A DNA stretch of 31,805 bases from a virus. Of this stretch, positions 1-31,805 are shown piece by piece. How positions within the stretch are numbered: the stretch's first letter is position 1; every line of letters starts with the position of its first letter. Location: the IMG/VR virus record IMGVR_UViG_3300035698_003962, positions 1 to 31,805 of that record. One strand, given 5' to 3'. Under the pieces are notes generated by a model that saw only the letters and a list, made by a program, of their open reading frames with translations, was not told where the DNA came from and made no database searches. The position numbers and the translations under genes are program-made.

Positions 1-1
1 T

Positions 2-925
2 ATAACTGTGGCATCAATTAATAGTTCACTATCAACTATTAATACTTTCACAAGTTCTTATTTTATTGATTCAGCATCTTTCAGTTCATCAATTGAAGAA
101 TTAGAATTATGGTCTGGTTCTTTAGATTTCATCACATCGGATATTACTGGAAGTTCACTTACAACGGCATCTGTGAATCTAAACACCATAACATTCACAA
201 AAGGTAACTCAGATACATTTAATATAATCATCGATACAGGATCTAGAGAAACATATTCAATATATGATTTGAATGATGTCAATGGTGATGTTAAATATGA
301 TAACCCACTGGTGTTTGTTGGTACTGGTACTGATTTTAAGGCAAGGAATTTACAAATAGCAGATATAGTAAATTTATCAGATTTTACATCTTCTATATTC
401 CAAACAACCGAAAGTGCCTTTCCAGCAAATCCAACTCAAGGGGATCGTGTAATTAGATCTGATATTGATTCATTGGAGTTTATGTATGAGAGTAGTAGTA
501 TCCGATTAGGGTGGTATTCAACTGAAACATTTGAACATACTTTACTATCAACATCTAATGGTTTCTTCACAGGAAGTGCAATGATCGCAATTAATCAACG
601 TAATGCTATAGGAATTCCAAGTAATTACGATTATAAATTGGTAGGTGTCATATGTAGTTGGTACTCTACCACACCTGGAGGTATAGACACTGAGGTAAAT
701 TTAGATATGAAAATTCTAAACGATGCGGCCGCTGGTGCGAATTCAATTAATATTATAAATTCGGGAAGTGCACATGGGTTTAACGTAAATGATCGGAACG
801 ATGTACTAAATGGATTAATTCAAGTTTCATTTGATAGTATTAAAGATACAGCATCCCCTGACACTGATGTAGGTTTAGCCGATCCGCTTGTAAATTTACG
901 TATTAAACGATACTATGCATCATAA
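2..925 (+). CDS. Fibre- or baseplate-associated structural protein, C-terminal part
   Basis: The reading frame is open to the left edge, so the true start lies outside the window; the in-frame GTG at 8 is only the first possible start seen. About 305 residues are visible. They are rich in Ser, Thr, Asn and Asp, have no hydrophobic helix, and alternate short beta-strand-like stretches, as in phage fibre and appendage proteins. The last 140 residues look like a compact beta domain ending in 'LRIKRYYAS'. I do not recognise a named family. Its position at the end of a late gene run and its composition favour an exposed virion protein such as a fibre or baseplate decoration. This is inference from composition only. 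Confidence 0.5.
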   Translation: MTVASINSSLSTINTFTSSYFIDSASFSSSIEELELWSGSLDFITSDITGSSLTTASVNLNTITFTKGNSDTFNIIIDTGSRETYSIYDLNDVNGDVKYDNPLVFVGTGTDFKARNLQIADIVNLSDFTSSIFQTTESAFPANPTQGDRVIRSDIDSLEFMYESSSIRLGWYSTETFEHTLLSTSNGFFTGSAMIAINQRNAIGIPSNYDYKLVGVICSWYSTTPGGIDTEVNLDMKILNDAAAGANSINIINSGSAHGFNVNDRNDVLNGLIQVSFDSIKDTASPDTDVGLADPLVNLRIKRYYAS

Positions 926-985
926 TGTAAATTTAAAATATCTTATTTAAATTCGGAACGATATATATTAGTAAGGGGATTGTAA

Positions 986-3271
986 ATGGGAAATTTAATA
1001 AAAGAATGGTTTAAATCGGTAATTGTAGAATCTATTGATAAGAAAATAGTGGTATATTCTGGGAGATTCCAACCATTTCATTCAGGACACTATAAAACAT
1101 ACGAACATTTAATAAGTAAGTTCGGTAAAGAAAATGTCTTTATAGGCACATCAGACAAGACTGATAACTTAAAATCACCATTTAGTTTTAAAGAAAAAGA
1201 ACAGATTATAAATAAGATGTTCAAAATACCAAAGTCTAAGATTGTCCAAGTCAAAAATCCATATGCACCCGCTGAAATTCTAAATAAATTCGATAAAGAA
1301 ACAACTGCATTTATAACTGTAGTTGGTGAAAAGGATAAGGGTAGACTTAAAGGTAAGTACTTTAAACCATACGAAGCTGGTGGTGAGATTGGATATGCAA
1401 CTAACGGGTATGTTTATGTAGCACCTAGATTATCTAATGTTAGTGGTACTGATGTTAGGAATATGTTATCAAAAGGTGATGATGCTACTAAGATTTCAAA
1501 TTTCAGATCAATATATAAGAATTTTGATAAAAAAATATATGATCTGATTACTTCAAAGTTATCAAATTTATATAATGAAATAATTGATGAATTTATATAT
1601 AAAGTAAAATTGGCAGATATCATCAAAGAGGCATCTACAATACCCGTAAGCGGAAAATCATTAGTAGATGATGGGCCAGGATTTGTTCATGGTAATTTTA
1701 AAACATACACATCAGAGGGTGATGCAGCAGCAGCTGCTCTTGGTTGGGAAGTTATAAATTACTTAATGGATGGTGATATGATGGAAGAGTTTAATACAGT
1801 TTATCCAAACGGCCCTGGTCGATATCAAGTATCATATTTCCCATCGGGAAAGGCAGGCTTAAAAGCACAGTCAATTAGATATGGTGATAATTTCAAAGGA
1901 ACTAAGGCTTACAAAATGTGGGCAAAGCATATTACAAAAGTGGCAACTGTAGTTGGGTATAAGTTAGTTGATTTCTTAGATGCTGATGATTCAATCGAAA
2001 GTTCTAAAAATCAACCAGTAAAAGAAAAAACACCAAAACAGAATATGAATGAGGGTATTATTAACGAAGGTGGTGCATACGGTCATATGAATCACCCATT
2101 TGATATCCAAATGAATTTAACTTTTGATGATTTAAGACAAATAATAAATAAAGCATTAAATGGTAACTTAAAATTAGCTAGAGAAAAAACCGATGGTCAA
2201 GCTCTAGCAATATCATGGAGAGATGATAAAGGGTTGATCGCAGCAAGAAACAAAGGTCATTTAAAAAATAGTGGTGAAAATGCATTAGATATAAGTGGTG
2301 TGGCATCTAAATTTGAAGGTCGTGGTGAGTTATCGAAAGCATATAACTTTGCGATGAATGATTTGAATGATGCAATAAAGAGCCTATCTGCGAAACAACG
2401 AGATATGATATTTATGCAAGGTAAATCTTTTATGAATTTAGAAGTGATATACCCCACATCAGTAAACGTTATACCTTATAATAATGCACTATTGGTATTC
2501 CATAACAGCACTGAATACAATGATGATGGTGTGGCAATTGGTGCAAACCAACCAGCAGCAAGAGTATTATCGGATATGATTAAGGAAGTAAACAAAGATG
2601 TCCAATCTAATTATAAGATTCAGGGACCGCCAGTAGTAGAATTACCAAAGAGTCAAGATTTATCTAAACTTCAATCTAAATTTGATTCACAACTTAATAA
2701 ACTTCAAAAGGAATTTGAACTAAAAGGATCGCAGGGAGTTGCGGATTACCATCAAGCTTGGTGGGAAGCTTGGGTTGATAAGAATTCACCTAAATCTTTA
2801 GATAATCGCACAAAAATGGGATTGGTAAAGAGATGGGCTTTTAATGATAAATCATTTAGATTAGATACTAAAAATCTAAAAGATAACACTGTGTTAGATT
2901 GGGCTAAAGTTACTGATAAGACTGATAAGGATAAGTTAGCAAAAATAAATATCAAGAAATTTGAAGATATATTCTTAGGTGTTGGTGCAGAGGTACTATC
3001 CTTTATGGGTTCTGTATTGGCTGTTAATCCAGATGCAGCAGTTCGTACTATGAAAGCGAGATTAGATCAAACAATAAAGGATGTTAGAAAATCAGGAGAT
3101 TCCAAAAAAATAGAAAAGCTGAAATTGGAATTGGAACGGTTGGCCGCAATTGGTGGTAAAGATAAAATAGTACCCAATGAGGGAATTGTTTTTGTGTATA
3201 AGGATAATACTTATAAGTTAACAGGTGCATTCGCTTCACTTAACCAGATTGTCGGTTTAATGTATTATTAA
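986..3271 (+). CDS. Nucleotidylyltransferase / ligase-like fusion, possibly packaged
   Basis: 761 residues with a good SD (AAGGGG) before ATG 986. Residues 19-200 form an HxGH nucleotidylyltransferase domain of the NMNAT/cytidylyltransferase superfamily: GRFQPFHSGH at 26-35 and the second signature SGTDVRN at 153-159. Residues 216-345 are an unrecognised middle domain. Residues 362-761 carry a covalent nucleotidyltransferase (DNA/RNA ligase-like) signature: KTDG at 401-404 (motif I, nucleotidylated Lys401), FMNLEVIY at 482-489 (motif III-like), EGIVFVY at 732-738 (motif IV) and YKLTG at 743-747 (motif V). The first reaction type moves AMP or CMP onto a small phosphorylated substrate; the second seals or caps nucleic-acid ends. 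The actual substrates cannot be read from sequence. The N-terminus (NLIKEWFKSVIVES) and both domain borders (IIKE-A near 215, IINE-G near 361) fit the T4 prohead-protease consensus [IL]-x-E, so the protein may be packaged and processed in the head. Confidence 0.75.
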   Translation: MGNLIKEWFKSVIVESIDKKIVVYSGRFQPFHSGHYKTYEHLISKFGKENVFIGTSDKTDNLKSPFSFKEKEQIINKMFKIPKSKIVQVKNPYAPAEILNKFDKETTAFITVVGEKDKGRLKGKYFKPYEAGGEIGYATNGYVYVAPRLSNVSGTDVRNMLSKGDDATKISNFRSIYKNFDKKIYDLITSKLSNLYNEIIDEFIYKVKLADIIKEASTIPVSGKSLVDDGPGFVHGNFKTYTSEGDAAAAALGWEVINYLMDGDMMEEFNTVYPNGPGRYQVSYFPSGKAGLKAQSIRYGDNFKGTKAYKMWAKHITKVATVVGYKLVDFLDADDSIESSKNQPVKEKTPKQNMNEGIINEGGAYGHMNHPFDIQMNLTFDDLRQIINKALNGNLKLAREKTDGQALAISWRDDKGLIAARNKGHLKNSGENALDISGVASKFEGRGELSKAYNFAMNDLNDAIKSLSAKQRDMIFMQGKSFMNLEVIYPTSVNVIPYNNALLVFHNSTEYNDDGVAIGANQPAARVLSDMIKEVNKDVQSNYKIQGPPVVELPKSQDLSKLQSKFDSQLNKLQKEFELKGSQGVADYHQAWWEAWVDKNSPKSLDNRTKMGLVKRWAFNDKSFRLDTKNLKDNTVLDWAKVTDKTDKDKLAKINIKKFEDIFLGVGAEVLSFMGSVLAVNPDAAVRTMKARLDQTIKDVRKSGDSKKIEKLKLELERLAAIGGKDKIVPNEGIVFVYKDNTYKLTGAFASLNQIVGLMYY

Positions 3272-3279
3272 TTATCTAA

Positions 3280-3287
3280 TATTTATA
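3280..3287 (+). promoter_or_regulatory. Putative late promoter element TATTTATA
   Basis: Perfect TATTTATA just after the stop of the nucleotidyltransferase gene and ahead of the minigene at 3306 and the zinc-site protein at 3363. The same octamer precedes most transcription-unit starts here. It is the reverse complement of the T4 late box TATAAATA; use as a late promoter is inferred. Confidence 0.5.
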
Positions 3288-3305
3288 GTAAATAAAAGGA
3301 ATGTG

Positions 3306-3341
3306 ATGAAAATTATAAAATTAAAAGAAATATTAAAATAA
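3306..3341 (+). pseudogene. 11-codon minigene, possible relic of a capsid-targeting N-terminus
   Basis: ATG 3306 follows AAGGAATGTG, a usable ribosome site, and encodes MKIIKLKEILK before TAA. The peptide resembles the amphipathic Lys/Ile/Leu N-termini of the neighbouring putative head proteins (for example MKIKLIELLGKE at 4322 and MIKLKELMNEG at 12790) but stops where the cleavage motif would be. It could be the remnant of a lost gene, a leader peptide for the next gene, or chance in an AT-rich spacer. Confidence 0.3.
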
Positions 3342-3362
3342 ATAATATTAAAAATAAAGTAT

Positions 3363-3965
3363 ATGACAAACAATAAATTAAAAAATATCCAAGCCATCAA
3401 AGAGATGTTAGATGGTCAACATCGAACGCAGACAAAAAATAATGTTGGTTTTAGAGATATCGAATTTCAAAAACGTGAAGTTGGTGACATTTGGGAAGAT
3501 GTGAATGGGGATCAATGGGAGCAAAAATCAGGCTTCAAAGTAAAAGTTGGTAAGTTGTCAGATAAGAGAAAAGAAATGCGAACTTTTTCAAAATGTAATA
3601 AGGAAGTATGTGATTGTACAGATCCAGGCAAAGCTGACCTAAAGATGAAATCTAGCCACGGTATGTGTTTAGAATGTGCAACTGATATGGAACATCTTCT
3701 TAAATTAAATGGTGAGTATGATGAGTATGAACGTAATCGTGTATTGGAAAACGCAAAAGTGTGGCTACGAAATGCAGAGATAGAAAAAAATGTTCTAATA
3801 AGTACTCTTAAATCGCAGTTTATTAATGAAGATGGTAGTATTGAGGAATGGGATGGTTTGAATCCTGAGCAAATTGAACGACAAATTGAAAAAGGTTTTG
3901 ATGATTTTAAAAATAACTTTATAAAGCAGTTAGAGGGACCTAAAAATGAAAAGGTTATTACGTAG
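3363..3965 (+). CDS. Conserved-looking T4-like phage protein with Cys-rich metal site
   Basis: 200 residues. The N-terminal third has a 'FQKREVGDIWEDVNGDQWE' stretch of a type I associate with uncharacterised marine T4-like phage proteins. A probable zinc site follows: Cys78, Cys83, Cys85, then Cys102 and Cys105 in HGMCLEC. The C-terminal half (about 110-195) is charged and mostly helical. There is no SD before ATG 3363, only an A/T-rich leader. The gene overlaps the next one by 20 bases, implying coupled translation. The role is unknown; the metal site suggests nucleic-acid binding or a structural zinc in an accessory virion or late regulatory protein. Confidence 0.7.
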   Translation: MTNNKLKNIQAIKEMLDGQHRTQTKNNVGFRDIEFQKREVGDIWEDVNGDQWEQKSGFKVKVGKLSDKRKEMRTFSKCNKEVCDCTDPGKADLKMKSSHGMCLECATDMEHLLKLNGEYDEYERNRVLENAKVWLRNAEIEKNVLISTLKSQFINEDGSIEEWDGLNPEQIERQIEKGFDDFKNNFIKQLEGPKNEKVIT

Positions 3966-4311
3966 AATTGGTATTTTAGTAAAACACCTATTTAGTGACA
4001 CTAATTCAATAAATGAGAAATCAATTGTTGGGTTTTTGGCATTTGTTATGATGATATTTACATTAATTCTTGACATGGTAACTGGATTAATGGGGCGAGA
4101 GTTTCCAATACATGAATTCGTTTATGACGGATTCTTATATATATGTATAGGTGCGTTAGGTATCGCATCGGTGGATAAGATATTCAGAAGGTCAGGCCCA
4201 ACAAATGATAACTTTGATATTGATGATGAATTTGATATGGAAGATGATCATACTAACGAATGTCATTGCGATATGCCACCAAAGAAATGCCATTGCCATA
4301 ACCATAATTAA
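3946..4311 (+). CDS. Small two-helix membrane protein with Cys/His-rich tail, holin-like
   Basis: 121 residues. A basic N-terminus (MKRLLRRIG) precedes two predicted membrane helices, about 26-48 and 59-78, then an acidic stretch (about 88-103) and a tail with Cys106, His107, Cys108, Cys115, His116, Cys117, His118 and His120. The SD GAGGG lies 8 bases before ATG 3946, and the gene overlaps the end of the preceding one. Size, basic start and two helices fit a holin or a small inner-membrane protein, and spanin-like genes lie 1.5 kb downstream. The metal-binding tail is not a usual holin feature, so a metal-responsive or metal-stabilised membrane role is equally possible. Confidence 0.6.
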   Translation: MKRLLRRIGILVKHLFSDTNSINEKSIVGFLAFVMMIFTLILDMVTGLMGREFPIHEFVYDGFLYICIGALGIASVDKIFRRSGPTNDNFDIDDEFDMEDDHTNECHCDMPPKKCHCHNHN

Positions 4312-4321
4312 GGAAATTAAA

Positions 4322-4996
4322 ATGAAAATAAAATTAATAGAATTATTAGGTAAGGAAAATACCAGACTTAATAAAAAAGTAAAAAAAGAATTAGATGCAT
4401 ACCTTAAAGGCATACCAGTTAACTCTGCAAATTATCAATACGCTGTTATGGTTATGATAGTGGCCGCTGCAAATGATTCAAACTTCCACTCACAGGCGAA
4501 GAAATTCCCATCATTATTTCCTAAAGCAAAATCCCATAAATCTCAAGGTGCTGAATTTGATTCATTAATAAAGGATCGGGGAATTGAAATCGCTAAATGG
4601 GCCAAGTGGGATTTAAATACAATCATAGATGCATTTGCATTTTTCACTAATATGAACATTGGTGGTGGTTTTGGAAACAAACTAAAAACTCTAAAGGTGG
4701 CTGTTGAAGAATCGGTCAATGAAGATAATTCAGATACATATTTCAGATCATTCGCATCAGCAGTTGAATATGCTAGAACATCAACAGAAAAACGTGGGTT
4801 TGAAATCGATGAAGATGATTGGCAAACACAGATAGCATTGGGTGGTAAGTATAATAGAGGTAGACCTTCAATTGGAAAAACACATACATTTGGTATTTCA
4901 TTAAGTAAGAATAAAAAACCCCAAAGAAAATCACTAAGTATATCAGTATTCGGTATGGCTAGTGGTAACTTTGAACTAACTCATTATATAAATTAA
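4322..4996 (+). CDS. Two-domain putative internal head protein
   Basis: 224 residues. I chose ATG 4322 because AAGGAAAT lies just before it; the frame is open further upstream, but that extension overlaps the preceding gene and is low-complexity. The N-terminus MKIKLIELLGKE resembles T4 capsid-targeting sequences. Domain 1 (about 13-125) is helical and unrecognised. Domain 2 (about 138-224) begins YFRSFASAVEYA and contains DEDDWQTQIALG; it looks like a small alpha/beta module of a type I have seen in T4-like phage head-region proteins. The two are joined by EESVNED (129-135), which contains a V-x-E site like that used by gp21-type proteases. Role inferred: packaged protein or fused modules released by cleavage. 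Confidence 0.6.
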   Translation: MKIKLIELLGKENTRLNKKVKKELDAYLKGIPVNSANYQYAVMVMIVAAANDSNFHSQAKKFPSLFPKAKSHKSQGAEFDSLIKDRGIEIAKWAKWDLNTIIDAFAFFTNMNIGGGFGNKLKTLKVAVEESVNEDNSDTYFRSFASAVEYARTSTEKRGFEIDEDDWQTQIALGGKYNRGRPSIGKTHTFGISLSKNKKPQRKSLSISVFGMASGNFELTHYIN

Positions 4997-5003
4997 GGAA
5001 AAT

Positions 5004-5741
5004 ATGAACCTGACTAAATTAATATCAGAAATTATGAATGAAAGTAATAAATTTGATTCAGATACTACACCTATAAAAGAATCATCCATCAAAACAATCA
5101 ATATGTTATTCAAAAACAAAGGGATGAAGGATGCTATCAGAAAAGAAAAGGTTGATCAAATTCGAAAAGCAATCGAAAGTGAGGGTATTAGTACCAAAAA
5201 CGTGAGTGATGATGAAATTTTGACAATAGCAAAAGAACTTAATGAAGTTGCTAATAAAAGAAGATTAAAAGAATCTGTATATACGAATCAGACTGGATTA
5301 AAAACTGCAATGCTGGGTGAGCCAAAACTTAATCGTTTATTAAAGGCTTCTACTGATTCGTGGGCTAGGCGTTCTGATGTCAAAGTGTTCAAAGAAAAAA
5401 GATTCTTCATATTTACAGATGGTAAGCGTGAAATGGTAATAACGCATAGTGATGGTGATTTCAAAGTAATGAAAAAGTTGGGTAGAATAAGCAAAGTTAC
5501 CAAACGACTTTATAATGAATTAGCTAATGAATCCACTGACATCCAATCTGTGCTACTCAATCCCAAAGGGGATAAGTTTGTTGTATCTGAAAGAGATAAT
5601 ACCGTAGCAGGAAATCTAGGTGGATTTACGATGTATATACTAAGCAAATCGGGAAATAATAAAGTAGTGGGATCATTACCATCACTTAAAGAGGCAATTT
5701 CTCATGGTAAAATTAATGGATTTACTAAAAAAATAAAGTAA
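5004..5741 (+). CDS. Putative internal head protein with targeting-like N-terminus
   Basis: 245 residues; AAGGAAAAT overlaps the previous stop and serves as SD for ATG 5004. The N-terminus MNLTKLISEIMNES is amphipathic and contains I-S-E and M-N-E, resembling the T4 capsid-targeting peptide removed by gp21. A helical charged segment (about 28-90) ends in RRLKES (an L-x-E site), followed by a mixed domain (about 95-245) with a beta-rich core (VKVFKEKRFFIFTDGKREM). I recognise no enzyme motif. It follows the two-domain gene at 4322 by 7 bases and is probably co-expressed with it. A structural or injected internal protein is inferred. Confidence 0.55.
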   Translation: MNLTKLISEIMNESNKFDSDTTPIKESSIKTINMLFKNKGMKDAIRKEKVDQIRKAIESEGISTKNVSDDEILTIAKELNEVANKRRLKESVYTNQTGLKTAMLGEPKLNRLLKASTDSWARRSDVKVFKEKRFFIFTDGKREMVITHSDGDFKVMKKLGRISKVTKRLYNELANESTDIQSVLLNPKGDKFVVSERDNTVAGNLGGFTMYILSKSGNNKVVGSLPSLKEAISHGKINGFTKKIK

Positions 5742-5744
5742 TTC

Positions 5745-5752
5745 TATTTATA
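5745..5752 (+). promoter_or_regulatory. Putative late promoter element TATTTATA
   Basis: Perfect octamer in the spacer after 5741, 33 bases before ATG 5785. It is positioned to drive the spanin-like pair and the terminase genes. Function is inferred from repeated placement. Confidence 0.5.
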
Positions 5753-5784
5753 TAATAGTGATTAACAGATAAATATGAAATTCT

Positions 5785-6189
5785 ATGGAGTTAGCATTGT
5801 GGGGAAATACTAAAAAGTTTTTTAAATACTTAGCAAAAAACCCTATTATTATTTTCATTATAATCATAGGTTGTTTTTCATATTGGGTCAATCAATTACA
5901 AAGTGAAAATTACGACCTAAAGTATAATAGTGATGGGTATAAAGAAACTATAATAAATTTAAAAACTGATTTAAAATCAATAGAATCTAAATCAGAAATG
6001 GTGGGTGAAGAGTGGGATGAATCAAAAAAGAAAGTGATACTTCTTACTAAAAAGTTAAATGAAGTGGATACTGATGATGAAGTTAAAGATAAAAATATTG
6101 TTTTTTGGGCTGATGATTCTACTAAGTGGAATCAACTTAAAAGCGCAATCGACTCAATTAGTTACAGGAATACAAGATTTCCAGAATGA
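5785..6189 (+). CDS. Spanin-like inner-membrane protein with coiled coil
   Basis: 134 residues: a short cytoplasmic N-terminus, one membrane helix (about 20-36, IIIFIIIIGCFSYW), then a charged, heptad-like helical region (about 38-100) facing the periplasm. This is the architecture of phage i-spanins (Rz type), which span the periplasm and help disrupt the outer membrane. The 3' end overlaps the next gene in another frame by more than 100 bases, as Rz/Rz1 pairs do. No SD is evident; an ATG at 5774 is out of frame. No lysozyme gene lies in the window, so assignment to lysis is by architecture only. Confidence 0.5.
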   Translation: MELALWGNTKKFFKYLAKNPIIIFIIIIGCFSYWVNQLQSENYDLKYNSDGYKETIINLKTDLKSIESKSEMVGEEWDESKKKVILLTKKLNEVDTDDEVKDKNIVFWADDSTKWNQLKSAIDSISYRNTRFPE

Positions 6190-6541
6190 CACTGTATTAG
6201 TTATATACAAAGATCATGCAGTTGATATGGTTAATTATAAACGTAATGTCGATTTATTACTAAACCGATTTACAGCGCAGACTATGCGACATGAACGGTT
6301 AATCGATGTGTGGGTTGAAACTACAGTAAGAGCAGAAAAAGCAGAAGAGTTATTATCATTGGAATTGGAAACCTCAATTGCAAAGGATATGATTATAGAT
6401 TTACAGTTAGAAAAGATCGATGGGTTTAAAGGTACAACACGAAAAGAAAAACGAAAGTCTTGGAAAAATGGAGCAATAGCAGGGTCAGTCGGTACTGTAG
6501 TTGTTATAGCAGTCCTTAGTGTGTTTGTGTTTAATAATTAA
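6077..6541 (+). CDS. Exported protein with C-terminal membrane anchor, spanin-partner candidate
   Basis: Starting at ATG 6077 gives a classical signal peptide (MKLKIKILFFGLMILLSG) with a probable signal-peptidase I site at LKAQ-S; earlier in-frame ATGs at 6059 and 6074 only lengthen the basic end. A mostly helical region follows (about 40-120, with the heptad-like stretch AEELLSLELETS), then a basic turn (RKEKRKSWK) and a C-terminal membrane helix (about 132-152). There is no lipobox cysteine, so it is not a standard o-spanin. Overlap with the i-spanin-like gene and the single-span topology suggest a partner in envelope disruption. The 'LKAQ' cleavage context is common in Bacteroidota secreted proteins. 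Confidence 0.5.
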   Translation: MKLKIKILFFGLMILLSGINLKAQSTQLVTGIQDFQNDTVLVIYKDHAVDMVNYKRNVDLLLNRFTAQTMRHERLIDVWVETTVRAEKAEELLSLELETSIAKDMIIDLQLEKIDGFKGTTRKEKRKSWKNGAIAGSVGTVVVIAVLSVFVFNN

Positions 6542-6547
6542 AATATT

Positions 6548-7384
6548 ATGAATAAACCTATAAAAAGTATAAATCAATTAATAAAAGATGAGTACACTAA
6601 ATGTGCAGCTGATCCAGTATATTTCTTTAAGAAATATTGTTATATCCAACATCCAACACGTGGGAAGATTTTATTCGATACCTTCGATTTCCAAGATGAA
6701 ACTTTAGAAGATTTTAATAATTTCAGATTTAATGTGATATTAAAATCAAGACAGTTGGGTATATCAACACTAACAGCAGGTTACGCATTATGGTTAATGT
6801 TATTTAAAGAAGATCAAAATATATTGGTTATAGCAACAACTCAAGATGTGGCCAAAAACCTTATCACTAAGGTTAAGTATATGCATGATAACTGCCCTAG
6901 TTGGTTGAGGTTAGATACTGAGGAAGCAAACAAACTATCATTAAGATTTGTAAATGGTTCAACAATTAAAGCCGTATCAAGTACAGGAACAGCGGGTCGA
7001 TCAGAGGCACTATCATTATTGATCATTGATGAGGCTGCATTTATTCAAAAAGTAGATGATATTTGGGCTTCTGCACAATCTACACTTTCCACTGGGGGTA
7101 GTGCTATCGTACTTTCCACACCAAATGGTGTTGATAACTTCTTTCATAGCACATGGTTAAAATCAGAAGAGGGTGCCGCATGGAATGGAATACGATTGCA
7201 TTGGACTAGGCATCCAGAAAGAAATCAAAAATGGAGAGATGAGCAATCCGCATTGCTTGGTGATGCAATGGCAGCTCAGGAATGTGATTGTTTGTGGGGG
7301 GAATCTATGGTTACGGTACGTGATACTGAAACGGAAAATATCATAAACGTATCACTTTCAGATTTGTATAATAATTTATATTAA
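6548..7384 (+). CDS. Terminase large subunit, N-terminal (ATPase) half fused to intein N-fragment
   Basis: 278 residues. Residues 1-247 are the ATPase half of a gp17-type terminase: Walker A-like SRQLGIST at 67-74, Walker B with catalytic Glu in LLIIDEAAF at 157-165 (Asp161, Glu162), and coupling motif LSTPNG at 189-194. Residues 248-278, starting CLWGESMVTVRD (Cys248), are an intein N-fragment: Cys1, then a block-A-like strand. The stop after 'LYNNLY' is not decay, because the rest of the intein and terminase lie at 8155-9342. ATP hydrolysis powers DNA packaging through the portal. There is no SD before ATG 6548. The short N-fragment matches the atypically split AceL-TerL/VidaL type of intein. 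Confidence 0.93.
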   Translation: MNKPIKSINQLIKDEYTKCAADPVYFFKKYCYIQHPTRGKILFDTFDFQDETLEDFNNFRFNVILKSRQLGISTLTAGYALWLMLFKEDQNILVIATTQDVAKNLITKVKYMHDNCPSWLRLDTEEANKLSLRFVNGSTIKAVSSTGTAGRSEALSLLIIDEAAFIQKVDDIWASAQSTLSTGGSAIVLSTPNGVDNFFHSTWLKSEEGAAWNGIRLHWTRHPERNQKWRDEQSALLGDAMAAQECDCLWGESMVTVRDTETENIINVSLSDLYNNLY

Positions 7385-8496
7385 TTATACTTATATACAA
7401 GAGTGTGAATGTAAACGGATGTTATATATGGGGTATGTAAAAGATGGGTGGGATAAAATTAAAGATGAATTATCAAATATTGATGAGTTTTATACCATTA
7501 AGCAAACTATACATTTATTAAATACGGATTATTATTATAAAAATTATTTTGGTAGGGCTAGGAATCGCACTATGATAAAACGTAATCCTAAATTATACAA
7601 GTCCATATATGAACATACTGATATTTTAGAAACGACATTTAAAAAATATAATAAATACAAAGGTTGGTATAATTTCAAATACCGTATGGTATTTTTAGTT
7701 GATAATGGTGGTGATATTAACACTTTAAAGTGTGAGTGTGGTCGTACATATAATTGGACTAAATATTGTAGATTCTGCCCAAATCCTAAAAAAACATGGT
7801 TGGGTAAAACACATACAGATGTAACTAAAAAAATACAACGAATAAGTACTTTACAATACTTATCAAAAACCAATGGTCAATTAACACCTAGATATAATAT
7901 CAATTCAATACCAATCATAGAAGCAAAAGCTAAAGAATTAGGAATAACTGATTTACAGCATGCCGAAAATGGTGGAGAATTCCACATCAAAGATCTTGGT
8001 TATTGGGTGGATGGTTATAGTAAAGAAAAAAACATAGTAATAGAATATGATGAACGTCATCATTTCAGAAATGATAAGATAAAAGTGAAAGATATTCAAA
8101 GACAAAACGAAATCGAAACCCATCTTAATTGTAAATTTATAAGGATACGTTGTAATGGATAATCATATATTAAGACATAATCATAAATATGAAATACTAA
8201 CACCATCGGGATATCAATCATTCGCTGGGATTCGTAAGATCTCTAAAGATGTAATATACACCATTATATTATCTAATAATAAAACAATAAAATGTTCAGA
8301 TAATCACCCATTTATTATTAACACTGATATTATCCATTCCAATAAATTAAAAGTTGGTGATATATTAGATGGTGTTGATGATACCATAATTACGATTGTT
8401 GATATTAAGAAAACGATGGGAACTTTGAATTTATTTGATGTCGTTGATGTTAATGGTGGTAATTTATTTAATGTTGATGGTATAATTTCACATAAT
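7289..8496 (+). mobile_element. Atypically split intein with internal homing endonuclease gene
   Basis: Intein N-fragment from Cys at 7289 (about 31 residues), free-standing endonuclease gene 7419-8162, and intein C-fragment 8155-8496 (114 residues) ending Ser-His-Asn before the +1 Cys. It sits between ATPase and nuclease domains of TerL (extein junction AQECD/CDFITSG). This gene layout matches the 'fractured gene' arrangement described for phage split inteins with Vsr-like endonucleases. Confidence 0.88.
7419..8162 (+). CDS. Vsr/EDxHD-like homing endonuclease lying inside the split intein
   Basis: 247 residues from ATG 7419. A zinc-site module has Cys105, Cys107, Cys117 and Cys120, followed by KTWLGKTHTDVTKK (125-138), which resembles the NUMOD3 DNA-binding element of homing endonucleases. 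The C-terminal 60 residues carry GYWVDGY (194-200) and IVIEYDERHH (206-215), then a downstream basic helix; this fits the Vsr-like EDxHD nuclease fold described for endonucleases between split-intein halves. Its expected job is to cut intein-free terL alleles so that the element spreads. The frame is open upstream without an ATG to about 7347 (reading ...YIQECECKR), so the N-terminus is uncertain. The stop overlaps the C-fragment start by 8 bases. Confidence 0.8.
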   Translation: MLYMGYVKDGWDKIKDELSNIDEFYTIKQTIHLLNTDYYYKNYFGRARNRTMIKRNPKLYKSIYEHTDILETTFKKYNKYKGWYNFKYRMVFLVDNGGDINTLKCECGRTYNWTKYCRFCPNPKKTWLGKTHTDVTKKIQRISTLQYLSKTNGQLTPRYNINSIPIIEAKAKELGITDLQHAENGGEFHIKDLGYWVDGYSKEKNIVIEYDERHHFRNDKIKVKDIQRQNEIETHLNCKFIRIRCNG

Positions 8497-9342
8497 TGTG
8501 ATTTCATCACATCGGGTTATGGTGTTGTCGATGGTTCTATATTGGAGTGGTATAAAGAGAATCATGTTGTAGATCCATTAGAAGAACGTGGTTTCGATGG
8601 TAATTATTGGTTGTGGAAATATCCAGATTATGATAAAAATTACATCGTTGTGGCCGATGTCGCGCGAGGTGATGGTAAGGATTTTTCAACATTCCATGTT
8701 TTCGATGTAGAAACTGTAGAGCAGGTTGCTGAATACAAAGGTAAGATAGAAACAAAACCTTTTGGTGAGATGTTAGTGGCCGTCGCTATTGAGTGGAATA
8801 ATGCAATGTTGGTAATAGAAAACGCCAATGTTGGTTGGGCTGCGATACAACCCGCAATCGATAGACATTATGAAAACCTATATTATTCATATAAAGATTT
8901 TGGATATGTTGATGATGAAGTTCATCTACAAAGTGCCTATGATATGGCAGATAAATCCAAAATGGTTCCTGGATTCTCAATGACAACTAGGACACGACCT
9001 TTGGTTATATCAAAACTTGATACATATATGAGAGAAAAAGTGCCGATAATTCACTCAATTAGACTTATAAATGAATTATTTGTATTTGTTTGGATGGGTT
9101 CTAAGGCAATTGCTCGTAATGGGCATAATGATGATTTAGTAATGGCATTTTCTACAGCTTTATGGGTGAGGGATACCGCACTTAGACTTAGACAAAAGGG
9201 TATTGATTTAAATAGAAGTGCAATACAACATACTACAAAATCAAATACATTCTATAGTAACACCCAACGAGCTCAATCCGACAAGTACTGGAATATGAAT
9301 ATAGGTGGAAAGCATAGTGAAAATATAAAATGGTTGCTGTAA
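8155..9342 (+). CDS. Intein C-fragment fused to terminase large subunit nuclease half
   Basis: 395 residues; SD AAGGA lies inside the endonuclease gene, ATG at 8155. Residues 1-114 are the intein C-fragment with block-B-like KCSDNHPF (His51), a block-F-like LFDVVDVNGGN region, and the terminal His113-Asn114 followed by +1 Cys115. Residues 115-395 are the gp17 nuclease half: acidic residues in VVADVARGDGKD (Asp168), MLVIENAN (Glu222) and GHNDDLVMA (Asp326/327), an RNase H-like metal site that cuts concatemeric DNA. Trans-splicing with the product of 6548-7384 would give about 528 residues, similar to other T4-like terminases. Confidence 0.92.
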   Translation: MDNHILRHNHKYEILTPSGYQSFAGIRKISKDVIYTIILSNNKTIKCSDNHPFIINTDIIHSNKLKVGDILDGVDDTIITIVDIKKTMGTLNLFDVVDVNGGNLFNVDGIISHNCDFITSGYGVVDGSILEWYKENHVVDPLEERGFDGNYWLWKYPDYDKNYIVVADVARGDGKDFSTFHVFDVETVEQVAEYKGKIETKPFGEMLVAVAIEWNNAMLVIENANVGWAAIQPAIDRHYENLYYSYKDFGYVDDEVHLQSAYDMADKSKMVPGFSMTTRTRPLVISKLDTYMREKVPIIHSIRLINELFVFVWMGSKAIARNGHNDDLVMAFSTALWVRDTALRLRQKGIDLNRSAIQHTTKSNTFYSNTQRAQSDKYWNMNIGGKHSENIKWLL

Positions 9343-9357
9343 TTATTAGAAATAAAG

Positions 9358-9365
9358 TATTTATA
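9358..9365 (+). promoter_or_regulatory. Putative late promoter element TATTTATA
   Basis: Perfect octamer between terL and the portal gene, 17 bases before ATG 9383. A TATAAATA (the T4 late consensus) follows directly at 9366-9373, the one place in these spacers where I saw both orientations side by side. Confidence 0.5.
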
Positions 9366-9382
9366 TATAAATAAGATATTAT

Positions 9383-11227
9383 ATGGCAGATAAATCGGTA
9401 TTCGGGCGACTTAAAAAGTTATTTTCAACACAAGTTGTGGTACGACGGACAGGAAAGGATCAACTCAAAGTGGTGGATTCATCCAAAATGCAATCATCTG
9501 GTAATAAAAATTCATCTGCTTACTATGATAGGTATGGTAGATTGCATGGTTCTAAAAAGAATTGGCAAACATACAATGAGAGATTCAACTACCATTCAAA
9601 TAGAATAGAATTATACAGTGATTATGAAGCTATGGATAAGGATTCAATCATAGCATCTGTTTTAGATATATATTCAGATGAAAGTACACTATATGATACT
9701 AATGGTGACACATTAGCAATAACATCTCCTAATGAGAAAATTAAGAAATCATTACATAATTTATTCTATGATGTGCTAAACATTGAGTTTAATTTGTGGT
9801 CTTGGGTGAGATCGATGAATAAGTATGGTGATGCATATCTTTATTTAGATATTAATGAGGAATATGGTGTAGTTAATGTAGAACCGTTATCAGTATATGA
9901 AACGTTACGTGAAGAGGGTTATGATCCAGATAATCCATATTCAGTTAGATTTAAAGTTGAAGGTGGTGAAGAACGATATTATGAGTCATTCCAAGTGGCA
10001 CATTTTAGATTACTAACTGATACAAATTTCCTACCATACGGTCGTGCATTAATAGAGCCAGCTAGAAATGTATGGAAGCAGTTAACACTTATGGAAGATG
10101 CTATGTTAATTCATCGTATTATGAGAGCTCCAGAAAAACGTGTATTCAAAATTGATGTAGGTAACATACCTCATAATGAAATTGATTCACATATGGAGAA
10201 TGTTATAAACAAAATGAAGAAAACACCATATGTCGATCAAAGGACTGGGGAATATAATTTGAAATTTAACTTACAGAATATGTTAGAAGATTATTATTTA
10301 GCAGTTCGTGGTGGAACAAGTGGTACTGAAATAGATACATTAAGTGGAATGGAATTCGGTGGTATTGATGATATTGAGTACCTAAGAAATAGAATGTTAG
10401 CATCACTTAAAGTTCCAAAAGCATTTATTGGATATGAAGAGGGAGTTGATGGTAAGAGTACATTAGCTCAGCAAGATATTCGTTTCGCACGAACTATTGA
10501 AAGAATTCAAAAGATAATCGTATCTGAATTAACTAAAATCGCAGTAGTTCATTTATATGCACATGGGTATGAAGATGAAGATTTGGTTAATTTTACATTA
10601 TCATTAAATACACCATCTATTGTATATGAGCAAGAGAAAGTTGATTTATTAACACAAAAAGTATCACTAATCAGAGACTTGAAAGAATTACGATTAGTAT
10701 CACATGAGTATATGTACGAAAATATACTGAATATGTCACAAGATGAGTGGCAGCGGGAAGAATTAAAAGTTATCAATGACTTGAAGCTTGAATTCAGACA
10801 AGAGCAAATTGCAAGTGAGGGTAATGACCCAACTAAAACAGGTGAATCGTTTGGAACACCACATGATTTAGCAACCATAAATCAACCATCAGAACCCGCT
10901 GATGAAGGTGGTTCAGAAGAAGGTGGTCAGCCAGGCGCAGGAAGACCTCCCGAATCTGGTAAATTTGGAAAAGACAAAGCGGAACTTGGTAGGGATCCAT
11001 TAGGTAAAACAACCGATGTTAAGCCAGAAAGTGCATATAACAATCCTAGAAAATCACCACTAAGTACTGAGGCTGTTGATAAAATTATTCATAAAATGAA
11101 ACCAGCATCTGGTCGTGTAAAAACAAGGAAAGTGATAACTGAATCTTTAAGAATTGTAGATTCCATCGACAAATTTAAAGAAAAGGGGTTACTTGATGAG
11201 GATAATATAATGGAATTTGAGAAATAG
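9383..11227 (+). CDS. Portal vertex protein (gp20-like)
   Basis: 614 residues. This is a T4 gp20-type portal: an N-terminal wing region (about 80-250, including DYEAMDKDSIIASVLDIYSD), the core with EPARNVWKQLTLMEDAMLIHRIMRAPEKR segments around 225-255, and the conserved RNRMLASLKVPKAFIGYEE area near 335-355. After about residue 485 the sequence becomes Gly/Glu/Pro-rich and probably disordered, then ends in a helical tail. Twelve copies form the DNA entry channel and bind the terminase and neck. There is no SD, only a TATTTATA/TATAAATA box 10-25 bases upstream, so the leader is very short if that box is the promoter. Confidence 0.93.
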   Translation: MADKSVFGRLKKLFSTQVVVRRTGKDQLKVVDSSKMQSSGNKNSSAYYDRYGRLHGSKKNWQTYNERFNYHSNRIELYSDYEAMDKDSIIASVLDIYSDESTLYDTNGDTLAITSPNEKIKKSLHNLFYDVLNIEFNLWSWVRSMNKYGDAYLYLDINEEYGVVNVEPLSVYETLREEGYDPDNPYSVRFKVEGGEERYYESFQVAHFRLLTDTNFLPYGRALIEPARNVWKQLTLMEDAMLIHRIMRAPEKRVFKIDVGNIPHNEIDSHMENVINKMKKTPYVDQRTGEYNLKFNLQNMLEDYYLAVRGGTSGTEIDTLSGMEFGGIDDIEYLRNRMLASLKVPKAFIGYEEGVDGKSTLAQQDIRFARTIERIQKIIVSELTKIAVVHLYAHGYEDEDLVNFTLSLNTPSIVYEQEKVDLLTQKVSLIRDLKELRLVSHEYMYENILNMSQDEWQREELKVINDLKLEFRQEQIASEGNDPTKTGESFGTPHDLATINQPSEPADEGGSEEGGQPGAGRPPESGKFGKDKAELGRDPLGKTTDVKPESAYNNPRKSPLSTEAVDKIIHKMKPASGRVKTRKVITESLRIVDSIDKFKEKGLLDEDNIMEFEK

Positions 11228-11229
11228 TA

Positions 11230-11237
11230 TATTTATA
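11230..11237 (+). promoter_or_regulatory. Putative late promoter element TATTTATA
   Basis: Perfect octamer in the 62-base spacer after the portal gene, 52 bases before ATG 11290. The spacer holds no other gene. Confidence 0.5.
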
Positions 11238-11289
11238 TACAGTATATACATAAAGTTATTGTCGATTATAAGTAAAACGGATATTAATA

Positions 11290-12141
11290 ATGAAGAAATT
11301 TAAACATAGCAAGTACAAAAATACGGGTATTCTTTTTCAATTACTTATAAGACAGGTCGTATCGGATACCTTAAATGATAAGCAATCAGCAAAGGCGCTT
11401 TCTATTATAAAGGAACATTTTGGTAAGAAAACTGAATTACTAAAGGAGTATCGATTGTATAAAACGCTAATGGATGAGTCATTTGATTCTGAATCAAAAG
11501 CTACTGAATTTTTATCAATTATTATTGATAAGAGGTCTAAGTTAAATGATAATTTATTATCCAGAGAGAAGTATAATTTGATAAAAGAAATTAAAAAGAT
11601 TTATCCTATTAATGAATTTTTTAATTATAGAGTATCTAACTATAAAGAAAACGCATCGGTGTATAAATTATTTGAATATAGTAAATCGGAAAACCCAAAG
11701 GAATTTATTGAAAATAAAGGTACGTTATTAGAGCATATATTACAATCTAATAAAGTAGAAGCTCAATCATTAAATCAGTTGAATGATGATTACAATTCTC
11801 AACCAAAAGATATTAGACTATTAGCTTGGAAACTTCTTGTTGATGGTTTTAATACTAAATATACTATCTTATCAAAACCACAGAAAACTATATTACGAGA
11901 ATATATTAACGCTGTGGATAATACTGAGTACTTAAAGGAGTATGTTAAAGCTGAATGTACGAAGATTCAGAAAGCTTTTAGTAAATTGGATATAACAGAT
12001 ACTATGGTGAAAATCAAAGTAACAGAGGTATTGAATTTGGTTGAAAACATTAAGACTTCGAAGAAAATCACCGAATCAGAAATACTTTCAATTCTAAGAT
12101 ATCACGACTTATACAAAGAAGTAAAACGGAATTTCAAATGA
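11290..12141 (+). CDS. Conserved hypothetical head-cluster protein
   Basis: 283 residues, strongly helical and Lys/Glu/Leu-rich, with no membrane helix or catalytic motif that I recognise. The N-terminus KFKHSKYKNTGILFQLLIRQV is conserved-looking and may bind a partner. It lies directly after the portal gene and its stop overlaps the next start (ATGA), so it belongs to the portal-to-protease head operon. In T4 this interval holds the prohead core genes 67 and 68. A helical core or assembly factor would fit, but homology to either is not visible. Confidence 0.65.
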   Translation: MKKFKHSKYKNTGILFQLLIRQVVSDTLNDKQSAKALSIIKEHFGKKTELLKEYRLYKTLMDESFDSESKATEFLSIIIDKRSKLNDNLLSREKYNLIKEIKKIYPINEFFNYRVSNYKENASVYKLFEYSKSENPKEFIENKGTLLEHILQSNKVEAQSLNQLNDDYNSQPKDIRLLAWKLLVDGFNTKYTILSKPQKTILREYINAVDNTEYLKEYVKAECTKIQKAFSKLDITDTMVKIKVTEVLNLVENIKTSKKITESEILSILRYHDLYKEVKRNFK

Positions 12142-12647
12142 GAAAAACATTATTAGAACAATTAGAAGATAAGTTTGAAGAAGTTGAATCCATTGCAGAG
12201 GATGAAATTGAAGAAGCTAATGTAACTGGTAATATGGATGGTGGTGCAGGCCCCGCTAAAACGCCACACACGTTCGGTGATGGTAAGAGCGAACCGAGTG
12301 GTAATCACATTGAGGTATTAGGTTATAAGAAAACAAAACCATCCAATATGCACACTAAACGACTTCAAGAGCTAGAACGTAATTTGGAAAATCAAATATT
12401 AGAAATTAGTTATAAGGATTATAAAAAAGATGATACTCGAAAAGATTATCAAAAGATAAATGATTCTATTATTAAAATTAATAGAATGGTTTTCGAAATG
12501 GAGAAGTTGGTTAATTTGAATATCAAACTTAAACAAGAATCATCAGTATCAAATGCAAAATATTGGGAATCTACTAAAAAGAACTTTGGGAAGATTTCAA
12601 AACGAATGTTAAGAATCAGCCGTAAAATCACGGAGCTTAATTTGTAA
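12138..12647 (+). CDS. Conserved hypothetical, possible prohead core protein
   Basis: 169 residues with ATGA overlap to the previous gene. The N-terminus (MRKTLLEQLEDKFEEVESIAEDEIEE) is acidic and helical, followed by a Gly/Pro-rich motif GNMDGGAGPAKTPHTFG (51-67) of a kind I associate with T4-like marine phages at this locus. A long charged helix (about 95-165) follows. Acidic targeting-like N-terminus, small size and position between portal and protease genes fit a gp67/gp68-type prohead core component. This is a positional inference. TAATG coupling links it to the next small gene. Confidence 0.6.
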   Translation: MRKTLLEQLEDKFEEVESIAEDEIEEANVTGNMDGGAGPAKTPHTFGDGKSEPSGNHIEVLGYKKTKPSNMHTKRLQELERNLENQILEISYKDYKKDDTRKDYQKINDSIIKINRMVFEMEKLVNLNIKLKQESSVSNAKYWESTKKNFGKISKRMLRISRKITELNL

Positions 12648-12778
12648 TGAGTGATAAGAAATTAATAAAAGAAGAATTTACTAATAAAGAGCTTGAGGCT
12701 ATTAGAAACATAATACGATCTGAAATGGCTGAGGTATTCTTTGATTTATACCGAAAACGAAGTGTATGGAAATCCTAA
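12647..12778 (+). CDS. Small 43-residue helical protein
   Basis: ATG 12647 overlaps the previous stop (TAATG), and its own stop overlaps the next start in the same way, so it sits in an unbroken coupled chain. The peptide begins MSDKKLIKEEF and contains IRSEMAEVFFDLYRKRSVW: an amphipathic helix with an aromatic, basic end. The tight coupling on both sides is the main evidence that it is real. Function unknown; likely a small head-assembly or core factor. Confidence 0.6.
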   Translation: MSDKKLIKEEFTNKELEAIRNIIRSEMAEVFFDLYRKRSVWKS

Positions 12779-13011
12779 TGAGAACTAAAATGATAAAATT
12801 AAAAGAATTAATGAATGAGGGTATGTTGAATGAAACTCAATGGTGGATGATGGTAGACCATCACTTGAAAGTTTTAAAAGCAGGATTGGTAGCAGCTGAC
12901 GGCAAAAAAATAGAAGCTCTTAAAGAAAACCAAGCTATGAAAATAGTTGATAATATTGAAACCTTAATGGGTAGTTTGGAAAAACATAATATTGCTAAAT
13001 TTAAATTTTAA
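12778..13011 (+). CDS. Small protein with capsid-targeting-like N-terminus
   Basis: 77 residues from ATG 12778 (TAATG overlap); ATG 12790 would give MIKLKELMNEG as the exact start. The first 20 residues contain LKELMNE-G and MLNE-T, two close fits to the T4 gp21 cleavage rule ([ILV]-x-E with cleavage after Glu). The mature part would be about 60 residues of helical protein (TQWWMMVDHHLKV...). It lies immediately upstream of the protease gene. By analogy with T4 internal proteins it is a candidate packaged small protein; no sequence family is recognised. Confidence 0.6.
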   Translation: MRTKMIKLKELMNEGMLNETQWWMMVDHHLKVLKAGLVAADGKKIEALKENQAMKIVDNIETLMGSLEKHNIAKFKF

Positions 13012-13025
13012 TAGGAATTGGAACG

Positions 13026-13655
13026 ATGAGTGAATTATTAATAGACACAATACCATTTAAATTATCTAAGCAGGATTTGAATGAAGCTAAATCCAATAAC
13101 AATGGTAGGTTCATCGTACAGGGTGTTATCCAACGAGCCGAAGCTGAAAACCAAAATGGTAGAATATATCCTAAAACACTTCTTGCTAGAGAGGCTAAGA
13201 ACTATGCCGCTAAAGAGATAAAAGAAGCTAGGGCATATGGTGAGTTAGACCATCCAGAAACATCGGTTGTCGAGCTTAAAAACACATCACACATCATTAG
13301 AGAAGTTTGGTGGGAAGGTAATGACCTTATGGGTAAAGTTGAGATATTAAAAACACCATCTGGTAATATTCTAATGGAATTATTAAAAGCACAATGTACC
13401 GTTGGTATATCATCAAGAGGTATGGGTTCGGTGAAAGAATCAGCAAATGGTAAAACTGTAACGGTAGAGGATGATTTCAATTTAATATGTTGGGATTTCG
13501 TATCAAACCCATCAACACATGGGGCATTCTTAAAACCAACCAATGAATCGGTAAATGAATCGGTTAAATCAACTAAAAAAATAAATAACTATTCAAACAT
13601 AGATAATATTGTAAGAGATATTATATGTGAAGTAAATGGAGTGTGTGGAATATGA
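13026..13655 (+). CDS. Prohead maturation protease (gp21-like)
   Basis: 209 residues, the usual size for gp21. Serine protease of the herpesvirus-assemblin-like fold: His76 in GELDHPE, Ser129/Ser130 in VGISSRGMGS, and Asp157 in CWDFVSNPS complete the expected signature. It degrades the scaffold and trims capsid and internal proteins after [IL]-x-E sites. The C-terminal tail contains NESVNES (173-179), which itself fits a V-x-E site and may be an autoprocessing point. AGGAATTGG lies before ATG 13026, and the stop overlaps the following gene (ATGA). Confidence 0.92.
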   Translation: MSELLIDTIPFKLSKQDLNEAKSNNNGRFIVQGVIQRAEAENQNGRIYPKTLLAREAKNYAAKEIKEARAYGELDHPETSVVELKNTSHIIREVWWEGNDLMGKVEILKTPSGNILMELLKAQCTVGISSRGMGSVKESANGKTVTVEDDFNLICWDFVSNPSTHGAFLKPTNESVNESVKSTKKINNYSNIDNIVRDIICEVNGVCGI

Positions 13656-15793
13656 AATTAATAGATATGCTAAATAGTAAAAAGAGTCAGAAGCTAACTC
13701 TATTAGAAGAACAAGCTTTACATAATTTCGAAATGGGGCATGTATATTCAAACCCATATCATACTGCATTTGTAAAAGAAGCTGATACGCCACTTAAATT
13801 TAAAGTTGGTGATTACATTATACAAAAAACATCAACAGGTGGCTCAGGGGGTTATGTGATATCTAAACACCCATCACTGGGTTATAGGTTGGCAGATCAA
13901 TGGGGTGGTACTGATAAGAAGTACTTCAAAGAAAAAGGATTCAAAAAAGATGCCGCTAAATCCAAAAAAGTACAATCATTTCCAAAGGTTATGGCTTTAA
14001 TTAAATCTAAAGAATTAACAACAACTAATAAATTGGGCGAATCGATTACTGAGGGTAAGTATGATTCAATACTAGATAAAATCGCTGGTATTGTAAAGAA
14101 TAGTAAATCGTTTATGAGTATTGGTGCTGAATTAAAAAAGAATGGTATAAAGTATGATTTTATGACGGCAGATGCACCAATGCCTGCTGCTATGTACACA
14201 CTCAAAAACCCAAAAATAGTAATTCTTAATAAGAAATACGTATCAGGTGCAGAACGAGAAGTTGGTGATATCGCAATCGGTCTAATGGAGTCTATTAATG
14301 AAGATGCAAGTCACGAAGCACAGGGAATATCGCATTATACAGGAATGAGAGCTACTGCTGTACAGAAATTCATTGATGATAATAAATTAAATGCTAGAAA
14401 GTTACTTTCATATGTAACTCGTAATACTGATGGTGCTCGTACAAAAGTGATAACTGCGATATCAGGAAAACCAAATAATCCAATGGCTAAAAAAGTAATG
14501 AAAGTTTTTAAAGAATCTATTAATGAAGATGCAAAGAAAGTTTGGAAGGATGGTAATAATCTTTACGTAGATAGTGACTTCGTTAATATGAGTAAGGGTA
14601 ATTTACCTAATTCAGAATTAAAACATTTGGGAATGGGTGATTTCTTTTTAGATACACCAGACGGTAAGATTAATTTTAATAGAAGTGGTGATAAACTTCC
14701 AGGTATGAGTGGTAGAAGTCATAAGATGTCAGACTCTAATGGTGGTAAGCTGATAGCACAATTAATTAAAAAAATGGGTGCAAAAATAGTTAACGAATCG
14801 AAAGTATATAATTGTGGTACACCTTCACTGATGGATTTACTTAGAGAGCAAACTGAATATGAAAAGTTCTTCCAATCAGCACTTAAAAAGTTTGATGTGA
14901 AATCTCCTGATGAAATCGAAGGTGATAAAAAGAAAGAGTTCTTTGATTATGTAGATAAGAACTGGGATGCTGGTGAGAATGAAACTGATGTTGATGAGGC
15001 TAAGACCGCTAAAACTAAGAAAGATTCAAAATCATCTAAGAAATCTAAAAGTGATTATTCATTAGATGGGATGTTTGGTGATGTAAAGAAGCAACTAAAA
15101 GGAATCACAGCAATAAAGAAAGAATCGGTAAATGAAGGAGTGAAACGATTCTATCAACAAGATGGTATTGGTAAAGCAAAATATACTATATCGTATCACG
15201 ACGGAAAATCAAAACATAATGATGGTGGTGACTTCTATGGTATCAGAATATTTAAGAATAAAAAAGAATTAGAAACGTTTAGAAGTGAACTTTTGAAAAA
15301 AGGATATAGAGCGGATAGTGGATTTAAAAAAGAATCGACGAATCAGAATATCAGATTTGAAAGTATGGATTTGTATGGGACTGGTCGATTGGTTGAATTC
15401 AATCTGAATCTTAGTGATTTGGATTTTGGACTTTCATTAATATCAGGAATCGTCGGAGTACCATTGGCTGCACTTTTAGCAATGCATGCAGAGGATGGTA
15501 TGAAATCAATATCTGCGTTACTAAAGAAAAAGAGTAAAAATAAAGCATCAGTATCAGAATCATCGTATAATATACCATCATTAGTATCTCTACTTTCAGA
15601 AAAGAAATATGATATCGGTATGGGTCATAAAGGAAATGGTGTTACTGTATGGAATAAATCAGAAGAGGTAAGTGGTGATTATAAGACAATAGCACACATT
15701 ACTGATAGTGGTAAAATTACATACCATGATAAGGCATTACCATCTGATGTTAAGAAGACGATAGAAGCTGCAGCAACTAAAATGAAAAACTAA
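13652..15793 (+). CDS. Multidomain head-region polyprotein-like protein with protease-site linkers
   Basis: 713 residues from ATG 13652, which overlaps the protease stop (ATGA); an in-frame GTG at 13643 adds only three residues. It starts with a targeting-like MKLIDMLNSKK and then reads as a string of unrelated small domains separated by near-identical linkers: ESITEG (130-135), ESINEDA (213-219 and 288-294), IVNES (379-383), ESVNEG (491-496), plus internal targeting-like PSLMDLLRE (391-399) and PSLVSLLSE (642-650). Each contains [ILV]-x-E. Segments include a Lys/Asp-rich disordered stretch (about 438-470), a hydrophobic helix (about 591-611) and a final 60-residue domain (KKYDIGMGHKGNGVTVWN). 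No enzyme motif is recognised. I infer a cargo polyprotein, packaged and cut by gp21. Confidence 0.65.
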   Translation: MKLIDMLNSKKSQKLTLLEEQALHNFEMGHVYSNPYHTAFVKEADTPLKFKVGDYIIQKTSTGGSGGYVISKHPSLGYRLADQWGGTDKKYFKEKGFKKDAAKSKKVQSFPKVMALIKSKELTTTNKLGESITEGKYDSILDKIAGIVKNSKSFMSIGAELKKNGIKYDFMTADAPMPAAMYTLKNPKIVILNKKYVSGAEREVGDIAIGLMESINEDASHEAQGISHYTGMRATAVQKFIDDNKLNARKLLSYVTRNTDGARTKVITAISGKPNNPMAKKVMKVFKESINEDAKKVWKDGNNLYVDSDFVNMSKGNLPNSELKHLGMGDFFLDTPDGKINFNRSGDKLPGMSGRSHKMSDSNGGKLIAQLIKKMGAKIVNESKVYNCGTPSLMDLLREQTEYEKFFQSALKKFDVKSPDEIEGDKKKEFFDYVDKNWDAGENETDVDEAKTAKTKKDSKSSKKSKSDYSLDGMFGDVKKQLKGITAIKKESVNEGVKRFYQQDGIGKAKYTISYHDGKSKHNDGGDFYGIRIFKNKKELETFRSELLKKGYRADSGFKKESTNQNIRFESMDLYGTGRLVEFNLNLSDLDFGLSLISGIVGVPLAALLAMHAEDGMKSISALLKKKSKNKASVSESSYNIPSLVSLLSEKKYDIGMGHKGNGVTVWNKSEEVSGDYKTIAHITDSGKITYHDKALPSDVKKTIEAAATKMKN

Positions 15794-15799
15794 AACATT

Positions 15800-15964
15800 A
15801 TGACTAAATCAGACATATTACAAGATATATCAGTTTCCATTTCTAAAACTTTAAAGCGGAATTTGAGTGATATAAAAAAGCTCGATACATCCGACCGAAA
15901 GGAGATTGAAAAAGTTATACAGAGCATTAAAGATAATTTAGATATTATATCAAACATTGGTTAA
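15800..15964 (+). CDS. Small 54-residue helical protein
   Basis: ATG 15800 lies 7 bases after the previous stop and has no SD. The peptide (MTKSDILQDISVSI..., ending IISNIG) is a single amphipathic, probably coiled-coil helix with regular Ile/Leu spacing and balanced charge. It fills the gap before a clear intergenic promoter/hairpin region, making it the last gene of the protease unit. Function unknown; a small assembly or anti-host factor are both possible. Confidence 0.5.
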   Translation: MTKSDILQDISVSISKTLKRNLSDIKKLDTSDRKEIEKVIQSIKDNLDIISNIG

Positions 15965-15998
15965 TGTCTAAATATTATATTAAATAATAAAAAAATGA

Positions 15999-16006
15999 TA
16001 TTTATA
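15999..16006 (+). promoter_or_regulatory. Putative late promoter element TATTTATA
   Basis: Perfect octamer 50 bases before the bS21 start and immediately before a GC-rich hairpin (16008-16031), so a transcript starting here would begin within that hairpin. Confidence 0.5.
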
Positions 16007-16007
16007 T

Positions 16008-16031
16008 ACACCTGCCAGAATTGGTGGGTGT
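16008..16031 (+). promoter_or_regulatory. Hairpin in the bS21 leader
   Basis: Nine-base-pair stem ACACCTGCC/GGTGGGTGT (two G-U pairs) with a 6-base loop. There is no T-run after it, so it is a weak terminator candidate; a 5' leader structure or a regulatory target for the bS21 message is as likely. Confidence 0.5.
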
Positions 16032-16055
16032 TGTAGTATTAAATAAAAACAAAAA

Positions 16056-16283
16056 ATGAGTTATAATAAAACAAATAGTATTTCAGATAAAATAACAGGA
16101 ACTAAAGTAGTGGTTCATAAGAAGAACATCGGCCACGCTTTAAGCTTATTCAAAAAAAAAGTTATTGAAAGTGGAAAGTTGGAACGATATCGAGATATTC
16201 AAGAATATACTAAACCATCGGAAAAACGTAGAGTACTTAAAGCAAATGCCATTCGTAGAAATAAAAAAGAGCAAAATTCATAA
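16056..16283 (+). CDS. rpsU: Phage-encoded ribosomal protein bS21
   Basis: 75 residues matching bS21 in size and pattern: a basic start with VVVHKKNIGHALSLFKKKV (19-37), ESGKLERYR, then the signature YTKPSEKRR (51-59) and a Lys/Arg-rich tail. bS21 sits near the anti-SD at the 3' end of 16S rRNA and influences start selection; phage copies are known and have been linked to late infection. The usual Bacteroidota tail (RRAQ...AxYIQ) is not present. There is no SD in the A-rich leader. It stands alone between two TATTTATA boxes, directly ahead of the scaffold and capsid genes. Confidence 0.87.
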   Translation: MSYNKTNSISDKITGTKVVVHKKNIGHALSLFKKKVIESGKLERYRDIQEYTKPSEKRRVLKANAIRRNKKEQNS

Positions 16284-16302
16284 CGTTTTTTATTTTTTAT
16301 GA

Positions 16303-16310
16303 TATTTATA
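16303..16310 (+). promoter_or_regulatory. Putative late promoter element TATTTATA
   Basis: Perfect octamer 20 bases after the bS21 stop and 122 bases before the scaffold start. It would head the scaffold-capsid unit and produce a long leader with three stem-loops. Confidence 0.5.
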
Positions 16311-16316
16311 GGAAAT

Positions 16317-16402
16317 GTGTTATATCTAACACTATTATACTGCTTCTCAATAAGCAGTCATATTTTTTCAAAAACAAAATTATTAAGATTTAAATAATCT
16401 TA
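16317..16402 (+). promoter_or_regulatory. Three consecutive stem-loops in the scaffold leader
   Basis: Stem 1: GTGTTA/TAACAC (16317-16332). Stem 2: ACTGCTT/AAGCAGT (16339-16358), followed by a six-T run at 16363-16368, giving it an attenuator-like shape. Stem 3: TAAGATT/AATCTTA (16384-16402). The SD AAGGAG follows just before ATG 16432. These may stabilise the abundant scaffold/capsid message or attenuate it; the sequence does not say which. Confidence 0.45.
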
Positions 16403-16431
16403 TTTCCAAAATAAAATTAAGGAGACTCAAA

Positions 16432-17355
16432 ATGAGTAAGAACAAAGATTTATTAAAAGAAGCTATAGCTGATGCGAAGCAGGTTAAAGAAACTGCTATT
16501 CAAAATGCTAAATTGGCTTTAGAAGAAGCATTTACACCATCAATTCAATCAATGATTTCAGAAAAGCTTGCAAAGGAAGCTGATGAAGAAATGGATGATG
16601 AAGATGATATGGATGAAAATGTTAACGATGACGAAGATGATGAAGATGATGTTAACGAAGATGTTAATGAAAGTGATGTTGAAGATGATGAAGATGATGT
16701 TAACGAAGATGTTAATGAAAGTGATGATGAAGATGAAGATGATGACGAAGATGAGCTTGACTTAGAATCTGTAATCGCTGAATTGGAAGCTAACGAAGCA
16801 AAATCAGTTAAGGAAGCAAAATCAGTTAAGGAAGATGAAGATGAAGATGAAGATGAAGATGAAGATGAAGATGCAGATGAAGATGAAGAAGAACTTGATC
16901 TTGATGAAGTAATCAAATCTATTCGTGAAATGGATGATGAAGAAGATGAGGAAGATGAGGAATCTATGGATGAGGTAAAATCTGAATTAGCAGAAGCATA
17001 TGACACAATTTCTGAATTGAAATCTACGTTGACTGAAATTAACATTCTAAATGCAAAACTTCTATATACGAATAAATTATTTAGAACGTTTGATTTGACT
17101 GAAACCCAAAAAGTAAAAGTATTAGAGAACTTCGATAGAACATCTAATGTTAGAGAAGTAAAACTTGTATTTTCAACTTTAGCTGAAAGCCTAACCACAT
17201 CATCTACTAAACGTCGATTTGTGAAAGAGGGTAAAGCATCAAATGTTGTAAAGAGCACAAAACCATTAGTTGAGAATACAATTATCTCAGAGAATGTACA
17301 AAACAAATTAAGATTTCAGAAATTAGCTGGAATGAACAAAAAAAACAAAAAATAA
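16432..17355 (+). CDS. Prohead scaffold / core protein (gp22-like)
   Basis: 307 residues with a strong SD (AAGGAG). A helical N-terminus (MSKNKDLLKEAIADAKQ) is followed by a very acidic Asp/Glu tract (about 50-180) and a helical C-terminal half ending LRFQKLAGMNKKNKK. Position directly before the capsid gene and the composition fit T4 gp22, the internal scaffold that gp21 later degrades. The acidic tract repeats DDVNEDVNES, which contains V-N-E sites matching the putative cleavage motif seen elsewhere in the cluster. A Ser-rich frame on the opposite strand is only a mirror of this acidic tract. Confidence 0.85.
   Translation: MSKNKDLLKEAIADAKQVKETAIQNAKLALEEAFTPSIQSMISEKLAKEADEEMDDEDDMDENVNDDEDDEDDVNEDVNESDVEDDEDDVNEDVNESDDEDEDDDEDELDLESVIAELEANEAKSVKEAKSVKEDEDEDEDEDEDEDADEDEEELDLDEVIKSIREMDDEEDEEDEESMDEVKSELAEAYDTISELKSTLTEINILNAKLLYTNKLFRTFDLTETQKVKVLENFDRTSNVREVKLVFSTLAESLTTSSTKRRFVKEGKASNVVKSTKPLVENTIISENVQNKLRFQKLAGMNKKNKK
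16640..16900 (+). repeat. Low-complexity Asp/Glu-codon repeats in the scaffold gene
   Basis: Two near-identical copies of the block encoding DDVNEDVNES about 50 bases apart, then two tandem copies of GCAAAATCAGTTAAGGAA, then a run of GATGAA hexamers around 16830-16875. Copy number is likely to vary by slippage. Confidence 0.7.
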
Positions 17356-17370
17356 ACGGAGAAACAATAA

Positions 17371-18984
17371 ATGGATATTTCAAAAATGTTAACAGAAGGT
17401 CGATCTCACCAAATGAGACTTACCGATGAGACAGCAGCTTTGGTTAAAAAATGGAAAGACACTGGACTTCTAGAAGAAATCGAAGATGATATAACAAGAT
17501 CGGGTATGGCTACCCTGCTTGAAAATCAAGCGAAACAAATAGTAAAAGAAGCGTCCCAGACAGGTACTTCTACAAATTCAGAAGAATGGGCTGGTGTAGC
17601 ACTTCCTTTAGTTCGTAGAATCTTTGATGAGATTGTAGCTAAGAACTTTGTATCAGTACAACCAATGAACCTACCATCAGGTCTAGTTTTTTATCTAGAT
17701 TTTAAATATGGTACGAACCAACCTGGATTCGCAACAGGATCAGGAAAGGATTCACAAGAAGATTCAGTATTCGGTATTACCGATACTACTGGCGATCCAT
17801 CTGGTGGTCTTTATGGGGCAGGTCGATTTGGTTACACAATCAATGATACTGACACAGTAATACAAGCATTAGGTGCTACACCTGCTACAAACGTATACGC
17901 TACTGGTTCAGTAGGTGAAGTTGATTATAACTACGATTCACAATTCTCAGCATCAAACACAGTAGGTTTGGGTGATGGTACAATTGCAACCGTAACAGTA
18001 CCAACTGCATCATTACCATCATTTGATTCAAAAGGTATTAGAGCATTTAGATTAACAGGTGTTACGGATCAATTCCCAGCATACACTAGATTGCAAGGCC
18101 CTAACGTTGTCTTTGTGGCAAAATCAGCAGCATTCGCATCTATTAAAGTTGTGTTCCACAAACAACCAACTGATACTTCTAGAGGCGATTTTGAAGCATC
18201 ACCAACGTATGATACTACACTTGACATTCCAGAATTGAATGTTGAAATGAAATCAGAACCAATTGTAGCTAAGACACGTAAGTTGAAAGCACAATGGACG
18301 CCTGAATTTGCACAAGATTTAAATGCTTATCATTCAATTGATGCAGAAGCTGAATTAACATCTATGTTATCAGAATACATTTCGCAAGAAATTGACTTTG
18401 AGATTTTAGATATGTTGATTCAAGATGCTAAAACTACTGGTTACTGGTCAACGCAAGTTGGACGTGAGTGGACTGGAAACGGTTTTGGTGATTTCTCAAC
18501 AACACAAGCACAATCATCAGCATATACGCAACAAGCATGGTTCCAAACTTTGGGTACTGTAGTAGCGGGTGTTTCTAACAAGATTCACCAAAAAACATTA
18601 AGAGGTGGGGCTAACTTTATGGTCGTTTCTCCAGATGTTTCCACTATTATAGAATCTATCCCAGGTTACGCATCATCTGCGAACAATGGTGATTCTGAAT
18701 ACGCATTTGGTGTAACTCAAATTGGTTCACTTAATGGTCGATTCAAGGTTTACAAGAATCCTTATATGAAGGACAACGTTATTTTAATGGGTTATAGAGG
18801 AACGCAATTCCTTGAGACTGGTGCAGTTTACTCACCATACATTCCATTAATTATGACTCCACTTGTATACGATCCACAAAACTTCACCCCAAGAAAAGGT
18901 GTCATGACTCGTTACGCGAAGAAGATGTTGAGAGGTGAATTCTACGGAAAAGTTCTTGTTGACGGATTGCACAGAATTCAGTAA
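17371..18984 (+). CDS. Major capsid protein (gp23-like)
   Basis: 537 residues, close to T4 gp23. SD CGGAG precedes ATG 17371. After a roughly 60-residue propeptide the sequence shows the typical gp23 join: IVKE-AS (cleavage expected after Glu60), then WAGVALPLVRRIFDEIVAKNFVSVQPMNLPSG (73-104), closely matching the start of mature gp23. The C-terminal part has the conserved GYRGTQFLETGAVYSPYIPL region (about 475-495). The extreme N-terminus MDISKMLTE-G is another L-x-E sequence like those of the neighbouring putative head proteins. A strong terminator follows. Confidence 0.95.
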   Translation: MDISKMLTEGRSHQMRLTDETAALVKKWKDTGLLEEIEDDITRSGMATLLENQAKQIVKEASQTGTSTNSEEWAGVALPLVRRIFDEIVAKNFVSVQPMNLPSGLVFYLDFKYGTNQPGFATGSGKDSQEDSVFGITDTTGDPSGGLYGAGRFGYTINDTDTVIQALGATPATNVYATGSVGEVDYNYDSQFSASNTVGLGDGTIATVTVPTASLPSFDSKGIRAFRLTGVTDQFPAYTRLQGPNVVFVAKSAAFASIKVVFHKQPTDTSRGDFEASPTYDTTLDIPELNVEMKSEPIVAKTRKLKAQWTPEFAQDLNAYHSIDAEAELTSMLSEYISQEIDFEILDMLIQDAKTTGYWSTQVGREWTGNGFGDFSTTQAQSSAYTQQAWFQTLGTVVAGVSNKIHQKTLRGGANFMVVSPDVSTIIESIPGYASSANNGDSEYAFGVTQIGSLNGRFKVYKNPYMKDNVILMGYRGTQFLETGAVYSPYIPLIMTPLVYDPQNFTPRKGVMTRYAKKMLRGEFYGKVLVDGLHRIQ

Positions 18985-19013
18985 TAATTGAATTTAATAT
19001 TAACGTAATAATT

Positions 19014-19039
19014 AGGGGTGAGAAATCACCCCTTTTTTT
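19014..19039 (+). terminator. Intrinsic terminator after the capsid gene
   Basis: Stem AGGGGTGA/TCACCCCT with GAAA loop (19014-19033) and a T-run to 19039. It ends the scaffold-capsid unit and also faces the convergent minus-strand genes. Confidence 0.9.
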
Positions 19040-19060
19040 ATGTCATTCATATTTATTTTA

Positions 19061-19333
19061 TTAATCATTAAATATAAAGATTATTTTTTTCATAAACGGA
19101 TGGACATCAAAGAAATCACCCACCCACTTTATTGTAAATTGAGAAAAACATCCGTCTGCTTCGGTTGGTTTTTCCGAATAGTAAGTCTTACCTTCCTCAT
19201 TAAAGGTTCTCTCACTTATGACCATATCACATATCCAATTCCACTCATAATCTGAGTTACTGTCAACAAACCTTATGAAATCTGATTGATCTACATAGTG
19301 AATTGCTTCATCTTCAAATAGCACTGCCTTCAT
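19061..19333 (-). CDS. Small hypothetical protein, minus strand
   Basis: 90 residues, acidic and aromatic-rich (EWNWICDMV, KTYYSEKP, IKWVGDFFDVHPF), no recognised motif. Start at 19333 follows AAAAAAGATT, the same kind of leader as the other minus-strand gene starting at 19802. It is convergent with the capsid gene and ends just past the capsid terminator. As part of a three-gene minus-strand island in a late cluster it is more likely an early or host-interaction gene than a virion protein. Confidence 0.6.
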   Translation of the reverse strand: MKAVLFEDEAIHYVDQSDFIRFVDSNSDYEWNWICDMVISERTFNEEGKTYYSEKPTEADGCFSQFTIKWVGDFFDVHPFMKKIIFIFND

Positions 19334-19364
19334 AATCTTTTTTAGTTTTAACTATTATTAATAT

Positions 19365-19370
19365 ATTATA
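19365..19370 (-). promoter_or_regulatory. Possible sigma70-type -10 box for the minus-strand gene
   Basis: TATAAT on the minus strand, about 32 bases upstream of the start at 19333. No convincing -35 box at the right spacing, so support is weak. The plus-strand TATTTATA element is absent from minus-strand starts. Confidence 0.25.
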
Positions 19371-19375
19371 CTCAA

Positions 19376-19582
19376 TTACAAACCATCATTAAGTTCATCA
19401 GCATCTTGCCTACATTTAGCACAGATATAGCCTACTAAATGGTCTTTCTCCATACCTAACTCTTCTACTTTCCAAAAGCAATCGTGATAACCCTCTGTTA
19501 TTTGTACTTTTAATCTCTCATTCCAGACGTTGTAAATTCTTATAAATTCATCACAACCGCAATCGCATTTATAATAAGTCAT
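19376..19582 (-). CDS. Small zinc-ribbon-like protein, minus strand
   Basis: 68 residues. An N-terminal CDCGCDEF (Cys6, Cys8, Cys10) and a C-terminal CAKC (about 54-57) form two halves of a probable zinc ribbon. Small phage proteins of this form often bind nucleic acid or a host protein. It overlaps the upstream minus-strand gene by 14 bases, implying co-transcription. Confidence 0.65.
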   Translation of the reverse strand: MTYYKCDCGCDEFIRIYNVWNERLKVQITEGYHDCFWKVEELGMEKDHLVGYICAKCRQDADELNDGL

Positions 19583-19802
19583 ATTTATTCATTCTATTGG
19601 GTTTGTAAGAAATTCCATCATTATTACCAAATGAAAGAACATTAGAATTCACATCACATACTATTTCAGCACTACGTCGATTTACCTTTTTAGATGTACC
19701 ATCGGTATAATTTAACCACGCCTTCCAATCGGAACCCTCACTACATTGTAATTTTGCACCAGATTTGATGTCTTTGAATATTTCTTCTTGATACTTTGTC
19801 AT
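19569..19802 (-). CDS. Small hypothetical protein, minus strand
   Basis: 77 residues from the ATG at 19802; an earlier in-frame ATG at 19832 exists, but the 19802 start has an AATAAAGATT leader like that of the gene starting at 19333. The sequence has KSGAKLQCSEGSDWKAWLN and SKKVNRRSAEIVCDV and looks like a small beta-rich domain. First gene of the minus-strand island. No family recognised. Confidence 0.55.
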   Translation of the reverse strand: MTKYQEEIFKDIKSGAKLQCSEGSDWKAWLNYTDGTSKKVNRRSAEIVCDVNSNVLSFGNNDGISYKPNRMNKYDLL

Positions 19803-19931
19803 AATCTTTATTGTTAGATGGATATCAACCATTACAAAAACAATAGTACGAATACTATATAGATAAAACTAATTTCTAGTGTTATGTTAATGTTAAATAT
19901 CAAGTATTTACTGTTAAACATATTAGTACCA
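19803..19931. other. Divergent intergenic region, no gene
   Basis: About 130 bases of AT-rich spacer between the minus-strand island and PhoH. It must hold the promoter for the minus-strand genes, but I see no convincing -35/-10 pair. On the plus side it ends in the TATTTATA box for phoH. Confidence 0.5.
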
Positions 19932-19939
19932 TATTTATA
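19932..19939 (+). promoter_or_regulatory. Putative late promoter element TATTTATA
   Basis: Perfect octamer 15 bases before the PhoH ATG at 19955; with initiation a few bases downstream the message would be almost leaderless. Confidence 0.5.
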
Positions 19940-19954
19940 ATAAAGAAACGAACT

Positions 19955-20617
19955 ATGGCAGAAAATACCACTAAAAGAGTTCCAAAAGGAAATATTAAAT
20001 TTTCAATAAACCTTTCGGATGAGCAGAAAGAAGCTAAGGCGGAAATATTAACACACCCATTCAATTTCATAATAGGTAAGGCTGGTAGTGGTAAGACATT
20101 ATTGGCATGTCAAATAGCCCTTGATATGATATTCAAAAGAACTGTGGATAAAATCGTAATAACCAGACCAACGGTATCAAGTGAAGATAATGGGTTTTTA
20201 CCTGGCTCTTTAAATGAGAAAATGGAACCTTGGATGATTCCAATTAAATCAAATATGAGAAAGGTTTATAATAAGCCTGATAAATTAATGCAATTAGAAG
20301 CTAGTGAAGAGATTGAGTTAGTATCATTAAGCCATTTTAGAGGAAGAACATTCGATAATGCAGTGTGTATAGTAGATGAGTTTCAAAACCTCACTAAACA
20401 GCAGTTGCAAATGGTTCTGGGTAGACTTGGTAAAAACTCCACAATGATTCTTTGTGGTGATAAATATCAAATTGATTTGCCAAGACCTAATGATTCAGCT
20501 ATAACTGAAATACATAAACTAAAATCATCAAAATGGGTTTATGATACTATCTTAACGGATAATCATAGACATCAATCTCTTGATGATATCCTAAAATTAT
20601 TAACAGAGGGATATTAA
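19955..20617 (+). CDS. phoH: PhoH-like P-loop ATPase
   Basis: 220 residues. Walker A GKAGSGKT at 41-48, RPTV motif at 71-74, and Walker B with DEFQN at 141-145 followed by TKQQLQMVLGRLG are diagnostic of the PhoH family. The domain is common in marine and freshwater T4-like phages; its role in infection is unsettled, with RNA-related ATPase/helicase activity suggested. There is no SD; translation probably relies on the short A-rich leader. It starts a new plus-strand block after the minus-strand island. Confidence 0.93.
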   Translation: MAENTTKRVPKGNIKFSINLSDEQKEAKAEILTHPFNFIIGKAGSGKTLLACQIALDMIFKRTVDKIVITRPTVSSEDNGFLPGSLNEKMEPWMIPIKSNMRKVYNKPDKLMQLEASEEIELVSLSHFRGRTFDNAVCIVDEFQNLTKQQLQMVLGRLGKNSTMILCGDKYQIDLPRPNDSAITEIHKLKSSKWVYDTILTDNHRHQSLDDILKLLTEGY

Positions 20618-20636
20618 TATATAAACTAAAACATCT

Positions 20637-21263
20637 ATGAAAGCAAAAATTATAATATTCGGAGCAATTATAGTATCAACTATAATGTCATTACTTAGTT
20701 ACACTGTATCTGATAATGAATCCCCAATAGGGATTTATGAAACTATTAAGATATCAGAATCAGATGAATTTGAATTTTTCAATGGGGGAACTAATTGCTT
20801 TGAGAAATCAGAGGAATTGGGATTATATTTCACAACAGCAAATGATGTTATCGTTGATTATTATAACATTTATAAGTATGAACCAACTCAAGATACAGAA
20901 TGGCAGTGGGATCAATCAATAGAATCATATGGTACTGTTAATAAAATTAATGAATATTTCTTTTATGATGATAACTACTCAGAAATACTTACTATGTATA
21001 GAGTAACTGCTATCTTCCCTGATGGATCTGAAATTATACTAAGACAGAATAGTGTTGATTGTACGGTGCCCCAATACGTATCAGATTGTATTTGGGATAT
21101 TAAAAATGGAACTATTACTTCACCCAATTTTAATAAAAATGACATATATGTTTATGATTACACTGGAAATAAAGTAGTAAATGATAATATGCAGCCTGGA
21201 TATTATGTATTGAGTTTGGGTATTGATGGTAAGTGTAGAACCAAAATTAACATTGGAAATTAA
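20637..21263 (+). CDS. Secreted or anchored protein with a sorting-domain-like C-terminus
   Basis: 208 residues. An N-terminal hydrophobic helix (4-20) acts as signal peptide or anchor. The middle (30-155) is rich in Tyr, Asp and Glu with Cys54, Cys142, Cys151 and Cys200. The last 45 residues (IYVYDYTGNKV... PGYYVLSL... GKCRTKINIGN) resemble the type A C-terminal sorting domain of type IX secretion substrates: 'IYDxxGKxV', 'GxYxVxL', then a basic end. No SD. No usual T4 counterpart exists between PhoH and gp13. Function unknown; export to the envelope or cell surface is inferred. Confidence 0.55.
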   Translation: MKAKIIIFGAIIVSTIMSLLSYTVSDNESPIGIYETIKISESDEFEFFNGGTNCFEKSEELGLYFTTANDVIVDYYNIYKYEPTQDTEWQWDQSIESYGTVNKINEYFFYDDNYSEILTMYRVTAIFPDGSEIILRQNSVDCTVPQYVSDCIWDIKNGTITSPNFNKNDIYVYDYTGNKVVNDNMQPGYYVLSLGIDGKCRTKINIGN

Positions 21264-21272
21264 TAATTTACA

Positions 21273-21280
21273 TATTTATA
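21273..21280 (+). promoter_or_regulatory. Putative late promoter element TATTTATA
   Basis: Perfect octamer 17 bases before the neck gene start at 21298, followed by SD GAGG. Confidence 0.55.
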
Positions 21281-21297
21281 TAAAAAGAGGATAAGTA

Positions 21298-22461
21298 ATG
21301 GCAGTCGACATACCAATTTGGCCGGGAAGTTCATCATTTGTAGCAGGAACTACACCATTTGGTTTCTATGATACTGATCTTGATTTTACAATAGATATTG
21401 ATAGAGTTTCATCGTGGTGTGCGACGAGACTTGGGTATCCAATTGTAGATATTGAATTACAAGATATAAATTTTTATGCTTGTTTTGAAGAATCTATAAC
21501 AGAGTATTCATCTCAGATAAATCAATATCAACTCAGAGATAATTTACTTAGCTTGCAGGGGTCACCCACATCATCAAATTACTCACAAGCGTATGTAAAT
21601 AGTAATTTTGGTGGATTGGTATCAATTGCAAGGGATTATGGTTCTGAGGCTGGTAGTGGTGGTCGTGTTAATTATTATACAGGATCTTTCCAAATCGAAA
21701 GAGGTAAGCAATTATATGATTTAACAGATACATCATCCGTTAAATTGGAAGTAGGTGTCGCTGGGTTAAACGTTATAGAGATAAAGGAATTACTACATTA
21801 TGCACCACCAGCAGTGGCTAGGTTTTTTGATCCAATGGCGGGTTCAGGAATGGGTTCTCAGCAAATGTTACAGGGATTTGGATGGGGTAATTATTCACCA
21901 GGCGCATCTTTCTTAATGCAACCGATGTATGCTGATTTGTTGAGAATGCAAGCAATTGAGTTTAATGATCAAATACGAAAATCACAATATAGTTTTGATA
22001 TAAAAAACGATAGAGTGCGAATATTTCCAATACCAAATTATGATGGAGATGATCTAAAAATCCATTTCCATTATATACTAAAAAGTGAGAGAAGTAATCC
22101 TGTAATTTCGAAATCAGTAGTTAGTGATTCATCAAACGCAAGATATGATAACATACCATATTCTCAAATAAACGATGTAGGTAGACGTTGGATACAGAAA
22201 TATACATTAGCAATCGTAAAAGAAATGTTGGGTGCGGTTAGAAGTAAATTTAGTTCAATACCAATACCTAATTCTGAAATCACTATGGATGGTGATGCGT
22301 TACGAAGTGAGGGTGCGGCAGAACGTGAGCAATTAATTGAAACGTTAAGAGTTGATTTAGATGCCACTTCTAGGAAAGCACTTTTGGAAAACAAAAAAGA
22401 TGAGGCTGAATTTTTAAATGATACATTGAGTCGAATTCCAAACTTTATATATATAGCATAA
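21298..22461 (+). CDS. Neck protein (gp13-like)
   Basis: 387 residues; SD GAGG. The N-terminal region (about 30-80: DRVSSWCATRLGYP, FEESITEYSSQINQY) and the C-terminal core (about 295-350: WIQKYTLAIVKEMLGAVRSKFSSIPIPNSEI) are characteristic of T4-like gp13 neck proteins, where the KEMLG...RSKF...IP motif is well conserved. gp13 with gp14 forms the neck that closes the filled head and joins the tail. It is longer than T4 gp13 (309 residues), mainly through a Gly/Ser-rich middle. The gp14-like gene follows after 10 bases. Confidence 0.85.
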   Translation: MAVDIPIWPGSSSFVAGTTPFGFYDTDLDFTIDIDRVSSWCATRLGYPIVDIELQDINFYACFEESITEYSSQINQYQLRDNLLSLQGSPTSSNYSQAYVNSNFGGLVSIARDYGSEAGSGGRVNYYTGSFQIERGKQLYDLTDTSSVKLEVGVAGLNVIEIKELLHYAPPAVARFFDPMAGSGMGSQQMLQGFGWGNYSPGASFLMQPMYADLLRMQAIEFNDQIRKSQYSFDIKNDRVRIFPIPNYDGDDLKIHFHYILKSERSNPVISKSVVSDSSNARYDNIPYSQINDVGRRWIQKYTLAIVKEMLGAVRSKFSSIPIPNSEITMDGDALRSEGAAEREQLIETLRVDLDATSRKALLENKKDEAEFLNDTLSRIPNFIYIA

Positions 22462-22471
22462 GGGTATTATA

Positions 22472-22999
22472 ATGGCATTATTTTCAGGTCAAAGAGATAT
22501 GTCTTTGTTTAGGAGATTAAACAAAGAATTAATAAATGATATTATAGATACTGAAATCTATTATTATAAAACAATATTGTCAGAAACCAAAGCTAACTTA
22601 TACGGTGAGGCTAATTCTAAGGTATTTTACAACCCTGTTAAGATCGCTTGTTTAATTGATAGAGAAAATCGTGAAAATTTATTCGAAGATTTTGGTAACG
22701 ATTATACTCGAAATATATCATTTTACTTTTTAAGGGATACCTTAGTAGATTTGGATATGTACCCAGAAATAGGTGATGTTATTGAGTGGAATGGTGAACA
22801 GCATATAGTTGATGGTACATTGAACAATCAGTATTTTGCAGGTAAAAACCCGACAAGTTGGGATGGTGGTGAATCACATGGGTATGATGTATCAATATTA
22901 TGTATAGCCCATGTTGCTAGAAAATCACAACTTAATCTAAAAGATGATATTAGAGTTGGTGTAGATAAGACCAATAATGATAATGAAATATATAAATAA
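22472..22999 (+). CDS. Neck protein (gp14-like)
   Basis: 175 residues; SD AAGGG before ATG 22472. Segments such as IIDTEIYYYKTILSETKANLYGE (residues 20-42), followed by a 'V-K-I-A-C-L-I-D-R' strand, and GDVIEWNGEQHIVDG (about 99-113), match the T4-like gp14 pattern. Its size is below T4 gp14 (256), as is usual in divergent members. The protein would complete the neck with gp13. The last 20 residues are polar and probably disordered. Adjacent placement after gp13 supports the call. Confidence 0.8.
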   Translation: MALFSGQRDMSLFRRLNKELINDIIDTEIYYYKTILSETKANLYGEANSKVFYNPVKIACLIDRENRENLFEDFGNDYTRNISFYFLRDTLVDLDMYPEIGDVIEWNGEQHIVDGTLNNQYFAGKNPTSWDGGESHGYDVSILCIAHVARKSQLNLKDDIRVGVDKTNNDNEIYK

Positions 23000-23004
23000 A
23001 AACT

Positions 23005-23799
23005 ATGGCTAATGCATATCGATATAATAAAGATGGTAAACCCAATCTCAAAAAAACAGTAAGTTCTTTTTCGGATGATATTGAATTGAATAAAGCTAAT
23101 CAAATTAGACGTAATGATGATGTAAACGTACCATCAGTAGGTCTTTATGATATTGATATGGCGTTTAAATACTTCTTAGAGAATGGTATAAAACCCACAG
23201 TGGATGATGGTGGTATTACTATACCAGTTCCAGTGATGTACGCAACTCCAGAGAATTGGTCAGCAGCACAACGAGATGGGTATCTTAAAGATTCTAATGG
23301 TAAGTTAATAACACCTTTAATATCATTTAAGAAAACATCAATAACGTCCAATCAGCAGATTTCTAAACTGAAAGTATTAACAGATGGTTCTACATCTAGA
23401 ACATTTATAAGGAAGTATACCCAAGAAAATAAATACGATTCATTTTCTCAAAATCTTGGCATAAAGCCTGTTCCTGAATATTATATAGTTGATACTCCAG
23501 ATTATATAAACATAGAGTATGATGTTATAATTTGGTGTGATTACATAAGTCAGTTAAATAAATTAGTTGAGCAGATTATTTATTATCAAGGTGGTGCATT
23601 TGGTGAAAGGTATAAATTTGAAATAAGTGGTGATTCATATAACTTCGATATATCAAATAACACTAGTGAAGAACGGATTGTAAGAAGTAATTTTACTTTG
23701 ACAAGTAAAGCGTATATCCTACCTAAGAATTTAGGCAACACTGTAAATGCTTCAAAGGCTTTTGGGGCATCAAAAGTTGTGTGGAATCTTGATGATTGA
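23005..23799 (+). CDS. Tail completion / sheath stabiliser protein (gp15-like)
   Basis: 264 residues, close to T4 gp15 (272). It contains a GGITIPVPVMYATPENWSAAQRDGY stretch near 69-92 and a later IIWCDYISQLNKLVEQII helix (about 176-193), both typical of T4-like gp15. gp15 caps the tail tube and sheath and docks to the neck. No SD; start 6 bases after the gp14-like stop, so translational coupling is likely. The gene order gp13-gp14-gp15 strengthens the assignment. Confidence 0.75.
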   Translation: MANAYRYNKDGKPNLKKTVSSFSDDIELNKANQIRRNDDVNVPSVGLYDIDMAFKYFLENGIKPTVDDGGITIPVPVMYATPENWSAAQRDGYLKDSNGKLITPLISFKKTSITSNQQISKLKVLTDGSTSRTFIRKYTQENKYDSFSQNLGIKPVPEYYIVDTPDYINIEYDVIIWCDYISQLNKLVEQIIYYQGGAFGERYKFEISGDSYNFDISNNTSEERIVRSNFTLTSKAYILPKNLGNTVNASKAFGASKVVWNLDD

Positions 23800-23813
23800 T
23801 AAATAAATTTTAA

Positions 23814-23821
23814 TACTTATA
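23814..23821 (+). promoter_or_regulatory. Imperfect late promoter-like element TACTTATA
   Basis: One mismatch to TATTTATA, placed 27 bases before ATG 23849 in the spacer after the gp15-like gene. Confidence 0.35.
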
Positions 23822-23848
23822 TATAAACAGTTTTAAAAACAAATAAAT

Positions 23849-24157
23849 ATGGCAACAGTAAGTGAATCTACAAATTCAAAACCAGAGCATAAAGCTCAAC
23901 GATTGGATAAATCAGAAATAGATAGTATACATGAATTTGCAAATACTTATTCCGATATTAATAATAAAATGGGTGAGTTTGCAATGAATATGATAATCCT
24001 TAATGAAGAAATAGAGAATACCAAAACGAATCAAGATCAGTTAGCAGCAAAATATAAACAGGCGAGATCTAGTGAATTGAAGTTCGCAAATGAATTAAAA
24101 CAAAAATATGGAGATGGTGAAATTAACATCCAAGATGGTACATTTAAACCAAACTAA
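23849..24157 (+). CDS. Small coiled-coil protein
   Basis: 102 residues, with a polar N-terminus and a long helix (about 24-92) rich in Asn, Glu and Lys with heptad-like Ile/Leu/Met spacing. No SD; ATG 23849 follows an A-rich leader. It is located between gp15- and sheath-like genes in its own spacer-bounded unit. It could be a minor tail or assembly protein; no motif identifies it. Confidence 0.6.
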   Translation: MATVSESTNSKPEHKAQRLDKSEIDSIHEFANTYSDINNKMGEFAMNMIILNEEIENTKTNQDQLAAKYKQARSSELKFANELKQKYGDGEINIQDGTFKPN

Positions 24158-24210
24158 CTACTTTATTTAATTAAAATCAGTATTATATCCTTTTTTGGGT
24201 AATTATTTAC

Positions 24211-24218
24211 TATTTATA
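24211..24218 (+). promoter_or_regulatory. Putative late promoter element TATTTATA
   Basis: Perfect octamer 35 bases before the sheath start at 24254; SD AGGAG lies between. Confidence 0.55.
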
Positions 24219-24253
24219 GGTAGCAAATCATATAAAATATTTAGGAGCATAAT

Positions 24254-26641
24254 ATGGCAGAGAGAATAGTTAGTCCTGGCACTTTTACCAATGAGCGAGA
24301 TTTAACATTTTTACCACAAGGAATTGGAAACATCGGAGCTGCATTAATTGGTTCAACAATTAAAGGCCCAGCATTCGTACCCACAAAATTATCATCATTC
24401 AATGAGTTCATCGAAACATTCGGTGGATTATCACCTAATTCATACTTACCCTACGCTGTAAAGAATTACTTTGAGGATGGCGGAACCGCCACAGTAGTTA
24501 GAGTATTAGGTAGTGATGGGTATTCATTAGGAAAACCACTTGGATTGAAAATATCATCTTCTATAGGTGAAAAAGTAGTTGGGTTATTACACCCAACTGT
24601 AGAATTATTAGGATTGACTGATATATTTGATGACTCTGAAATAGATGGAGTTCCATCTGCTAGTTTATTCACATTAAAACTTTCAGGTTCCAATACCGAC
24701 AAAACATATACTGGTTTATCATTAGATCCAACTTCGGATTCATATTATACTAAATTATTTGGTTCTTCTGCAAAAGGAAGTGAAGATGCATATGCTTACA
24801 TAAATTGTAGAGCATTTCAATCAGCATCGATTGCAGCTGATGCTGATGCAGAAATATCACTGGTAACTGATCAAGATATCGATTTATCACAAGAATATAA
24901 AACAGCAAATACACCGTGGATCACATCACAGACAGTTGGTGATACTGTATTTGATTTATTCAAAGTACATACAGTATCACATGGTAATCCAACTAACTAT
25001 GAATTTAAAATAGCAATTGAGGATATCAAGCCAGCTGGTAGAGTTCCTGGTTCAATTTATGGATCATTTACACTAACAGTTCGACGTGTAGAGCAGGATA
25101 AAATACCAACATCACCATTCGTATCGGTAACTGATTCCGATGTTAGACCTAATATTGCAGAACAATTTCAAAATGTAAACTTAGATCCTGACTCACCTAG
25201 CTATATAGCAAGAGTTATCGGTGATACATTCACTACTGTAGATTCAGCAGGTAAGGTTATCCCTAATGGTGATTATAGTAATAATTCAAAATACATAAGA
25301 ATTGAGGTTGCAAGTAGAGTATCAGAAAAATCTATTGATGTTTCATTACTTCCATTTGGATTTAAAGCACTACAGAATCCATTAGGTACATCAATGATTA
25401 TACCAGATGCAGTCTTTGTACCATCACAAACAATTAATGATGGTTATAATTCAAAAATATTTTGGGGATTTAACTTCGATTTCGCATTAACTGATAATGC
25501 ATCCTATCTTAATCCAATACCAGAGACAACAACTACTGGAAGTAATGTAAACTTCCAACTTGGTAACTTTAACCAAACTGCCGATGCAGCATATCCAACA
25601 GTAGCAGATGCTTATTCTGGTTCTATTACGTTAAATGATAATGAGACATCAATTGATACTCGTAAATTTATGGTTCCATTCCAAGGTGGATTTGATGGAT
25701 TTAAACCCAATCGGGTTGTAAGTTTAGCTGAGAACATCACAGCAGGTAACTCACAAGGTTGGGATATGAGTTCAACATCAGCAGCAGGAACTATAGCATT
25801 TAGAAAAGCGATTAATGCAGTATCGAATGCAGAAGAATTTGATATAAATATGTTGGCTATTCCTGGAGCAATTCATAGATTACACTCATCAGTAACGACA
25901 TACGCTAAAGATATGTGTGAAGCTAGAGAAGATGCATTCTATGTTATGGATGTGGGTATTAAGGGTGATAGTATCTCAGTAGTATCAAATGCAGTACAAA
26001 CATTTGATTCAAACTATACATCAGTTTATTATCCGTGGGTTAAAATATTAGATACTGATAGAAATAAACCAACATGGGTTCCACCATCTGTAGTATTACC
26101 TGGAGTTATGGCATTTAATGATTCGGTTTCAGCAGAATGGTTTGCACCCGCAGGTTTAAATCGTGGTGGTTTACCAAACGTAATCGATGTTGAATCTCGA
26201 TTGACTCGATCTGAAAGAGATCAATTGTATGATGGTAGAATCAATCCAATTGCATCATTTCCAGGCCAAGGTGTAACTGTATTTGGGCAAAAAACACTAC
26301 AAGGAAAGCCATCGGCTTTAGATAGAGTTAATGTTAGAAGATTGTTGATTGCAGTTAAGAAATTCATCGCATCATCTACAAGATATCTTGTTTTTGAACA
26401 AAACACGTCAGCGACTCGTAACCGATTCTTATCTATTGTAAACCCTTATTTAGATTCTATTCAACAAAGACAGGGGTTAACTTCATTTAGTGTTGTAATG
26501 GATGAGACAAACAATACACCCGATGTTATTGATAGAAACATACTTGTGGGTGAAATTTACCTACAACCGACTAGAACAGCAGAGTTTATTGTTCTTGATT
26601 TCAACATTCAACCAACTGGGGCATCTTTCCCAGGAGTATAA
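24254..26641 (+). CDS. Tail sheath protein (gp18-like)
   Basis: 795 residues, longer than T4 gp18 (659). N-terminal SPGTFTNERDLTF and the P-x-x-L-S-S-F-N-E-F motif (about 36-55) lead into GGLSPNSYLPYAVKNYFEDGGTATVVRV (57-84), standard for contractile sheath proteins. The C-terminal domain has VNVRRLLIAVKKFIASSTRYLVFEQN (about 693-718), the conserved sheath-linking core. The middle (about 140-450) is the variable outer part. Strong SD AGGAG. It forms the contractile tail outer layer around the tube; a terminator follows immediately. Confidence 0.95.
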   Translation: MAERIVSPGTFTNERDLTFLPQGIGNIGAALIGSTIKGPAFVPTKLSSFNEFIETFGGLSPNSYLPYAVKNYFEDGGTATVVRVLGSDGYSLGKPLGLKISSSIGEKVVGLLHPTVELLGLTDIFDDSEIDGVPSASLFTLKLSGSNTDKTYTGLSLDPTSDSYYTKLFGSSAKGSEDAYAYINCRAFQSASIAADADAEISLVTDQDIDLSQEYKTANTPWITSQTVGDTVFDLFKVHTVSHGNPTNYEFKIAIEDIKPAGRVPGSIYGSFTLTVRRVEQDKIPTSPFVSVTDSDVRPNIAEQFQNVNLDPDSPSYIARVIGDTFTTVDSAGKVIPNGDYSNNSKYIRIEVASRVSEKSIDVSLLPFGFKALQNPLGTSMIIPDAVFVPSQTINDGYNSKIFWGFNFDFALTDNASYLNPIPETTTTGSNVNFQLGNFNQTADAAYPTVADAYSGSITLNDNETSIDTRKFMVPFQGGFDGFKPNRVVSLAENITAGNSQGWDMSSTSAAGTIAFRKAINAVSNAEEFDINMLAIPGAIHRLHSSVTTYAKDMCEAREDAFYVMDVGIKGDSISVVSNAVQTFDSNYTSVYYPWVKILDTDRNKPTWVPPSVVLPGVMAFNDSVSAEWFAPAGLNRGGLPNVIDVESRLTRSERDQLYDGRINPIASFPGQGVTVFGQKTLQGKPSALDRVNVRRLLIAVKKFIASSTRYLVFEQNTSATRNRFLSIVNPYLDSIQQRQGLTSFSVVMDETNNTPDVIDRNILVGEIYLQPTRTAEFIVLDFNIQPTGASFPGV

Positions 26642-26648
26642 ATAATTA

Positions 26649-26688
26649 AAACTCCTCGAATTTATTCGGGGAGTTTAACCTACTTTTT
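26649..26688 (+). terminator. Intrinsic terminator after the sheath gene
   Basis: Stem AACTCCTCGAA/TTCGGGGAGTT (one G-U) with TTTA loop at 26650-26675, followed by a T-run at 26683-26688. Ends the sheath transcript just before a new promoter-like element. Confidence 0.8.
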
Positions 26689-26699
26689 TCAAAATGGTA

Positions 26700-26707
26700 T
26701 ATTTATA
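26700..26707 (+). promoter_or_regulatory. Putative late promoter element TATTTATA
   Basis: Perfect octamer directly after the sheath terminator and 39 bases before the tube start at 26747; the tube gene therefore appears to have its own transcript. Confidence 0.55.
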
Positions 26708-26746
26708 GAAAAGAGATAAAGTTAGAATAAACGGAGAAAACTTAAA

Positions 26747-27235
26747 ATGGCAAACTTACTAGACCCAAATGAAATAATGTTCACCAGTTTCGAACCTAAA
26801 ATGTCGAATCGGTTCATTATGTATATAGAGGGAATTCCATCATATTTGATTAAAGCAGCAAATAGACCAGAAATTACAAACAATGCCGTTACTATAGATC
26901 ACATTAACGTTAAGAGAAAAGTTAAGGGTAGAAGTGAATGGAGTGATGTATCTATTACATTATACGATCCAATAGTTCCATCTGGAACGCAAGCTGTTAT
27001 GGAGTGGGTTAGATTGCACCACGAATCCGTTACAGGTCGTAATGGTTATTCTGATTTCTATAAAAAAGATATTACATTTAACGCACTTGGCCCAGTTGGT
27101 GATAAAGTTGAAGAATGGACATTAAAAGGTGCATTTATCAATTCAGCAAAATTCTCTGATATGGATTGGACTGGTGAGGATTTATCGGAAGTTGAATTAA
27201 CACTTTCATATGATTACGCAATACTACAATACTAA
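26747..27235 (+). CDS. Tail tube protein (gp19-like)
   Basis: 162 residues, matching T4 gp19 (163) almost exactly. Conserved elements: FEPKMSNRFIMYIEGIPSYLIKAANRP (15-41), the 'S-E-W-S-D-V-S-I-T-L-Y-D-P-I-V-P-S' strand (about 63-79), and C-terminal KGAFINSAKFSDMDWTGEDLSEVELTLSYDYA (127-158). Hexameric rings stack to form the inner tube through which DNA passes. SD GGAG precedes ATG 26747. It sits between two terminators with its own promoter-like box, consistent with a need for high, separate expression. Confidence 0.95.
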   Translation: MANLLDPNEIMFTSFEPKMSNRFIMYIEGIPSYLIKAANRPEITNNAVTIDHINVKRKVKGRSEWSDVSITLYDPIVPSGTQAVMEWVRLHHESVTGRNGYSDFYKKDITFNALGPVGDKVEEWTLKGAFINSAKFSDMDWTGEDLSEVELTLSYDYAILQY

Positions 27236-27262
27236 TTAAAGAATACATATTAAGAAATAACT

Positions 27263-27293
27263 ACCCCGTCAGAAATGGCGGGGTTTTGTGTTT
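27263..27293 (+). terminator. Intrinsic terminator after the tube gene
   Basis: Stem ACCCCGTCA/TGGCGGGGT with GAAA loop (27263-27284) followed by TTTGTGTTT. Confidence 0.85.
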
Positions 27294-27308
27294 AAATTAT
27301 TATTTTCA

Positions 27309-27316
27309 TATTTATA
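27309..27316 (+). promoter_or_regulatory. Putative late promoter element TATTTATA
   Basis: Perfect octamer 22 bases before ATG 27339, with SD AAAGGAG between. Confidence 0.55.
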
Positions 27317-27338
27317 AGTATAAAGGAGAATTAAAGTT

Positions 27339-28217
27339 ATGAAAGATGAATTACAAGATGAATACGTTAATACTATGACCGATGCTGAAATGGTTGATAT
27401 GGCTAAAAGTAAAAATCAAATCGGTCAAGTTTTAGATTATAAGTTTCCTACTGAGATAGTAGAACTACCATCAAATGGATTAATATATTCATTAGACAAC
27501 CCATTATCATCGGGTAAAGTTGAAATGAAGTATATGACTGCTAAAGAAGAAGATATACTTACTACACAATCTTATATAAGAGATGGTAGTGTATTGGATA
27601 GATTATTCCAATCACTTATAGTTTCTAATGGTGAGGGTAAGTTGGTTAAATATGTTGATTTGGTAGTAGGTGATAAGAACGCAATTATGATCGCATCTAG
27701 AATATTAGGATATGGGAAGGATTATGAAGTAGAAATTGATGATCCATTTTCAACAGATACAAAGCAAAAAGAAATTATTGATTTAACATCTTTTGATAAT
27801 AAAGTATATGATGGAAATCACCAAACTGAATTAAATAAAAATGAATTTGAGTTCAAACTACCAAAATCCAATCGTTTGATAACGTTTATGGCATTAACTG
27901 AGAGCAAAGAGCGAAAAATTAAACATGAATTGGAAGTTATTTTGAAAGCAAATAGAAAGTTAAACGATAAAACTTCTAGAGAACTCACAACAAGATTAAA
28001 AACAATTATACTATCAGTGGATGGTGAGATTGATCAGAAATTTATAAATGAATTTGTGAATAACGAACTTTTCGCAGTAGATTCTAAGGCCCTTAGATCC
28101 TACATTAACGAAGTAACACCTGACATTGATTTGGCTTGGGAGTTTATTTCTGATGAAACGGGCCAAGGGAGGTCAATGACTCTTCCTATGGGGGTCGGGT
28201 TTTTTTGGCCTGAATAA
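27339..28217 (+). CDS. Baseplate/tail assembly protein (gp26-like), upstream frame
   Basis: 292 residues; SD AAAGGAG. Resembles the T4 gp26-type 'baseplate protein' family: VELPSNGLIYSLDNPL and VEMKYMTAKEEDILT (41-72) at the N-terminus, a helical middle, and the typical end LPMGVGFFWPE. It lies after the tube gene and before the tape measure, where contractile and lambdoid phages keep tail assembly chaperones. The final codons overlap, in a +1/-2 frame, a reading frame with no start codon of its own (28180-28404), at a GGGTTTTTTTGG sequence. A minority product extended through a programmed frameshift is therefore likely. Confidence 0.75.
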   Translation: MKDELQDEYVNTMTDAEMVDMAKSKNQIGQVLDYKFPTEIVELPSNGLIYSLDNPLSSGKVEMKYMTAKEEDILTTQSYIRDGSVLDRLFQSLIVSNGEGKLVKYVDLVVGDKNAIMIASRILGYGKDYEVEIDDPFSTDTKQKEIIDLTSFDNKVYDGNHQTELNKNEFEFKLPKSNRLITFMALTESKERKIKHELEVILKANRKLNDKTSRELTTRLKTIILSVDGEIDQKFINEFVNNELFAVDSKALRSYINEVTPDIDLAWEFISDETGQGRSMTLPMGVGFFWPE

Positions 28218-28404
28218 ATCACATCGCCAATTAATTCATTCGCAATTATTTGATTTGATATATCACGGTAATGGTGGATTTACATTTCAAGATGTTTATA
28301 ATTTACCTATTTGGGCTCGACAATTCTACATAAAAAAGATAGTTGAGTTTAAAGAAGCTCAGAACAAAAAAGAACAATCTGAACTTAAACGTGCAAGAAA
28401 ATAA
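28180..28404 (+). CDS. Frameshift-dependent extension of the gp26-like gene
   Basis: The frame opens after a TGA at 28177-28179 and closes at TAA 28402-28404. From the shift point (GGC at 28207) it encodes 65 residues with a folded-domain look: HSQLFDLIYHGNGGF, then DVYNLPIWARQFYIKKI, then a charged tail. No ATG or GTG occurs before the conserved part; the only TTG cuts into it. Translation thus needs ribosomes to pass from the gp26-like frame by +1 or -2 near the seven-T run at 28200-28206. The layout parallels lambda G/GT and Mu tail chaperones. The segment resembles short gp51-like proteins found after gp26 in T4-like phages, though I cannot confirm the family. Confidence 0.7.
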   Translation, partial: LFLWGSGFFGLNKSHRQLIHSQLFDLIYHGNGGFTFQDVYNLPIWARQFYIKKIVEFKEAQNKKEQSELKRARK

Positions 28405-28413
28405 AACATAAAA

Positions 28414-28446
28414 TAGAGATACCTAACATATTGTTAGGTATCTCTA
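28414..28446 (+). terminator. Long perfect hairpin, terminator fused to the next promoter
   Basis: Fifteen-base-pair perfect stem TAGAGATACCTAACA/TGTTAGGTATCTCTA with a three-base loop. The 3' arm runs directly into the TATTTATA box at 28447. There is no classic T-run, so termination strength is uncertain; RNA processing or insulation are alternatives. Confidence 0.65.
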
Positions 28447-28454
28447 TATTTATA
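28447..28454 (+). promoter_or_regulatory. Putative late promoter element TATTTATA
   Basis: Perfect octamer abutting the hairpin at 28414-28446 and ahead of the small gene at 28471. If initiation is a few bases downstream, the ATG at 28459 would be at or before the transcript start, which favours the ATG at 28471. Confidence 0.55.
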
Positions 28455-28470
28455 TAAAATGGATGGTGTA

Positions 28471-28698
28471 ATGAGGACTATTATAAAAAAAGATTTGATT
28501 GGTAAGTTAAGAGAAAGTAATATCTCAGAAAACTTTATTGATAAACTAATTCAGAAACTCATAAATTCTAAAAAGAAATTTGAAATAGAAAAGTTACAAA
28601 AGAAGTTAGCTGATCTAACTACTGATTCAGAGTATCAAGGTATACTAAAAAAGTATAATATTAAAGCAATGGATTGGTCAAAAAACTATGATAGGTAA
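28471..28698 (+). CDS. Small coiled-coil protein before the tape measure
   Basis: 75 residues from ATG 28471 (MRTIIKKDLIGKL); the in-frame ATG at 28459 is only 5 bases past the promoter-like box and is less likely. Helical and Lys/Ile/Leu-rich, with a heptad-like stretch KFEIEKLQKKLADL, ending MDWSKNYDR. It is 3 bases before the tape measure start, so coupled to it. A tail-assembly helper or baseplate hub component is plausible from position only. Confidence 0.6.
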   Translation: MRTIIKKDLIGKLRESNISENFIDKLIQKLINSKKKFEIEKLQKKLADLTTDSEYQGILKKYNIKAMDWSKNYDR

Positions 28699-28701
28699 TA
28701 A

Positions 28702-31068
28702 ATGGCAATTGATTTAAATAAAGATTCTCAAAATCGTCTTAATGATATAAGGCAAGAGGAAGCACTACAGCAATCTCTTTCAAGTATACTATTAACTAAG
28801 ATTGATGGGATGAAACGATTATCAACCATACAGGTTCAAACCCTAAATTTAATGAAAGGTGAATCTGATTTAGCTTCTAAATTGAATATCATTCATCAAC
28901 AAAAAGATGCGTTAATTTCAAAAAGCAATGGTAGCTTAACTGACAGGCAATTACTGATACTAAAGGAATTGGAGACTGCTGAAACGTTTCTTACTCAAGA
29001 ACAAAAACGTAAGGATGTTATAATAAAGCAAGAAGAAGCTCAAAATAACTATTTAGAAAGTAGACGGGGTATATTCTTAAATATTCTTGGGGTTACTAGT
29101 GATATAGAAGAAGCGGTATTAAACGGATCTGTTAAGGCATTACTATTAAATAAATCATTCGAAAACATATCACATCAAGCTAGTCATATGATTACTAGTT
29201 TGCAAGATAGTGTAAAAGAGTTAGGGTTCTCCGTTGGAAGTGCAATAGAACTACAAGGTAACATAGAATCGGCTGGATTTAGTATGACTGGCTTATTATA
29301 TGGATCAGAAGCAGTGGCGGCATCAGGAAAAGAAATTGCAGATAGGTACGGTAATGCATCTGCCGCAACTAGTGATTTAATTAAAGGTGTTACCCAACTT
29401 ACTGCTTTAACAGGCGATGCCGCATCCGCAGTAGAGTTAGCAGAAACCTTTAAATTCGCAGGTGTTGCTGCAACCGATGTTAGAAGTATTATTGAAGATA
29501 TTGCATCTAAGGAAGGTATCTCAGCCAAACGAGCTATGGAAGGAATGGCAGACTCGATGAGTTTATTAGTTGGTAAATCAGAAGAACAATTAAAAACTAT
29601 TATTAAATCCAATGCGGCATTAGTTAAACAGGGTACTAATTTAAAACAAATTGAAGATATCTCAAATAGTATGTTGGATATTGAAGGTAGTTTACGATCG
29701 GAAGCAAAAGCTAGAGTTTTTTTAGGTAGGGATATAAATGCTACAGCAGTTCGAACTGCATCTCTTGCACTTCAAACTGCGAGATCTGATGATGAGCGAG
29801 CAATAGCACGTGAGGGTATTACTGATGCTATTATGAAGGGTGTTGGTGGGATGGAGCAATTCGCCAATGCTACTATGAAAGAGAAGGATTTATTAGCAGC
29901 TAGTTATGGTATGAGTCGTGATGATTTAACTGTTATGATGCAGAAGAAACAAGTTCAAGATGAATTAACTGAGAAGTATGGGGATCAAGCTGACTTATTC
30001 TCAAAATTAAAAAGTGGGTTAAAGTTAGTAGCTTTAGAAGCCAAGCATTTCGGATTAGAAATGGCTAAGAGTGTAGGACAAATTGCATTATTCAATGCTA
30101 TGCAAGGAAAGAGTTCATTTTCAGGAATGAACCTCAGAGATAAGATTGGTAAAAAGGGTGGTAAATTCAATCCATTCAAAAGTCGGGGTGGTGGTAATGC
30201 ACCAACTCCAGATATGCCTGATACATCTAAGACTTCTAAAAGTACAGGTGGTTTAACTAAATCAATATCAAAAATAAATACAAAAGCATTATTAAAAGGT
30301 GCAGCAGCAATGGTAGTGGCATCAGCGGGAATATATATTTTCGCTAAGGCAGTTCAAGAACTTGAAAAAGTTGAGGATTGGATGGCTGTAGCCATTGGGT
30401 TAGGTGCTTTCGCCATCTCAATGGGTATCATCGGGTTGGTAGGTAAGTTTGCCAGCACTGGATTAATAGCATTATCCACAGGGCTTACGACCTTCGGATT
30501 AGCAATGATGGGCCCAGGTGGCCTTGCTTTAGCAGCACTTACATTGGCAGCGATTGGATTGGGATTCGCACTTGGACTGGCCGCACCAGGAATTGAAGCA
30601 TTTGGTACTGTGATTGGCTCTGTTTTTTCTGGAATATCTTCGGTAATAACATCAGTGGCCGATGGTATATTTAAAATAATGGATGTAATTACTTTAGACA
30701 AAGCAGTTGCAATGTATGCATTGGGTGGTGGACTTTTAGCTATAGCAGGTGGGTTAACGGCAATGGGAATTGCTGGTCTTATATCAATGCCAGGAATATT
30801 AGCAATCACTACATTATCAGCAGCATCATCGAGTTTAGGAAAATTGGCCGATTCATTCGGTTTCGGTGATGAAGATGATGATTCTTCAAATACTACTGAA
30901 AAAGAAACTATAATTAAGACAGAAAACGTAGAACTATTACAAGAAATTAAAGGGTTACGAAATGATATAAAAACTCAGCCGATTGTACTTAATATTGATG
31001 GCAAGATGGTATCTAAAATATCAAAAGTACAAAGTAGACAAGGTGTAAATGAACGATCATTTAAATAA
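28702..31068 (+). CDS. Probable tail tape measure / hub protein
   Basis: 788 residues. The N-terminal 130 residues are helical and Gln/Lys-rich; about 190-420 is Ala-rich helix. About 530-690 is a series of long Gly/Ala hydrophobic helices (for example LALAALTLAAIGLGFALGLA), typical of tape measure proteins that later insert in the host membrane. The end has the coiled segment VELLQEIKGLRNDI and a PIVLNIDGKMVSKI motif often seen at tape measure C-termini. It would set tail length and help DNA pass the inner membrane. T4's functional counterpart is gp29, but sequence identity is not visible. Position after chaperone-like genes supports the call. Confidence 0.75.
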   Translation: MAIDLNKDSQNRLNDIRQEEALQQSLSSILLTKIDGMKRLSTIQVQTLNLMKGESDLASKLNIIHQQKDALISKSNGSLTDRQLLILKELETAETFLTQEQKRKDVIIKQEEAQNNYLESRRGIFLNILGVTSDIEEAVLNGSVKALLLNKSFENISHQASHMITSLQDSVKELGFSVGSAIELQGNIESAGFSMTGLLYGSEAVAASGKEIADRYGNASAATSDLIKGVTQLTALTGDAASAVELAETFKFAGVAATDVRSIIEDIASKEGISAKRAMEGMADSMSLLVGKSEEQLKTIIKSNAALVKQGTNLKQIEDISNSMLDIEGSLRSEAKARVFLGRDINATAVRTASLALQTARSDDERAIAREGITDAIMKGVGGMEQFANATMKEKDLLAASYGMSRDDLTVMMQKKQVQDELTEKYGDQADLFSKLKSGLKLVALEAKHFGLEMAKSVGQIALFNAMQGKSSFSGMNLRDKIGKKGGKFNPFKSRGGGNAPTPDMPDTSKTSKSTGGLTKSISKINTKALLKGAAAMVVASAGIYIFAKAVQELEKVEDWMAVAIGLGAFAISMGIIGLVGKFASTGLIALSTGLTTFGLAMMGPGGLALAALTLAAIGLGFALGLAAPGIEAFGTVIGSVFSGISSVITSVADGIFKIMDVITLDKAVAMYALGGGLLAIAGGLTAMGIAGLISMPGILAITTLSAASSSLGKLADSFGFGDEDDDSSNTTEKETIIKTENVELLQEIKGLRNDIKTQPIVLNIDGKMVSKISKVQSRQGVNERSFK

Positions 31069-31079
31069 CAGGAATAGCA

Positions 31080-31805
31080 ATGGGATTGAAAGACCTTAAA
31101 TCAGATTTATCAAAATTTAGAATACCAAAAAAAAGTAATTTGGTTGATAATGCTGTAGGTAATGTAAATAGTGTGTCTGATAAAACACCATTATCAAAGA
31201 TGAGTGTTCCTAATATACCAAGATTTAATAATACATCAGATAAACAAGGTAAGGAAATATCTAAACTCAACAATGATGAAGTATTCAAAGGTGAGACATC
31301 GCCATCTAAATTTGATAACGGCTCTAAATTCTTAGGTGAGACTACCCCTGATGTATTGGATAATAAACCTCAGTTTTTAGGTGAAACTAATACAAATCCA
31401 TTAGGTAATGATTCTAAATTCTTAGGTGAGGTAGATAAATCTCCGATTTCCAAAGATCCCAAATTTTTAGGTGAAACCGAAAAATCACCATTAGAAAACT
31501 CATCTCAATTCTTAGGTGAAACTGATGTCAATGGATTGGAAACTAATTCTCAATTCTTAGGAGAAACTGACACGAAGCAATTAGGTAATGATTCTCAATT
31601 CTTAGGTGAAACTGAAAAATCACCACTAGAAAACTCATCTCAATTCTTAGGAGAAACTAATGTCAATGGATTAGAAAACTCATCTCAATTCTTAGGAGAA
31701 ACTAATGTCAATGGATTAGAAAATAATTCCCAATTCTTAGGTGAAACTGAAAAATCACCACTAGAAAATAATTCCCAATTTTTAGGAGAAACTGAAAAAT
31801 CACCA
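31080..31805 (+). CDS. Repeat protein with 15-residue FLGET units, truncated by window edge
   Basis: ATG 31080 follows AGGA 12 bases after the tape measure stop; the frame is open to the right edge, giving 242 residues. The N-terminal 66 residues are polar (MGLKDLKSDLSKFRIPKKS...). From about residue 67 onward the protein is a tandem array of a 15-residue unit, roughly [SP]-[QK]-F-L-G-E-T-x4-[LI]-x2-x, about a dozen copies so far. The units are hydrophilic apart from the regularly spaced Phe-Leu and Leu, suggesting a repeated short binding motif or beta-solenoid-like fibre. Neighbourhood suggests a tail or baseplate protein. No named family recognised. Confidence 0.75.
   Translation, partial: MGLKDLKSDLSKFRIPKKSNLVDNAVGNVNSVSDKTPLSKMSVPNIPRFNNTSDKQGKEISKLNNDEVFKGETSPSKFDNGSKFLGETTPDVLDNKPQFLGETNTNPLGNDSKFLGEVDKSPISKDPKFLGETEKSPLENSSQFLGETDVNGLETNSQFLGETDTKQLGNDSQFLGETEKSPLENSSQFLGETNVNGLENSSQFLGETNVNGLENNSQFLGETEKSPLENNSQFLGETEKSP
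31278..31805 (+). repeat. 45-bp tandem coding repeats
   Basis: About twelve in-frame copies of a 45-base unit centred on TTCTTAGGTGAAACT. The first copies are degenerate; the later ones differ at few bases, and one pair ('AATGTCAATGGATTAGAAAA') is almost identical, indicating recent expansion. The array continues past the window. Confidence 0.9.

Follow-up and report, generated by a model that had tools for sequence, protein, structure and literature searches.

A candidate prohead-cargo polyprotein with protease-site-like linkers, encoded directly after the gp21 gene of a T4-like phage

The window analysed here is a stretch of 31,805 nucleotides (IMG/VR virus record IMGVR_UViG_3300035698_003962), in which every feature given in the form start..end lies on the plus strand. 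The prohead protease gp21 is encoded at 13026..13655 (Peptidase_S77, Pfam PF03420, E 1.2e-31; phrog_207, E 1e-51), and its C-terminal tail contains ESVNE (13545..13559), presumed to be an auto-processing site. Before it come a 169-aa core-type protein (12138..12647) and an 81-aa ORF (12766..13011) with a targeting-peptide-like N-terminus, IKLKELMNE, picked out by a pattern scan of the sequence. Further along are a scaffold (16432..17355), gp22-like by position and acidic repeats and carrying four [IVL]NE motifs, for which Pfam and PHROG gave no gp22 match, and the major capsid protein gp23 (17371..18984; Pfam E 3.4e-75), in which the propeptide site phi-x-E|A (E60|A61) is conserved, phi being I, L or V throughout. 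Between gp21 and the scaffold lies a 713-aa ORF, 13652..15793, a candidate cargo polyprotein. A sequence-only reading had placed it directly after gp21, and rightly so: the ORF is genuine, with a start codon (ATG) that overlaps the gp21 stop codon.

The protein divides into eight modules, S1 to S8, in place of the "about seven" domains first proposed. An N-terminal targeting or propeptide region (residues 1-43, 13652..13780), ending in ..GHVYSNPYHTAFVKE, resembles a block that is N-terminal or internal in relatives. Then follow S1 (residues 46-134, 13787..14053), found in one other distinct protein, the 659-aa ORF of locus L095, with S4 directly after it there; S2 (135-217, 14054..14302; seven other proteins, alignment A7); S3 (218-292, 14303..14527; 20 other proteins); and S4 (293-382, 14528..14797; five other proteins, alignment A8). 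They end in the linkers ESITE (14039..14053), ESINE (14288..14302), ESINE again (14513..14527) and IVNE (14786..14797), with predicted cuts after Glu134, Glu217, Glu292 and Glu382. An internal targeting-peptide-like PSLMDLLRE (14822..14848, predicted cut after Glu399) leads into S5 (400-450, 14849..15001; phrog_28651, E 6.8e-7; 70 other proteins), which in relatives stands directly after an N-terminal sequence of this type. The linker ESVNE (15122..15136, predicted cut after Glu495) precedes S6 (496-560, 15137..15331; six other proteins, 85% identity to L098). S7 (561-650, 15332..15601) contains a hydrophobic stretch and then PSLVSLLSE (15575..15601, predicted cut after Glu650), and S8 (651-713, 15602..15790; six other proteins, alignment A9) sits mid-chain in L105, L106, L111 and L019. 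Seven of the nine segments recur in other proteins; for S7 and the stretch 451-495 no relatives in other proteins were found. The linkers initially named are thus present and end at Glu134, Glu217, Glu292, Glu382 and Glu495, and the IVNES among them is there, but without ES before it.

Other genes of the window have a similar look. The 169-aa protein is apparently the uninserted form of polyproteins of 458 aa (L095) and 887 aa (L098): in alignment A2 it is 27% identical to each over aligned columns and alike at both ends, so that the core-type protein forms an insertion series of 169, 458 and 887 aa. A second, small candidate polyprotein of 224 aa (4322..4996) starts with MKIKLIELLGKEN and has two segments joined by ESVNED (4709-4723); by eye, the first resembles post-ESINE segments in L114 and L120. 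The sequence of a 245-aa ORF (5004..5741), starting with MNLTKLISEIMNES, makes it a candidate cargo protein, and one segment of it resembles, again by eye, the insert of the 458-aa protein. At 986..3271 a 761-aa nucleotidyltransferase (Pfam CTP_transf_like, E 1.3e-6, the same protein in L084; NCBIfam nucleotidyltransferase matches, one above cut-off) continues across KLADIIKEAS and INEG into additional fused segments, and is possibly an enzyme cargo.

The motif of T4 gp21 is given as L/I-x-E (PMC9026906). Seven putative junctions of the 713-aa ORF (Glu134, 217, 292, 382, 399, 495 and 650) carry phi-x-E, those at Glu382 and Glu495 with V and not the L/I of T4, and the junctions of other wording (LLRE, LLSE, ITE, IVNE) still keep it. 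ES[IVL][NT]E occurs four times in the ORF against a mean of 0.0036 and a maximum of 2 in 20,000 residue shuffles, and the broader [IVL]xE occurs 15 times (ending at 19, 20, 43, 130, 134, 213, 217, 292, 382, 399, 449, 495, 582, 636 and 650) against 7.5 when shuffled (SD 2.4); as one of these (582) lies inside S7, not every site is a junction. The proteome, 235 mechanically called ORFs (51,713 aa) of a 174,750-base contig that matches the window without a difference over 22,139 compared bases, holds eight ES[IVL][NT]E in total, the remaining four lying singly in gp21, ORF 4322-4996, a 1136-aa ORF and a 387-aa ORF. The 387-aa ORF (window 21298-22461) shows no sign of being cargo. Across compared loci, with ORFs called mechanically, open-ended ones included and identical ones dropped, the 163 post-gp21 ORFs (36,895 aa) contain 47 ES[IVL]NE where shuffling gives a mean of 0.24, and gp20, gp17, gp22 and gp23 ORFs contain none; the 42 occurrences of this motif in 389 other ORFs, only some of which were inspected, count against the cargo reading. 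One 1192-aa relative, L244, has nine strict ES[IV]NE linkers, and in the cultured relative Flavobacterium phage immuto an 841-aa ORF (L100, 2111-4633) bears ESVNEG and ESLNED. This linker form matches the motif in gp21's own tail, where NE[SGA] stands at the corresponding position in 47 of 57 distinct tails, and the 15 bases of the linker at 15122..15136 are identical to the ESVNE stretch of the gp21 tail. Related sequences make the motif, edge and linker counts non-independent.

PSLMDLLRE and PSLVSLLSE had been taken as internal copies of the N-terminal peptide, and they do end at Glu399 and Glu650. A T4-type targeting peptide should close with [LI]xE; the N-terminal MKLIDMLNS does not, which speaks against the cargo reading, and the earliest phi-x-E sites of the chain end at 19/20 and 43. 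A targeting-peptide pattern matches the first post-gp21 ORF in 28 of 66 relatives (shuffled, 1.8%), and since it also matches 20 of 47 gp17 N-termini, 37 of 60 core169 N-termini and 54 of 412 other ORFs, it is unspecific. A hand-made pattern for the N-terminal block gave 11 distinct matches, including the window's own and an evident chance match (L067). Internal copies keep their Met at 25 listed places, at least four of them probably chance matches, and at some of these (L104, L105, L106, L111) AGAGG or AAGGG lies a few bases before it. Because internal copies are kept, the idea that the chain enters on one targeting signal may be wrong.

What had looked like a single odd protein belongs to a widespread cassette. 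Between gp21 and gp22, relatives have a variable stretch of similar polyproteins, flanked by head genes that vary far less, and in L095 this interval contains an ADP-ribosyltransferase, the class of T4 Alt. Among 80 loci, gp21 was detected by profile in all but L108 and L155. The gp21-neighbourhood set comprises 58 linker-bearing proteins with 115 fragment families. Modules occur elsewhere in the orders S3-S2-S8, S1-S4, S6-S3 and S4-S8, and comparison shows them to be shuffled as units bounded by linkers. Comparison likewise shows the same modules in targeting-peptide-led ORFs and in longer fused ones: S3 comes first behind a start resembling a targeting peptide in nine ORFs and S5 in five proteins, as expected if the domains also exist as separate, targeting-peptide-led genes; S5 stands alone after such a peptide in L073 and L080, and S3 forms a 78-aa ORF in L095. 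A tblastn search of phages with the whole protein matched the S5 region only, some alignments reaching into S4 (11 records), and searches whose queries were two S5-bearing proteins from other clades yielded 3 and 6 additional records. In 70 of 78 S5-bearing loci no head gene was found near S5 with this clade's gp17, gp20, gp21 and gp23 profiles, a point against the cargo reading.

The linkers tend to lie at module edges. S3 has 203 relatives in IMG/VR, and among 51 distinct copies analysed phi-x-E stands upstream in 45 of 50 and downstream in 44 of 50, compared with 23% of random windows; this comparison is tilted slightly towards the result, because upstream windows ran to as many as 20 residues and random ones to 18. 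The copies were collected by searching with S3 itself (78 loci out of 80, after removal of two contigs from the window's own phage), and the set is only partly independent because 51 of 81 copies are distinct and at least 6 of 78 contigs were also fetched through gp21. Upstream of S2, S3, S4, S6 and S8 jointly, phi-x-E is found in 85% of 40 contexts against 29% of random windows, the window lengths differing by about one residue and identical contexts being dropped. For S5, found more widely than any other module, the signal is weaker, at 56% of 63 copies and 36% of random windows, and S8 has phi-x-E downstream in none of six copies. With S5 counted, alignment edges lie only modestly closer to the linkers than chance would put them (equalled by 86 of 5000 random sets and 64 of 712 shifts), whereas without S5 the figures are 4 of 5000 and 16 of 712. 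Taken together, comparison over about 125 related loci strongly supports the architecture first proposed, in which modules, protease-site-like linkers and internalised targeting peptides make up fused genes.

Structure prediction did not refute this architecture, and its help was slight. The whole-chain fold is poor (mean pLDDT 56, pTM 0.27, 354 of 713 residues below 50) and therefore no proof of module separateness; in a predicted S2-S4 model, confidence falls at the S2/S3 junction, with pLDDT below 50 at residues 216-219. Folding used alignments A5 and A13, in which fragments are placed well enough; A5 lacks rows for S2, S3 and S7, and its S4 end is misplaced. Alignments A4, A10 (whole protein and all module fragments) and A12 were discarded for misplaced modules. 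Sequence-family and structure searches found no known function for S1 to S8: with Foldseek, nothing in the PDB or, for the S2-S4 model, among viral models reached E 0.001, and PADLOC gave no match in four proteins. Two PDB sequence searches were taken as yielding chance matches, that with the S3 profile (best of nine a CAP repeat, E 0.00087, no stretch passing alone) and that with P0001 (one match, E 0.084).

In our judgement ORF 13652-15793 is probably a prohead-cargo polyprotein, a modular, protease-released system of internal head proteins, and the comparisons suggest that such phages may pack many small helper proteins into the head joined in one chain, from which they would be cut free inside. 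By analogy with T4, the N-terminal targeting peptide, perhaps with the two internalised copies, would bring the chain into the prohead core, and gp21 would cut after Glu at the phi-x-E linkers, as the motif evidence suggests. About eight small, mostly basic proteins would then be freed in the head and would stay with the DNA. The weakest step is the last, in which some modules might enter the host with the DNA, like T4 internal proteins, and serve in roles such as counter-defence.

A variant compatible with this explanation, which we regard as rather unlikely, is that the freed modules remain in the head and neutralise or order the DNA, and are not injected effectors. The charges partly suit it, as they do the cargo explanation itself, since S1, S2, S3, S4, S6 and S8 have pI values of 8.9-9.9 and the whole protein one of 9.4 (proteome median 6.0, with 26% of the proteome above 9), but S5 and S7 are acidic, and the high turnover and large pool of fragment families would seem to fit an arms race better. 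It is improbable that the protein is an uncut internal protein of beads on a string, releasing nothing, whose flexible hinges are alike only through recombination at short linker DNA. That DNA is indeed conserved: counting one linker per downstream module family, 26 of 49 ESVNE linkers share one 15-mer where codon usage predicts 1.96, and within-protein codon identity of linkers is 0.815 where 0.523 is expected, which rules out codon bias as the sole cause and means that linkers may double as recombination joints. Recombination alone, however, sits poorly with the recurrence of the motif in the gp21 tail, with the retention of phi-x-E at differently worded junctions, and with A, G or S after the linker Glu in 135 of 196 contexts (contexts that agree in the six residues on either side being counted once), as at the gp23 E|A site. 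Least credible of all is a prohead core or scaffold protein like gp67, gp68 or gp22 that is fragmented and expelled, its modules jobless after assembly: the gene does lie within the core gene block, L095 and L098 have modules inserted in a core-type protein, the S5 gene is the immediate neighbour of gp21 in L040, L043, L044, L050 and L055, and scaffold and core proteins are phi-x-E-dense too (gp22 65 and core169 42 per 1000 aa, post-gp21 ORFs only 25), but here diverse modules are swapped wholesale among relatives, unlike core169 and gp22, complete post-gp21 ORFs span 51-1001 aa against 142-234 for core169 and 285-419 for gp22, and linkers are placed at module edges. Pfam and PHROG gave no gp67, gp68 or gp22 match for the polyprotein, a weak test, as the window's own gp22-like scaffold is also unmatched.

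If the cargo-polyprotein explanation is right, tailed phages also load and release head cargo by polyproteins, and the linkers allow candidate injected proteins in uncultured phages to be listed purely from sequence, with 58 in the gp21-neighbourhood set alone. Cargo boundaries are predicted to the residue, which makes the question of T4-like injected proteins testable beyond T4, and linker conservation at the DNA level points to a mechanism of module swapping. A bolder reading, which we hold tentatively and put at somewhat below even chances, is that this clade's T4-like phages run a modular cargo-loading system in which any small domain joined by the conserved 15-bp linker would be auto-encapsidated and released, because the linker DNA would be both the swap joint and a protease-site code taken from the gp21 tail; the polyproteins of the clade would then form a large library of counter-defence and take-over proteins, injected as infection begins.

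In the literature covered, judged largely by titles and abstracts and with most subscription papers outside its scope, we found no description of a phage cargo polyprotein, but several known systems share parts of the design. The Dar proteins of P1, such as DarB, have an N-terminal signal and act against restriction as cargo targeted to the capsid, yet the account consulted (PMC9024508) presents them as separate, large proteins without linker-strung modules. The ejection or inner-body proteins of the giant phages SPN3US and phiKZ are located in the head interior, and a relative of gp21 cuts them after Glu (PMC5694885, PMC9026906); those of SPN3US are described as entering the cell (PMC7411985). 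In the descriptions consulted the cut removes a propeptide, whereas here several proteins would be released from one chain. T4 gp22, gp67 and gp68 are cut by gp21 into multiple fragments according to PMC9026906, which recalls the cutting predicted here from motifs, but those fragments mostly leave the head, whereas our sites flank exchangeable modules. The closest likeness is to T4 IPI, IPII, IPIII and Alt, which PMC9026906 and PMC3012670 describe as small, basic and diverse, with an N-terminal targeting peptide and a gp21 site, [LI]xE, many T4 internal head proteins being ejected into the host; the modules here are likewise small, mostly basic and diverse, have phi-x-E at their putative junctions, follow a targeting-peptide-like N-terminus and belong to a T4-type head programme, and some may be ejected. 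Each T4 protein has its own gene and is processed at its ends, whereas here about eight modules form one chain with internal sites. With eight modules in one ORF against one protein per gene, the polyprotein would resemble T4-type internal head proteins in its working and is not an ordinary member of that class.

The 713-residue candidate polyprotein ORF (13652-15793) overlaps the stop codon of the gp21 prohead protease gene, and its neighbours are arranged as in the T4 head gene cluster. After gp20 (start 9383) come ORFs of 283, 169 and 81 residues, gp21 (start 13026) and the polyprotein ORF, followed by an S21-like ribosomal protein gene (16056-16283; Pfam E 3.4e-10), a gp22-like scaffold gene (start 16432) and gp23 (start 17371). 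The S21 homologue lies inside the head gene block, with the polyprotein on one side and the scaffold on the other, and was recognised at the same place, as 16 complete ORFs, among the relatives. Further upstream, gp17 (terminase large subunit; 6548-9342) is split into three ORFs (6548-7384, 7419-8162 and 8155-9342), which by eye resembles an intein or homing-endonuclease insertion; the pattern recurs in the related locus L131 (274/246/395 residues, compared with 278/247/395 in the window). In L095, another related locus, the portal gene (1-1944) carries what by eye is an intein/HNH-like insertion.

The linkers that the sequence-only reading had placed between the domains are present at those positions. 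ES[IVL][NT]E occurs four times in the polyprotein, compared with 0.0036 in residue shuffles, and [IVL]xE 15 times, compared with 7.5. A 174,750-base contig of the same phage (G001), identical to the window over 22,139 bases, encodes eight copies of ES[IVL][NT]E in 51,713 residues, four of them inside the polyprotein ORF and one each in the gp21 tail, ORF 4322-4996, a 1136-residue ORF and a 387-residue ORF (window 21298-22461), which shows no sign of a cargo role. Across 163 distinct post-gp21 ORFs (36,895 residues) there are 47 copies of ES[IVL]NE, against a mean of 0.24 and a maximum of 2 in 200 rounds of shuffling; none was found in 69 gp20, 56 gp17, 40 gp22 and 38 gp23 ORFs. The 42 further copies in 389 other ORFs (92,931 residues) lie partly in similar polyproteins upstream of gp17. 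The 1136-residue ORF (G001 77918-81325; from 17918 of its stretch L087 into L088) has NESLNED among its junctions and parts that are ParB-like and HD-like by eye and poly(A)-polymerase-type by Pfam (E 3.3e-29, in a scan of its first 694 residues); it is possibly an enzyme-bearing cargo polyprotein.

The linker looks like gp21's own site. NE[SGA] lies within 14 residues of the catalytic-domain end in 47 of 57 distinct gp21 C-tails (TNESVNES in the window), and C-terminal processing of T4 gp21 is expected according to a passage of PMC9026906. The gp23 propeptide site is phi-x-E (phi being I, L or V) cut before Ala in the 27 of 37 sequences placeable by pattern, and of 196 linker contexts, 135 have A, G or S directly behind the Glu.

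When the polyprotein was cut into nine segments, relatives were found for seven: S1 (residues 46-134) in 1 other protein, S2 (135-217) in 7, S3 (218-292) in 20, S4 (293-382) in 5, S5 (400-450) in 70, S6 (496-560) in 6 and S8 (651-713) in 6. The same search returned none for residues 451-495 and S7 (561-650). Related loci carry the orders S3-S2-S8 (L115), S1-S4 (L095), S6-S3 (L134), S4-S8 (L106), S3-S2 (L163) and S2-S3 (L155). Splitting at the motif turned 58 linker-bearing proteins into 189 fragments (median 110 residues), which fall into 115 families. Of these, 36 have at least two members, and 14 of the 36 were seen with two or more different neighbours on either side. For S2, S3, S4, S6 and S8 pooled, 85% of the 40 distinct upstream contexts and 75% of the 36 downstream ones have phi-x-E close to the module, compared with 29% of random windows. 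The association is weaker for S5 (upstream 56% of 63, random 36%), and S8 has the motif downstream in 0 of 6. An S3-profile search (203 relatives, 80 kept) repeated the pooled result (45/50 upstream, 44/50 downstream, random 23%), and gp21 lay in the retrieved flanking sequence at 28 of 48 loci; the most linker-rich ORFs of this set, in L244 (1192 residues) and L227 (819 residues), have nine and eight strict ES[IV]NE. A plain boundary test is less sharp than these counts, with 4 of 5000 random junction sets and 16 of 712 circular shifts as good without S5, and 86 and 64, respectively, with it. By these comparisons the modules move as units.

The gp21 alignment search gave at least 596 relatives, from 600 candidate stretches, and in the best 80 loci each kind of complete head ORF varies far less in length (gp20 585-648 residues, gp21 199-223, the core-type ORF 142-234, gp22 285-419, gp23 492-579) than the 156 complete ORFs from gp21 to the S21 or gp22 gene, which span 51-1001 residues and many of which have linkers. 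By this comparison the polyprotein locus is a cassette. The window's 169-residue protein matches both ends of 458- and 887-residue proteins in L095 and L098, whose extra length consists of modules, which suggests module insertion into a core-type protein.

The linkers are also alike as DNA. When each of 63 downstream module families contributes a single linker, GAATCAGTAAACGAA accounts for 26 of 49 ESVNE linkers, compared with 1.96 expected from codon usage. Linker codons agree at a rate of 0.815 in comparisons within proteins and 0.757 in those between loci (0.523 expected). Linkers of the window itself vary more as DNA, but the one at Glu495 has the same 15-mer as the tail of gp21. The simplest reading is shared descent through linker-anchored recombination; a DNA or RNA signal of a kind not yet recognised is possible.

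According to passages of PMC9026906, internal proteins of T4 are directed to the prohead by ten residues at the N-terminus, and gp21 cleaves after L/I-x-E. Two junctions had been read as internal copies of such a peptide, and in relatives S5 and S3 occur as first modules behind similar N-termini. S5, preceded in the window by PSLMDLLRE, follows a targeting-like N-terminus in five distinct proteins (e.g. MLSFIDFLTE, MKTYKEFLAE, MRYSELIRE), and S3 comes first after starts such as MKMISLLKEN and MNLKKLITES (nine ORFs, six distinct starts in the S3-search set) and forms a 78-residue ORF in L095. In relatives, internal copies can still carry a Met (EGTMKLTDLLNED, for example) and resemble former gene starts that are now read through. 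Because some of these copies, in the post-gp21 ORFs of L104, L105, L106 and L111, have AGAGG or AAGGG a few bases 5' of the Met, fused and separate products may both arise there from internal translation starts. The targeting pattern matches 28 of the 66 ORFs that come first after gp21 (1.8% after shuffling), but 20 of the 47 N-termini of gp17 and 54 of the 412 other ORFs match as well, and by itself it is no proof. Phage record LR756508 (484 kb) has a run of six small ORFs soon after gp21 whose starts, by eye, are similarly targeting-like. Five other T4-like contigs (L040, L043, L044, L050, L055) carry an S5 domain gene directly upstream of gp21; since this is the place of T4 gp67/gp68, S5 may originally have been a core protein.

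The whole-chain structure model is poor (pLDDT 56, pTM 0.27), with ten-residue pLDDT means of 87-92 in S5, 66-95 in S6 and 83-97 in S8. Four of the seven predicted cut sites (134, 217, 382 and 650) fall within stretches below 50 and site 292 is flanked by such stretches, unlike 399 and 495, but this says little because half of the chain is below 50. A model of S2-S4 is better (pLDDT 81, pTM 0.45). It has two stretches below 50, one at residues 216-219 on both sides of Glu217 and the other at 174-177 in an internal loop of S2, and the block at the S3/S4 junction has a mean of 59. Pfam, PHROG, PDB, viral-model, PADLOC and NCBIfam searches gave no function-giving fold or family match for the modules, and a similar-looking ORF in Mel-JY01 had no Pfam match. 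There are two hints at a role: six of the eight modules share a basic charge with the T4 internal proteins, and the gp21-gp22 interval of L095 contains an ADP-ribosyltransferase ORF (6625-7626; ADPrib_exo_Tox, E 7.4e-20), T4 Alt being an ejected ADP-ribosyltransferase in the account of PMC9026906. The L095 ORF has a targeting-like stretch close to its N-terminus.

Our literature search, covering titles, the starts of abstracts and some passages, found no described phage cargo polyprotein. The candidate polyprotein would work in the manner of the T4 internal proteins; however, these are encoded as one protein per gene, and with eight modules in one ORF it is set apart from them.
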